Part shown: positions 1 through 45,913 of the stretch, piece after piece
How the letters are laid out: the number at the start of each line of letters is the position of its first letter
Numbering within the stretch: the first letter of the stretch is position 1
Origin: a virus
Length of the DNA stretch: 45,913 nt
IMG/VR virus record: IMGVR_UViG_3300049783_001779
Location: 1-45,913 of that record
Strand: one strand, 5' to 3'
The notes under the pieces: model-generated
What the model saw: the letters and a program-made list of their open reading frames with translations, nothing else
Told to the model about the DNA's origin: nothing
The model's database searches: none
Made by a program: the position numbers and the translations under genes

Positions 1-2
1 CA

Positions 3-80
3 GAGGGTGAAAAGTTTTTTAAAGAAAATTGGGTTTGTATATCAAAACACATATCAAATATAGTTATAAATCAAAGATAA
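3..80 (+). CDS. 3' end of a gene cut by the window edge (uncertain)
   Basis: One frame is open from the left edge to a TAA at 78-80 and translates to a plausible protein tail that includes FFKENWVCISKHI. It ends 5 nt before the preferred ATG of the DegT-family gene, which fits an operon. The other two frames stop at 8-10 and 61-63. Only about 25 residues are visible, so no family can be named; this could also be chance open frame. Confidence 0.35.
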   Translation, partial: EGEKFFKENWVCISKHISNIVINQR

Positions 81-85
81 AAATT

Positions 86-1267
86 ATGATACAATTAGTA
101 AAAGATACAATAGACGAGCAAGATATTGCGCATCTTATAGAATGGTTATCTCAAAAACCAGCACCCCGCTTGACTATGGGGCCAAAAACGAGAGAATTTG
201 AAGAGAAGTGGTCCGAATGGATTGGGAGCAAATACAGTGTATTCGTAAATTCTGGCTCTTCAGCCAACCTCTTAATGCTTTATGCACTTAAAGTAATGGG
301 GAATCTTAGAAATAATAAAGTAGTTGTTCCAGCTCTTGCTTGGGCAACCGATATGGCTCCAGTAATTCAGCTTGGATTCGACCCTCTTATTTGCGATTGT
401 AATATGAATAACTTGGCGGTTGATGTTAGTCAGCTTGAAGCTATATTCAGACATCACAAACCTGCAGCAATGATTCTTGTATCAGTTCTTGGTCTTTCTC
501 CAGATATGGATAAGATTGTTGAACTTTGTAAAACATATGGAGTAGAACTTCTCGAAGACAACTGCGAATCTCAAGGAACAGAGTTTGACGGAGTTCGTCT
601 TGGGAACTTTGGTATCATGTCATCATTCTCAACTTACTTCGGACATACAATGAGCACCATCGAAGGTGGTATGGTTTGCACGAACGATAAAGACGTTTAT
701 GACCTTCTTGTGATGTTAAGAAGTCACGGGTGGGATAGAGACCTTGACCCAGAAACTCAAAAAAGATTAAGAAATAAATGGGGGGTTGATGATTTTTCTG
801 CTCTTTATACATTTTATGAGCCAGGATTTAACCTTCGCTCTACAGACCTTCAGGCTGTAATAGGGATTAAGCAACTTGATAAAGTTGATGGAATGATTGA
901 TACAAGAAACGAAAATTTCTATCACTTCCTGGATGCGATGAAATCTTACGATAAGAAAAAGAAAATATGGAAGCCTACGGAGCACAAAGAATCTTTTACA
1001 GCATCTTTCTGCTATCCAATGATATTCCAAAGCAAGTCAGATAAAAATAAAGCTGTAAAAGCTTTGATGGACAATAACGTTGAGGTTCGACCTCTTATTT
1101 GCGGGTCAATGGGCACTCAACCTTTCTTTATTAAAAGGTATGGTAGGCATGAAACTTTAAACGCAAAAACCGTGGATGACTGCGGTATTTACGTTCCTAA
1201 TCACCCAAAAATGGGGAAAGATGAGATAGAGTTTATTTGCAAAACAGTAACTGACGCAATAAAATAG
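86..1267 (+). CDS. DegT/DnrJ/EryC1/StrS-family sugar enzyme; ColD-like 3-dehydratase candidate
   Basis: This is a PLP/PMP enzyme of the sugar aminotransferase fold, about 393 aa from ATG 86; an in-frame TTG at 29 would only add a basic, unconserved leader. Family signatures are NSGSSANLL near residue 55, the LLEDNCESQGTEFDG stretch, and the active-site loop ending in STIEGGMVCT. In aminotransferases of this family a lysine that binds PLP lies six residues before EGG. Here that position is His187 (FGHTMSTIEGG). A histidine there is the hallmark of 3-dehydratases such as ColD (GDP-4-keto-6-deoxymannose 3-dehydratase) and E1/RfbH. With the GDP-mannose 4,6-dehydratase encoded just downstream, I infer it acts on GDP-4-keto-6-deoxymannose to give a 3,6-dideoxy sugar. 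An aminotransferase role (perosamine synthase) is the alternative but lacks the lysine. Family certain; substrate inferred. Confidence 0.85.
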   Translation: MIQLVKDTIDEQDIAHLIEWLSQKPAPRLTMGPKTREFEEKWSEWIGSKYSVFVNSGSSANLLMLYALKVMGNLRNNKVVVPALAWATDMAPVIQLGFDPLICDCNMNNLAVDVSQLEAIFRHHKPAAMILVSVLGLSPDMDKIVELCKTYGVELLEDNCESQGTEFDGVRLGNFGIMSSFSTYFGHTMSTIEGGMVCTNDKDVYDLLVMLRSHGWDRDLDPETQKRLRNKWGVDDFSALYTFYEPGFNLRSTDLQAVIGIKQLDKVDGMIDTRNENFYHFLDAMKSYDKKKKIWKPTEHKESFTASFCYPMIFQSKSDKNKAVKALMDNNVEVRPLICGSMGTQPFFIKRYGRHETLNAKTVDDCGIYVPNHPKMGKDEIEFICKTVTDAIK

Positions 1268-1470
1268 TGGAAAGATACTGGAATAATAACGAAATAAGCC
1301 CCCCTAAAGAAGGGGGTAGATATTGGTGCCTCGTAGAAGAACAGGGTGATTTAGGCAAATCAACATTCCAATGGAATTGTTATTATGATGCATCAGAAAA
1401 CTCTTGGAGTGATAATTTTAAAATTATGCACGTTACTCATTGGACATATTTTTTAGATTCTCCAGAATAA
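1267..1470 (+). CDS. Small DUF551-like protein
   Basis: This 67-residue protein starts with GTG at 1267, overlapping the last base of the upstream stop codon, which suggests translational coupling. It is rich in Trp and Tyr and ends in VTHWTYFLDSPE. The arrangement (a tryptophan-rich strand, then a terminal VTHW plus short hydrophobic and proline ending) resembles DUF551 proteins, common in phages and of unknown function. It lies inside the nucleotide-sugar operon. No catalytic residues can be named. The non-ATG start lowers certainty, but no alternative upstream or internal ATG fits. Confidence 0.55.
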   Translation: MERYWNNNEISPPKEGGRYWCLVEEQGDLGKSTFQWNCYYDASENSWSDNFKIMHVTHWTYFLDSPE

Positions 1471-1484
1471 ATTCAAACAAAACA

Positions 1485-2921
1485 ATGAAATTAATACACG
1501 AAAAATTTAAAAACTTAACCACTGCATTTAATGTTAGATGGGACTACTCTGGTTTAAGAAAATATAAAGCTGACGGCATCGAAATTCATCAAAAAGAATG
1601 GGACCAAACTTTGATTACACGAATTAATGAGTTATCAGCTCAAATTCATATGTCTACTCTTTTAGGCCCAGCAGACACTGTTGTAACCAATTCAAAATGC
1701 GCAAGCTTGATTCATAGTTTTGAATATTATGACCACAAAACAAATCGCATAGGAAAAAGGTATGAATTAATTATTGACGATTCAATAAAAGAAGACAGAG
1801 TATATGTTTATAATTTAGAAAAAGTAGACGAATGTCCTTCTGACAAATTAAAAAGATTGATGGGAATGATTATTATTGATAATTTGGTTATAAAAAATAA
1901 AGTTGCATTCCTTACGGGTATCACTGGTCAGGATGGGTCCTATCTTGCAGAGCTCCTTTTGGAAAAAGGATACATCGTACACGCAACAATGAGAAGAGCG
2001 TCAACCTTCAACACAGAAAGAATCGAGCACATAATGGGCCACGAAAGATTGCACCTTCATCATGGTGATATTACAGACCCTACAAACATCATGAGGTTGA
2101 TGTCTGAGATTAAACCAAATGAGATTTATAACCTGGCAGCTCAATCGCATGTTGCAGTCTCTTTTGAGGTTCCTCACTACACAGCAAATGTAGACGCCCT
2201 TGGAACACTTACTATTCTTGAGGCGATGAGAGCTCATTGCCCAGCTGCCAAATTCTATCAAGCCTCTACTTCTGAGTTGTATGGAGGGCTTGAGTACAAT
2301 AAGAACAGCGAAGGATTCTATGATGAAGATTCTCAAATGCATCCAAGAAGCCCATACGGATGCGCCAAGCTTTATGGTTTTTGGATAATTAGAAACTATC
2401 GTGAATCTTATGGATTGTTTGCATGTAATGGAATTTTATTCAATCACGAAAGCGAAAGAAGAGGGAAAACTTTTGTTACCAGAAAGATTACAACCAACAT
2501 GGCTCAAATAAAAAAAGACAAGCGTGATGTTTTGACTATTGGTAATATGGAGGCAGAAAGAGATTGGGGACATGCTCAGGAGTACGTAGAGGGCATGTGG
2601 AGAATGTTACAACAAGATAGTCCACAAGATTTTGTTCTTGCAACAGGAAAGACTTATAAAGTTCGTACATTTATTGAAATGACTGCTAAACATCTTGGTT
2701 GGGAAATTGAGTGGAAAGGCGAAGGGGTAGAAGAAAAAGGATACGACAAGAAAACTGGAAAATTACTTGTTGAAGTAGACCCAAGATATTTTAGACCAGC
2801 TGAAGTTGATAGATTAATCGGAGACCCATCAAAAGCAAAAGCCATTCTTGGATGGGAAGCTAAGATTGACCTTGACGAGCTTGTTGAGAGAATGGTTAAA
2901 CATGATTTAGAGCACGAATGA
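1485..2921 (+). CDS. gmd: GDP-mannose 4,6-dehydratase with a fused N-terminal phage-type domain
   Basis: This 478-residue protein has two parts. Residues about 138-478 are a complete GDP-mannose 4,6-dehydratase (SDR, NADP-dependent): nucleotide-binding TGITGQDGSYLAELL at 144-158, NADP-binding RRAS, catalytic T262-S-E264 (STSELYG) and the YxxxK pair Y291/K295 (SPYGCAK). It converts GDP-D-mannose to GDP-4-keto-6-deoxy-D-mannose. A normal enzyme starts 2-4 residues before the first Rossmann strand; here about 137 residues precede it. That extension (LLGPADTVVTNSK, then GKRYELIIDDS...DRVYVYN) recalls the GPxNxIVTN and RxKVYID segments of T4-like capsid proteins. ATG 1485 is preferred over an in-frame TTG at 1440. 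Internal ATGs at 1860 and 1866 could yield a stand-alone enzyme, but no Shine-Dalgarno is seen there. Its stop overlaps the next start (ATGA). Confidence 0.9.
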   Translation: MKLIHEKFKNLTTAFNVRWDYSGLRKYKADGIEIHQKEWDQTLITRINELSAQIHMSTLLGPADTVVTNSKCASLIHSFEYYDHKTNRIGKRYELIIDDSIKEDRVYVYNLEKVDECPSDKLKRLMGMIIIDNLVIKNKVAFLTGITGQDGSYLAELLLEKGYIVHATMRRASTFNTERIEHIMGHERLHLHHGDITDPTNIMRLMSEIKPNEIYNLAAQSHVAVSFEVPHYTANVDALGTLTILEAMRAHCPAAKFYQASTSELYGGLEYNKNSEGFYDEDSQMHPRSPYGCAKLYGFWIIRNYRESYGLFACNGILFNHESERRGKTFVTRKITTNMAQIKKDKRDVLTIGNMEAERDWGHAQEYVEGMWRMLQQDSPQDFVLATGKTYKVRTFIEMTAKHLGWEIEWKGEGVEEKGYDKKTGKLLVEVDPRYFRPAEVDRLIGDPSKAKAILGWEAKIDLDELVERMVKHDLEHE

Positions 2922-3787
2922 AAAATATATTAGTAACAGGAGGGGCTGGGTTTATAGGAACTCATCTTGTTCAGAGATTAAAAGAAGAACACCCTTATGC
3001 GAGTATAATGGTTCTTGACAACTATTTCACGGGAAGTAGAGATAATCATATAGAAGGGGTTAAATACATATTTGGAAACACCTGGGACATCAACAGAATG
3101 TTTGTAACAAGAAATTTTGAGGCAGACATCGTATTTCACCTCGGAGAGTATTCAAGAATCGTCAAGAGTTTTGAAGACATTGAATATGTTATGAAGTCAA
3201 ATCTTCGTGGTACAGCTGAGGTTATTGAATATTGTAAAATACATGGGGCAAAAATAATTTATTCCGCCAGTAGTTCTAAATTTGGAAATAATGGGACTGA
3301 CGAAAACTTAAGCCCATACTCTTGGGCAAAATCAAAAGGTGTTGAGTTAATAAAAAACTACAACTCTTGGTTCGGACTTCAATATGAGATATGTTATTTC
3401 TTTAATGTATATGGCCCAGGGCAAATTATAAAAGGAGACTATGCTACTGTTATTGGTATTTTTGAGAGACAAATGAAAGATGGAAAGCCAATTACTGTTG
3501 TATCTCCTGGAACGCAATCAAGAGATTTTACACATGTTCACGATGTTGTTCGTGGAGTTGAAATGACTACTCACATGAATATGAATAGAGAGTGGATGCT
3601 TCGTTCTGGAAAAAACGTAGAATTACTCGACCTTGCTAAGAAATTTAGCGATAATGTCATCATGATTCCAGAAAGAAAAGGAGAAAGATTTACATCTGAA
3701 GAATTTCCTTCTGATACAGAAAAGACGCTGAATTGGAGGCCTGAAAATAACCTTGATGATTGGATTGAATACACAAAAACGAGGTGA
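2918..3787 (+). CDS. NAD-dependent epimerase/dehydratase (extended SDR), nucleotide-sugar modifying
   Basis: This 289-residue extended SDR enzyme has the Rossmann motif GGAGFIG at residues 8-14, a Ser-rich catalytic strand (YSASSSKFG) and the YxxxK pair Tyr134/Lys138 in SPYSWAK. The later FFNVYGPGQ and SRDFTHVHDVVRG stretches are typical of UDP-glucose 4-epimerase/GDP-fucose synthase relatives. It overlaps the dehydratase stop by 4 nt, so the two are probably co-translated. By position it should act on the product of the previous two enzymes, as a C4 reductase, C5 epimerase or 4-epimerase. Which of these cannot be read from sequence. It is slightly shorter than typical members (310-330 aa). 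Confidence 0.85.
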   Translation: MKNILVTGGAGFIGTHLVQRLKEEHPYASIMVLDNYFTGSRDNHIEGVKYIFGNTWDINRMFVTRNFEADIVFHLGEYSRIVKSFEDIEYVMKSNLRGTAEVIEYCKIHGAKIIYSASSSKFGNNGTDENLSPYSWAKSKGVELIKNYNSWFGLQYEICYFFNVYGPGQIIKGDYATVIGIFERQMKDGKPITVVSPGTQSRDFTHVHDVVRGVEMTTHMNMNREWMLRSGKNVELLDLAKKFSDNVIMIPERKGERFTSEEFPSDTEKTLNWRPENNLDDWIEYTKTR

Positions 3788-3790
3788 AAG

Positions 3791-3822
3791 TTTGTATGTT
3801 TGTCTTTTTTTACTTTAATTTG
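3791..3822 (+). promoter_or_regulatory. Candidate Bacteroidota-type promoter for the A1-like gene
   Basis: TTTG at 3791-3794 is followed after 20 nt by TTAATTTG at 3815-3822, close to the Bacteroidota primary-sigma consensus TTTG / TAnnTTTG with 19-21 nt spacing. It lies 33 nt before ATG 3855 in the only sizeable gap between the sugar operon and the next gene. The -7 box has TT where TA is usual. Confidence 0.45.
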
Positions 3823-3854
3823 CAGGTAGAAAGATTTAATAAGACAACTAATTT

Positions 3855-5480
3855 ATGAAATTCAAAAAATTAACTGAAGATGATATTCTTCATGCGAAGG
3901 AGATATACTACTCTGCGCACCTTGCTTATGATGAAAGGGTAAGCAGGCTAATGGAGTTCTTTGGCAAGGGCGAGAAAACAACGAGAAATTGGCTTGTAAA
4001 GCTGGGAATAAAAAAGACAACCACAGAGGATTCTCCTCAATTTAAAAAAGCTAAGAAGAAAACAATTAGTAAAAAGTCCAAAAGATTTATATTTACATGG
4101 GCACAAAACAACACTCCAGTTCACGAAGTGTTTCTAAGAAACATTGAAGCTTATGCTAAAGAGATTGATGCAGAAGTTCATATCATAGCTGGAAGATATA
4201 AAAATCCAACATCAGTATTTGACGATAAAGATTTTGAATCTTGGCATTCAAGAGTGGAGCCTTATTTATTTGCTGCAAGACAAAATGCCCATAAGCATTT
4301 AATTGTTTGTGGTGATGTTAAAATTTCTCCTACAGCCACAAATCCAATGACATCAATGGAAGGTTTCTCTGGTCCAGAATCGTCTATATTTGGACACCCT
4401 AAGATGCAGATGCGAATGGTTGCAGCATTAGAAGGCACAGCACCGAAGATGATGATGACAACTGGAGCTGTAACAGTAGAAAACTACACAGACTCAAAAG
4501 CTGGTAAAAAAGGAGAGTTTCACCACACTCTTGGTTTTGTCGTTGTTGAAATTAAAGACGAGAACGTTTTTTACACAAGACAAGTGACTGCAACTGAAGA
4601 TGGAAACTTTAACGACCTTTATTACAATGTCTCTTTTGATGGAGACTATGAAAGTGTGGACATAATTCCAGGATTAACATTCCAAGGAGAAGAGTTACAG
4701 GGCAAAACAAAAATAAAAAGAAATAAAACAGTTGATGGGGCTATTCTTGGAGATATTCACTTTGGAGAAACAGATAAAGATGTAATGAATACAACTTTGA
4801 ATGTTTTATTTAAAAAGCTGAAACCGAAAGAGGTAGTTCTTCATGATGTGTTTGACGGACACTCTATTAGTCATCACGACAGAAAAGACGCTTTTGCTCA
4901 GTATAAAAAGGAAATCTCTGGAAAGAATGACCTTAAAAAAGAAATTGACTTCATGCTTGATGGCCTTGAGGTTTTTAAGAAATACAAGACAATCATTGTT
5001 AGAAGTAATCATGATGACTTCCTTGATAGATGGCTTAGAGATGTTGACTGGAGGAAAGAGGCAACAATGAAAAATTCTGTGTGCTACATGAATTATGCAG
5101 CCTTGTTGCTTGGAGAAGACGCTCAAGATGGAGTTATCCCTTACTTGATTAATGAAAGGTATCCTAATTTTATCACACTCGGTAGAAGTCATACTCATAG
5201 GATTCATGAATGGGAAGTTGGTCAACATGGAGACATTGGAGCTTCAGGTAGTCGTGGCTCAATTGTTCAGTTTAGAAAGTTGAGTACAAAAATGATTATT
5301 GGACACTCGCACTCCCCAGGGCGTATGGATGGAGTAATTCAAGTAGGAACCTCAACAGTTCTTAGAGTTGGGTATAATCTTGGGCCAAGCCCATGGCTTC
5401 AGTCTCACTCAATTATTCACTCAGATGGAAAATCTCAACAGATACATTTCATCAAAGGAGAATTCACAACATTTGAATAA
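3855..5480 (+). CDS. T5 A1-like calcineurin-fold metallophosphoesterase
   Basis: The 541-residue protein has a basic N-terminal segment (1-75) with a possible helix-turn-helix, a middle region containing SIFGHPKMQMR and KAGKKGEFHHTLG, and a C-terminal metallophosphoesterase domain. Metal-site motifs in order are GDIHFG (Asp300, His302), HDVFDGH (about 330-336, in place of GDxxD), SNHDD (Asn385, His386), SHTHR, and GHSHSPG (483-489). The GSRGS...FRK...GHSHSPG...GYNLGPS ordering matches my recollection of phage T5 A1, the pre-early protein needed for host DNA degradation and completion of T5 DNA entry. The fold is clear from the motifs; the A1 relationship is from memory and the function is inferred. 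A host-type promoter upstream fits early expression. Confidence 0.8.
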   Translation: MKFKKLTEDDILHAKEIYYSAHLAYDERVSRLMEFFGKGEKTTRNWLVKLGIKKTTTEDSPQFKKAKKKTISKKSKRFIFTWAQNNTPVHEVFLRNIEAYAKEIDAEVHIIAGRYKNPTSVFDDKDFESWHSRVEPYLFAARQNAHKHLIVCGDVKISPTATNPMTSMEGFSGPESSIFGHPKMQMRMVAALEGTAPKMMMTTGAVTVENYTDSKAGKKGEFHHTLGFVVVEIKDENVFYTRQVTATEDGNFNDLYYNVSFDGDYESVDIIPGLTFQGEELQGKTKIKRNKTVDGAILGDIHFGETDKDVMNTTLNVLFKKLKPKEVVLHDVFDGHSISHHDRKDAFAQYKKEISGKNDLKKEIDFMLDGLEVFKKYKTIIVRSNHDDFLDRWLRDVDWRKEATMKNSVCYMNYAALLLGEDAQDGVIPYLINERYPNFITLGRSHTHRIHEWEVGQHGDIGASGSRGSIVQFRKLSTKMIIGHSHSPGRMDGVIQVGTSTVLRVGYNLGPSPWLQSHSIIHSDGKSQQIHFIKGEFTTFE

Positions 5481-5710
5481 TGGAAGAAGCACAAGAAGTA
5501 AGGTTAGCAGTTAGAATCAGTGGATACTACGCTGCTTGGCACGAAATATCTCACAGAATATTGTGGGATTACACAAACGACAAAGGTACTGGCTCGTATA
5601 GTAAAGAAGAAGCAGAAGAAGCATTGGAAGAGGGTCATGACGGTGAGGACTCTGATTGCCAAATGATGGATGGAATACTGTACAAAGGAAAGTACTATAT
5701 CAACTTATAA
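5480..5710 (+). CDS. Small acidic protein of unknown function
   Basis: This 76-residue protein has its ATG overlapping the previous stop by one base (TAATG), so it is probably translationally coupled to the A1-like gene. It is strongly acidic in the middle (YSKEEAEEALEEGHDGEDSD) and ends with LYKGKYYINL. No known family recognised. It is the last gene before a strong terminator at 5743-5771, so it should share the A1-like transcript. An acidic small early protein could be a DNA mimic or inhibitor, but nothing in the sequence proves it. Confidence 0.65.
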   Translation: MEEAQEVRLAVRISGYYAAWHEISHRILWDYTNDKGTGSYSKEEAEEALEEGHDGEDSDCQMMDGILYKGKYYINL

Positions 5711-5742
5711 TAAAAAGCCACATGGCTTATTAAATCGAGAGA

Positions 5743-5771
5743 GAGGAATATTTGATATTCCTCTTTTTTTT
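5743..5771 (+). terminator. Rho-independent terminator
   Basis: A perfect 9-bp stem (GAGGAATAT, 5743-5751, with ATATTCCTC, 5755-5763) closes a 3-nt loop and runs straight into eight Ts at 5764-5771. It ends the A1-like operon. A smaller hairpin (AAGCCA/TGGCTT, 5715-5728) lies just upstream. Confidence 0.85.
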
Positions 5772-5817
5772 GTTTACATTTTTCTAACTATTTACCAGGA
5801 CATTATAAATTTAGAAA

Positions 5818-6534
5818 ATGAAAACATTAGGAATTAGTATTGATGGAGTGTTGAGAGACCTTCATGGTGCGTTTGATAAGCAATACAGAAGCAAATACAT
5901 TCATAACCCATCTCTTGTTGAGATGAACAAGGATATGACCGTTAAGGAGAGAACAGAAGAAGATTGGGATACACTTGAAAAAAGAATCACACTTCAAGAG
6001 AAAGAACTTATCTCGCTCCCAGTTAATACATACAACTTAAATAACCACTATAAGTTTGGAGAAGAAATAGCTCTTGATGGTGAAACAGTATTATCCCCAG
6101 AAGAGGCTTTGCACAACTTCATGAACAACATCAAACCGTTTAAGATATTTGGAGATGCTGACGAATTTGAAGGCGCATCAGATGCTTTAAATAGAATTCA
6201 AGCATACGGACTTCAAAACAATCTTTACAAAACTGTTCTTATTTCAAGCACGGATAGTAAGGCAATTCCTGCAACATTCCACTTCCTTGCGAAGAATGCT
6301 TGTAGAGTTAGGAATATTGCCTTTATCCAAGAGGATTATGAGAAATGGGACCATTGTGATATTATTATTGACTGCGTTCCAGAGGTAATTCAAAACGTAC
6401 CAAAAGGAAAGATTATCATAAAAATAGAGCATGCGTTCAATCAATATGATAAGGTTGATAATAGCTTTAAATCTATTAGAGATGTAAACCCTTCGTTTGT
6501 TGAAGATTTATTGGTTGGTGAAAAAAAATCATAA
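5818..6534 (+). CDS. HAD-like protein lacking the catalytic nucleophile
   Basis: The 238-residue protein opens with GISIDGVLRDLHGAF, matching HAD motif I of phage and bacterial 5'-nucleotidases (hhhDxDGVLRDF). The first Asp, the phosphate-accepting nucleophile, is replaced by Ser7, while the general acid Asp9 is kept. Later, VLISSTDSKAIPA looks like motif II and KWDHCDIIIDCVPEV like the C-terminal acidic motif. If the alignment is right the protein folds like a HAD enzyme but cannot form the usual aspartyl-phosphate, so it may bind ligand or act by another route. It follows a terminator, so it should have its own promoter; a degenerate TATTTACC box lies at 5789-5796. HAD assignment moderate; no substrate inferred. 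Confidence 0.55.
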   Translation: MKTLGISIDGVLRDLHGAFDKQYRSKYIHNPSLVEMNKDMTVKERTEEDWDTLEKRITLQEKELISLPVNTYNLNNHYKFGEEIALDGETVLSPEEALHNFMNNIKPFKIFGDADEFEGASDALNRIQAYGLQNNLYKTVLISSTDSKAIPATFHFLAKNACRVRNIAFIQEDYEKWDHCDIIIDCVPEVIQNVPKGKIIIKIEHAFNQYDKVDNSFKSIRDVNPSFVEDLLVGEKKS

Positions 6535-6599
6535 ACACTTTGTTATGTCTAAGATTTTTTTTAGATGTTATTTAGAATTACTTATTTAAAATTATACAA

Positions 6600-7418
6600 A
6601 TGGCTAAAAACAAAAAGTCTTCAAAAAAGACGACAACCAAAAAAACGACTGTAACTACAGTTACAACTACTACCACAACGGTAGACAAAAACCTTGACAC
6701 GCACTATCTTTTAGTATTAGATAGAAGCGGTTCTATGAGCTCATGTTGGAAGTCAACAATCAGTGGATTAAACGAGCAACTTGGAACAATCAGACACCTT
6801 GAAGAAAAGTATCCTGAACAAAAATATTTTGTATCACTTGTTGTATTTGATACAGAAATTGAAACAATATTAGAAAACGAACCTATTTCAAAAGTTGAAA
6901 ACTTTGATGGGACTGAGTTTCCTCCAAGAGGCGGAACTGCATTGCATGATGCAATTGGAGTTGGTATCTCAAATCTTAGAGTTCAATTAGACAAGAAAGA
7001 AGGAAAAAGCCTTTCAACAGCTCTTGTTGTTGTTATGACTGATGGTGAAGAAAACTCATCAAGAGAGCATGGCGCTGATTCTATTAAAAAGATTATCTGT
7101 GAGCTTGAAGAAACTGGAGCATGGACATTTAGCTACATGGGAGCAAATCAAGACGCTGTTTTAGCGGCAAGTAGATTTGGAATTTCTTCTGGAAATGCAA
7201 TCAACTACGCTTCAACAGAAAAAGGAGCCTCTGCTGCATATGACACTTTGTCAAAAGGAATTATGTCAAGAGCTCAGACAAGCAATGTTTCTTATATGGC
7301 TTCAGCCTCTTTGGGAGATGTTACACTTGATGCAATGGCTATGGATAACACAACTTTCTTCTCAAACGTAGTTGAAGGAGACACGGTTGAAGAAGAGGAT
7401 TCTGAAGAAAAAGCATAA
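6600..7418 (+). CDS. VWA-domain protein with intact MIDAS motif
   Basis: This 272-residue protein starts with a Lys/Thr low-complexity tail (1-30), then a von Willebrand factor A domain (about 33-230). The metal-ion-dependent adhesion site is complete: DRSGSM (Asp41, Ser43, Ser45), Thr113 in GGTALHD and Asp148 in MTDGEEN. The C-terminus is acidic (VEEEDSEEKA). No signal peptide or membrane segment, so it should be cytoplasmic or virion-associated. VWA domains mediate protein contacts, for example with TerY-like or MoxR partners, but no partner gene is adjacent. Weak TATTTAGA/TATTTAAA boxes at 6569 and 6583 precede the ATG. A structured-RNA candidate begins 9 nt after its stop. Confidence 0.85.
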   Translation: MAKNKKSSKKTTTKKTTVTTVTTTTTTVDKNLDTHYLLVLDRSGSMSSCWKSTISGLNEQLGTIRHLEEKYPEQKYFVSLVVFDTEIETILENEPISKVENFDGTEFPPRGGTALHDAIGVGISNLRVQLDKKEGKSLSTALVVVMTDGEENSSREHGADSIKKIICELEETGAWTFSYMGANQDAVLAASRFGISSGNAINYASTEKGASAAYDTLSKGIMSRAQTSNVSYMASASLGDVTLDAMAMDNTTFFSNVVEGDTVEEEDSEEKA

Positions 7419-7426
7419 TTTGTTTT

Positions 7427-7556
7427 TGCACCGACACGAAAAAGGGTTAACATTAGTGAGAGTAAACCAGTAACCCTGCGTGGCATAGCACAAGACCCAG
7501 CAGACTCTATGCGCTACTTTGTCTGGCATGCTGTTAGACTCTCTTTAGTCGGTGCA
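7427..7556 (+). ncRNA. Candidate structured non-coding RNA with nested helices and pseudoknots
   Basis: No gene lies between 7419 and 7691, but the first half is highly self-complementary. A closing stem pairs TGCACCGAC (7427-7435) with GTCGGTGCA (7548-7556), 9 bp perfect. Inside, GGGTTA (7444-7449) pairs with TAACCC (7471-7476), and its loop carries GAGAGT (7459-7464), complementary to ACTCTC (7538-7543): a pseudoknot. CAGAC (7501-7505) pairs with GTCTG (7521-7525), and that loop holds CTATGC (7507-7512), complementary to GCATAG (7483-7488): a second possible pseudoknot or an alternative hairpin. Local G+C is higher than in flanking DNA. A terminator follows directly. It could be a free small RNA processed from the VWA transcript or an aptamer in the leader of the glycosyltransferase operon. 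I do not recognise the family. Confidence 0.65.
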
Positions 7557-7567
7557 TTTATGAATTT

Positions 7568-7605
7568 AAAAAAGACCAAGATTTATTTCTTGGTCTTTTT
7601 TTTTT
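7568..7605 (+). terminator. Rho-independent terminator after the structured RNA
   Basis: An 11-bp stem pairs AAAAGACCAAG (7570-7580) with CTTGGTCTTTT (7589-7599), loop 8 nt, followed by a run of Ts to 7605. It separates the VWA/RNA unit from the glycosyltransferase operon. Confidence 0.9.
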
Positions 7606-7640
7606 AAAAACTATTTATTTTACTATTTATGCTTTCTATA

Positions 7641-7683
7641 TTTATTTCGAATAAACGTTAGAACTTTAATTAATCGAAATAAA
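7641..7683. promoter_or_regulatory. 10-bp inverted repeat before the glycosyltransferase operon
   Basis: TTTATTTCGA (7641-7650) and its exact complement TCGAAATAAA (7674-7683) are separated by 23 nt and end 8 nt before ATG 7692. It could be an operator or a leader hairpin that hides the start. Upstream, three TATTTAT boxes (7612, 7624, 7639) resemble the late-promoter motif of this window. Confidence 0.45.
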
Positions 7684-7691
7684 CATAATTC

Positions 7692-8894
7692 ATGGAAAAG
7701 AATACTGAAGTACAAGAAGTACAACAAGAGGTAAAGCAACCAAGTCAAAATGAAGTAATCGACAATGCGATTGGTAATCTTAGAGAAAATAAATTTAAGA
7801 CCTACTTCTATTGTCCACCAATGAATTCACCAAGCGGTGGAATCGGGGTGCTTTTAAAAGCGGCTAAGAATCTATCAGATGATGGATTTGATGTTACATT
7901 GGTTTACGAGCCAAGACAAGACCAGAAAGCATCTTACGAAGCATCTGCTAAAGCTAAAAAACAAACCGATATATTTGAAAGATTCAATCCTACTTGGGTT
8001 GATTTCGATATTTCAAACATTTCTATACTCCCTCTTGGAGATAAAAAAATTAAATTCTCAGATGGGACGGAGCAAGATTGTATCCCTCTTAATGTGAGTC
8101 CAGAAGATTTTTTAATCATTCCTGAAGGTTTTCCAGATGTAATGAAAAAGACAATGCAAGTTTCTTGTAAAAGAATTGTATTCGCACAAAGTTGGTTCTA
8201 CGTGCTTAATGCAATGCAGCCAGGAGAAAAGTGGCAACACTTTGGGATTACTGATGTAATTTCTGCATCTGACGCAATTTCTGAATACTTAGTATCAGTT
8301 ATGCCAGGTCTTAACATAAAAGATTTCAAACAAGGAATTAATAGAGAATACTTTAAAGTTCCTGAAAAAATATCTGATAAACTTCCTATGGTTGCATTTT
8401 CCGCATCAAGAGGTCCAGAGAACAAATTAAAAACATACAATATCATCAAAACGTTTTACGCATTCTATCCTCACCTTAAGTGGGTTAGATTTCAAGAGCT
8501 TGAAGGTATGGATAGAGAACAATTTGCTGAGAGATTAGGGAACTGTGCATTCTATTTATATACAGATGACATTGCAGGATTTGGTACAGCACCGCTTGAA
8601 GCAATGGCTTGCGGGACTCACACTATTGGATGGGCTTCATTCGGTGGTAAAGAATACATGAATAATGAAAACGGGTTCTGGTGTAACAATGGAGACATTT
8701 TCCAGACTGCAGAAATCATGGGTATCGCTATCGACAAATGGTTGAATGGTGATATGGACGGTGGAGAAATCCAAGGCGTATACGAAGAGACTCTTAGCAA
8801 ATACACTACTGAGGGAGAAAAAGAAAATATTTTAAACCTATTAAATCAATACAAAGATGAAAGAATCAAAGAACTTGAAAGCCTCAAGCAGTAA
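7692..8894 (+). CDS. GT-B fold glycosyltransferase (GT4-like)
   Basis: This 400-residue protein has a short Glu/Gln-rich N-terminus (1-25). The region near residues 38-66 (CPPMNSPSGGIGVLLKAAKN) matches the glycine-rich donor-proximal loop of GT-B enzymes. The segment GFGTAPLEAMACG (about 296-308) is the GT4-type EX7E-like motif that contacts the nucleotide-sugar. It is preceded by a structured RNA and terminator and followed, with a 38-nt overlap, by a second glycosyltransferase, so the pair is probably translated together. Donor and acceptor are unknown; the GDP-sugar enzymes at the left of the window make a GDP-deoxyhexose donor plausible. No membrane segment; cytoplasmic. Confidence 0.8.
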   Translation: MEKNTEVQEVQQEVKQPSQNEVIDNAIGNLRENKFKTYFYCPPMNSPSGGIGVLLKAAKNLSDDGFDVTLVYEPRQDQKASYEASAKAKKQTDIFERFNPTWVDFDISNISILPLGDKKIKFSDGTEQDCIPLNVSPEDFLIIPEGFPDVMKKTMQVSCKRIVFAQSWFYVLNAMQPGEKWQHFGITDVISASDAISEYLVSVMPGLNIKDFKQGINREYFKVPEKISDKLPMVAFSASRGPENKLKTYNIIKTFYAFYPHLKWVRFQELEGMDREQFAERLGNCAFYLYTDDIAGFGTAPLEAMACGTHTIGWASFGGKEYMNNENGFWCNNGDIFQTAEIMGIAIDKWLNGDMDGGEIQGVYEETLSKYTTEGEKENILNLLNQYKDERIKELESLKQ

Positions 8895-9810
8895 TATACT
8901 TGTCGGTCTATATTTAGACACAATTGAACACGAAGGTCAGTTAAATGAAATATTTTTCGGACTTGCTTCACAAACACACGCAGTTGATGTTGTTGTTTTG
9001 GACGCTGGATTGTCTGACAAAGAATTAGAAGTTCTTACTAAAACAGCTAAGAAAGCTGAAGTAAGAATGGTTAAAACACACCAAGAAGGCGAAGAGTCAG
9101 AAGAAGAGGTGGTAAAAGCTGAGAACAGCGTAAACTTAAGTATTGTAAAAACACCAGTAAGCAACTTTTCAAAAGTGTTTAATGACGTATTCAACTTAGC
9201 ACTCAAAAACGAGTATGAAGCATTTTCTGTTATAGAATCTGGTGATGCCGTTTCAGCGAAGTGGTTTGATGTAGCAAATACTTTTATGAATGAAAACGAA
9301 GAGATAGGTTTCTTTCTTCCAATGGTTAAAAATTGGCAAAACGGAGCGTTATCTGGATTGTTGAACGAAGCTTGTTGGGCAGAAGGTATTTCTGAAGAGG
9401 CAGGCAAGTTTGATATGAACCTTCTTTTAAGATACAATTGCGCAAACCCGCTTGGTGGGCTATACAGAGTAAGCGACCTTGAAGAGTACAGCGAAGAAAA
9501 AGATGGAAGATTCTATCCAATGAAGGAGAGTGTTAAAATAAGTCATTACTATGAGTTCTTTTTAAGAATGATTTACAATGATGTTAAAATGATGACAGTC
9601 CCAAGAATTGGTTATGAATTCAGAGTAAAAAACGTACAAGCATTTAACCACTCGTCTTCTAAGGTCCCAGGAAACATTACAGCTATTGCTCCCGACAAAG
9701 GTGGTGTAGCGCCAGCAGAAGTTTCTTTTTGGATGGACCTTGCTAAAAAAGAATACTTCTTTGACGAAGATAGAAATAAGTCATATGAACAGGAACCAGA
9801 AAAAGTATAA
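8857..9810 (+). CDS. GT-A/GT2-like glycosyltransferase family protein
   Basis: This 317-residue protein begins within the preceding gene (38-nt overlap). The N-terminal NILVGLYLDTIEHEGQLNE and VVVLDAGLSD segments resemble the first strands of a GT2 domain (SIxxxNxxxxL...VVDxGSxD). The middle AFSVIESGDAVSAKWF could represent the DxD-bearing strand, here with ESGD. CANPLGGLYRVSDLEEY and FFLRMIYNDVKMMTVP fit the later part of the fold. Residues 80-95 form a Glu-rich insertion. The DxD motif is imperfect, so catalytic activity is uncertain; it may be a partner of the GT4-like enzyme. Confidence 0.6.
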   Translation: MKESKNLKASSSNILVGLYLDTIEHEGQLNEIFFGLASQTHAVDVVVLDAGLSDKELEVLTKTAKKAEVRMVKTHQEGEESEEEVVKAENSVNLSIVKTPVSNFSKVFNDVFNLALKNEYEAFSVIESGDAVSAKWFDVANTFMNENEEIGFFLPMVKNWQNGALSGLLNEACWAEGISEEAGKFDMNLLLRYNCANPLGGLYRVSDLEEYSEEKDGRFYPMKESVKISHYYEFFLRMIYNDVKMMTVPRIGYEFRVKNVQAFNHSSSKVPGNITAIAPDKGGVAPAEVSFWMDLAKKEYFFDEDRNKSYEQEPEKV

Positions 9811-10702
9811 AGAAACTTTAAAGACTATAAAGGTACCTAAGAAGAGAAAGAAAGAATATTGGACAAAGGAGACTGAAGCGTCAGTCAAAGAATACTTGAA
9901 AAATGACTTTAACTATTATCAGTACAAGATTGATAAACATAAAGAAGAAGTCGATAAGAGTAGAGGAAAGAAGAGAGAGATAGCTCTTGACGAAGACTTC
10001 ATTCTCCTTAATCAGTCAATGGTTGACCATACAAGTAGGCGAGAAGTTATTGCTCTAAAAGAAAAAATTTTTAGAGAAGGAATATACACGCCACTAACCA
10101 GGTTAGTCGAGAACATAATTTTTAGCTTTAAATTATTTAGGGCTGGCGTTGATGTTAAGACACTCCACAATGACTGCATGTCCTTTGTTTTGGAAAAGTT
10201 TTGCAACTTTGACCCAGACCAAAATACTAAATCTTTTTCCTTTTATGGAACTGTAGCTAAACACTACCTTCAGAACAAGAAGAAGGAGGTGGATAAAGAG
10301 ACAAAATCTATTCTTGACTATGAAAGCCATAGTGAGGAAGCAGAAGAGTTGAGTCAATTTGAAATTGATGAAGAATCCGAACTGGATAGCTCTATGGCTC
10401 TGTTCAACCATATTATAGATATTTTTGAAGGAGTGATTGATAAGCCAGACATCTCTAAAAACGATGCGAAGGTTGCTGATGCAATAGTGCAAATATTCAA
10501 GAGTCACGAACAAATAGGTGTATACTCAAAGAGTGCCATCTATAAATTAATAAAAGAGCATACTAATCTTGAGACGAAGGATATTACATATTCTCTTCAT
10601 AGATTTAAGATTTTATATAGATTGAAAAAGCAGGAATTTGTTAAGAAACATAAGGACAAGTATTATGGTCACGATGACGATATGTTCTTTTTTTCAGAAT
10701 AG
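9785..10702 (+). CDS. T4 gp55-like RNA polymerase sigma factor (late transcription)
   Basis: About 305 residues from ATG 9785, overlapping the previous gene by 26 nt; an in-frame TTG at 9740 is less likely. Residues about 103-160 look like sigma region 2 of phage late sigma factors: ENIIFSFKLFR, then a DCMSFVLEKFCNFDP stretch, then SFYGTVAKHYLQNKKKEVDK, the order seen in T4 gp55-type proteins (core-binding helices, a FDP-like turn, aromatic FxYFGTIAK). The N-terminus is very basic. The C-terminal 100 residues (SKSAIYKLIKEHTNL...LHRFKILYRLKKQEF) look like a helix-turn-helix-type domain not present in the shorter T4 gp55 (185 aa). It should direct host RNA polymerase to late promoters, for which the TATTTATA boxes in this window are candidates. 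Confidence 0.7.
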   Translation: MNRNQKKYKETLKTIKVPKKRKKEYWTKETEASVKEYLKNDFNYYQYKIDKHKEEVDKSRGKKREIALDEDFILLNQSMVDHTSRREVIALKEKIFREGIYTPLTRLVENIIFSFKLFRAGVDVKTLHNDCMSFVLEKFCNFDPDQNTKSFSFYGTVAKHYLQNKKKEVDKETKSILDYESHSEEAEELSQFEIDEESELDSSMALFNHIIDIFEGVIDKPDISKNDAKVADAIVQIFKSHEQIGVYSKSAIYKLIKEHTNLETKDITYSLHRFKILYRLKKQEFVKKHKDKYYGHDDDMFFFSE

Positions 10703-10708
10703 AAAGTC

Positions 10709-11077
10709 ATGAAAACAAGTGTTAAGAAAGAAATATTACTTATAATTATCGAAACCCTTTTTCATGATGACTCCAGAGAAATCGAATCTGGCAACTGCAT
10801 ACAGTTTTACAATTTTTTATTAGACACATTAGAGAGAGAGATGTTTGAAATTCCTACTGAACAGGATGCAGACATCTTTCTTTGTTTTTCTATAACAGAT
10901 TTGTTGTCTAACTTTGACTTGATGGAAGATGAAATTCCTAACTGGACATATAAAAGCATTTCCGATTATCTAAAAGATTATGGAAAACTGTCAGACGCAG
11001 AGTTTCAAGTTTCTATTTCTAAATTTAGAAGCATGTACTCTTCAATAAAAAACGACTTCTTATTTGATTTTTCATAG
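10709..11077 (+). CDS. Hypothetical protein
   Basis: This 122-residue, acidic, Phe/Leu-rich protein lies 6 nt after the sigma-factor gene and so is probably co-expressed. It contains several predicted helices (KKEILLIIIETLF, YNFLLDTLEREMF, DIFLCFSITDLLSNFDLMEDE) and no Cys/His cluster or known motif. Position next to a late sigma factor raises the idea of a transcription partner (T4 uses gp33 as co-activator), but no sequence evidence supports that. Confidence 0.6.
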   Translation: MKTSVKKEILLIIIETLFHDDSREIESGNCIQFYNFLLDTLEREMFEIPTEQDADIFLCFSITDLLSNFDLMEDEIPNWTYKSISDYLKDYGKLSDAEFQVSISKFRSMYSSIKNDFLFDFS

Positions 11078-11093
11078 ATTTTTTTTGATTTTC

Positions 11094-11101
11094 TATTTAT
11101 A
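11094..11101 (+). promoter_or_regulatory. Candidate late promoter box TATTTATA
   Basis: TATTTATA followed by ATAGAAC, 30 nt upstream of ATG 11124, the first gene of the virion block. It matches the recurrent CTATTTATAnTAnAAC motif before late gene blocks in this window. Confidence 0.5.
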
Positions 11102-11123
11102 ATAGAACAAACAAACAATTATC

Positions 11124-11546
11124 ATGGATAATAACACAAACGATGATTCTAAAAAGAACATGAGCCCCACAAGAGATTTGTATGAATCTTTAATGGCTGA
11201 GGTTTATAAGTATAAATTAGAAGAGAGAGAAATGGCTCTTGATAGATATAGAAGAGCTGACGAGCAAATGGATACAGCTGAAAGCTTTATTCTTATGGGT
11301 AAGAATGCTATTTCATTTTTAAAGCAAGCTTCCGATTCATCTGATGGCATCGAGAAGTTGGCAAAAGAAATCAAAAGCATTGTCTATAAAGAAGATGAAG
11401 CATCTGGCGCATCAGCGTCCTTTAATGATGCTGATAAAAGAGCAATTATTGATGCTATGAGAGCTGAAGAAGCAGCCAAAAGAGCTGCAGCAGCAAGCAA
11501 AGATATTAAAGACGAAGACTTAAACGATACAGACGAAGATTATTAA
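11124..11546 (+). CDS. Hypothetical helical protein, first gene of the virion block
   Basis: A 140-residue, charged, helix-rich protein. It has a long heptad-like region (LYESLMAEVYKYKLEEREMALDRYRR, about 19-45) and an Ala-rich C-terminal helix (MRAEEAAKRAAAASKD) before an acidic tail ending DTDEDY. No known family. It is preceded by a TATTTATA box and its stop overlaps the next ATG by one base, so it belongs to the baseplate hub operon and may be a structural or chaperone protein. Confidence 0.65.
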   Translation: MDNNTNDDSKKNMSPTRDLYESLMAEVYKYKLEEREMALDRYRRADEQMDTAESFILMGKNAISFLKQASDSSDGIEKLAKEIKSIVYKEDEASGASASFNDADKRAIIDAMRAEEAAKRAAAASKDIKDEDLNDTDEDY

Positions 11547-12823
11547 TGGCTTTAAACATTCCAATATCATCCCCGCTTACAGATGCACAAGCTGAGTTGA
11601 CCTCGAAAATTGGGTCAATGAAGAGTTTATTGTCTTTAGACATAGACCTAAACTTCAACATCCCAAAAGATAAACAAATATCAGTATTTGATTACCTATT
11701 AAAAGTATTGAAGGCTCTTGGGATTGACCCAGACCTAATATTTAATATATTTTTAGATAAGATATTTGATGAGACTGGTATCTTCTTGGAAGAAAATGTA
11801 TTAAATGCTGTGGCGGATTCTATTGGAGAAAAAGGTAGACAACTTCCAGGCACAATCAATCCAACAGCAACAAAAGAGCAGAAAGAAGAATATAAGACAG
11901 CAAATAGAGCATATCTTGCAGGGTTAATACCTCCTACGTTCTTACAAGCGTTTAAGCAACAAATTGCAAAGAACCTTGCTATAATGATTTTCGGAAAAGG
12001 AAATGCTGCCGATAAGCTTAATACAGATGCGACAGAAATCAACAGGCTTGTTGGGGACGCTATTTGTGGAGAGAATTTATTCAGTGTATCCAGTGACCCA
12101 ATTGTTAAACAAGAAGATGTTGAATATAATAGAGTAAAGTTAAAACAACAACTTGAAAAGGGAGAGGTAATATTTGAAGTAAGTTGTCAACAAGTAAAAA
12201 TACACCTTCCTGAAGACCCTGGATATATTTTTGGAGAAGGCGGTCAATTCACAAGCAGTGGAGCGCTACCTCCAACTCCATCTAAAAGCCTTGGAATACT
12301 GGTTCAACACGTAAAAAATTCAGGTCAAAGAATTAATAACGAAGAAAACTCTAACTCAATAGGAAAGAGTTTCTTTCAAATTTTAATTACTAAATTCCTT
12401 AATTACATTTCTTCTTTATTGTTCCCGTTTTTAGGTCCAATATTTTCAGCTATTACAGGAGACCCTGCTGCTGCTGGAATTGATAACACAACTATTGCAT
12501 ATAGCAATTGTGAAATTATGAACTCAGAAGGAGGTGCGGAAGCAGAAGAGAAACAGTCTTTCTTAAAAAGTCTCGCAAACGCTTTATTAAAAGAGTTGTT
12601 GAGAATACTTCTTGTATTTGCTGTTAAAGAGTTTAAGAAGCTCGTGGCAAATTATTTCGCAAAGACAGCAATAGAAAAGCAAAAAAGAAAAGCAGAAAAA
12701 ATTAAACAAAAATTTGAGATTTTCAATAAACTTGGACAGGCGGCAGAGTTGGCGAGCAAAGCTCAGAAATATGCAGCAGCAGCATCTTCTCTTGTTGGAA
12801 TACTCGGAAGTATAGAGGCATAA
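11546..12823 (+). CDS. Large hypothetical virion/baseplate-hub-region protein
   Basis: A 425-residue protein coupled to the preceding gene (TAATG). Residues 1-90 contain leucine-rich amphipathic helices (VFDYLLKVLKALGIDPDLIF). The centre is rich in polar loops and includes EVSCQQVKIHLPEDPGYIFG. Near 275-300 is a hydrophobic stretch (FLNYISSLLFPFLGPIFSAI), and the C-terminus is a long basic helix followed by an Ala-rich segment (AKQK... to AAAASSLVGILG). A hydrophobic patch in a tail-operon protein could mean membrane contact during DNA entry, but a buried helix is equally possible. Its place just upstream of the OB-fold hub gene suggests a hub or tail-tube-associated role. Family not recognised. 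Confidence 0.6.
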   Translation: MALNIPISSPLTDAQAELTSKIGSMKSLLSLDIDLNFNIPKDKQISVFDYLLKVLKALGIDPDLIFNIFLDKIFDETGIFLEENVLNAVADSIGEKGRQLPGTINPTATKEQKEEYKTANRAYLAGLIPPTFLQAFKQQIAKNLAIMIFGKGNAADKLNTDATEINRLVGDAICGENLFSVSSDPIVKQEDVEYNRVKLKQQLEKGEVIFEVSCQQVKIHLPEDPGYIFGEGGQFTSSGALPPTPSKSLGILVQHVKNSGQRINNEENSNSIGKSFFQILITKFLNYISSLLFPFLGPIFSAITGDPAAAGIDNTTIAYSNCEIMNSEGGAEAEEKQSFLKSLANALLKELLRILLVFAVKEFKKLVANYFAKTAIEKQKRKAEKIKQKFEIFNKLGQAAELASKAQKYAAAASSLVGILGSIEA

Positions 12824-12836
12824 TAAAAATAAAAAC

Positions 12837-13253
12837 ATGGCAGTAATACCTATAGACCCAGAAATGCAAATCTCAGAAGAGATTGCTGACTTCCTTCTTT
12901 TTTTATTAAAGGAAGACAGAATCCCAATTCCAAAACCCAGCATTCAACAAATCCTTCTCGCTAAGACAAGGCCAGGGCTAAGTCCTGAAATCCTAACAGC
13001 CTCTATAACATCAAGGTTTGAAGAGATTGGAATACCTACAGGACCACTTATTGGTGGTACTCCAAATGTTATGGAGAACTTTGTAAAAGTATTTACAGAA
13101 GAGCTTGTTTCTGCCATACAAACAGATATGAGAGTAGACATCGCATCAGACGCTGGAGCAACAGTTCAAGCATCTGGAGCAAACGCTGGTGGCCCAATTG
13201 TTGCCGTAGGAGCAACAATTACACCCCACACAGGCGTAGGAATCGCAAGCTAA
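12837..13253 (+). CDS. Hypothetical small virion-region protein
   Basis: A 138-residue protein with an A-rich leader before ATG 12837. The N-terminal half is helical with Pro-rich turns (KEDRIPIPKPSIQQILL); the C-terminal third is a low-complexity Gly/Ala/Val/Thr sequence (SDAGATVQASGANAGGP) that looks like extended beta or linker structure. No family recognised. Tightly packed between the 425-residue protein and a small coiled-coil gene, all ahead of the hub gene, suggesting a minor baseplate component. Confidence 0.6.
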   Translation: MAVIPIDPEMQISEEIADFLLFLLKEDRIPIPKPSIQQILLAKTRPGLSPEILTASITSRFEEIGIPTGPLIGGTPNVMENFVKVFTEELVSAIQTDMRVDIASDAGATVQASGANAGGPIVAVGATITPHTGVGIAS

Positions 13254-13492
13254 TGGAGAATAAGAAAAGTAAAAACGAACTGATAACAGAGTCTCAGGAG
13301 CTTGCTGACAAGCTTTCTGAAAAGAAAAAGGTTATCGAAACCGCTCTTGACGAACTTGACGCTAAGGCGATAAAAGAAGGCGTATCAAGAGAGCACCTTA
13401 GTGGTATGTCTATAATTGAAGAGCTTTTTACAGAGTATGATGTTATTGAGTTAGAACAAGCAAAGGTGTTTGAGAAAATTAAAAAAGCATAA
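13253..13492 (+). CDS. Small coiled-coil protein
   Basis: A 79-residue, highly charged protein, start overlapping the previous stop by one base (TAATG). Almost entirely predicted helix with heptad-like spacing (ITESQELADKLSEKKKVIETALDEL). The next gene starts two bases after its stop, so it is co-translated with the baseplate hub protein and may be a small assembly factor. No family assigned. Confidence 0.6.
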   Translation: MENKKSKNELITESQELADKLSEKKKVIETALDELDAKAIKEGVSREHLSGMSIIEELFTEYDVIELEQAKVFEKIKKA

Positions 13493-13494
13493 CA

Positions 13495-14466
13495 ATGTCA
13501 AATCAATTAGCAAAATCAATCTTACAAAACCAAGGCCTTGGGGGAGGTATGGTATCTGAAGGCAATCAATCTTCAAGGTTGGTATATCCAGCTATTGTAA
13601 TAAGCAATGAAGACCCTCTTGGTATGAAAAGGATTATTGCTCGTATCATATCTCTTGATGACAATGGTAATCCGAGTGGTGGTAGAGATAGGGATACGCC
13701 AACAGAATCCCTTCCTTTCTGTGTTCCAATGATTCCTAATCATTTCCACATTGTTCCACTTGTTGATGAAATGGTCTATATTATCCTTGAGAACCCAAGT
13801 GATAATTCAGCTCCAAGATATTATATTGGTTCACAAATCAATAGCCCATTTAAGCTAAAGTTTCAATCATACGAAGAAGCTAATAGGATATTTAAAAATA
13901 CTGAATTTAATCTAAATAAAAACCAAGACGCTACACTTAGTTCTACAGAAATTTTCCCAAGAATTGGAGATATTGCACTTCAGGGTCGTACTGATGCTGA
14001 TTTAATCCTTAGACCAAGAGAAGTGTTTTTGGTGGCAGGTAAGTTTAAAAAAGGAACTACAGACTTAAACACTAACAACCCTTCAAACTTCCAATTGATT
14101 CAAAAGGAGAATACAGCAGAAAATGAGAGTGGAGATAAGTTAATTCAATCCTATTCTCAAGCTAACTTGACATCTTCAAACATAAATATCTATTCTGTAT
14201 TAGGTAAGTTTAGAGCAGCTGGTATTGCTGGTTTTGAATTGAATGAAGAACTTAAGTCTTTTGGAGAAACAGCTAATGCATTGCATCCTGCTGTTTTCGG
14301 TGATGAATTAATAAAATTACTCGACCTTATAGTTAGAGTTCTTCTAAATCATATACACACACCTCAGTTGCCACTTGTGCCATCTCCAGAGTCTGATGAA
14401 TTGTCTGCATACAGCGTTGAGGGTGACCTGCAAAGGATTATCTCTAATCATATAAGAATTAATTAA
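13495..14466 (+). CDS. Baseplate hub/central-spike protein with gp5-type OB domain
   Basis: A 323-residue protein. Residues about 29-115 form an OB-fold typical of gp5/VgrG/gpV-like spike proteins: YPAIVISNEDPLGMKRIIAR, the inserted polar loop, FCVPMIPNHFHIVPLVDEMV and RYYIGSQI. The middle has the IGDIALQGRTDADLILRPREV stretch common in T4-like hub proteins of marine phages, and the C-terminal part (ALHPAVFGDELIKLLDLIVRVLLNHIH) matches the helical segment seen in the same group. No lysozyme domain is present, unlike T4 gp5. It closes the 11.1-14.5 kb operon. Role: attach the spike to the tail tube and organise the baseplate centre. Confidence 0.7.
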   Translation: MSNQLAKSILQNQGLGGGMVSEGNQSSRLVYPAIVISNEDPLGMKRIIARIISLDDNGNPSGGRDRDTPTESLPFCVPMIPNHFHIVPLVDEMVYIILENPSDNSAPRYYIGSQINSPFKLKFQSYEEANRIFKNTEFNLNKNQDATLSSTEIFPRIGDIALQGRTDADLILRPREVFLVAGKFKKGTTDLNTNNPSNFQLIQKENTAENESGDKLIQSYSQANLTSSNINIYSVLGKFRAAGIAGFELNEELKSFGETANALHPAVFGDELIKLLDLIVRVLLNHIHTPQLPLVPSPESDELSAYSVEGDLQRIISNHIRIN

Positions 14467-14468
14467 AC

Positions 14469-14499
14469 TTTAGAGTAATACAATTTTTGTTTATATTTG
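14469..14499 (+). promoter_or_regulatory. Candidate Bacteroidota-type promoter inside the tail cluster
   Basis: TTTA (14469-14472) lies 19 nt before TATATTTG (14492-14499), a perfect TAnnTTTG -7 box. It precedes the small zinc-ribbon gene (ATG 14543) and PncC and would allow them to be transcribed early, independently of the late tail genes around them. Confidence 0.55.
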
Positions 14500-14542
14500 T
14501 AGATGAAGAGATTGTAGAGAGTGTTAAACAAAATGTGTTTTA

Positions 14543-14785
14543 ATGGATAATAATGATTATATTAAGAAAAGAAAAGATGAGCTTGACAATGAAATTAGAA
14601 GCTCAGAAGACGAACTCAAAGAATTAAGAAAAATGTGTAGGCACTCAGATGTTGAAATTAAGAATATTAATAGAGAATCTGGAGCATCACAACTTAGAAG
14701 GGTTTGTAAGGTTTGTGGAGAAGCAATAGGTTTCCCATCCAACGATGAACTAAGAGACAATGGGTATATGCCAAAAAATAGTTAG
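14543..14785 (+). CDS. Small protein with possible zinc-binding CxxC
   Basis: An 80-residue protein: N-terminal charged coiled coil (DYIKKRKDELDNEIRSSEDEL), then CRHSDVEIKN and, 25 residues on, RRVCKVCGEAIGFPS. The C-H pair plus CxxCG could chelate one zinc, as in small phage zinc-ribbon proteins. It follows a host-type promoter and is 23 nt upstream of the PncC gene. Function unknown. Confidence 0.6.
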   Translation: MDNNDYIKKRKDELDNEIRSSEDELKELRKMCRHSDVEIKNINRESGASQLRRVCKVCGEAIGFPSNDELRDNGYMPKNS

Positions 14786-14808
14786 CGAACACATTTCAAA
14801 ATAATATT

Positions 14809-15300
14809 ATGCAATTAATTGAAGATATAGGAAACAGCCTTAAAGAATTAGATAGCAAGGTGTCAACAGCAGAAAGCTGCACATCAGGTTATATAAGCAA
14901 TTTATTAACAAGTAAAAAAGGTAGTTCAGACTATTTCGAAGGTTCTTTAGTTGTCTATAGCAATGAAGCTAAGATAAATGTTCTTGGCATTGAAAAAGAG
15001 TTAATAGACGAGCACACAGAGGTTAGCGACCAGGTTGTAAGAAGAATGGCAGAAAAAGTTAAAGAATTAATGGGAACAGATTATTCTATAGCTACTACTG
15101 GGTACGCAGATGCTTCAGGTTATGGAACAGAAGAAAATCCAGCTGGAACTATATACATAGCTGTTTCGAGTCCAGAGGGAACAATTTCTAAAAAGATATT
15201 ATTAAAAGATAGTAGAGGAAGAAATATTTACCTCGCCACCATCGAAGTTATTGTCATGTTAAAGGCTGTTATTAAAAACCGCCAGACCTTAGTACTCTAA
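14809..15300 (+). CDS. pncC: CinA C-terminal-type nicotinamide-nucleotide amidohydrolase (PncC)
   Basis: A 163-residue single-domain PncC/CinA-C protein of normal length. Signatures: STAESCTSGYISNLLTS (catalytic Ser23), GSSDYFEGSLVVYSNEAK (Tyr50, Lys55), LGIEKELIDEHTEVS, the substrate loop TGYADASGYG (bacterial TGIAGPxGG) and NPAGTIYIAV. The family hydrolyses nicotinamide mononucleotide to nicotinate mononucleotide and ammonia, feeding NAD resynthesis. In a phage it may help rebuild NAD during infection. The AGP-to-ADA change in the substrate loop is unusual and might alter activity. The gene ends 29 bp into the convergent tail gene on the other strand. Confidence 0.88.
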   Translation: MQLIEDIGNSLKELDSKVSTAESCTSGYISNLLTSKKGSSDYFEGSLVVYSNEAKINVLGIEKELIDEHTEVSDQVVRRMAEKVKELMGTDYSIATTGYADASGYGTEENPAGTIYIAVSSPEGTISKKILLKDSRGRNIYLATIEVIVMLKAVIKNRQTLVL

Positions 15301-16705
15301 ATGTAGTAGATTCAGGCATTACTCTTTTAGTGCCCATTTCATCTATCCTATACTCAATAGTATAAGTTTGATTGTGTAATAACCACCCAGTCTCAAGTAC
15401 GAAATAATTGCTCTTACATTTGTTTATCACCGCTTGATTTACAGATGTCCACGGAATAACCTCATCTTGGTTGTTCATCACCATTCTGTATTTAAGGTCA
15501 TACGCTGTGCTTGGTTGATTTCTACTGCTGTAGTTAACTCTAAGGTCCACATACATCTTGTGCGTCTCTCCAATCGAAAGTATTGAGTTGTTCCCAATTC
15601 CATAAGTAGTAATAGAGTAGTCATTAACTTGAGGTACATTATTTAAGTAGTAATTGTCTCTTATTGTAAACATTTGAGAAATATCTTGCTGGTCAATACC
15701 AGGAACAAAAGTAATACTCTTCCAAACATCTCTATATTGTTGCCCACGAGTAGCGTTGCTCATAAGAACGTCTACATAATATACACCGTTTTCTTGTTGA
15801 GTAGGAGTCATTCCAGTTACAACTGGTACACCAGCCATTGTTTGAATGTCCACAGTTCCAGCTGAGAAATAGTTAACCGTATTGTTTCCGCTAAAAGTAT
15901 AGAGGAACAATCTTGATGTTCTATTGTTAGAAACTTGAAGTCTATCGTCTTGAAATGATTGACTGTAATTAACTTCTATGTATGGTTTAAATGCTGAGTT
16001 AGTTTTTTCAGTATAAAATGAAGAAATATATCTCGTATCAGTACTTAATAATTCATAATCCCTTCTATAGGCAATCCCGATGCCGTTATTGACAGAGCCT
16101 CCACTTAACCAATCGTTTACAATATCAGTAATATCCATATCAATGTCTTCATTTCCTATGTCGAAGTGTTGAGTGGAATATTGAGTTACAGCAGTTGATG
16201 CTGTTGGGTTGGTAAATACACCTGGCTCATCCCAAGCGTCCATCATTGTAGCAGAGTTCCAGTTTGAGTATCCAGTTATGATTGGATTTCCATTTTGCCT
16301 TACAAGATAGTTTTCTTGAAAAAGGTCATACCCTCTACCTTCGTCCCAATCTTTGTTTATAGGGAAAGCGATGAGGTCATATGATGCTGCAATTTTTTTG
16401 TCAAGAACGTCAATCTCATACTCTGGCTCAAGAATCTTGTCTCCAGGAACTGCGTTTGTTAACTTAAGTTTATATGATGTTATGAGATTTCCATTGATTT
16501 CCTTAGAGTTAAGTTTGCTGGTTAATTCGTCAATGTCGAATTTTACAATAAACCTACTAATAGAATTTCTTCTCTCTGTAGCAGTGTCTGTACCACCTCC
16601 TCCATACCACAAATCAGTAACAGCATTTTGACCAGAGTTAAAAATCTGATAGACGTTACTGGCTATTGTATTTGATTTGCTTGGATATATTCTGAAAACT
16701 CCCAT
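15272..16705 (-). CDS. Tail/virion structural protein with DNRLRE-like region
   Basis: A 477-residue protein on the minus strand. The N-terminus (VFRIYPSKSNTIAS...RFIVKFDIDEL) and the middle (DITDIVNDWLSGGSVNNGIGIAYRR, then KPYIEVNYSQ) have the layout of DNRLRE-type beta-sandwich domains: a polar start, RxxxxFDI, a DxTxxVxxWxxG motif and a final PYIEVNY strand. The C-terminal half is beta-rich with repeated YxV strands. Such domains occur in extracellular and virion proteins. A TATAAATA box (reading TATTTATA in the gene's direction) lies 20 nt upstream. It is isolated between + strand tail operons. Confidence 0.6.
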   Translation of the reverse strand: MGVFRIYPSKSNTIASNVYQIFNSGQNAVTDLWYGGGGTDTATERRNSISRFIVKFDIDELTSKLNSKEINGNLITSYKLKLTNAVPGDKILEPEYEIDVLDKKIAASYDLIAFPINKDWDEGRGYDLFQENYLVRQNGNPIITGYSNWNSATMMDAWDEPGVFTNPTASTAVTQYSTQHFDIGNEDIDMDITDIVNDWLSGGSVNNGIGIAYRRDYELLSTDTRYISSFYTEKTNSAFKPYIEVNYSQSFQDDRLQVSNNRTSRLFLYTFSGNNTVNYFSAGTVDIQTMAGVPVVTGMTPTQQENGVYYVDVLMSNATRGQQYRDVWKSITFVPGIDQQDISQMFTIRDNYYLNNVPQVNDYSITTYGIGNNSILSIGETHKMYVDLRVNYSSRNQPSTAYDLKYRMVMNNQDEVIPWTSVNQAVINKCKSNYFVLETGWLLHNQTYTIEYRIDEMGTKRVMPESTTFRVLRSGGF

Positions 16706-16717
16706 ATAGTATTTTCT

Positions 16718-16725
16718 TATAAATA
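16718..16725 (-). promoter_or_regulatory. Candidate late promoter box (minus strand)
   Basis: In the direction of the 16705 gene this reads TATTTATA followed by AGAAAA, 20 nt upstream of its ATG. The 98-bp divergent region 16706-16803 holds this box and its + strand counterpart at 16778. Confidence 0.5.
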
Positions 16726-16777
16726 TTCATTAATTCTTTTTTATAGACTCTGTAACTCTTTATTTTTTTTGTTGGCA

Positions 16778-16785
16778 TATTTATA
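16778..16785 (+). promoter_or_regulatory. Candidate late promoter box TATTTATA
   Basis: TATTTATA followed by TTAAAAAC, 26 nt before ATG 16804, driving the gp25-gp6 wedge genes. Confidence 0.5.
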
Positions 16786-16803
16786 TTAAAAACAAATTGT
16801 ACC

Positions 16804-17214
16804 ATGCCGATTAGTATTAAATTCCCATTTAAAGAGACAACTGCAGGAGGTGTATTCATGTCGAATGTAACTTCTCTTGAGGCTATTCAGACTAATTTGA
16901 TTTCCCTACTTACAACTAAGAGAAGAAATAGAGTCATGAGGAGTCAGTTATATTCTCCTTTGTGGGATTATATATTTGAGCTTTGGGATGATATATCTGC
17001 AGCAAAATTAAAAGGAGAACTTATTGAAAAAATTGGAACATTCATTCCAGAGATAGAGGTTTCTCAAATCCTTTTCAAGTTTGTTGAAGGTGATAACTTA
17101 CTTGAGGTAAAGGTTGTTTACAAAGCTCGTGACCTTGGTGAAATAGAAGATGAAGTAAGCGTTGTTATACCAGTTGACCCATCGGGTTCTTCTGGAGCAG
17201 ATGACCACTCGTAA
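16804..17214 (+). CDS. gp25-like baseplate wedge protein
   Basis: A 136-residue protein with the gp25/gpW lysozyme-like fold signature: IKFPFKETTAGG at the N-terminus, TNLISLLTTKRRNRVMRS (family LLxTxxGERVM), then LYSPLWDYIFELWDDISAAKLKGELIEKIGTFIPEIEV split over two helices, and a terminal beta strand. The length matches T4 gp25 (132 aa). In the T4 baseplate gp25 nucleates the sheath and sits at the gp6-gp7-gp53 junction. It is 16 nt upstream of the gp6-like gene, the conserved order in contractile tails. Acidic C-terminal tail (SGADDHS). Confidence 0.9.
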   Translation: MPISIKFPFKETTAGGVFMSNVTSLEAIQTNLISLLTTKRRNRVMRSQLYSPLWDYIFELWDDISAAKLKGELIEKIGTFIPEIEVSQILFKFVEGDNLLEVKVVYKARDLGEIEDEVSVVIPVDPSGSSGADDHS

Positions 17215-17230
17215 GAATAAAACATAAAAA

Positions 17231-19126
17231 ATGGAACAAAAAACTGTAACAGTAAATTATTTAAGTAGAGACTTTACTTCTATTAGAGAAGATTTAATCA
17301 ATTACCTTAAAACATTTTTCCCAGAGCAATGGCAAGATTTTAACGTAACTTCTCCAGGTATGGCGATGCTTGAACTTAATGCTTATGTGGGAGACCTGCT
17401 GTCTTACGCTACTGATAAGAAATTTAATGAATTGTTTATTGATGGCGTTACAGAAAGAAGGTCTGTGTATAGACTCGCTAAGACGTTTGGATATAAACCA
17501 CCAGGAGTTAGGCCAGCTGTGAGTATTTCTGATATTATAATAGAAGTTCCGCCTACAGCCGATGGACCAAACGTTTCTTATCTTCCTACTTATAGGGCTG
17601 GTATGAGAGTAAAAGGTGCTGGGCAAACATTCGAAACAGTTAATGAAATAAATTTTGCAAGCGATTTCAGTGAAGATGGAATTGCTAATAGAATTATAGA
17701 ACCTATATTCAACGGTAATCAAGACCTTGTTAGATATAGAATAATTAAGAGAGAAAAAATTAAAGCTGGAGTAACAAAGATATTTAAAGCAGAAGTGCCA
17801 ACTTCTCAAGCGGGACCATTCTATACAGTTGAGTTGCCTGATAAAAATGTTCTTGAAATAGTTTCTGTAATTATCCTTAATGGATTAGGAATAGAAAGAA
17901 CACCATCTTTCTCGGAGTTTAACGATTTCAATCTAAACTATTATGAGGTAGATGCGCTTCCTACTGATAAAATTTTTCTTAACGATGATACTGTTAATAC
18001 TGTTAATGGAGTAAAGACAGGTAGATATGTTGAAGTGGAAAAGAGATTTGAGAAAGAGTTTCTTTCTGACGGTTCATGCGTGCTTACGTTTGGTGGAGGA
18101 ATTGAGGATTATGATGCTTATGAGGCTTATATTGATTCTTTGACAAATGTTGTCAAGTGCCCAGATTCAAAAAATCTTGATGTATCTGCTATTTTGAACA
18201 ACACTGCTCTTGGAGTTCAGGTTCCGCCTAACTCTACTATTTTTATAAAATACAGAGCTGGCGGTGGACCGCTGAGTAATGTAGGGTCAAATGTGCTAAA
18301 TCAAGTGTCAAACATTAACAGCCAATCTCTTGGGGCAAACTTAGAGCTTATACAAGGGGTTTTATCATCTACGAGGGCTAACAACCCAGTTCCAGCGATT
18401 GGTGGGGTAGGGCTTCCAGGAGTTGAGGAAGTAAAGAGTTTTATTGCTGCAAATTATGCATCTCAAAATAGAGCCGTTACTTTAGATGATTATGTTGCCA
18501 GAGCATTTCAAATGCCAGGTAAGTATGGGGCGCCTTTTAGAATCTTTGGGAAAGTAGAAGATAATAAGGTTAAAATGTACACATTGACCAGAGATGGAGC
18601 TGGACAACTTGTAGATGTTTCTACTAACGTCATCAAGACAAACCTTCAAAGGTACATGGTGCCTTTTAGAATGATTAATGATTATGTTGAAGTTAACGAT
18701 GGAAAAATTGTAAACCTTCAGTTGGAAGTTGATTTATTCGTAGACAAGACATTTAATGCAAGTGAAGTAAAATCTCAGGCGATTAATCAAATAAAGAGTT
18801 ATTTTAATGTAGAGAAGTGGCAAATGAATCAAAACATTTATGTATCTCAACTTACAGATTTCCTTAGAGATATTCCTGGTATTATAAACGTTGTTGATAT
18901 TAGATTTTACAACATGGAAGGCGCAGACTATTCAAGTACAAGACATTCTCAAGCAAACCTAAATAGAACTCAAGACCCAAACACTGGAGCTTTTAGAACA
19001 GAGTTTGGTTATATTGACAATGCTATATTTGGAACACCTATTTCAATGTTTGAAGTTAAGTTTCCTGCAAAAGATATTTTAATTAGAACTGCTTCTGGCG
19101 TTGGGAACACTGTTAGTGTTACGTAA
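17231..19126 (+). CDS. gp6/gpJ-like baseplate wedge protein
   Basis: A 631-residue protein. The N-terminus is the classic baseplate-J/gp6 start: VNYLSRDFTSIREDLINYLKT, then FNVTSPGMAMLELNAYVGDLLSYATDKKFNELFI. VEEVKSFIAANYASQNRAVTLDDY in the C-terminal third is the second hallmark (AxxRAVTxxDYxxxA). VNLQLEVDLFVDKTFN and IYVSQLTDFLRDIPGI follow as in T4 gp6. Close in size to T4 gp6 (660 aa). Forms the inner iris of the baseplate. Upstream is A-rich (ACATAAAAA) with no Shine-Dalgarno. Confidence 0.92.
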   Translation: MEQKTVTVNYLSRDFTSIREDLINYLKTFFPEQWQDFNVTSPGMAMLELNAYVGDLLSYATDKKFNELFIDGVTERRSVYRLAKTFGYKPPGVRPAVSISDIIIEVPPTADGPNVSYLPTYRAGMRVKGAGQTFETVNEINFASDFSEDGIANRIIEPIFNGNQDLVRYRIIKREKIKAGVTKIFKAEVPTSQAGPFYTVELPDKNVLEIVSVIILNGLGIERTPSFSEFNDFNLNYYEVDALPTDKIFLNDDTVNTVNGVKTGRYVEVEKRFEKEFLSDGSCVLTFGGGIEDYDAYEAYIDSLTNVVKCPDSKNLDVSAILNNTALGVQVPPNSTIFIKYRAGGGPLSNVGSNVLNQVSNINSQSLGANLELIQGVLSSTRANNPVPAIGGVGLPGVEEVKSFIAANYASQNRAVTLDDYVARAFQMPGKYGAPFRIFGKVEDNKVKMYTLTRDGAGQLVDVSTNVIKTNLQRYMVPFRMINDYVEVNDGKIVNLQLEVDLFVDKTFNASEVKSQAINQIKSYFNVEKWQMNQNIYVSQLTDFLRDIPGIINVVDIRFYNMEGADYSSTRHSQANLNRTQDPNTGAFRTEFGYIDNAIFGTPISMFEVKFPAKDILIRTASGVGNTVSVT

Positions 19127-19163
19127 TTTCCTACACTCATAGGTTTATAAATTTAGAAAAAAT

Positions 19164-19193
19164 TGAGATTAACTATTTATCTCACATTTTTCT
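19164..19193 (+). terminator. Weak hairpin with T-rich tail (possible terminator)
   Basis: TGAGAT (19164-19169) pairs with ATCTCA (19179-19184) around a 9-nt loop that contains a TATTTATC box, followed by TTTTTCTTT. It could be an inefficient terminator after the gp6-like gene, or chance pairing around a promoter box for the next gene. Confidence 0.3.
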
Positions 19194-19218
19194 TTGCTTA
19201 TATTTAATATAAAAGAGA

Positions 19219-22200
19219 ATGAGTATTAAAAGAGAGGAAATAACGATAAAGAATTTTACAACTGGGACAACCCTGATGTATTTTAGTACTCATTTGGACA
19301 AAGTTCCAGATATTGAGAACCAATTCGATATTTCCCCTACTATTGTTGAGTTTGATAATAACAACAATGCTGTTGATGTTTCTACTTTTGATGGCGTAAG
19401 TCTTTGGAAGAGAAATTCAGAGCATGTAAATGTTGTTCTTTCTTCTATTACCAATAATTACATGACAGGCCATTCATATGTGCTTGATGTGAATAGAGTT
19501 ATGAGACAACCTGAGATTGACACACTTAAACTCAAATTTAACAACCTAATAACATCTACCCTTAATACTGGAGCAACAACATATGACAATTCTACAAATC
19601 CAGTAATTAATCCATACGCTCCAATACCAGCGCACACCGAGTATTTATTTCATAAATACCAAGAGATTGATGACTTTTATGTTAACGTAACACTAAATAG
19701 AACTTACGACACTCTTGATACATTAAACATTTACAACAACCTTGTAAACAGTATGCCGACTCAAGAAGCAGACACTGGAGTTGTATTTGGCCGTTTAATG
19801 GCACGTCAGACAATAAAAGATGTTGAGGGTAACAATGTGAGCATACCACTTAGAAATACTCCTGTAGGCATCTTTAATCCATCTGAGGACTATCCAGCGT
19901 CTACATCTGTAGATGTAAATGGTGATAGGTTGTTTTTAAACAACAAAGAAAACTCAGACCCAGACGAATACTTCAACATTGAGTCGTTCAGCGCTGATAC
20001 AAATGACTATCTAAGGTCTGTGTCTCACTTTACAACAGTTCCAGACCAATACAAATATATTACAACCACCAATGAGAATGGTGAGTTCATAATTTACGAT
20101 GTTCCAATTGGAAGTCAGATAGCTGTGTTCGAAGTTGACCTATTTAAGCAGGGGCTTACAAAAGATGAAATTGCACTCAACTTCTTCCAGTTCCCTCCGA
20201 GTGATGATAATATTCTTGATACCATTCCAAACTTTTCATTTAAACAATTTCCAGTAAATGTTGTTAAGTCATGGGGTACACTGCAAACTGGATACACTGA
20301 ACTTAACATTACTGTTAATTATGACCTTAAGAAGTGGGCTACGTATTATGTGCCACCAATGGCTTATGACAACAACAAACTTGGTTCTGTTGAACTATTA
20401 AACTTCTCTCCATCGCTTAATGTAGACATTAGAGATATGTCCAAAGAAGGGTTTCCTGAGAAAAACATACCTGTAGTTGAAATTCATAAAATATATGATA
20501 AAGATGAAGAACACACGCTTCTTTGGGAAAGCGAATTTGCTCAACTTAAGAAAACGGCTAAGTTTTTTGAACATGGTTTTAGAGCCTTCAAAGTCCCTGC
20601 CAACATGTATGACCCAAAAGGTTACAGAACAGATATTGATGGTGTACCGAGAACACATCCTACATCACAAGGGGTTTGGCTCGCAGGCTATCAATTTAAA
20701 CTTTACTACAATCAACCAGGTTCTATATTTAGAACGACAGGTTTTCAAAGGGATTGGGGATTTGTAGACCCAGGGTGGCGTGGTAGAGACCATTTTCATA
20801 GAAATAGAGGCGAATCCTCAGATTTAAAGAACACAGAAGTCGAAGGGCAAATGTTTCCTCCTTATGATAAACCATGGACCCACTTGTATCCTGACACATA
20901 CAAGATACCAGCTAAACCTATTGACAAAAATTTTGATAGAGTAACCAATGTTGGTAGACAGCCAGGAAGTAACCCTTACTACTTGGAACAGCCTGAATAT
21001 AAAGACGGAGACCTTAATGGGCTAAACGTAACTGCGCCCAGTATAATAACTGCTCCAGCAGGAGGTTTTGGTGTGCAATATAGTTCAACAAACACATTCT
21101 GGTTTCCAAACAGATTCTCAAAAGAAGTTACCGCATCATTTGTTTACAAATACGAAGGAGGGGTAGCTTGGAACGAAGTTTACTCTAATGGTTATCAGCC
21201 ATCTAATGGTAGTTTCCCAATTCAACCTGGGGTTTCTAATGTTCTTAATGGTGAAAAATACCAAAGAGCTGAGTGTGGATATGGATATTGGCTAAGACCA
21301 GAAGGTTGGCCTCCAGTGTCTGCTGAACCATGGGGTGATACATTATTTTCACAAGCGACAAGGCCAGGAGCTGGAATGTCAGCCGACTTTGGTCCAGGAA
21401 CTCTAAATGTTGGAGAAAGCAATGGGAACAATGTTGTACAAGCTCAAAATATCCCTATTGATGTCTATAATTTTGAAGACAAAGATGTTGCGCTTGCGCT
21501 TGATAACAATGCTACATACTCTGAAGGAGCGCTTAGTCTTTATAGGGTAATCGACCCTAATGATAGAATAGAAATAGGCCCAGAAGTTATACCAACTTCT
21601 GCTATTTATCTCTTTAAATCAGTATTCTTTCAAAGAGGTAGAAGGACGGCTACCAGAACCAAATCTGGAGAACACAATAAAAATAGTAACAATGATGAAG
21701 AGTGGTTTTCAAGATACAACGGAGGTAGCCAACACGCTGTACAAGACTATAGTAGATTGAAGGTAAGAATAGTAAATAATGGAAACATAGAAGTTAAAAT
21801 ACCAGCTACATCTATAACTCTATCTCCTGGAGAAGGGTATGATTTTACTGCATCTGAAATAAGTCTTGATAACCTGTCTATAGAATTGCCAGGGAATTCA
21901 AATTTTGACTTTGGAACCAGTAAGTACACAAAAGCAAACTACACATTTCAATTTAAAGATATTATACACTTAAAAGATAATGGAGATTCTTATTCTGATT
22001 CTTTTTTTTACAACTTTAATGTAACTAATTCAAATGTAACAGCGGATGTATCTCCCCCAAGTTATCATATGATTACAACTATATTAAATGCAAGAACTCA
22101 ATGGGATAGCAACTCAGGAGGCGGGTCTTGTAAAACAGATAATAAAATTGGAACTACTGGAAATGATAATGTTGCCAATGTTTATATGGATGGTATATTA

Positions 22201-22335
22201 TTTGTTCCCCCAGGTTCTAAGAGTACATTGTCTAAAATAGCATTTTACCCAGCTCCAATTACCGCTACATGTGGTCAAAGTCCTTTCTACGGTTCTGGAG
22301 ACCATCAACGAACTATTCCAATTCAACTTGTTTAA
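19219..22335 (+). CDS. Very large baseplate/tail structural protein
   Basis: A 1038-residue protein directly after the gp6-like gene. N-terminal IKREEITIKNFTTGTTLMYFST starts a beta-rich module. Residues about 215-320 (IPLRNTPVGIFNPSEDYPAS, a long polar loop, then TTNENGEFIIYDVPIGSQIAVFEVD) look like a carboxypeptidase-regulatory/CnaB-like beta sandwich: the GxFxxxxVPxGxxxxxxE pattern is its signature. The rest is rich in Pro, Tyr, Trp, Gly and Asn (WGFVDPGWRGRDHFHRNRG), typical of phage tail proteins. By position it probably replaces the large peripheral wedge/pin proteins of T4 (gp7, gp8, gp10). Exact equivalent unknown. Start ATG 19219 follows an AT-rich leader. Confidence 0.7.
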   Translation: MSIKREEITIKNFTTGTTLMYFSTHLDKVPDIENQFDISPTIVEFDNNNNAVDVSTFDGVSLWKRNSEHVNVVLSSITNNYMTGHSYVLDVNRVMRQPEIDTLKLKFNNLITSTLNTGATTYDNSTNPVINPYAPIPAHTEYLFHKYQEIDDFYVNVTLNRTYDTLDTLNIYNNLVNSMPTQEADTGVVFGRLMARQTIKDVEGNNVSIPLRNTPVGIFNPSEDYPASTSVDVNGDRLFLNNKENSDPDEYFNIESFSADTNDYLRSVSHFTTVPDQYKYITTTNENGEFIIYDVPIGSQIAVFEVDLFKQGLTKDEIALNFFQFPPSDDNILDTIPNFSFKQFPVNVVKSWGTLQTGYTELNITVNYDLKKWATYYVPPMAYDNNKLGSVELLNFSPSLNVDIRDMSKEGFPEKNIPVVEIHKIYDKDEEHTLLWESEFAQLKKTAKFFEHGFRAFKVPANMYDPKGYRTDIDGVPRTHPTSQGVWLAGYQFKLYYNQPGSIFRTTGFQRDWGFVDPGWRGRDHFHRNRGESSDLKNTEVEGQMFPPYDKPWTHLYPDTYKIPAKPIDKNFDRVTNVGRQPGSNPYYLEQPEYKDGDLNGLNVTAPSIITAPAGGFGVQYSSTNTFWFPNRFSKEVTASFVYKYEGGVAWNEVYSNGYQPSNGSFPIQPGVSNVLNGEKYQRAECGYGYWLRPEGWPPVSAEPWGDTLFSQATRPGAGMSADFGPGTLNVGESNGNNVVQAQNIPIDVYNFEDKDVALALDNNATYSEGALSLYRVIDPNDRIEIGPEVIPTSAIYLFKSVFFQRGRRTATRTKSGEHNKNSNNDEEWFSRYNGGSQHAVQDYSRLKVRIVNNGNIEVKIPATSITLSPGEGYDFTASEISLDNLSIELPGNSNFDFGTSKYTKANYTFQFKDIIHLKDNGDSYSDSFFYNFNVTNSNVTADVSPPSYHMITTILNARTQWDSNSGGGSCKTDNKIGTTGNDNVANVYMDGILFVPPGSKSTLSKIAFYPAPITATCGQSPFYGSGDHQRTIPIQLV

Positions 22336-22337
22336 TT

Positions 22338-24440
22338 ATGGATGATAAGAAAAAAATAGTACTCGGTAGTGAAGACTTTCTTGCGAAAGGTAATCAGGAT
22401 ATTTTCATTAATATAAACTTGCAACAAAAGTTTAATATAATCAAGAGAGAAAAGTTTGATAATAACTTTGACCTTGCTGAGCAATTTAGAAAAGAAAGAA
22501 ACGCATCAAGAAGTTTTAGGGTCTATGGTATAATAGATTCTCCACTTATTGATTGCGACAACCTTACGATTAAGGTTTACTCTCAATCAAGCTTCATAGG
22601 GATATTTCAAGTGCTCGCAAATCAAGTGGCAACAATAACTTCGCAACCAATAGGGTTTGGAGATAAGAATGTATTTGGTAAAATGAAGGGCAAGTATATT
22701 CTTGAGCTAAATAATTATGAAGCTTCTGACACAATCTGGTTGGAGGTTCAAGGAGATGGCGTTACTTATGCAAGAACAATAATCGAACAGAGCCTTGTTT
22801 TTAGGGATTCTGACGGAGTGTTTGTTGAATATGGTACTGATACTATTGATATTGGAATAAATGGGGGATTTGAGGTTATACAAAATGACTTCCCATTTTT
22901 CTATAATAAACATTGGATTAAAAACAATTTCCAGGTAGAAAAAGTTAATGTTAGAAATATAAGATTTGGACAATCAGCTTATTATCTTGATGAAGGAGAA
23001 AGTGGTACAGTAACAGTTCAATTAACTGAGCCGAGCGTTTTCGGAACTGAAAGCGTAACTGTTAATCTTATAACTCCAGCAGGGGAAGCTTATAATACAG
23101 CTGCTCCTGGAATAGATTTTAGTGTGGATACATTCCCATTCTCATTCCCTATGAATTTAAGCTGGGGAGTTGGCGAACAAATTAGAGAAATAGACATTAC
23201 TGCATTGAGTGATTTTATCATTGAAAAGAATGAAGAGCAATTTTCACTTTCTTTGGACAACCCAAACAATGCAACAACGGATAATGGAGTGGTAAATATA
23301 GAATCAACAACTGTTTCTATAAAAGACCTTACTCCAAAAGTTTATGTAAATTACAACTTCCAAAAAATAATAAACAATATAAACCCAATTACAGACCCTC
23401 TTATATTCCCTGAAAACCTTGGACAATTTCCAGGCTATCAAATGAATATTTTTGGAGCAAAAGATGGAGTTGGTTCTCCAGCGGATGTGAACAATAACTT
23501 TAGATTCTTTCCGAATGATACTTTTGAGGTTACAATAAAGAATGATGGAGCAACAACAACTCTTCCTGTAATACCTGGAGTTACCACTCAAGAACAATAT
23601 TTTGCAGCAGGAGACAGTATTACTTTGTTGGTGGACACTAAGTATGTAAACCACGACTCCCTTCCAAAAGAAGTGGCTGTATTTGAATTTAGAGAAAAAG
23701 ATACTGGAGGCGTTTTTGGCGGAAGCAATTACTACACAGACGAATTCTTTATTAATGGCCTTAGAATTGAACCAACAGCTCTTGTTGCAGATGATTTTGT
23801 TGAGAAATTAACTCAAAAATATGACCAAGTTGGAATGGTGCCATCTTTTACTATAGAGCAATCTTTCAAGACTGTTACTTTGACAGCAAAGCATCCAGCT
23901 ACTAATGTAAATGGATTTATACCACAAGATAGTGGAGGGTTTTTCCCAGGAAGTGGAGACTATGCGTTACAAGGCTTTAATGAAACTCCAGATTATCCAA
24001 ACGGAAGAACATCAACTATAACTGACCAAATTCCTTTTGAACTGAAGTTATATGCCAATGACAATAATGCGACAACCTGTAAGTATAGCTTTGCGATTAA
24101 AAAACAAGGATTTAAAGAAGTATTCGTACCATCTACGAGTATTGCAGCAAACACTTCTGGTACAAACGCTTACTTAGTTACTCCCATAAAAGATGTATCT
24201 GGGCCGTCATTGCCACCAGGTGATGCTGCTGTTTGTAATTCATTTACGAACACTCTTGATACAGATGGGTATTACTTGAATGGAGTCGCACTTCTTGCTT
24301 CAGGAGTGTTTAACTCTGAAGAGGCTACTGCAACAAATGCGCATTCATCTGGTTATTTGCCATCATTTAGGTTGACACCGCTTACTACATCTTTGATAAC
24401 TTGTAATAACTTGATAGGAATATCAAAAGTTTTATCTTAA
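22338..24440 (+). CDS. Virion protein with Calx-beta domain
   Basis: 700 residues from ATG 22338, 2 nt after the previous stop; an upstream in-frame start at 22269 lies inside that gene and is disfavoured. Residues about 208-330 look like a Calx-beta domain: YYLDEGESGTVTVQLTEPS, GIDFSVDTFPFSFP, ISAL-type strand EIDITALSDFIIEKNEEQFSLSL and LDNPN. Calx-beta modules bind calcium and occur in adhesins and phage tail proteins. N-terminal and C-terminal parts are beta-rich with no known match. It probably forms part of the peripheral baseplate with the 1038-residue protein. Confidence 0.7.
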   Translation: MDDKKKIVLGSEDFLAKGNQDIFININLQQKFNIIKREKFDNNFDLAEQFRKERNASRSFRVYGIIDSPLIDCDNLTIKVYSQSSFIGIFQVLANQVATITSQPIGFGDKNVFGKMKGKYILELNNYEASDTIWLEVQGDGVTYARTIIEQSLVFRDSDGVFVEYGTDTIDIGINGGFEVIQNDFPFFYNKHWIKNNFQVEKVNVRNIRFGQSAYYLDEGESGTVTVQLTEPSVFGTESVTVNLITPAGEAYNTAAPGIDFSVDTFPFSFPMNLSWGVGEQIREIDITALSDFIIEKNEEQFSLSLDNPNNATTDNGVVNIESTTVSIKDLTPKVYVNYNFQKIINNINPITDPLIFPENLGQFPGYQMNIFGAKDGVGSPADVNNNFRFFPNDTFEVTIKNDGATTTLPVIPGVTTQEQYFAAGDSITLLVDTKYVNHDSLPKEVAVFEFREKDTGGVFGGSNYYTDEFFINGLRIEPTALVADDFVEKLTQKYDQVGMVPSFTIEQSFKTVTLTAKHPATNVNGFIPQDSGGFFPGSGDYALQGFNETPDYPNGRTSTITDQIPFELKLYANDNNATTCKYSFAIKKQGFKEVFVPSTSIAANTSGTNAYLVTPIKDVSGPSLPPGDAAVCNSFTNTLDTDGYYLNGVALLASGVFNSEEATATNAHSSGYLPSFRLTPLTTSLITCNNLIGISKVLS

Positions 24441-24443
24441 GAC

Positions 24444-24451
24444 TATTTATA
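24444..24451 (+). promoter_or_regulatory. TATTTATA box close to the next ATG
   Basis: CTATTTATAAC ends only 4 nt before ATG 24456. If it is a late promoter the mRNA would have almost no leader or would start inside the gene, so it may be non-functional for that gene. Confidence 0.3.
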
Positions 24452-24455
24452 ACCG

Positions 24456-24968
24456 ATGGATACAATAGATAACATACAACAATACGAAATTTATGTTGAT
24501 GCCGTAGAGATAGAGCCAGGGTGTTGGGATTTCTTACACTCAGACTGTAAGTATTACAGATTTCCAGAATTCGACTTTCACCTTCCTGTTTTTTTGACAA
24601 GAACAAACGAAGTGTTCGAATATGTTCAAATTGATAGAGATGAAGACATAGAAGTAATTGCAAGACAGGAGGTAAATCCTTTTTTTATTGAGCTTTCATT
24701 TTTTGATGGTATTACTCAAAACAAAGTTAGGTACGGAAGTGATTTGACAAATGATATGATTGATTTTATTCGTAGTGTTAGAAGCGAGGTTTCAGAAGCA
24801 GATAATGCGGAAGTTGTGTTTTGGTTTGACCAAATAGGAATCAACGAGTTCCCTTGGTATAAAGGGACTGCTGCAGAAGTTACTCTTGATGACATAGATA
24901 AAGTTAATGTGATTCCAAGCCATATAATTTCAAAAGCTGATTACTTTGACATAGACATAAACAAATAA
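24456..24968 (+). CDS. Hypothetical tail-cluster protein
   Basis: A 170-residue acidic protein, about 15 nt after the Calx-beta gene; its stop overlaps the next ATG by one base. Features: CWDFLHSDCKYYRFPEFDFHLPVFLTRTNEVFEY in the first 60 residues, aromatic and beta-rich; later EVVFWFDQIGINEFPW. No family recognised. Operon context (tail/baseplate) suggests a small structural or chaperone protein. Confidence 0.6.
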   Translation: MDTIDNIQQYEIYVDAVEIEPGCWDFLHSDCKYYRFPEFDFHLPVFLTRTNEVFEYVQIDRDEDIEVIARQEVNPFFIELSFFDGITQNKVRYGSDLTNDMIDFIRSVRSEVSEADNAEVVFWFDQIGINEFPWYKGTAAEVTLDDIDKVNVIPSHIISKADYFDIDINK

Positions 24969-25807
24969 TGCAAAAGCATAAATTATTAATATCAATCTCT
25001 GGGACAACTGCTCCGATAAATTCTACCTTAAAAAAGGTGAACGGATACCAGGTGAACGTAATTCAAGGTCTTGGTGGTGGAATCGTCAATTATTCTAATG
25101 TTAGAAAATTTTTGAATGATGATGTTAATTTAATTATCATAAACGATTTCTACACCTATCTAACTGGAGCAACAACTCAGGTAGAATTTCGAGAAATTTA
25201 CAATAGTGACCAAAAGTTATCGGACGTATTTAATAACTACTACGATTCAAGCATTGTTAATAATCAATTTCCTCCAAGCACAGCTATAGATAATAGTTTG
25301 GCTGGAACGACAGGAGTTACTGTTGTTGATAGCTCCGCTTTTAAGTACAACGGAGTAGCGCCCTCAAAAGGGCTTTTACATATTCCTTTGAGCATTAATA
25401 ATACAGAGAGAGAATTAAAAGTATTTTCAGCTCTTACAACATTTACTTATGAGCCAAGTTACTATGTTCCTGTATTTATAAAAAGGAGTTATAGCCAAAC
25501 AGACAGAGAAAGAGTTTATTTTGAAAACATAATGAAAGAATTTAATGACTTTGTTCCAGACTTGGGAAATGACACAAGCGGAGGCAATGATTATGATTAT
25601 AATGGAGGCTCTAATTCTTATGACGCAGGTGCCGTAACTAAGGATGTTGCATTCACACCACCTCAAGACTTTTTTAATGGATTTGGTGATACTGGAGAAG
25701 TGGAGTTTGATTTTGGAGGAAAACAAAGCGGAAGCGACACTGGTAGCACTGGTAGCACTGGTAGTAATGGTGTTGGGGATGTTGGAGAAGTAAAATTTAC
25801 TAAATAA
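24968..25807 (+). CDS. Hypothetical tail-cluster protein with Gly/Ser/Thr-repeat tail
   Basis: A 279-residue protein, coupled by TAATG at both ends. The first 200 residues are a mixed alpha/beta region (LLISISGTTAPINSTLKKVNGY, DVNLIIINDFYTYLTG, then FIKRSYSQTDRERVYFENIMKEF). From about 205 the sequence turns into a flexible linker rich in Gly, Asp, Ser and Asn, ending with three TGS repeats before DVGEVKFTK. Two GDTGEVEFDFGG/GDVGEVKFTK segments near the end are imperfect duplicates. No family recognised; probably a minor tail component. Confidence 0.6.
   Translation: MQKHKLLISISGTTAPINSTLKKVNGYQVNVIQGLGGGIVNYSNVRKFLNDDVNLIIINDFYTYLTGATTQVEFREIYNSDQKLSDVFNNYYDSSIVNNQFPPSTAIDNSLAGTTGVTVVDSSAFKYNGVAPSKGLLHIPLSINNTERELKVFSALTTFTYEPSYYVPVFIKRSYSQTDRERVYFENIMKEFNDFVPDLGNDTSGGNDYDYNGGSNSYDAGAVTKDVAFTPPQDFFNGFGDTGEVEFDFGGKQSGSDTGSTGSTGSNGVGDVGEVKFTK
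25739..25764 (+). repeat. Short tandem repeat, 9-nt unit
   Basis: Three copies of ACTGGTAGC (the last with one change) encode Thr-Gly-Ser repeats in a flexible protein tail. Such units can change copy number by slippage. Confidence 0.7.
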
Positions 25808-26643
25808 TGGCAAGAATAAATTTAATATTACAAGGGTTCGTAGACATAAATCTCGAAACAGACGAAAACGTCAACACTAAGATAGGATACAAAGAAAGCC
25901 AGGCTCAATCTCAACTTGCTTTTGGAGTTATTAATTTAAACTTAGGAGGTTTATCAAAAAAGTCTGTTGCTGCACCAAACAAGGTTGAACTACCAGTATC
26001 AGTTGAGGAAATATTTGAAGGTATAGGAATTAGTTTTTTATCTGTACAATCATTGCATGTGCAAGGTTCGAGACTTTACGGAGTTAATGATGTTAATTCA
26101 GATTGGGATTTGTCAGTAATTACAACAGAAGTTTCTGAGCATGACTTTAGAGAAGTTAGTATAGGTGGGAACGATTTTGACGTTCATCTATTTTCTCAAT
26201 CCCAATTCCAAAATAGATTGGATAATTATGAAATGCGTGAACTTGAATCTTTAAGTCATCCAGAAGAATTTATTCTTATTGACAATAAAAGTTTTTCACT
26301 GGATATTGACAACGATAAACTAATTAGTCAAGTTAAATTTGAATCAGATGACCTTTGGAATAGAGCAAAAAATATACTAAACTCAGGAGGAGATTCTTAT
26401 ATAGCTTTAAAAAATATTTGGCACTCATTTAGATTTTTAATTTTTGCTGAACAAATACTTCAAAACGGAAGTATAACAGATTTTACTGCAGCAAATTACT
26501 TATATGAATCAATAGTTAATTCTGGTCGAGATGATTATGAATTTTTTGAGATTAATTTTGCCACACTTAGAGAGACTTTAAAATTAAACCTGGACACATT
26601 TAAAGACGATGGAGGACTTGAACTGATAGAGTTTAAGTTATAA
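25807..26643 (+). CDS. MNT/Pol-beta-type nucleotidyltransferase encoded in the tail operon
   Basis: A 278-residue protein. Residues 87-101 read GSRLYGVNDVNSDWD, the canonical GS-x10-DxD nucleotidyltransferase motif (Gly87-Ser88, Asp99, Asp101), and the third acidic residue is present at Asp125 in DFDVHLFS. The active site is therefore intact. Residues 1-60 form a separate N-terminal segment (INLILQGFVDINLE...FGVINLNLGGL), and residues about 165-265 are helical (WNRAKNILNSGGDSYIALKN), like the substrate-binding helices of such enzymes. The family transfers a nucleotide to RNA, protein or small molecules; the target here is unknown. It is coupled by TAATG to a tail-cluster gene, so it is expressed with virion proteins. 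Confidence 0.8.
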   Translation: MARINLILQGFVDINLETDENVNTKIGYKESQAQSQLAFGVINLNLGGLSKKSVAAPNKVELPVSVEEIFEGIGISFLSVQSLHVQGSRLYGVNDVNSDWDLSVITTEVSEHDFREVSIGGNDFDVHLFSQSQFQNRLDNYEMRELESLSHPEEFILIDNKSFSLDIDNDKLISQVKFESDDLWNRAKNILNSGGDSYIALKNIWHSFRFLIFAEQILQNGSITDFTAANYLYESIVNSGRDDYEFFEINFATLRETLKLNLDTFKDDGGLELIEFKL

Positions 26644-26664
26644 GGGTTTATTTTTTTTATGAAT

Positions 26665-26672
26665 TATTTATA
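26665..26672 (+). promoter_or_regulatory. Candidate late promoter box TATTTATA
   Basis: TATTTATA followed by TTAAAACAA, 24 nt before ATG 26689. Confidence 0.5.
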
Positions 26673-26688
26673 TTAAAACAAAAAGATT

Positions 26689-27564
26689 ATGGCAGTAGGT
26701 ACTTATGGAACAGTTAAATTAGCAGACGCAGACTTCAATGATGTTGACGTTTTGTATTCTTATTCTCCAGATAGAGAATCGCTTGGAGACACAGAGTTCC
26801 AACCAATATACAACAGTGTTACTAATAATGAATTTAGAAAACTTCTTGGTGGCGATGGTGGTTACAAACTTAGGTTACCTGCAAACATATTTAATCAACT
26901 TGGGTTTTACTTGCTTTTAATTAGACCAAAGTTATTTCAAACAGAAATAGTTGACTGCTCGTTCGTCATAACAAACAACGACCAGGAGATACAAATATCT
27001 AAAAAGGGTATAGTTATACCAAAACTACAATTCCAGAGCACTGGGAGTCTCGTAGGGTACCAAATAGAGTATTTTGATGACAACGGTGTTAAGATTAAAA
27101 ACTTTCACAGAATAATCACAAGCTCTGACCTTGTAAGTGTAAACCCAAACAACAATACAACTGTGTCCAGTTCTACAACTTATGTGTTGGACCCAAATGG
27201 AAATCAATTATTTCTTACACTTACTCCAGATGAAGCAAGCCTTATAACAAACGAAGTTAGTTCTGACCTTGGAAAGTCAGGTCAACAAATACTGGTTTCA
27301 AACACTTTCTTTGACCCTACTATGGTTGAGGTGGAAATGGTTGACCAAAGCATTAAAACTCTTAGTTATGTCCTTTATGGCAATTCAACAAGAGACCTTG
27401 AAACTGGAGTTTATTCTGTTTTTGATGATAACGGAAATCTTTACAGACAATACAACCTTGTTACAAGGAAGAAGCAGTTTGCTGCTGGAAATATTGATGT
27501 CAAGGAAGAGAGAGAAAATACTAATAGAGCTCAGACATTTTTTAACCTCTCTCAAGGGCTTTAG
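26689..27564 (+). CDS. Virion structural protein, unknown type
   Basis: A 291-residue beta-rich protein with its own TATTTATA box. N-terminal AVGTYGTVKLADADFNDVDVLYSYSPDR, LPANIFNQLGFYLLLIRPK, then DCSFVITNNDQEIQISKKGIVIPKLQ. GYQIEYFDDNGVKIKNFHRIITSSD and VYSVFDDNGNLYRQYNLVTRKKQF look like repeated strands. No family recognised, but composition and context suit a tail/baseplate protein. Its stop overlaps that of the convergent 69-residue gene by 4 bp. Confidence 0.6.
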   Translation: MAVGTYGTVKLADADFNDVDVLYSYSPDRESLGDTEFQPIYNSVTNNEFRKLLGGDGGYKLRLPANIFNQLGFYLLLIRPKLFQTEIVDCSFVITNNDQEIQISKKGIVIPKLQFQSTGSLVGYQIEYFDDNGVKIKNFHRIITSSDLVSVNPNNNTTVSSSTTYVLDPNGNQLFLTLTPDEASLITNEVSSDLGKSGQQILVSNTFFDPTMVEVEMVDQSIKTLSYVLYGNSTRDLETGVYSVFDDNGNLYRQYNLVTRKKQFAAGNIDVKEERENTNRAQTFFNLSQGL

Positions 27565-27770
27565 GGATTATATTCTAAACTTAGAGAGTATATTTGTGTT
27601 TGGCATGCCTCTAAAGATGCGGCCAAGAAAACTTCATGCACTGTTTGTGTGCATCCAGATGATTCAAATAAGTCAATTACCTTAACTCTATCGTGAATTA
27701 ATCTCCAAGACATTTCTTTATCTGTCTTGTTGAACGTGATTCCATTTATATTTTCTTGAGTAACTTCCAT
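27561..27770 (-). CDS. Small hypothetical protein, last gene of the minus-strand fibre operon
   Basis: 69 residues from ATG at 27768-27770; an earlier in-frame non-ATG start (27794) would run into the LRR gene. It starts 2 nt after the LRR gene's stop, so it is co-transcribed. Sequence includes KTDKEMSWRLIHDRVKVIDLFESSG, helical; two Cys (positions 40 and 56). No family known. Placement right after a receptor-binding-type gene fits a fibre-assembly chaperone, as T4 gp38 or gp57A do, but this is inference only. Confidence 0.55.
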   Translation of the reverse strand: MEVTQENINGITFNKTDKEMSWRLIHDRVKVIDLFESSGCTQTVHEVFLAASLEACQTQIYSLSLEYNP

Positions 27771-27772
27771 AA

Positions 27773-29449
27773 TTAAGATGTTGTAACGGTCCATCCGTTT
27801 GCTATTAAACTAAGGGTAGCTCCCGTTCCATCAAACCCTCCTGAGGAACCATTTGGAGCTGCATTGCTTCCAGAAATATCTAAAGTAACCCCTGCCCACC
27901 CAGACGGGTTAAGTGTAGCAATGCTATCTAAATCATAAAGAATACGATTAACATCCGCAGATTGCATTAAATTGTTGTTGATAACTATAGATGCCCCATT
28001 TGTTGCCCCAGTGTTCATAGTGGCCGCAGAAAGAGGCCAAAAATTAGTATACCCTAAGCTGCAGTTATTCATGCTAATAGCTTTTAGAGATGCACCTGTG
28101 TTGCTAAGCGTCTCTGTAGAAGGTCCTAATAAAATATTTGTTAACCCAGCGTTATTGTCTATTCTAATATACTGAGATACTGCTGATAGCATTGACATAT
28201 CATGTTCCAAAATTAAACCAGAGGAAGAAATGTTATAAAAACCAGTTGTCGTTGAGCCAGTGTGAAGTACTTTTGTGAGATTAGGATTATTGGATAAATT
28301 ACAACTTCCAAGCTCATTAATCATAGTCATATCGTGTATGCCCATTAAATCGCAACTGCTGGCAGTATATGACGTAATTCCAGTATTAGAAGTGTGTGTA
28401 ATTCCTGTAAGCCTTAAATTCCCGTTAACCGAAAAAGTTCCGATTAGGTTTGGAAACACACTAACATCAAGGTTTCCAGTTAAATTGCAGTTATATACAC
28501 GATATGAATTTATTACGTTTGTAGAAGCTGTATGCGTAACTCCTGTAAGGTTTGGACAATCAAACGCAGCAAAAGTACCAGCAAATGAACCACCTATTCC
28601 AGTAAGCATGCTAACATCTAAGTTAAATATTCCAGTGTTAGAAATATTGTAGTCAATCGCATTTGTTGATGCTGTATGTATTACTTCAGTTAAGTTAAGG
28701 TTGTTGTATATAAAAAAATCTCCACCTAATCCAGGAAACATAGAAACATCATGTGTTCCAGTTAAGTTACAATCATATACATCATAATTAGCAAAAGTCT
28801 CAGTAGAATAAGAATGTGTGATGCTTGTTAGGTTTGGATTATTATCAAGTAGTAAATTTCCACTTAAATTAAGCGGACTCAAGTCAAGATTTCCAGTTAG
28901 GTCACAATCTTTTGCATTGTAGTTAATTGGCTCTGTTGATGCAGAGTGCGTTATGATTGTTAGGTTTGGATTATTGTTTGCAATAAAAGAAGCTCTAAGT
29001 CTAATCATAGATAAATCAAGATGTCCAATTATATTGCAACTTTCTATTCTATACCCTTTTATATGATAAGCGCTTTCAGTGTGTGTTACTCCAGTTAAAT
29101 CTGGATTGTTTTGTAAATAGCAAACTTGAGTGGTGAACGCTCCCGTGTTTCCAAGATTATCCCATCCAGATAAATCAACATGACCAACAAGGCTATCGCT
29201 ATCTGCAATAAAGGAGTTGAAATTTTTTATAAAATTATCCCCCCCTCTAAGAGATACGGTTTTTGTAATACCAGAATCAGCATATGTATGAACCAAAGAG
29301 CCTTGCACATAACTGCTCCCATCTCCAGTGTCCCACAAGACATTTGTTGCACCTACATCTGGGCTAAACGTAGTTCCGCTTGGTGAATTTGTTTGAAATG
29401 TCCAAACTTCCCCTACTTTATTATTTGCGTTAAAAAACGAATTAATCAT
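27773..29449 (-). CDS. Tail-fibre/adhesin candidate: PKD-like domain plus leucine-rich repeats
   Basis: A 558-residue protein. Residues about 12-75 (VWTFQTNSPSGTTFSP...WDTGDGSSYVQG...HTYADSGITKTVSLRGG) form a PKD-like domain: WDTGDG and HTYADSG are its signature. From about residue 114 come eight repeats of 44-48 residues with the core NNPNLTxITHSxST and CxLTGNLDLS, giving an LRR/BspA-like solenoid. The C-terminus (VNRILYDLDSIATLN...LDISGSNAAPNG...IANGWTVTTS) is the usual cap of such proteins in Bacteroidota and their phages. This design is that of a receptor-binding protein, and the LRR surface would vary specificity. It lies in the fibre operon. Function inferred from architecture and location. 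Confidence 0.75.
   Translation of the reverse strand: MINSFFNANNKVGEVWTFQTNSPSGTTFSPDVGATNVLWDTGDGSSYVQGSLVHTYADSGITKTVSLRGGDNFIKNFNSFIADSDSLVGHVDLSGWDNLGNTGAFTTQVCYLQNNPDLTGVTHTESAYHIKGYRIESCNIIGHLDLSMIRLRASFIANNNPNLTIITHSASTEPINYNAKDCDLTGNLDLSPLNLSGNLLLDNNPNLTSITHSYSTETFANYDVYDCNLTGTHDVSMFPGLGGDFFIYNNLNLTEVIHTASTNAIDYNISNTGIFNLDVSMLTGIGGSFAGTFAAFDCPNLTGVTHTASTNVINSYRVYNCNLTGNLDVSVFPNLIGTFSVNGNLRLTGITHTSNTGITSYTASSCDLMGIHDMTMINELGSCNLSNNPNLTKVLHTGSTTTGFYNISSSGLILEHDMSMLSAVSQYIRIDNNAGLTNILLGPSTETLSNTGASLKAISMNNCSLGYTNFWPLSAATMNTGATNGASIVINNNLMQSADVNRILYDLDSIATLNPSGWAGVTLDISGSNAAPNGSSGGFDGTGATLSLIANGWTVTTS
28016..29110 (-). repeat. Eight LRR-type repeats of about 135 nt
   Basis: Repeats start at residues 114, 159, 203, 249, 297, 343, 387 and 432 of the protein (spacing 44-48). 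The NNPNLT core and following ITH(S/T)xST are the best conserved; the intervening surface varies. Confidence 0.75.
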
Positions 29450-29460
29450 AACGCTATATT

Positions 29461-30414
29461 TTAAGTGTAACTATTACCTACGTTCCATAAAAACTCTACG
29501 CCATCATAAAAGAATGTTATAACATCTACTGCTCCAGCATTTCCTGTAAGAGTTATTGAGCCCGCTCCTGTATTAACTACTTGATGTGTACCAGTTCCTA
29601 ATGTTATTGTGAAACCTCCAGCACCGCCTTGAGTTATTTTAAGCGTACCATAATCTCCATCTTCAACATTAGAAATATCGAGCGTTAAGTTTGAGGTTAA
29701 TGTAATTTTTGCATTTGAAGAATTATCTATATCCCAATTAACTGTACCACCACTTGTTCCTATGTCGTGAGTAGTCTTCTTTCTTACTGTTTCGCTGGTG
29801 TATAATTTAGTTACTCCTGTTACAGTAAAGTTAGCATTAACCGTAGAGTCATCGTTTAATTCAATACCACCAGCTCCTTGAGCTATGTTAGAGTTTCCTA
29901 TAACTGTAGAACCATCCCATATAGCAAGGTTGTTTGTTGTACCAGTTCCTGTAACAGAGCCTCCTCCACCTCCAATTGGGGCAAATATATTATAAAGGTC
30001 TGTTCCTCCTGAGTATATAACACCAATTCCAGTACCACCAGAAAAATCTACACCACTACCCATTTTAATCGGAGCGTTGTTAAAGCCAACATAATTAATG
30101 TTTCTAAACTCAAAAGCATAAGTACTACTGTCTCCAAGCAATGATGTGTTACCGCTAAGATTGCCTCCGAGAACAATGTTATTCCCTATTTTTGTAAGAC
30201 CATTTGACGCAGTTGTACTTCCGCCTCCTCCAGAGAATATATCATAAAGGTCAGTTCCGCCAGAATAGATAACACCACCTCCAGTACCACCTGAAAAGTT
30301 GGCACCAGAATCTAATATAATGTTATTAAACTCAGCAGTTCCACTAAACGCACTGTTTAGAGCTATTCTTCCGACCCCGTAGGTTATTCCAGTTGCTATT
30401 AATTCTCCAATCAT
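29461..30414 (-). CDS. Tail-fibre protein, Gly-rich
   Basis: A 317-residue protein. It contains two copies of a Gly-rich module FSGGTGxGVIYSGGTDLYxIF (about 40-62 and 124-146), separated by beta-strand sequence, as in trimeric fibre shafts. The C-terminal 120 residues (KITLTSNLTLDISNVEDGDYGTLKITQGGAGGF...VDVITFFYDGVEFLW) resemble the conserved distal domain of many phage tail fibres that ends with a VITFFYDG-type strand. It is the second gene of the minus-strand block and has a TATTTATA box 21 nt upstream. It probably forms the shaft to which the LRR protein or its own tip binds the receptor. Confidence 0.75.
   Translation of the reverse strand: MIGELIATGITYGVGRIALNSAFSGTAEFNNIILDSGANFSGGTGGGVIYSGGTDLYDIFSGGGGSTTASNGLTKIGNNIVLGGNLSGNTSLLGDSSTYAFEFRNINYVGFNNAPIKMGSGVDFSGGTGIGVIYSGGTDLYNIFAPIGGGGGSVTGTGTTNNLAIWDGSTVIGNSNIAQGAGGIELNDDSTVNANFTVTGVTKLYTSETVRKKTTHDIGTSGGTVNWDIDNSSNAKITLTSNLTLDISNVEDGDYGTLKITQGGAGGFTITLGTGTHQVVNTGAGSITLTGNAGAVDVITFFYDGVEFLWNVGNSYT
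29980..30310 (-). repeat. Imperfect direct duplication within the fibre gene
   Basis: Segments of about 65-75 nt near 29985-30055 and 30232-30305 are alike, about 250 bp apart, and encode the two FSGGTG/IYSGGTDLY modules. Recombination between them could delete or duplicate a shaft segment. Confidence 0.6.
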
Positions 30415-30427
30415 CTTTTTGCTTTCT

Positions 30428-30435
30428 TATAAATA
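30428..30435 (-). promoter_or_regulatory. Candidate late promoter box (minus strand)
   Basis: In the gene's direction CTATTTATAAGAAAG, 21 nt before the ATG of the Gly-rich fibre gene. It would let the fibre genes be transcribed separately from the upstream baseplate genes. Confidence 0.5.
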
Positions 30436-30441
30436 GTTCGT

Positions 30442-32103
30442 TTAATATTTAATTATATCGTTTTCCTTAGTGATAACTAAATCATAAATATTATCCCATT
30501 GAATCTTAATCTCAACAAGTATGTCTATGTCAGAGCTCAATACAATTGGCCTGCTATCAGCAGCGTATCCTCTATATGTTGTATTAAGCGTGTAGATTCC
30601 TTCTTCGAGGTCGTTGAACTCAAAGTACCCAACTGAATCAGTAGGCATTGTTACGAAGCTTGCGTTAGGATATATAAGTTGCATTGTTGCTCCAGTTACA
30701 GTTGAACCAGTCACAGTGCCACTAAGGCTATATTCAGAAAGTGGACTCTCAACATCAAGAGACGGAGGCGTTTGAAGTCCAGCAATTTCAGAAGTCCACG
30801 GACTATCGCTTTCTGTTTTAACAAATGTCTTCATCGGTTCAGCCTGAGTGCAAATAATTTTGTTGTCTGAGAATGTAACAACGCTCTGTTTAACATCAAA
30901 CAAGTTCTTTAAAACTTTAACATTACCAACTCTGTATAACAAACATTTATTTGTCTTAAGTGATAGTTGATATTTTCTAATTGTCTTGTCTGTAGAGAAT
31001 TCGGATTCGGGACCCTTCGTCTTGCTCATAGCGACTTCTTTGTATTCATCAACTTTAGGGACTAAGTATGTGAACACAGTTCCAGTGAACCCTGTATCTC
31101 CAGTGTTGTAATTTACTTGTACCATGTATTCATCAGCACTCTCTCCATTAGTCCAAAATATCTCTGGAGTAAATGTCTCAATCTGTCCTTCTGGGGTCGG
31201 ATATTCAAGTATTGGCTTGTCGGGAACTTCGAAGAAAGAAAAATAATCTCCAGTCTTAAAGTTTAAGCCTTCAAACTCACCTTTGTCAATTGTTGCTCCA
31301 GAACTCTCTGTAACAGCAGTTACAGGGTTAGCATAAGTTCCTCCAGATATTACACCTTCCGCACTAATGGTTTCGTAATTAGCTAAACCTGAGGTAACAT
31401 CAATCTCAAATATGAAATTGGTATCAATTATATACTGGTCTCTATCTTTGAATAACTCCGTCTTGTATTGTCCAAGGTTTTTGGTAAACTGCTCAATTTG
31501 AAGGTCGTATATATTTGTTGTTATATCAGTTGTGTCCGCTGTTATAGAAAATATAGGAGTATCAAGTTGCGCTTGAATATCTGCAATAGTTGGAAGAGTG
31601 ATTAATTTATCTTCTCTTCCTTCAGAGTCGTTGGAGGTTTTTCTTTTTGACTTAAGCACATTGCTATCTGTATTTATAGTTCTTGTGATTGTCTTCTTTT
31701 TTGTCTCTCCAGTCGCTTCATCAAATTCCTCTATTGTTTCGGTGATTACATCCTCTGTTTGAACCGCTTCGTTTGAATAAGCTTTAAGACCGCTTTGAAC
31801 TGTGTTATACAAATCCCAAGAAACACGATATATATCATGCTGAAGCCTTACGGTAGGTCCGAAACTTGCAGTATTTGCGCTGAAGTCAAATCTAACAAAG
31901 GGCTGCACAAGGTTTGTGAATATAGAGCGTGAATCCTGCATATAATAATCCTTGGTTCCGCCAACAGTTGTATATTTAGGAATTTCAAAAATAGAAGGAA
32001 CAGTAACTCCTTCCTTTGTAAGATAAAAGATGTTTTGATAGAAACTTTGAGCTACGTTATCGCTGTTTCCAGTTGTTTCTTGTATGGATTTTTTTTCTAT
32101 CAT
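30442..32103 (-). CDS. Baseplate/tail protein with carboxypeptidase-regulatory-like C-terminal domain
   Basis: A 553-residue protein. N-terminal YQNIFYLTKEGVTVPSIFEIPKYTTVGG is followed by a long region with a charged, probably flexible stretch at 118-160 (ETIEEFDEATGETKKK). From about 462 the sequence YSLSGTVTGSTVTGATMQLI...TDSVGYFEFNDLEEGIYTLN...I matches the carboxypeptidase D regulatory-like/CnaB beta sandwich (G-V-T-x-A-T, then G-x-F-x-F-x-L-x-x-G-x-Y). Such domains project from virions as host-contact modules. It starts 1 nt after the stop of the gpI/gp7-like gene, so the two are co-translated. Likely a peripheral baseplate component. Confidence 0.65.
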   Translation of the reverse strand: MIEKKSIQETTGNSDNVAQSFYQNIFYLTKEGVTVPSIFEIPKYTTVGGTKDYYMQDSRSIFTNLVQPFVRFDFSANTASFGPTVRLQHDIYRVSWDLYNTVQSGLKAYSNEAVQTEDVITETIEEFDEATGETKKKTITRTINTDSNVLKSKRKTSNDSEGREDKLITLPTIADIQAQLDTPIFSITADTTDITTNIYDLQIEQFTKNLGQYKTELFKDRDQYIIDTNFIFEIDVTSGLANYETISAEGVISGGTYANPVTAVTESSGATIDKGEFEGLNFKTGDYFSFFEVPDKPILEYPTPEGQIETFTPEIFWTNGESADEYMVQVNYNTGDTGFTGTVFTYLVPKVDEYKEVAMSKTKGPESEFSTDKTIRKYQLSLKTNKCLLYRVGNVKVLKNLFDVKQSVVTFSDNKIICTQAEPMKTFVKTESDSPWTSEIAGLQTPPSLDVESPLSEYSLSGTVTGSTVTGATMQLIYPNASFVTMPTDSVGYFEFNDLEEGIYTLNTTYRGYAADSRPIVLSSDIDILVEIKIQWDNIYDLVITKENDIIKY

Positions 32104-32104
32104 A

Positions 32105-34555
32105 TTATGGTACTATTGTGGTTTGAGATACACTTGGCTGAACTTCTCCATAAATTTCATGACCTTCAATTCCAGCTCCAAACTTGTTAACATTAATATA
32201 CCCTTCAATTTTAACTGCGCTAATTCTTTGCCCTATACCTTGAGATACAGTACCAACTATTACTACAGGAGTCTGATTAGCGCTTAAGAAATCGTTTATT
32301 GCAGGAACTATCTGAACAGGCGTTAGAGGCGGTCTTAAATCTGGAGGAAGAGCATTTTGAAACTCCGAACCATCGTTAATACCCTCTTTGTACACAAACC
32401 TTTGCCTGTGAAATATAGTGTTCCTATATGTAGTCCCCTGGCATTCAAGGATAGTTGTAGCAGGCAATAGTTGCATCAAGTAATCTTGGAAGTTAACCTC
32501 CATCAAATCTAAGAATGCTTCAAGTTTTTTGATTGTAAGTTGATTTGACTTAGGGTCCTGCATTAAGTAATAGTTCATATAAATCTTCTTAAGCTCAGGG
32601 TATGAGAAAGAGGTGTGAACTTGTGAATTCGTTTTTCTATTTCTTGGTTCTATGTTTGACTTATAAATAAACTCCGTGTATTCAGTCAAAGTCATTCCAG
32701 ATATTTCTGCAGGATTGACAAATTCACAATTATCTATAGAGTATTCAAACGGAACTGTGTTTGAACTAAATGGAGGAGCAGTACTTCCCCATACCCAGCA
32801 AGTTCCGCTTTGTTGATACCAATCTTTTACATCACATTCAATTGCTGCTGCAGGGCTAAGTGTCGCACAAAGCTCTTTCGTGTTAATAATGTTCTCACTA
32901 CCAGTAACTCCTGTATCACCAACGTGAACTTTTATGTTATCATTTCTTTTTATAGGCAAAAACTCAGGCTCCCACTGGTTGATGTACTTTTGTCCAGTAC
33001 CTCTTCCAGCTCCTCCTTCTTGAAATATAAGATTACTCCACGAGTAGTTAGGAAATCCTCTTGAGTTTATTTTGTCGAATGAGACGCCTGTTTCTAACTG
33101 AAGAGCTAACTCTGGGTCTGGGATTGCCGTAGAAACTGTTTGTTGTATATCATACACAAACTCATTAAATACTACAAGACATTCTGGAGCCCCCATTAGT
33201 TTAAATAAGAATTGAAGCGCATCTCTCGTGCCTTTCTTTTTGTAAAGCCAATTGATGTTAATTAAAATTCTCTTCCAAATCTCCACATTATAATATGCAA
33301 ATGAATTTTGCTCAGGATTCTCTTCAGAAGCTAAGTACTCAAAAAGGTCAATCTCACTAAATGAGCTTGACAGTTTCCATCCAAGAAGATTACTTAGTTT
33401 AACCAAAAATTTTTCTGGAACACTATTTTCATCACTATAATTAATAGTGTGAGCATAAGCTATATTGTCAATAAATTGCTTAATCTCATCAAACTCTTTT
33501 GCATAGGCTGATGTAAACTTTTTATATATTTGAGTATCTGTATCAAATTCAATATAGTTGTCTGGCAACATAGTTTTAACCATGATGTCAGTCTTATCCA
33601 TATCAGTGTTTCCCGCAAGAAGAAGAATGTCGCCCTGATACGTTTCAAATTGCGCACCTTTTGTGTCTGGGTTGAACCCATCAATAGTCCTTGGCCAAGG
33701 TAATCTGTATGTGAAGTTTTTTTTCTCATCATCAACATCTGGAATATCAAATAAAGCTTGATTAAGCATTTGCCTTTCCAATCTTGATTGTTGCATCCTG
33801 TATTCAGTTAATCTCTTTCTTGATGGCCTTATGTATACTGGCAACTTACTATAAGTACCACCACCTTCAAAAGGGGTGACTGCTCCGTTAGCAAGGTGTC
33901 CTTTTATAGTAAACTCAAGAACTCCATTTGTTCCTCCAGTATAAGAATAAGCCTTAATTCCAAACGATTCAGTTACAGCCGTAGTGGCTCCGCTAAGTTG
34001 TATTTCAAATAGATTAGTCTGAGTCATCAAGCTAACTTGGTTTCCAACTGGAGAGCCTGAGTTAAATAAAATGAATCCCTGGTTTATAATGGTATCTGCT
34101 GGAATTTTAAAGGTTGATGTCTTTTCTCCAGTAATTTGATTGAACGCTTGAGTATAATCATACATGGTAACACTCTGCAAATTATCATAAGCAAGAGCTG
34201 CATATGGGAATGTATCAAGTATGTTATTAATTGAGCGTGCTACTTCTGTATAGAAAGAGCCAAAATATGAATAACTATAAGGGTCTGATGCTAAAGGTCT
34301 AAGTTCATTGTTTTGAACTGATGTAGTCATTATTGGATTGAAGTCCTCAACTCCCATGTTTTCAAGAGTAGAAAAAGGGGTGAAGGTTACATTCCTGGCA
34401 GTACCAGTTAATGCGTCTGATTCGCTACTTCTCTCAATCCTGAAATCACCGAACGTAAATATCGACTCAGAATTCGTATTAGGAAACCTAAGGTCTTGTC
34501 CTGGTTGAAACGCTGGCGATAGCGAATTTTTAGGATTTGAAGGAGTATCTGCCAT
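32105..34555 (-). CDS. Baseplate wedge protein of the P2 gpI/T4 gp7 type
   Basis: An 816-residue protein. Residues about 330-460 hold the gpI-like core: LPDNYIEFD, KEFDEIKQFIDN, LVKLSNLLGWKLSSS, WKRILININWLYKKKGTRDAL and FLFKLMGAP. The pattern of a KxGTxxAL motif after a helical LxxLLGW segment is diagnostic of tail protein I family members, which bridge gp6-type and gp53-type subunits in wedges; T4 gp7 is the enlarged equivalent. Flanking parts are beta-rich and probably phage-specific. First gene of the minus-strand block, with a divergent promoter region upstream shared with the 34693 gene. Confidence 0.8.
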   Translation of the reverse strand: MADTPSNPKNSLSPAFQPGQDLRFPNTNSESIFTFGDFRIERSSESDALTGTARNVTFTPFSTLENMGVEDFNPIMTTSVQNNELRPLASDPYSYSYFGSFYTEVARSINNILDTFPYAALAYDNLQSVTMYDYTQAFNQITGEKTSTFKIPADTIINQGFILFNSGSPVGNQVSLMTQTNLFEIQLSGATTAVTESFGIKAYSYTGGTNGVLEFTIKGHLANGAVTPFEGGGTYSKLPVYIRPSRKRLTEYRMQQSRLERQMLNQALFDIPDVDDEKKNFTYRLPWPRTIDGFNPDTKGAQFETYQGDILLLAGNTDMDKTDIMVKTMLPDNYIEFDTDTQIYKKFTSAYAKEFDEIKQFIDNIAYAHTINYSDENSVPEKFLVKLSNLLGWKLSSSFSEIDLFEYLASEENPEQNSFAYYNVEIWKRILININWLYKKKGTRDALQFLFKLMGAPECLVVFNEFVYDIQQTVSTAIPDPELALQLETGVSFDKINSRGFPNYSWSNLIFQEGGAGRGTGQKYINQWEPEFLPIKRNDNIKVHVGDTGVTGSENIINTKELCATLSPAAAIECDVKDWYQQSGTCWVWGSTAPPFSSNTVPFEYSIDNCEFVNPAEISGMTLTEYTEFIYKSNIEPRNRKTNSQVHTSFSYPELKKIYMNYYLMQDPKSNQLTIKKLEAFLDLMEVNFQDYLMQLLPATTILECQGTTYRNTIFHRQRFVYKEGINDGSEFQNALPPDLRPPLTPVQIVPAINDFLSANQTPVVIVGTVSQGIGQRISAVKIEGYINVNKFGAGIEGHEIYGEVQPSVSQTTIVP

Positions 34556-34568
34556 GTGGTTGTTTTCT

Positions 34569-34576
34569 AATAAATA
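34569..34576 (-). promoter_or_regulatory. Variant late promoter box (minus strand)
   Basis: In the gene's direction it reads TATTTATT followed by AGAAAAC, 7/8 match to TATTTATA, 21 nt ahead of the gpI/gp7-like ATG. Confidence 0.4.
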
Positions 34577-34627
34577 TTAGCGAAAAAGATTCCTAATGTC
34601 AATGCAAAATTTATTTTTATTGAAAAC

Positions 34628-34635
34628 TATTTATA
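34628..34635 (+). promoter_or_regulatory. Candidate late promoter box (distal copy)
   Basis: CTATTTATATTAGGAC, 65 nt upstream of ATG 34693; first of two boxes before this gene. Confidence 0.4.
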
Positions 34636-34667
34636 TTAGGACGATTATTAAATAAATTTTATCATTC

Positions 34668-34675
34668 TATTTATA
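34668..34675 (+). promoter_or_regulatory. Candidate late promoter box (proximal copy)
   Basis: CTATTTATAGAAAAA, 25 nt upstream of ATG 34693. The two tandem boxes suggest strong late expression of this gene. Confidence 0.5.
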
Positions 34676-34692
34676 GAAAAAAATACGCAGAA

Positions 34693-36723
34693 ATGAGTTA
34701 CTTACCAAACGAGCCAACAACTTTTATAAACATAAAACTTACCGATGACGGTAGGAAACTTCTGTCATTAGGGCAACTTACTTTTAATAAGGCAGTTCTT
34801 TCTGATAGAGAAGTGAATTATGGAATTGACCGAACTGGCACATATGATATAGGATGTGAAAATAGGATTATAGCACCGAAAGATGCAGCTCCCATTTTTG
34901 CTAATCCTTTTAATTTTGACAATACAGACGCAGTTTCAATTACAGTTGGTTCTGCAACTCAAATAATTACAGCAGCAACTGAGTCTACTGGCTTTTATAC
35001 TGGTAGCACAGGGGCTTGGGCATATGATGCAGATGAGACAATGGGCTCTAATACGATAGATTATTCTTCATACACCCCAGATGGTACAAATGTAATTACT
35101 TTAGCTGGCGGTGGTACTGGATACTTTCCAAAAGGAGGAGAATTGATGTATATCCCTTGGGAGACAATACCAAATAGCGCAGTAGTTTACAACCCATCAA
35201 CAGCAATTCTTTCAGCTAACCCTACAAACAAATTGTGGTACAGAGTTCTTTCTGCAGATACAGGAACAACAACTGTAACTCTTGATAGAGCGGTTCCAGA
35301 TTTCGGAGCACCATCAACATCTCAAGTAATAAATTCTTACTTCTACCCATTCAATGGCGTTGAAACCTATTATGGTTCTGCCGCAACGGTTAACACTCAA
35401 GTTTGGAATATGAACATTGTTAGAACAAGTTCTGTAGAGGGAACTGATGCTTCTATTAGTGGATACACTACATATGGCTCCATTCAATATAATGGTACTA
35501 AACAATATCTTGGTTTTGAAGATGAAACAAGACAATTTGGAATTATCCACTATTCAAATGAATTTACTGGCAACACATACGCTGAGCAGCTTGTTGAGAA
35601 AACTGTTGAGATAGATTTGCCAGAAATTATGTGGCACAGACATGTTGCTATTGCAGGACAAGGAATGGCAAGCGGGCTTAAGTTATATGACGTAGCTGGT
35701 TCGACTACATTTGATGCTATTTCTCAAACAAGCTATAGATTTTTAAGAGACGGAGTAACTACTTCAAACGCTGTTGTTGGTAGAGTTTATCACAAACTCA
35801 AAATGATTGTCATTACTGACCCAGAGCTCTTAACAGCTCTTACATATAAGTCAAACAGAAATTATACACTACCTAATTTAAGTGTAGATTCTTCATCGGT
35901 TCCTTTGGCTCCTCTTGATACTTCTACGTCTACAGGATTACTTAAGAGTGGATATACATATTTTGTAACTTACATAACAGAAAGCGACTCTACTTATGTA
36001 AGTGGAACATCTTATGGATACCCTCAAACTTTACCGTGTCAATACATTCAAAGAATTGATGGAGAAGAAGATTCGTTCGGAAATCCTCAATACCTTAGAG
36101 CTTTCTACAACACTTCTTATTTCCCTTATCTTAGAACATCTGCTGGTATGACCACTTTTTCAGGAACTGGATGGAATGCTAACAAAACACAATTATTAGT
36201 TAACGAAGTTGACCTTACTACAAGTCCAGATGTTGATTTTGATACAATACCAACAGACGGATGGAGATTAATTTCTTCTGGAACTTCTGGGAATGGTGTT
36301 TATACAGGAAGTACTGGGACCAGTACAATTTCTCCTTCAGACCTTGCAGGTTTTCAATACATCGTTTCAAGAGAAGATTTTAATAGCGGAACAACATATG
36401 TTCTTGACTCAACTTTCTATGATAACAATGATGACAGCGCCTCTGGGATGACTTTTGGAAATGAGTCATTCTTCTTTGGAAATGTAAAAGCAACTATAAG
36501 AGCGACAAGTTACAAGTCTGTAATGACAGTTCTTGCGCCAGATGCATTATTTAACACTTCAGAGAATTCAAGTTTTGATGGATTATTAGACACAAACACT
36601 TATATAACAGAAATCGGAATATTAAACAGCGATAATGTTCTTGTTGCAGTAGGTAAACCTACGTACCCAATCAAGAAAAGCTCAGCAAGATATTTAGCAT
36701 TCCAACTGGAGATAGATTTTTAA
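34693..36723 (+). CDS. Virion structural protein, two-module type
   Basis: A 676-residue protein. The N-terminal module (about 1-45: LPNEPTTFINIKLTDDGRKLLSLGQLTFNKAVLSDREVNY) is shared with the small protein at 36766. The C-terminal module (about 630-676: ITEIGILNSDNVLVAVGKPTYPIKK...AFQLEIDF) is shared with the protein at 37777 and resembles the xEIGLYDxxGxLIAVA signature of DUF3751-type tail-fibre domains. The centre is Gly/Ser/Thr/Tyr-rich and beta-stranded. Two TATTTATA boxes upstream suggest abundant late synthesis. Likely a tail-fibre-connector or baseplate-periphery protein; the exact T4 counterpart is unknown. Confidence 0.65.
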   Translation: MSYLPNEPTTFINIKLTDDGRKLLSLGQLTFNKAVLSDREVNYGIDRTGTYDIGCENRIIAPKDAAPIFANPFNFDNTDAVSITVGSATQIITAATESTGFYTGSTGAWAYDADETMGSNTIDYSSYTPDGTNVITLAGGGTGYFPKGGELMYIPWETIPNSAVVYNPSTAILSANPTNKLWYRVLSADTGTTTVTLDRAVPDFGAPSTSQVINSYFYPFNGVETYYGSAATVNTQVWNMNIVRTSSVEGTDASISGYTTYGSIQYNGTKQYLGFEDETRQFGIIHYSNEFTGNTYAEQLVEKTVEIDLPEIMWHRHVAIAGQGMASGLKLYDVAGSTTFDAISQTSYRFLRDGVTTSNAVVGRVYHKLKMIVITDPELLTALTYKSNRNYTLPNLSVDSSSVPLAPLDTSTSTGLLKSGYTYFVTYITESDSTYVSGTSYGYPQTLPCQYIQRIDGEEDSFGNPQYLRAFYNTSYFPYLRTSAGMTTFSGTGWNANKTQLLVNEVDLTTSPDVDFDTIPTDGWRLISSGTSGNGVYTGSTGTSTISPSDLAGFQYIVSREDFNSGTTYVLDSTFYDNNDDSASGMTFGNESFFFGNVKATIRATSYKSVMTVLAPDALFNTSENSSFDGLLDTNTYITEIGILNSDNVLVAVGKPTYPIKKSSARYLAFQLEIDF

Positions 36724-36742
36724 GGGTTTTTTTAAATTAACA

Positions 36743-36750
36743 TATTTATA
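36743..36750 (+). promoter_or_regulatory. Candidate late promoter box TATTTATA
   Basis: TATTTATA followed by ATAAAATAAA, 23 nt before ATG 36766. It lies just after a T-rich stretch that follows the previous stop. Confidence 0.5.
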
Positions 36751-36765
36751 ATAAAATAAAAAGAA

Positions 36766-37206
36766 ATGGGATATATACCTTCAGCAGATACAGTTTACGC
36801 AGTAGCATACCTAACAGAAACAGGTAGAGCTTACTTGTTCGATGATAACGGCAGCAGGTTCGATACGAGTGGGGATGATTTATTTGAAATCACTAAGTTC
36901 ACTCTTTCTGATGCAGACACAAACTATCAAACAATTTTAAACCTTACAACAGGTGAAGTTCCAGATGTTACTGGTAAGTCTGAGGGGTGTTTAAAAACAA
37001 CTGCAAATTATGTTCAAACGAATTTACTTGCCTTTGTTTTTGACGACACACCTACAAATGTTGAGTACGATACAGATTTAGTAGGAGATTCACTTCTTAT
37101 CCAAGAAAGTAATTTACCTGACAAATCAGCAGGAGAGAACCCTCCAACTCCAATTGTATTCCAATCTAAGGGCGGTAAAACTGCATTTAATGGAGGAACA
37201 AACTAA
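36766..37206 (+). CDS. Small virion protein related to the N-terminal module of the 34693 protein
   Basis: A 146-residue protein. IPSADTVYAVAYLTETGRAYLFDDNG...FEITKFTLSDADTNYQT matches the order of residues in the first 45 residues of the 676-residue neighbour (P-x-x-T-x-x-x-x-x-LT-x-x-GR-x-x-L...K-x-x-LSD-x-x-x-NY). It could be a stand-alone paralogue that caps or competes for the same binding site. The C-terminus ends in a flexible polar tail. Followed after 18 nt (A-rich) by the next gene. Confidence 0.6.
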   Translation: MGYIPSADTVYAVAYLTETGRAYLFDDNGSRFDTSGDDLFEITKFTLSDADTNYQTILNLTTGEVPDVTGKSEGCLKTTANYVQTNLLAFVFDDTPTNVEYDTDLVGDSLLIQESNLPDKSAGENPPTPIVFQSKGGKTAFNGGTN

Positions 37207-37224
37207 TTATAAAAAAATTAAAAA

Positions 37225-37758
37225 ATGGCAACAGCAAATCAAGACCCAGCAAACATAGGGCTTCCAATGGCTCAAGTAGTTAATTTTACAACTACTAACT
37301 TAAGTAATGGAGACCCATTCGTTGAACCTCATACTGTATCAGGACCTACTGGTTCTTATAATGTACCAGTTTCTGTAATTAATATTTCAGGTAATAAAAT
37401 TGTTATACCTTTAACTTCTGATACCTCCGCAGGTGCAAACTTCTTAAAGATTCACTTGCCACAACCAAACTCAAGCACTTTTTATGTAACTTTTTGCGTA
37501 AAAAACAATGCAATGCAAGATGGTTATTATGATTATACTACTGGAATTCCTTCTGACTACAGAACAGACTTTAGATTGTTTACACTGGATGGAGCAAATT
37601 CAATCCCTTCAGGGGGGGCATCATATTCTAAAACTCTTGTGTTTCAAGTTCTTGGGTTAGATACAAACGTGGCATCTGCAGCAATTCAATACACAGTTAC
37701 TTTGGCGGCTACATTTGGAGGAACAACAACAACAACTGGTAATAGCGCTAAAAAATAA
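37225..37758 (+). CDS. Beta-rich virion protein (unknown)
   Basis: A 177-residue protein, Thr/Ser/Asn-rich and free of long helices; alternating strands (VNFTTTNLSNGDPF, SVINISGNKIVIPLT, FYVTFCVKNN, AIQYTVTLAATFGG) suggest an immunoglobulin-like or head/tail decoration sandwich. No signal peptide. Positioned between two related virion genes, so probably a structural partner; abundance cannot be judged. Upstream is an A-rich leader (AAAAAAATTAAAA). Confidence 0.6.
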   Translation: MATANQDPANIGLPMAQVVNFTTTNLSNGDPFVEPHTVSGPTGSYNVPVSVINISGNKIVIPLTSDTSAGANFLKIHLPQPNSSTFYVTFCVKNNAMQDGYYDYTTGIPSDYRTDFRLFTLDGANSIPSGGASYSKTLVFQVLGLDTNVASAAIQYTVTLAATFGGTTTTTGNSAKK

Positions 37759-37776
37759 AAAACAAAATTAAAAACA

Positions 37777-38877
37777 ATGGCAAATATCCCATACAAACCA
37801 ATAACAAGCATAATCTCTACAAGACAAGAGACTTCTACGTTTACTACAATAAATGATAGTGGTTTGACTTACACTATGTGTGATAGAACTGACTTGCTAA
37901 GCAAAGAGGCTAACTACTTTATTTCTTTTAGAGTTCCTCACGCTGAGTCTCAACTTGAAACTGGGTCAACTTTGTCATTGCAAAACCCAGAGCTTCAACA
38001 GTTAAATGTTGACAAAATGGTTATTGCACCAATTCCAAGAGAGTATTATAACGAGATTATAGATGGTAGGAGCGTTACGTTTACCGTGCCTCAATTAAGC
38101 GGTTCTACAGACATGTCTGGAATGACAGTTGTATCTTCTACTTATAGTCAACTTACTAAGTATCAAGACTCAGTTCTTCTTGGAAACAATATAGCATTTT
38201 TATTTGCTGATGACATTAATTTACCAAGAAATGGAACAACTGGAGGCGGAAACACCTCTTTCCAGCCAAGAACAACTTGGAATGTTACACCATTTGTAAA
38301 TAAACCAATGGCACATGCATATTCAGACCTTCAGCCTTCTGATATTAATACAGATACAAGAGCTTGGTCTGGAGTTAATCTTGCAGTACAGGTTCAGGAA
38401 AAATATCCAACCAGCACCAACCAAGGATATAACTATGATATTCCTGTTGGATTCATTTCTCTTGATAAAGGATTTATGGTATTAACTCATCCTGATATTG
38501 TTGACAACGTTCCGTGGGGACAAGGAAATGAGTTGTATACAAATGTGGCAAATTCATTGTCTGCTACAACAGATATTTATTTTACCAATACAGCAGCTTC
38601 TCAAGCAACATTTAGCGATATTGACATCAACTTTAGAACATCTGTAGTTTGCCTTGCGCTTCCAAGTGAGTTTACATTTTCTACAAACCCATCTTGGAAT
38701 CTTGCATATAACCTTCAGGAGCTTAATAATGGAACTAATGGTTTCGACCCTGTTCAGGTAACAGAGATAGGTCTTTACAATAAAAACAGCGAACTTATTG
38801 CCGTTGCAAAGATAGATAGGCCAATTGAAAAAACTTACACAAACTTGATTACATTTAACTTAGACATTGACGTGTAA
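37777..38877 (+). CDS. Virion protein sharing its C-terminal module with the 34693 protein
   Basis: A 366-residue protein. The last 40 residues (VTEIGLYNKNSELIAVAKIDRPIEK...FNLDIDV) align with the end of the 676-residue protein, and the stretch GFMVLTHPDIVD parallels MIVITDPELL there. N-terminal PYKPITSIISTRQETSTFTTINDSG is distinct. It is the last gene before the strong terminator at 38897. Together with 34693, 36766 and 37225 it forms one late unit likely to build a fibre-attachment or baseplate-peripheral structure. Confidence 0.6.
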   Translation: MANIPYKPITSIISTRQETSTFTTINDSGLTYTMCDRTDLLSKEANYFISFRVPHAESQLETGSTLSLQNPELQQLNVDKMVIAPIPREYYNEIIDGRSVTFTVPQLSGSTDMSGMTVVSSTYSQLTKYQDSVLLGNNIAFLFADDINLPRNGTTGGGNTSFQPRTTWNVTPFVNKPMAHAYSDLQPSDINTDTRAWSGVNLAVQVQEKYPTSTNQGYNYDIPVGFISLDKGFMVLTHPDIVDNVPWGQGNELYTNVANSLSATTDIYFTNTAASQATFSDIDINFRTSVVCLALPSEFTFSTNPSWNLAYNLQELNNGTNGFDPVQVTEIGLYNKNSELIAVAKIDRPIEKTYTNLITFNLDIDV

Positions 38878-38896
38878 TCTGAAAATAACAAATTTG

Positions 38897-38929
38897 AAAA
38901 AGCTCTTGATATTATCAAGAGCTTTTTTT
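38897..38929 (+). terminator. Rho-independent terminator ending the late virion unit
   Basis: A near-perfect inverted repeat (AAAAGCTCTTGAT with ATCAAGAGCTTTT, 38897-38926) flows into a run of Ts. It separates late structural from DNA-metabolism genes and overlaps the next promoter. Confidence 0.9.
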
Positions 38930-38936
38930 ATGTTTT
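38906..38936 (+). promoter_or_regulatory. Candidate Bacteroidota-type promoter for the resolvase gene
   Basis: TTG (38906-38908), 20 nt, TATGTTTT (38929-38936), one mismatch from TAnnTTTG. ATG 38952 lies 15 nt after the box. It overlaps the terminator stem. Confidence 0.4.
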
Positions 38937-38951
38937 AGCAAAACAAATTAT

Positions 38952-39491
38952 ATGATTCTTGCATTAGATGTATCAACAAGTTGTATCGGTTACGCTCTAT
39001 TTAATAAGACTGGCGAAGAACTTATGGAATTGAACTACGTAAAGTTCAGTGCTAAACTAACCCTTTTCGAAAAACTGAAGGAATTCAAAAAACAATTAAA
39101 GTTTCTTGAAGGCAAAGATATACAGTACATCGTTATCGAGGAGCCTTTGAAAAAGTTTGCTGGAAAATTCTCCAGTGCGAGCACAATTGCTATTCTTAAT
39201 TTCTTCAATGGAATGATTAGTGCCTCTGTTTATGATACATTTGGAGTTGAACCAATTCACTACAATGTGAACACCGCAAGAAAGACTGCGTTCCCAGATT
39301 ATAAAGCAAAGAAAAAAAGCAATGAGAACAAACATCAAGTATGGACTCTTGTTCGTGACCTTGAGCCTCACATCGTTTGGAAATATGGAACACGTAGTCA
39401 CAAGCTATCAGTAGAGAATTACGACATGTGTGATGCCTATACTATTGGTAAGTGTCATATAAATATCATGAACGAGCAATTGGCTGAATAA
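38952..39491 (+). CDS. RuvC-like Holliday-junction resolvase
   Basis: A 179-residue protein of the RNase H/RuvC fold. First-strand motif ALDVSTSCIGYALF (catalytic Asp6), second acidic pair IVIEEP (Glu63/Glu64) and the C-terminal NYDMCDAYTIG (Asp158, Asp161) give the full D-E-D-D set of the family. Length matches RuvC (173 aa). In phages it resolves recombination junctions before packaging, the job done in T4 by gp49, which is unrelated. First gene of the DNA-metabolism unit, overlapped by one base by a small gene. Confidence 0.85.
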   Translation: MILALDVSTSCIGYALFNKTGEELMELNYVKFSAKLTLFEKLKEFKKQLKFLEGKDIQYIVIEEPLKKFAGKFSSASTIAILNFFNGMISASVYDTFGVEPIHYNVNTARKTAFPDYKAKKKSNENKHQVWTLVRDLEPHIVWKYGTRSHKLSVENYDMCDAYTIGKCHINIMNEQLAE

Positions 39492-39652
39492 TGGATAAAA
39501 CATTTACTCTTGAAGAAATCGAGTTGGCCATATTGAAGTGCCCCAAACATGAGGTTGAGATAATTACACCAGATTGGATAGATGGAGATGTTGACTCTAC
39601 TATAGAAACTATAGAAGCAGAGTTCCTATTATATCATTTAACTAAAGAATAA
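39491..39652 (+). CDS. Very small acidic protein
   Basis: A 53-residue ORF, ATG overlapping the resolvase stop (TAATG), ending 5 nt before the -33 element of the primase promoter. The protein has LEEIELAILKCPKHEVEI then the acidic helix STIETIEAEFLLYHLTKE. Coupling, good codon content and lack of internal stops support a real gene. Function unknown; could be a resolvase accessory. Confidence 0.6.
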   Translation: MDKTFTLEEIELAILKCPKHEVEIITPDWIDGDVDSTIETIEAEFLLYHLTKE

Positions 39653-39656
39653 AAAC

Positions 39657-39688
39657 TTTGCGTAATTCAGCACAATTCTGTACATTTG
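39657..39688 (+). promoter_or_regulatory. Strong Bacteroidota-type promoter before the primase
   Basis: TTTG (39657-39660), exactly 20 nt, TACATTTG (39681-39688): full match to the Bacteroidota primary-sigma consensus. ATG 39695 is only 6 nt after the box, so the mRNA should be leaderless or nearly so. Confidence 0.7.
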
Positions 39689-39694
39689 CAGAAT

Positions 39695-40708
39695 ATGGAT
39701 GGCAATAATGATTACACAATAGTTCAGATACTTAAAAACTTTTTAGGTAATCCAAAAGACGAGAACAGTGCTTTGAGTAAGAAGCAGTGGCAGTTTAATT
39801 GTCCAGGTCCTACGTGTCGTCATGATGTCGATAAATTCAATCTCGAATACAACTCTGATAAAAAAGCTTTTAAGTGCTGGAAGTGTGAACCACGATATGC
39901 TGGTTATGTTCATAAACTTGTAGATGACTACGGCTCTCAAGAAGACTACAGAAAGCTTAATATAGTTTTTCCAAAAGAGAATATAAAAACTCTCCAAAAT
40001 CAGAACAATAAAAAGATAAAGGTTGACCACGAGTTAATTACTTGCGAACTCCCAAAAGGCTACTTGCCTCTTGGGCAAAAGAGAAACACAAGACTCTATC
40101 AACTTGCTTTAGATTATCTTACTGGAAACGGGAAAGGACAAAGAGCGGTTCCAAAATCATTCATTGATAAATATGAGATAGGATATACTGAAAATGGTCC
40201 AAGAAAGTTTAGAATAATAATCCCCTCTAAAAACAAGTTCGGGAAATTCAACTATTATGAGGCCAGGTCATTTATTCCAGGACCAAAAGAAATACCCTAC
40301 ATTAAACCATCTGGAGATGAAGTTCACAAGAATGACATCATCTTCAATGAGTGTTTCATAAACTGGGACTTGCCAGTTTTTCTTGTAGAGGGCGTGTTTG
40401 ATATGTTTCGAATACCCAACTCAATTCCAATACTTGGAAAGGAGATTTCAGAACTATTGACTAATGAATTGTTGAAGCAGCGGTGTACAGTTGTTCTGTG
40501 TCTCGACCCTGATGCAATTAAAACAACCGTTGAGATTTATACACTACTTTCCTCTTTAGGTTTGGACGTTTTTTATGTAGATTTAACAGTGTACAATAAA
40601 GATATTTCTAAGATATACGAAGACCACGGAAGAGAAGAAGTAGCAAAAGCTTTGAGTCAACTTAAGCGTCTTGATTTATCAATAGAAGTGCAAAAGAAAT
40701 TAAAATAA
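39695..40708 (+). CDS. DnaG/gp61-like DNA primase
   Basis: 338 residues from ATG 39695; an in-frame TTG at 39686 overlaps the promoter's -7 box and is rejected. N-terminal zinc finger: CPGPTC (Cys36, Cys41, with His43 nearby) and FKCWKC (Cys61, Cys64). The TOPRIM catalytic core has Glu232 in FLVEGVFDMF and Asp271/Asp273 in CLDPDA, with the nucleotide-binding KNKFGKFNYYEARSF region before it. This is the standard primase layout of T4 gp61 and DnaG. It synthesises RNA primers for lagging-strand DNA synthesis. No helicase domain is attached. It sits 10 nt ahead of the recombination nuclease gene. Confidence 0.88.
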   Translation: MDGNNDYTIVQILKNFLGNPKDENSALSKKQWQFNCPGPTCRHDVDKFNLEYNSDKKAFKCWKCEPRYAGYVHKLVDDYGSQEDYRKLNIVFPKENIKTLQNQNNKKIKVDHELITCELPKGYLPLGQKRNTRLYQLALDYLTGNGKGQRAVPKSFIDKYEIGYTENGPRKFRIIIPSKNKFGKFNYYEARSFIPGPKEIPYIKPSGDEVHKNDIIFNECFINWDLPVFLVEGVFDMFRIPNSIPILGKEISELLTNELLKQRCTVVLCLDPDAIKTTVEIYTLLSSLGLDVFYVDLTVYNKDISKIYEDHGREEVAKALSQLKRLDLSIEVQKKLK

Positions 40709-40718
40709 TTACTACAGA

Positions 40719-43700
40719 ATGAAGATAGCTCACTTAGCAGATATACAGATTAGGTTTGGAACAAGACATGAAGAGTACAGAAGTGTATTTGAAAGATTGA
40801 ACGAAGACCTTGAGAAGCAAAAGCCAGATAGAATTTATGTAGCAGGTGACTTGGTACACCAAAAAATTAACATGTCCCCTGGTTCGTTTAATTTGCTTGC
40901 AGAATTTTTGTTTAATCTTTCTAAGATTGCTCCCACAGATGTTATTCTTGGTAATCACGACCTTAACTTGCAACAGCTGGAGCAGGGAGATGCTATATCT
41001 CCTATTTTTCACCTTGCCAACATGATTGAGAAAGGTGATAACAAGAAAGCTTATGTTGTAAACAGTGACAATAAAGATTCGATAGATTATAATCAAAACG
41101 CTGTCTACTACTTTCCTGATTCAGGTTTTTACAACATTGGAGAAGAGCTTGTTTATGGAATATATTCTTGTAAGGATAACGAAATTCTAAGTTTAGAAAA
41201 AAAGGAACCTGGAAAGAAATACATCGCAATGTACCACGGTACTGTGTATGGCTCAAGAGGTGACAATGGATATGAAATGCATGGAGATAATCTAATGCGT
41301 CTCAGCACATTCAATAACTTTGATATGGTAATGCTTGGAGACATCCATGAATATCAAACATTTAGAGAAGATGAGACCGTTGCTTATGCAGGTTCTCTGA
41401 TTCAACAAAACTTTGGAGAGTCAATTGACAAAGGATACCTCATGTGGAATACAGACACTTGTGAACACGAGAGAAAGTTTATAATGAATGACTACGGTTT
41501 TGCTAAGGTTGACATTTCGAGAGGAGAAGATTTTGAGGAAAGAATTGAGTTCATAAAATTCAGCAACAACAAAAGGAAGACAAAGGTTTACATCACTTGG
41601 GAAGATTACGAAGAAAACTATTCCATTGAGAAAGAGAACCAAATCAAGAGGCTTGTAAAAGACAAGTACAAATGCGAAAGTGTAAGGGTTGAATTCAAGG
41701 AGATAAGAAGAGATATTGCAAACATTGGCGAAGAAGAAGATTTTGATTACTTCAGTTTTGAAGACATGTTTGAAGAGTGGATTGTCGAATCTGAGGCAGA
41801 TGTAGACAAAGACCTTATGAAAGAGCTTTTGGATTTTTCCAGAGAAGTCGATACCACTCTTGAGATTGATGAGACTCAAATCAATTTAATTGATGATTGG
41901 GATTTAAACAAAATCGAGATAAGCAACGTTTTGTCTTTTGACAAGAAACCGCTTGTAATCGACTTTGACCAAATTAGAGGTCTTACAGGGATTTTCGGAA
42001 AAAACTTTAATGGTAAGTCAAATGTAATCAAAGCTATCGTCTGGGGTCTTTATAAGGAGATTATAGGAGGGAATCAAAGTAGTGCAAAATATCTTGTAAA
42101 CATATACACGGATTCCAATACTGGATATGTTAAGCTTTTCCTGACCATAAACGGAGAAAGCTATAGAATACATAGGCAAATCACTAATAGTGGTGGTAAA
42201 AATACGTTTAATACAAAATATGAAAAATTAGTCAAAGAGTATGATGACGATGGTGTTGCTATTGGGGAAAGTTGGACTGATAAAATATCTGATAGAAAAA
42301 CTGCAGAGCAAAAAGAAGTCCAACAACTTGTTAAGGATGCGATTGGTACTTATGAAGATTTTACTAAGACATCACTTCAAGCTCAAGGTGGTGCTGGAGA
42401 TTATATTAGTCAGCAACAACAACCCAAGAATAATCTAATCAGTAGATTCTTCGGACTGGAAACCTATAAGATTAGACATGATTATGCCAAAGATTTCTTT
42501 AACGATGTCAAAAGGAAACAGAAAGACCTTGGGAATGCTATTGAGATAGAGGATAAAATAAAAGACATTGATGGCGAGATTAGTGATAAAAACAAAGAAC
42601 TCGACTCCTTCAATGAAGAGAAGAGTATATTTGAAGTTAAGCACAGTGATGTGAATGATGACATTCTTGAGCTTACAAAAAAGTTAGAGAAAGTAGAAGA
42701 CCCTGGAATAAAGAGCACAGAAGATTCTGAGCGTGAAATCGTATATCTTGAAAATGCAGTAAAAGCAAATGAAGAAATCGTCACGATGACAGAAGAGTGG
42801 TTGGCGAGTAACTTCAAAAAAGAACTTCCTTTTAAGGAGGGAGAAACTGTGAATAGCTTACAGACAAAGTTGAATACAGAAAATTCTACAATAAAATCTG
42901 CAGAAACCACTCTTGAGACTATGAAGAAGTGGGCTAAGGATAATCCTGAGAAAAAAGAGATTGATATTGATGGATATAGCGATTCTATTAGTGACCTAAA
43001 AGAAAAAAACACCACACTAAAAAGCAAGCTCCCTACCTACCAAGGAAAGAGTTGTCCTACATGTGGTAATGTTGAGCAAAAGGCTGACCCAGACAAAGAA
43101 GAAATCTGTCTTGAAGACATCAGAATTAATAAAGAGCTTATTGCTCATAAGGAAAAGAAAGTAAAAGATGCTGAAGAAGTTGTTTCTCATAACAATAAAG
43201 TAGCGACAACAAAGGAGAGAATAACTTTGGCCGAACAAACAATTTCGGTTAAAAAAGATTCTGCAAAACTGATTCAAGACAAAATAGACTTAATCAATAA
43301 CTCAAAGGACATTGTTGAGCATAACGATAAAGTGGAGAGTCAGACAAAAATCCTTAAAAGTAAAAAATCCTTAATTGAGAATGACAAGGAAAAGATTAAA
43401 GTGCTTAACGATAAAATAACCAAGTTTGAAGCTAACAAGGATAAAATCAAAAATAACGAGAAGACCCAAGAGAAAATCGACTCTAAAGTTGAATTGAACA
43501 AGACCTATAAATTAGCTATATTCAATTTAGACAAGAGCATTAATAAAGCTTTTGGAGAAGTTAAGGTATTGGAGAATAATAAAGAAAACTTCGGAGATAA
43601 ACTGAAGGACATTAAAAACTCTGAGAAGTTATTTAAGAAATACTCTATCTATCTTCAAGCGGTTCACAGAGATGGAATACCTGCTTCTATAATTAGAAAA

Positions 43701-44165
43701 AAGCTACCAATTATTAATGGCAAGATTAACTCTATCCTACAAGAGGTTGTAGACTTCAAGATAGAACTTGAGATTCTTACTAATGGAGATATTGTGGAAA
43801 CTTTCTTCTTTAGTGAAGATAAATGTGACTCTCTTCCTCTTGCTTCTGCGTCTGGAAGTCAAAAGTTTATTGCATCAATTGTAATAACTGAAGCTTTGAG
43901 ACATATGAGTAGGCTTACAAAGCCGTCTATCAGAATTATTGATGAAGGGTTTGGAACGCTTGATGACGAGCTTACAATTGGAATTGTTAATATTTTGAAT
44001 TATTTACGTAATAAGTACAAAAATGTATTGATTATTACTCATAGAAACGAGATTAAGGATTTTGCGGATAGCATAATTGAGGTCGTTAAGATACCAGGCA
44101 ACTTGAGCCAAGAAGTTCTTGACAACAATCCTAAAGCTGGAGTTTCTGAAGTTACTATAACATAA
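40719..44165 (+). CDS. Fused Mre11-Rad50 (SbcD-SbcC, T4 gp47-gp46) nuclease
   Basis: A single 1148-residue polypeptide. Residues about 1-300 are an Mre11/SbcD phosphoesterase: HLADIQIRFG (Gln where His is common), AGDLVHQ, GNHDLN, YHGTVYGS and MLGDIHEYQ. From about 397 comes a Rad50/SbcC ATPase: IEISNVLSF, Walker A GKNFNGKSN (about 426-434), a long coiled coil broken by the zinc hook CPTC (779-782), a signature helix with SGSQKF (about 1045) and Walker B IIDEGFGTLDDE (Asp1075, Glu1076), then the D-loop and His switch (LIITHR). In most organisms and in T4 these are two genes; here no stop or restart is seen between them. Role: end resection, recombination-dependent replication and host-DNA breakdown. 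Confidence 0.92.
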   Translation: MKIAHLADIQIRFGTRHEEYRSVFERLNEDLEKQKPDRIYVAGDLVHQKINMSPGSFNLLAEFLFNLSKIAPTDVILGNHDLNLQQLEQGDAISPIFHLANMIEKGDNKKAYVVNSDNKDSIDYNQNAVYYFPDSGFYNIGEELVYGIYSCKDNEILSLEKKEPGKKYIAMYHGTVYGSRGDNGYEMHGDNLMRLSTFNNFDMVMLGDIHEYQTFREDETVAYAGSLIQQNFGESIDKGYLMWNTDTCEHERKFIMNDYGFAKVDISRGEDFEERIEFIKFSNNKRKTKVYITWEDYEENYSIEKENQIKRLVKDKYKCESVRVEFKEIRRDIANIGEEEDFDYFSFEDMFEEWIVESEADVDKDLMKELLDFSREVDTTLEIDETQINLIDDWDLNKIEISNVLSFDKKPLVIDFDQIRGLTGIFGKNFNGKSNVIKAIVWGLYKEIIGGNQSSAKYLVNIYTDSNTGYVKLFLTINGESYRIHRQITNSGGKNTFNTKYEKLVKEYDDDGVAIGESWTDKISDRKTAEQKEVQQLVKDAIGTYEDFTKTSLQAQGGAGDYISQQQQPKNNLISRFFGLETYKIRHDYAKDFFNDVKRKQKDLGNAIEIEDKIKDIDGEISDKNKELDSFNEEKSIFEVKHSDVNDDILELTKKLEKVEDPGIKSTEDSEREIVYLENAVKANEEIVTMTEEWLASNFKKELPFKEGETVNSLQTKLNTENSTIKSAETTLETMKKWAKDNPEKKEIDIDGYSDSISDLKEKNTTLKSKLPTYQGKSCPTCGNVEQKADPDKEEICLEDIRINKELIAHKEKKVKDAEEVVSHNNKVATTKERITLAEQTISVKKDSAKLIQDKIDLINNSKDIVEHNDKVESQTKILKSKKSLIENDKEKIKVLNDKITKFEANKDKIKNNEKTQEKIDSKVELNKTYKLAIFNLDKSINKAFGEVKVLENNKENFGDKLKDIKNSEKLFKKYSIYLQAVHRDGIPASIIRKKLPIINGKINSILQEVVDFKIELEILTNGDIVETFFFSEDKCDSLPLASASGSQKFIASIVITEALRHMSRLTKPSIRIIDEGFGTLDDELTIGIVNILNYLRNKYKNVLIITHRNEIKDFADSIIEVVKIPGNLSQEVLDNNPKAGVSEVTIT

Positions 44166-44728
44166 TGGCAAAAGAAGAAAACAAATCCGAAGAAAGAGAG
44201 AAGTCTATTGATGAACTTGCACGAGAAGCTATGGCGGCCATTAGGAAGTCCGAGATGAACGAAAAAAGGAAATCAGAAGACGAGGCTAAGAAAACATTAG
44301 AACTCAAGGAGGAGGCTTTAAAGAACGAAATCAAGCAGAAGATTAAGCGAAAACTTAGAAGGCTTGAAAAAGAAGAAGCCAAAAAGCCGAAGGTTGATGA
44401 AGTTGATACCAGTCACATGGTTCATTGGTCAAATCCAGATGGTAGAGGCATTAACTATATTGGAGAATACGAAGAAAACCCTTTGTTTAGAATTAGTCGT
44501 GGAATGAACTTGTTTCACATGAAGGTTACAAGCAAAGATGTTTTATGTGAGGAATGGAGAATAAATTCTCATACATCTATAAATCTCATCACCCTCAAAG
44601 AAAAAGCTGACAAGATACTAAAAGAATCTAACAAAGCTAAAGAAAAGATTAAAGCTGAAGAGAAGATTAAGGCTGAAGAAAAACTTAAAGCCGAAGAAGA
44701 ACTTAAGAAACAGAATCCTCCGAAGTAG
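44165..44728 (+). CDS. Highly charged coiled-coil protein
   Basis: A 187-residue protein coupled (TAATG) to the nuclease gene. Residues 1-80 are a Lys/Glu-rich helix; a compact middle region (HMVHWSNPDGRGINYIGEYEENPLFRISRGMNLFHM, here interrupted by variable residues) looks globular; the end is a tandem repeat of KAEEK(I/L) units (44639-44712). No family recognised. Its coupling suggests a partner of the Mre11-Rad50 fusion or a recombination mediator, but this rests on position only. The tail overlaps the convergent gene by 26 bp. Confidence 0.6.
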   Translation: MAKEENKSEEREKSIDELAREAMAAIRKSEMNEKRKSEDEAKKTLELKEEALKNEIKQKIKRKLRRLEKEEAKKPKVDEVDTSHMVHWSNPDGRGINYIGEYEENPLFRISRGMNLFHMKVTSKDVLCEEWRINSHTSINLITLKEKADKILKESNKAKEKIKAEEKIKAEEKLKAEEELKKQNPPK

Positions 44729-45131
44729 TATTTTCTTTTGGAATATCTTGAGCTTTTGGTAACACAGAGAATCCTTTTGATTTAGCAAATTTTTCTAAGG
44801 CTATAATTCCAACGCTTGAACCTGGTACAGCTTGTAGTCCAATTAAAGCCAAAGCTTTTACAATATCTACTGATTGGTCTTTTAAAAACTCAACTTCTTT
44901 GTCGCTAATATCAGAATCTGATAGGATTTTTATAAAAATTTTAGCAGCTACCACAGTTTCTATGGTTTCTCTTTTAACAGCTTTGCCAGCGTTTTTAATT
45001 CCAGTCCACGCCTTGTCGATGTGACCTCTGAGCCAGCTCTTTGTCTCTTCGTCCTTAATTTTTTTTAAGTTTTCAGCCCCGAAGTGACTCAGCTCTTTAT
45101 CAATAATTTTCTGCTTATCTATGTTTTCCAT
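44703..45131 (-). CDS. Hypothetical protein with hydrophobic helix
   Basis: A 142-residue protein, basic N-terminal helices (LSHFGAENLKKIKDEETKSWLRGHIDKAW) and a hydrophobic segment near 92-112 (IVKALALIGLQAVPGSSVGI). The phrase SDISDKEVEFLKDQSVDIVKALALIGLQ split by a turn reminds me of small phage proteins of unknown function; no enzyme motif. Convergent overlap with the charged coiled-coil gene. Could be peripheral membrane or virion protein. Confidence 0.55.
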   Translation of the reverse strand: MENIDKQKIIDKELSHFGAENLKKIKDEETKSWLRGHIDKAWTGIKNAGKAVKRETIETVVAAKIFIKILSDSDISDKEVEFLKDQSVDIVKALALIGLQAVPGSSVGIIALEKFAKSKGFSVLPKAQDIPKENTTSEDSVS

Positions 45132-45148
45132 AAGTAATTATACGAAAT

Positions 45149-45859
45149 TTATTTGAAAAAGTTTCTTACTTTCTTATTTTTCTCTTGAATTGGTTGGTCC
45201 TCGTATCCCATTTGGTCAATATCTTTATTTAATTGACTTTGAGCTTTTTGTTGTTGCTGAGGTTCTGGTTGTTGAGGTTGAATTTCTGGCGTAGCAGTAA
45301 GTTCTTTCTCTTTAGATTGAGCAACAAGACTATCTTGATATGTTTTTGCAACACTTGGGCTATATATAGCGTACTTTGAAGACATTGCTTTGTCGTTAGG
45401 GTTGTACCCTGGGATGTCATCACTAAAGAATCTGTCTGTGAACCACATAGACCTCACGTTTTCTCCTCTAAATAATCTCCAAGCATTGATTCCATCTCTT
45501 TCGGCCTCTACCTCCGCACTTCTAACACCTGTCTCTCTGGCTGCTTTTTCTGATTGACCTGTAATGTGAAGCCCTCTTATTACTAAATTACCATTTTTGT
45601 CAGTACCCATTGCAACTGGATGAATAATCCTTGACTTGGCCACTGGCATTCTTGTTTTATCGTTGTTTGTCTGGAAGTTCATTCCAATCTCACGACCTTG
45701 AAGAATAGCTTGTTTCATCAACTCCCTATTAAAAGGAACTCTTTCATTGCTCTTGGCCATAACCTTAGTTTTTTCTTCTGCAGAAATTTCTAAAATTAGA
45801 GTCTCAGAAAGTATTTCTCGAATTACCCCCCTTATATATGATTCAGTTAATTTTGACAT
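45149..45859 (-). CDS. Hypothetical protein, possible WYL-like fold
   Basis: A 236-residue protein. The N-terminus (ESYIRGVIREILSE) is a helix seen at the start of several T4-like structural and assembly proteins. The middle (IIHPVAMGTDKNGNLVIRGLH...AWRLFRGENVRSMWFTDRFF...GYNPNDKAM) has the order of short motifs I associate with WYL-like phage proteins: strand with GxxKxGNxxIR, then WRLFR and a YNPND turn. C-terminus Gln-rich. The fold call is tentative. The last 54 bp of the window upstream of its start show no clear promoter box. Confidence 0.5.
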   Translation of the reverse strand: MSKLTESYIRGVIREILSETLILEISAEEKTKVMAKSNERVPFNRELMKQAILQGREIGMNFQTNNDKTRMPVAKSRIIHPVAMGTDKNGNLVIRGLHITGQSEKAARETGVRSAEVEAERDGINAWRLFRGENVRSMWFTDRFFSDDIPGYNPNDKAMSSKYAIYSPSVAKTYQDSLVAQSKEKELTATPEIQPQQPEPQQQQKAQSQLNKDIDQMGYEDQPIQEKNKKVRNFFK

Positions 45860-45913
45860 TTTTCAATAAAATCTTCTAAATTTTTGATTTTTAGATGTTT
45901 TTTTCTTCTATTT

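Follow-up and report, generated by a model that had tools for sequence, protein, structure and literature searches.

The pseudoknots PK2-PK4 of tmRNA can largely stand in for one another and contribute to its folding and stability, and split tmRNAs are known. Phage tRNA arrays are thought to counter tRNA-cutting defences, and the put RNA of phage HK022, which to our knowledge is confined to lambdoid early operons, is a pair of simple stem-loops. For put RNA, see also PMC9378689.

Here we analyze a stretch of phage DNA, referred to as the window, which comprises the 45,913 bases of an IMG/VR virus record (IMGVR_UViG_3300049783_001779). A segment at positions 7427-7556 had been proposed, in a sequence-only reading, to be a new structured RNA in which the loops of both hairpins pair elsewhere, a proposal that is supported by covariation across diverse phages and by the lack of any Rfam match. 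Judged by comparison of sequences, the segment is almost certainly one copy of a real, pseudoknotted and autonomous RNA domain that is mainly phage-borne.

Results

The window locus

The gene content of the window, including a baseplate wedge protein, an SbcC/SbcD-like protein and sugar genes, is compatible with a myovirus. Positions 3855-5477 encode a large protein with a match to PHROG 1745 ('DNA transfer protein') and a metallophosphoesterase-like part. The RNA lies in a gene-free gap of 273 bp (earlier given as 270), bounded by two plus-strand reading frames. The upstream gene (6600-7418) is von Willebrand A (VWA)-like, by a weak VWA_2 match below the cut-off, and its stop codon is separated from the start of the RNA by 8 nt; the downstream gene (7692-8894) encodes a group 1 glycosyltransferase and begins 135 nt 3' of the RNA, past a terminator. 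This strong terminator, which had also been pointed out previously, is an intrinsic-terminator-like 14-bp hairpin followed by a T run directly 3' of the RNA (7569-7605, plus strand), and is the gap's terminator near 7605; it is retained even in relatives that lack the RNA.

Pairings in the window RNA

All of the pairings originally named are present in the window sequence. The whole domain (7427-7556, plus strand, as are all of its parts) has the window-type permutation, with the X strand 5' and the Y strand 3', and is closed by a 9-bp helix between TGCACCGAC (7427-7435) and GTCGGTGCA (7548-7556). Helix P2 pairs GGGTTA (7444-7449) with TAACCC (7471-7476), and the PK helix connects GAGAGT (7458-7463), inside the P2 loop, to ACTCTC (7538-7543). 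The small hairpin P5, GTG-GCATAG-CAC (7480-7491), has a stem of GTG (7480-7482) and CAC (7489-7491) and a loop, GCATAG (7483-7488), whose partner CTATGC is found at 7507-7512; P3, a pairing assigned by reading the sequence, joins AGAC (7502-7505) to GTCT (7521-7524).

Two further helices had been overlooked: P1, of 2-3 bp, between CAC (7435-7437) and GTG (7456-7458), and P4, between CAG (7468-7470) and CTG (7531-7533). The ends of P1 compete with the closing helix and the PK helix, and 2 bp are certain. P1 makes the main hairpin an H-type pseudoknot. Three additional strands are conserved: the A-rich GAAAAA between P1 and P2 (7438-7443), nearly invariant in 27 diverse copies; GACCCAG (7494-7500), the conserved ACCC joining strand, which is identical in the relatives L001 and L003 and reads NACCC in most copies; and the Y strand, GCTGTTAG (7530-7537), for which GCTNTTAG was present in 27/27 aligned copies, a figure partly imposed by collecting copies with a Y motif.

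The argument that so many exact complements would be unlikely by chance proved weak by itself, as the single-sequence folding energy of 7427-7556 is only moderately unusual (z -2.1; 6 of 200 shuffles equal or better). A more extreme value for 7419-7610 (z -4.85) arises largely because the terminator is included. With a single-sequence energy that is only mildly unusual, the case therefore rests on comparative evidence.

Close relatives of the window copy

Seven loci (L001-L007) were found as relatives of the genes flanking the window RNA. The RNA is present in L001/L002 and L003, together with an extra arm of about 60-62 nt. In both L001 and L003, this arm separates the P5-loop partner from the 3' strand of P3, and it contains two CAGGA-N6-TCTG hairpin-like repeats that the window does not have. 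Only the closing stem of the RNA remains in L004, and L005-L007 have the terminator and no RNA; since the gene order is the same in these loci, the RNA appears to be dispensable.

Aligning the window with L001 and L003, we found 51 of 51 cells paired in the closing stem and in both the main and the small hairpin, with double changes in four of 17 pairs. Eight pairs of the closing helix could be counted in the two relatives; all eight were kept, and two were double-changed (C-G/U-A and C-G/G-C). A pair of the P5 stem changes from G-C to A-U in L001, and the kissing pair GCATAG/CTATGC becomes, as read from the sequences, ACTAT/ATAGT in L003 and CCAT/GTGG in L001.

Distribution among phages

A BLAST search with the RNA of L003 gave weak matches of 42-46 nt in Bacillus phage Eldridge, Proteus phages Stubb and PL1, Klebsiella phage VLCpiM5b and Pectobacterium phage PM2. 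These sequences have the same core, with the 3' strand moved to the front in most of them. Searches started from the copies of these five phages led to Mosigvirus and other T4-like phages, Demerecviridae, RaK2-like jumbo phages, phages of Vibrio, Pseudomonas and Erwinia, Microbacterium phage Pumpernickel and Cellulophaga phage phi14:2. Overall, the carriers comprise T4-like, T5-like, jumbo, Bacillus, Microbacterium, Vibrio and crAss-like phages, and the GenBank annotation at the sites of the copies examined is nearly always blank.

A first pattern, based on the ACCC strand of the window (AAGACCCAGN{0,4}AGACTC), returned 119 stretches, which beyond the known relatives were chance matches, and a second search for relatives of the window phage added nothing. 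A degenerate core pattern identified at least 120 stretches in IMG/VR, and an AGG variant of it 82; the same core pattern gave 22 matches in 84,980 GTDB genomes, about 10 of which were rejected as chance (L308, L310, L311, L315, L319, L320, L324-L326 and L329). The total of about 200 candidates corresponds to 198 non-identical stretches, a small part of them chance matches. A Y strand was recognisable in 132 of the 198, and 118 of these 132 also keep P1 and the PK helix.

Family consensus and covariation

Family statistics were computed with scripts on a stitched alignment, using a set of 27 copies (<88% identity, both topologies stitched into one order) and a set of 73 representatives (<80% identity). 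The consensus of the X strand is P1 5' - GAAAA - A - RGGTT(W) - NNAKTA - P1 3' - PK 5' - AAAC - NAG - (W)AACCY - NG... - ACCC, and that of the Y strand is GCTN - TTAG - PK 3' (GCTNTTAG-PK'). In the core, P1 is intertwined with P2 to give an H-type pseudoknot (GAAAA-RGGTT...AGTA...AACCY), and the P2 loop pairs with the distant Y strand bearing GCTNTTAG. About 27 bases of the core are nearly invariant, many of them unpaired.

The search patterns imposed GGTT/AACC, a G-C or A-U at the outer P2 pair, the A-G of NAG and part of Y, the list of Y motifs having been drawn up after inspection of copies found by complementarity; no constraint was placed on PK, on P1, on the inner pair of P2 or on the N/N pair of CTN/NAG. 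Among the 27 copies, 98.3% of cells were paired, and the covariation score was 0.696, compared with 0.168 +/- 0.020 after shuffling (0/500), a control that takes no account of phylogeny, and with no more than 0.101 in slid registers. All six PK pairs show double changes, with 98.1% of cells paired in this set; among the 73 representatives, the PK helix has a mean length of 7.04 bp versus 4.25 bp when shuffled, and P1 a mean run of 3.04 bp versus 1.05 bp. P1 covaries at pair 1 (C-G/G-C/U-G) and at pair 2 (A-U/G-C/U-A/C-G). The free pair of P4 is C-G in 23 and G-C in four of the 27 copies, and this N/N pair of CTN/NAG matches in 72 of the 73 representatives (0 of 2000 shuffles). The last, inner pair of P2 is also free to vary (U-A 14, A-U 12). 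The search for covarying pairs in other phages, which had been named as a check, gave a strong signal in the core and, in the close relatives, helices that are kept.

The strand GAATA tends to accompany C-G at CTN/NAG, while GAAAA accompanies G-C; a base triple is a possible reason for this correlation between the GAANA strand and CTN-NAG.

Circular permutations

The window-type order, X then Y, was observed in 79 copies, and the reverse, Y then X, in 53. The Y-first copies are closed by P3, which averages 8.1 bp versus 5.9 bp in shuffled pairings, covaries, and is longer than P3 of the window. One copy, L333, has its open end in the P5 arm (AATCTCTCC/GGAGAGATT), a third permutation. As the aligned copies indicate, the domain is a core of two strands, X and Y, with three peripheral arms, any one of which can be left open, so that the domain exists in three circular permutations.

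Five near-identical loci (L331, L335, L341, L369 and L378) have exchanged the P3 part among three unrelated sequence types. The exchange leaves the core and the flanks unchanged and resembles cassette swapping.

Genomic and RNA contexts

None of the 132 copies lies under a long reading frame. A tRNA was found within 500 nt of 76 of the 198 copies, always on the same strand (76/76), compared with 19% for random positions in the same loci; some copies begin about 10 nt 3' of a tRNA and others end just before the next one. Further copies begin 0-18 nt past a stop codon, and two (L196, L361) lie directly 5' of start codons. Genes for DNA polymerase, exonuclease, helicase, UvsX, nrd and ssb are frequent neighbours.

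The domain also occurs within other RNAs. Ten copies (L203, L254, L257, L265, L267, L278, L297, L303, L327 and L337) lie inside tmRNAs confirmed by RF00023, where they occupy the pseudoknot region with the core intact; L327, one short contig, is the only such case among the GTDB matches. In L173, a group I intron (RF00028, 69.8 bits) flanked by two pieces annotated as DNA polymerase carries the copy in its P6 arm. Furthermore, in L309 and L316 (MAG contigs CAJXAG010000016.1 and PAMC01000006.1) a tRNA-Leu-like RNA has the domain in place of its anticodon arm and its variable arm, and its acceptor, D-arm and T-arm are intact and covarying; this scaffold lies upstream of a reading frame that is tsaD-like, a name given by eye from the first codons. 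No further tRNA-Leu-like case was found among 286 genomes of the same class. An intron was considered for these copies and rejected, as the core assignment leaves no room for an anticodon arm.

Two GTDB contigs (L318, L321) have the domain right after a tRNA-Leu in tRNA arrays that also include a ROOL RNA and a tmRNA. A viral contig with a free copy of the domain (L247) also encodes a permuted, two-piece tmRNA (1508-1878, minus strand).

Comparison with catalogued RNA families

The Rfam 15 scan covered the window, its relatives L001 and L003, and some 35 loci bearing copies, and no family matched over the element except for host RNAs that contain the domain; the scan of the window included the wcaG motif, as had been advised, and found no match. 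Likewise, no description of the family was found in the open-access full text searched. The domain is thus previously uncatalogued in Rfam 15 and in that body of open-access text.

The window contains no tmRNA and no RF00028 match, and the element was rejected as a group I intron core, as in L173 it sits between the Q and R elements, in P6. Rfam gave no match to the hammerhead, twister, pistol, hatchet, HDV or glmS ribozymes. A type III toxin-antitoxin system is not indicated in the window, where the RNA is a single copy and its neighbours have no PADLOC or Pfam toxin hit. Upon reading the T4 sequence, we found the X/Y core absent from T4 RNA C and RNA D (T4s001/T4s002; species 1 and 2), and T4 was absent among the listed matches of the similarity searches that reached its T4-like relatives. 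Finally, the idea that the element is itself a terminator was examined as an enrichment of T runs after the PK strand and rejected (7/52 copies against a background of 6.5%).

Discussion

What role might such a domain have? The reading that we tentatively prefer, at less than an even chance, is a self-folding, cis-acting structural or protective module. A rigid cis module seems most likely because the intact core is found both free-standing and built into tmRNA, the P6 arm of an intron and a tRNA-like scaffold. The domain would fold during transcription. It would shield or insulate its carrier RNA against misfolding and against attack by 3'-5' (or 5'-3') exonucleases, and would also act as the marker of a transcript boundary. 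The window copy would guard the 3' end of the mRNA of the VWA-like gene, upstream of the terminator; alternatively, it may persist after processing as a stable RNA of about 130 nt. The free copies after stop codons and tRNAs, as well as the dispensability of the RNA, may be counted in favour of a protective module. With copies just 5' of start codons, however, protection of the 3' end of an upstream message is not the sole reading. Moreover, the nearly invariant, often unpaired bases exceed what a mere roadblock would need, an excess that points to a specific ligand, protein or catalytic site. We give just short of an even chance to a core that represents a new class of RNA, either catalytic or binding a ligand or protein specifically. 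Such a core, hammerhead-like and three-way permutable, would probably be a self-cleaving ribozyme or an RNA that binds the ribosome or a nuclease, and would be in use in phages of widely different bacteria.

The protective module is not the only reading compatible with these contexts. A stable RNA acting in trans, freed by tRNA processing or termination, might bind a conserved host target (ribosome, RNA polymerase, nuclease or defence sensor), for example as a decoy. Such a role would suit a core that is the same in phages of Enterobacteria, Vibrio, Bacillus, Microbacterium and Bacteroidota, is frequent in tRNA arrays and has, in the window, its own terminator, and the P3 arms swapped between otherwise near-identical copies have the look of an arms race. 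Nevertheless, we regard it as rather unlikely, as insertion in tmRNA and in a group I intron requires no role in trans, and no toxin or defence gene adjoins the window copy.

The embedding of intact cores in tmRNAs, in a group I intron and in a tRNA-like scaffold also argues against a self-cleaving ribozyme of a new class, in which the core would cut the transcript at one site and so separate cistrons and tRNAs, because cutting would split the host RNA, even though tmRNAs in two pieces are known. Although one conserved core in three circular permutations is a pattern known from hammerhead and twister, and copies between operon genes and between tRNAs, along with many invariant unpaired bases, speak for such an RNA, there is no match to any Rfam ribozyme and the sequence names no cleavage site; on balance we judge this reading unlikely.

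We find it improbable that the domain is a cis-acting antitermination or processing signal on the nascent transcript, similar to HK022 put RNA, which is a pair of simple stem-loops. Its placement within replication-gene operons and untranslated, Rho-exposed tRNA arrays would be appropriate for a co-transcriptional signal, but in the window the unit closes at a strong terminator immediately after the RNA, and other copies are inside a tmRNA gene.

A riboswitch for the glycosyltransferase operon, in favour of which stand the position of the RNA upstream of that gene and its aptamer-like conserved core, is highly improbable and, as for a wcaG-type or other sugar-gene riboswitch, the findings oppose it: there is no Rfam match, a terminator intervenes with no competing antiterminator seen in the window (a reservation already voiced in the sequence-only reading), relatives keep the glycosyltransferase gene with only the closing stem (L004) or no RNA (L005-L007), and the other copies, which adjoin tRNAs or genes for DNA polymerase, nrd, exonuclease and recombinase, or lie in tmRNAs, and not next to sugar genes, share no common downstream gene.

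A compact RNA domain common to T4-like, T5-like, jumbo, Bacillus, actinobacterial, Vibrio and crAss-like phages, and also part of tmRNAs and of an intron, has apparently gone unannotated even in well-studied groups, and represents an additional unexplained RNA in phage tRNA regions. Since one copy, of the Y-first type and located between tRNA-Met and tRNA-Arg, is carried by E. coli phage mogra (K-12 MG1655), its role is directly testable. The domain also offers a natural three-permutation system for studying RNA folding or catalysis.

Several known RNAs resemble the domain in part. The rnaC and rnaD of T4 are likewise unexplained stable RNAs in a phage tRNA cluster, but they are missing the X/Y core. 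GOLLD and ROOL are also phage-borne structured RNAs associated with tRNA arrays, although they are hundreds of nucleotides long and share neither the core nor an Rfam match with the domain. ToxI and CptI of type III toxin-antitoxin systems are compact H-type pseudoknots as well, whereas the domain is larger, single, without an adjoining toxin gene and without an Rfam match to them. HK022 put is a phage cis-acting RNA too, but a much simpler one, made of stem-loops. Hammerhead and twister have in common with the domain a conserved core and several circular permutations that depend on which of the arms is open; there is no match in sequence or in Rfam. In comparison with standard tmRNA pseudoknots, as they are generally known, the domain differs in sequence, in its third-strand PK helix and in its permutations, and most copies lie outside tmRNA; yet, being itself a pseudoknot, it fills the region of PK2-PK4 (RF00023) in ten phage or phage-like tmRNAs.

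Follow-up and report, generated by a model that had tools for sequence, protein, structure and literature searches.

Known enzymes of phage tails are mostly depolymerases and cell-wall hydrolases. HalB of the Hailong system, a host defence protein, consists of a nucleotidyltransferase and a helical bundle, and the aminoglycoside nucleotidyltransferases (AadA, ANT(4′) and others) have a two-part fold as well. MntA-type antitoxins of HEPN/MNT pairs are short, one-domain proteins that are partnered by a HEPN toxin. Free-standing phage enzymes of about 200 aa form PHROG 388, with members in Bacillus phage G (gp109), Stenotrophomonas phage RAS14, Xanthomonas phage XacN1 (ORF208) and Bacillus phage PJN02. 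RlaP enzymes occur in jumbo-phage RNA repair (PMC7824862), and Pol-beta nucleotidyltransferases have been described in the polyvalent proteins of mobile elements (PMC5512222). The latter have in common with T4 Alt, which is head-packaged cargo, the idea of an enzyme that the particle carries or that is delivered along with the DNA (PMC5512222). In the open-access literature, we found no report of a nucleotidyltransferase in a phage tail operon.

Here, we analysed a virus record of 45,913 bases, hereafter the window, in which an enzyme of this superfamily is encoded among tail genes. Its product is probably a tail-mounted nucleotidyltransferase that sits in an exchangeable payload slot of a baseplate/tail-fibre protein. 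The motif, the fold, the retained active site, the common N-terminal segment, the exchange with Calx-beta domains and the fusion to a tail domain in one relative (L013) were all computed here. The operon contains the following genes:

16804–17214, plus strand: baseplate wedge protein, gp25-like (phrog_43, E 5.6e-13).
17231–19126, plus strand: baseplate wedge protein, gp6-like (phrog_219, E 3.5e-20).
19219–22335, plus strand: 1038-aa tail-operon protein whose C-terminus is related to the beta-rich domain of L013.
22269–24440, plus strand: Calx-beta tail protein (PF03160, E 5.7e-7), likely start at 22341.
24456–24968, plus strand: conserved small tail-operon protein of 170 aa.
24968–25807, plus strand: upstream tail protein (domain A), which in relatives ends in the docking segment or has it fused behind.
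25807–26643, plus strand: tail-operon nucleotidyltransferase of 278 aa (open frame, PHROG 388 match, predicted fold).
26689–27564, plus strand: conserved downstream tail-operon protein that marks the slot in other phages, 84–93% identical in the nearest relatives.

The gp6-like wedge is distantly related to the wedges of Flavobacterium phage immuto, Microcystis phage Mel-JY01 and others, and the downstream protein has no homologue in 50,697 phage records. The enzyme gene lies in the structural operon and is linked to the structural module, as befits a virion-associated enzyme. The initial annotation had proposed that it is translationally coupled to virion genes, and in the window its ATG does overlap the upstream TAA as TAATG; the coupling does not extend to the relatives, where the gap is about 15 bp (L001) or nearly 100 bp (L002). 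Late synthesis of the protein, judged from the operon, and its presence in the virion are probable. An Rfam scan of the window found no RNA, and a sigma-70 promoter scan performed no better than on shuffles.

Within the gene, all on the plus strand, we distinguish these features:

25807–25884, plus strand: docking segment, residues 1–26 (MARINLILQGFVDINLETDENVNTKI); residues 7–26 are identical in L001 and L002, and a related segment is found in the related tail operons examined.
25885–25986, plus strand: variable, disordered linker, residues 27–60 (pLDDT about 40, rapid change).
25987–26601, plus strand: nucleotidyltransferase fold and C-terminal helical bundle, residues 61–265 (alignment, predicted structure).
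26065–26070, plus strand: Gly87-Ser88 of the active-site motif (sequence and alignments).
26101–26109, plus strand: Asp99-Trp-Asp101, the metal-binding DxD (sequence and alignments).
26179–26181, plus strand: Asp125, the third acidic residue; every member of the tail clade has Asp here, whereas Asn or Ser is frequent among free-standing relatives.

An intact GS-x10-DxD motif with Asp125 as third acid had been noted previously, and these residues are where that reading placed them, with ten residues between S88 and D99. None of the five (G87, S88, D99, D101 and D125) varies among the four tail-operon members, whose identity to the window protein is 48–67% overall. Because G87, S88, D99 and D101 are also among the near-invariant columns of a 22-row family alignment, the motif is not due to chance. 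The protein contains the Pol-beta pattern G-S-x(9-13)-D-x-[DE] and, one of the later strands, a third acidic residue, and profile and fold matches both place it in the Pol-beta superfamily and the PHROG 388 group. PHROG 388, annotated as nucleotidyltransferase, matches it with an E of 1.7e-7; the Pfam NTP_transf_2 match is marginal (E 0.1), and several free-standing homologues exceed the PF01909 cut-off.

AlphaFold2 predicted a Pol-beta/MNT-type nucleotidyltransferase with a helical bundle (pLDDT ~96 for residues 60–265), preceded by a stretch that is predicted to be disordered (pLDDT <50 for residues 1–55); the N-terminal ~60 residues thus lie outside the enzyme fold, as had been suggested. 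The modelled succession of strands and helices fits a nucleotidyltransferase whose third acidic residue lies on a later strand. HalB was the top match among solved structures (Z 11.2 over 171 residues, 18–19% identity), followed by aminoglycoside nucleotidyltransferases (Z 8–8.7, 9–14% identity), and Z values of such size indicate fold, not function. In the same comparison, the C-terminal part alone was similar to HEPN-type helical bundles.

No described family claimed the protein at its own threshold. It scored 12.4 bits against RlaP (PF10127, cut-off 23), for which the best free-standing relative reached 19.8, and the RNA ligase PF09511 is absent from the window, L001, L002 and L013, contigs that are possibly fragments. 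The window protein did not match the HalB model (NCBIfam NF051895, cut-off 190 bits), against which its best relatives scored about 15 bits, nor the MntA model (NF047752, cut-off 60 bits), against which L001 scored 17 bits. Comparison with the ANT family profiles gave no match, and PADLOC gave none for the window protein and weak generic ones for its relatives. HalB differs from the window enzyme in being a defence protein rather than a tail protein; the gene neighbours of the window enzyme encode tail-operon proteins. MntA-type antitoxins have the catalytic motif in common with the window protein, with a weak profile similarity (E 1.3e-5 over 47 residues), but differ in being short proteins of one domain with a HEPN toxin as partner. 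T4 Alt, an ADP-ribosyltransferase, is unrelated in fold and location.

A chance open reading frame was ruled out by full-length relatives that are 66% identical and have conserved synteny, and a pseudo-enzyme arising by drift by the retention of family-conserved residues. Invariant in all four tail forms are G87, S88, Y91, S98, D99, D101, F134 and E147 as well as K202, H206, S207, R209, F213, Q216 and N230; D225, near-invariant in the family, is retained in three of the four and substituted in L013. The enzyme domain has a dN/dS of about 0.14–0.29 with high dS, that is, it is under purifying selection. Free-standing relatives have a Lys cluster of which part is missing in the tail clade (KCKKKL became RAKNIL in the alignment), so the substrate may differ. 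Given this loss and the long branch described below, the activity may be an altered one. Real NMP transfer is likely.

The free-standing homologues of about 200 aa, found in large phages, begin at about window residue 57–87 and do not contain the docking segment. The PHROG 388 enzymes named above have the homologous domain in common with the window protein, including GS, DxD, Lys202, His206, Arg209 and Asn230, but are encoded in NAD-salvage, tRNA or RNA-repair regions instead of a tail operon, and none of the window tail genes was found within 8 kb of free-standing relatives. NAD-salvage genes adjoin the relatives in RAS14, XacN1, L009 and others, and further neighbours are NADAR-type genes, tRNA genes (phage G) and an RNA ligase with a polynucleotide kinase (PJN02). 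In L006, L008, L009, L089, L096 and L103, free-standing enzyme relatives lie <5 kb from nicotinamide phosphoribosyltransferase, NadM-type or NADAR-type genes; this recurrence may hint at an NAD-centred counter-defence link. A search of genome contigs confirmed no relatives. The tree groups the four tail forms as a single clade (support 100/100), whose branch is long at 2.0 changes per column. Because this clade is single and long-branched, one recruitment followed by change is suggested, and a free-standing phage Pol-beta/MNT-like enzyme was apparently recruited into the tail slot once.

The initial annotation had taken the first 60 residues for a packaging or docking tag. That guess is well supported for residues 2–26, which are present on enzyme-less tail proteins of related phages, but not for residues 27–60, which are a linker. 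Full-length relatives occur in L001 and L002/L003; their overall identity is 67%, yet residues 7–26 are the same in all. Residues 2–26 are conserved more strongly than the enzyme itself, and the first 26 residues have very low pN and high pS, whereas the linker changes fast (dN/dS 0.5–1.1). The segment, for which AlphaFold2 gave no confident fold, roughly follows the pattern I-x-x-I-L-[QD]-[CG]-F-V-[DN]-[LI]-N-L-E-T-[ND]-E-N, and the whole-protein profile picked it up without the enzyme in L071. We infer its docking role from its position and conservation.

With domain A upstream and the conserved gene downstream as landmarks, we examined this slot in about 20 related contigs. The segment lies between the two in every contig, although L022, L024, L126 and L130 have a degenerate form of it. 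The sequence behind the segment varies. Nothing follows it in L060, L126, L128 and L129, which have domain A and the segment only, and a short disordered tail follows in L014/L015 and L017. Calx-beta-type domains follow it in L016, L019–L021, L023, L025 and L124, other same-chain extensions in L022, L024, L026, L130 and L131, and the enzyme in the window, L001, L002/L003 and L013, four distinct lineages only. Domain A, the segment and further domains form a single chain in L019, L021–L024, L026, L130 and L131. More distant relatives of the downstream gene (31–40% identity; L027–L059, L061–L063) are preceded by other genes, and no segment is evident there.

In related uncultured phages, Calx-beta tail proteins (L016, L020, L019) have the operon slot and the docking segment in common with the window enzyme and carry adhesin-type domains where the window phage has an enzyme. 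Their C-terminal beta-rich domain is also present in L013, where one chain consists of the segment, the enzyme (48% identical to the window protein over 262 aa) and this domain. Residues 279–604 of L013 align with the part of L016 that follows Calx-beta (284–617, E 2e-40), and the profile of the domain matches the C-terminus of the 1038-aa window protein (hhalign probability 92, E 7e-7); the full-length L013 model has a mean pLDDT of 51.7 and is poor outside the enzyme part. Because the beta-rich domain of L013 is homologous to the part after Calx-beta in L016, the enzyme occupies the Calx-beta position. This fusion is the strongest evidence for the enzyme as a tail component, and it strongly implies that the enzyme is associated with the virion. 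New here are residues 2–26 as a conserved segment and an enzyme in an adhesin-type tail-protein slot.

Two of these slots have a further gene. In L002 (10870–12492) and in L016 (just upstream of 8001), an endonuclease-like gene of the same type (MP[RK]KLTT[EK]EF...) is inserted and directly precedes the conserved downstream tail gene. The L002 insert is preceded by a second copy of the first codons of that gene (MAVGTYGTVKLAD), an arrangement that resembles a homing-type insertion.

We propose that a free-standing Pol-beta/MNT-like phage enzyme was recruited into the baseplate/tail-fibre payload slot, that residues 2–26 would attach it to the tail, most likely via the products of 24968–25807 and/or 26689–27564, that residues 27–60 would serve as a flexible tether and that residues 61–265 would be a catalytically competent enzyme. 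The enzyme would act when the particle meets its host and, as the phage attaches or enters, would transfer a nucleotide to a host molecule. Because the payload slot otherwise carries adhesin-type domains, we rank host contact or entry first, modification of the tail during assembly second and pure binding third. Action on a host molecule, in which we include delivery to the cytoplasm, is our tentative first choice rather than an expectation; NTPs are scarce outside the cell, and an external fibre has no obvious supply of substrate. With somewhat less confidence still, the particle itself might nucleotidylate a host component on contact or entry and would then carry a counter-defence or takeover enzyme outside the head.

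The supply of NTP is plentiful in the infected cell, where a tail-tethered enzyme could nucleotidylate itself, neighbouring tail proteins or their glycans, which would tune receptor binding or assembly. The late operon, a tether that places the enzyme next to tail proteins, and the glycosyltransferase and nucleotide-sugar genes of the window agree with such a modifier. No such modification is known here, however, and an assembly enzyme needs neither an adhesin slot nor an L013-type fusion to a fibre domain. We regard this reading as possible but rather unlikely.

Injection into the cytoplasm, as with T4 Alt, was raised by the initial annotation; it is one form of action on the host and a little less probable again. 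The enzyme would modify a host tRNA, protein or defence component there, for example through AMPylation (MntA-like) or oligodeoxyadenylate synthesis (HalB-like); tRNA as the target has the partial loss of the Lys cluster against it. The occurrence of Pol-beta nucleotidyltransferases among delivered polyvalent proteins (PMC5512222), HalB as the closest fold and the location of free-standing relatives near RNA ligase/PNK, NAD-salvage and NADAR genes are consistent with it. In contrast, the scores stay below the HalB and MntA family cut-offs, Alt is packaged in the head whereas the window enzyme is in an apparently external baseplate/fibre slot, and the fact that this slot is common to adhesin-like Calx-beta domains and not to head cargo or tape-measure proteins argues partly against injection.

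The replacement of Calx-beta domains by the enzyme also fits a fold that serves as a receptor-binding domain, with catalysis secondary or lost, as ANT-type enzymes bind amino sugars; the likeness to aminoglycoside nucleotidyltransferases and the long branch point the same way. Four diverged members nevertheless retain the metal-binding Asp and other family-conserved residues, which binding alone does not need, and we consider this improbable. An ordinary intracellular enzyme that is in the tail operon by chance and not in the particle, which its presumably all cytoplasmic free-standing relatives would suggest, is more doubtful still, because tail proteins that lack the enzyme have the segment too and L013 joins the enzyme to a tail domain.

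If the tail-mounted reading holds, a nucleotidyltransferase in an adhesin slot would bring a different chemistry to the virion. A segment of ~25 residues with varied payloads would be a natural attachment point; it predicts other tail-borne domains and offers a handle to find more of them.

Elsewhere in the window, four large minus-strand genes (27773–34555; 558, 317, 553 and 816 aa) break up the plus-strand tail operon. The 558-aa protein has leucine-rich-like repeats and is the most variable between relatives (about 33–53% identity), as receptor-binding proteins are. The region 29–10702 encodes an aminotransferase, two nucleotide-sugar epimerase-like proteins and glycosyltransferase-like proteins (phrog_3139, phrog_540, phrog_4356), possibly a pathway for a virion or host-surface glycan. 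Mre11/SbcD-like and Rad50/SbcC-like proteins are usually encoded by two genes (gp47 and gp46 in T4), and a 1148-aa open reading frame at 40719–44165, read from its sequence only, apparently joins an Mre11/SbcD-like phosphoesterase to a Rad50/SbcC-like ATPase.
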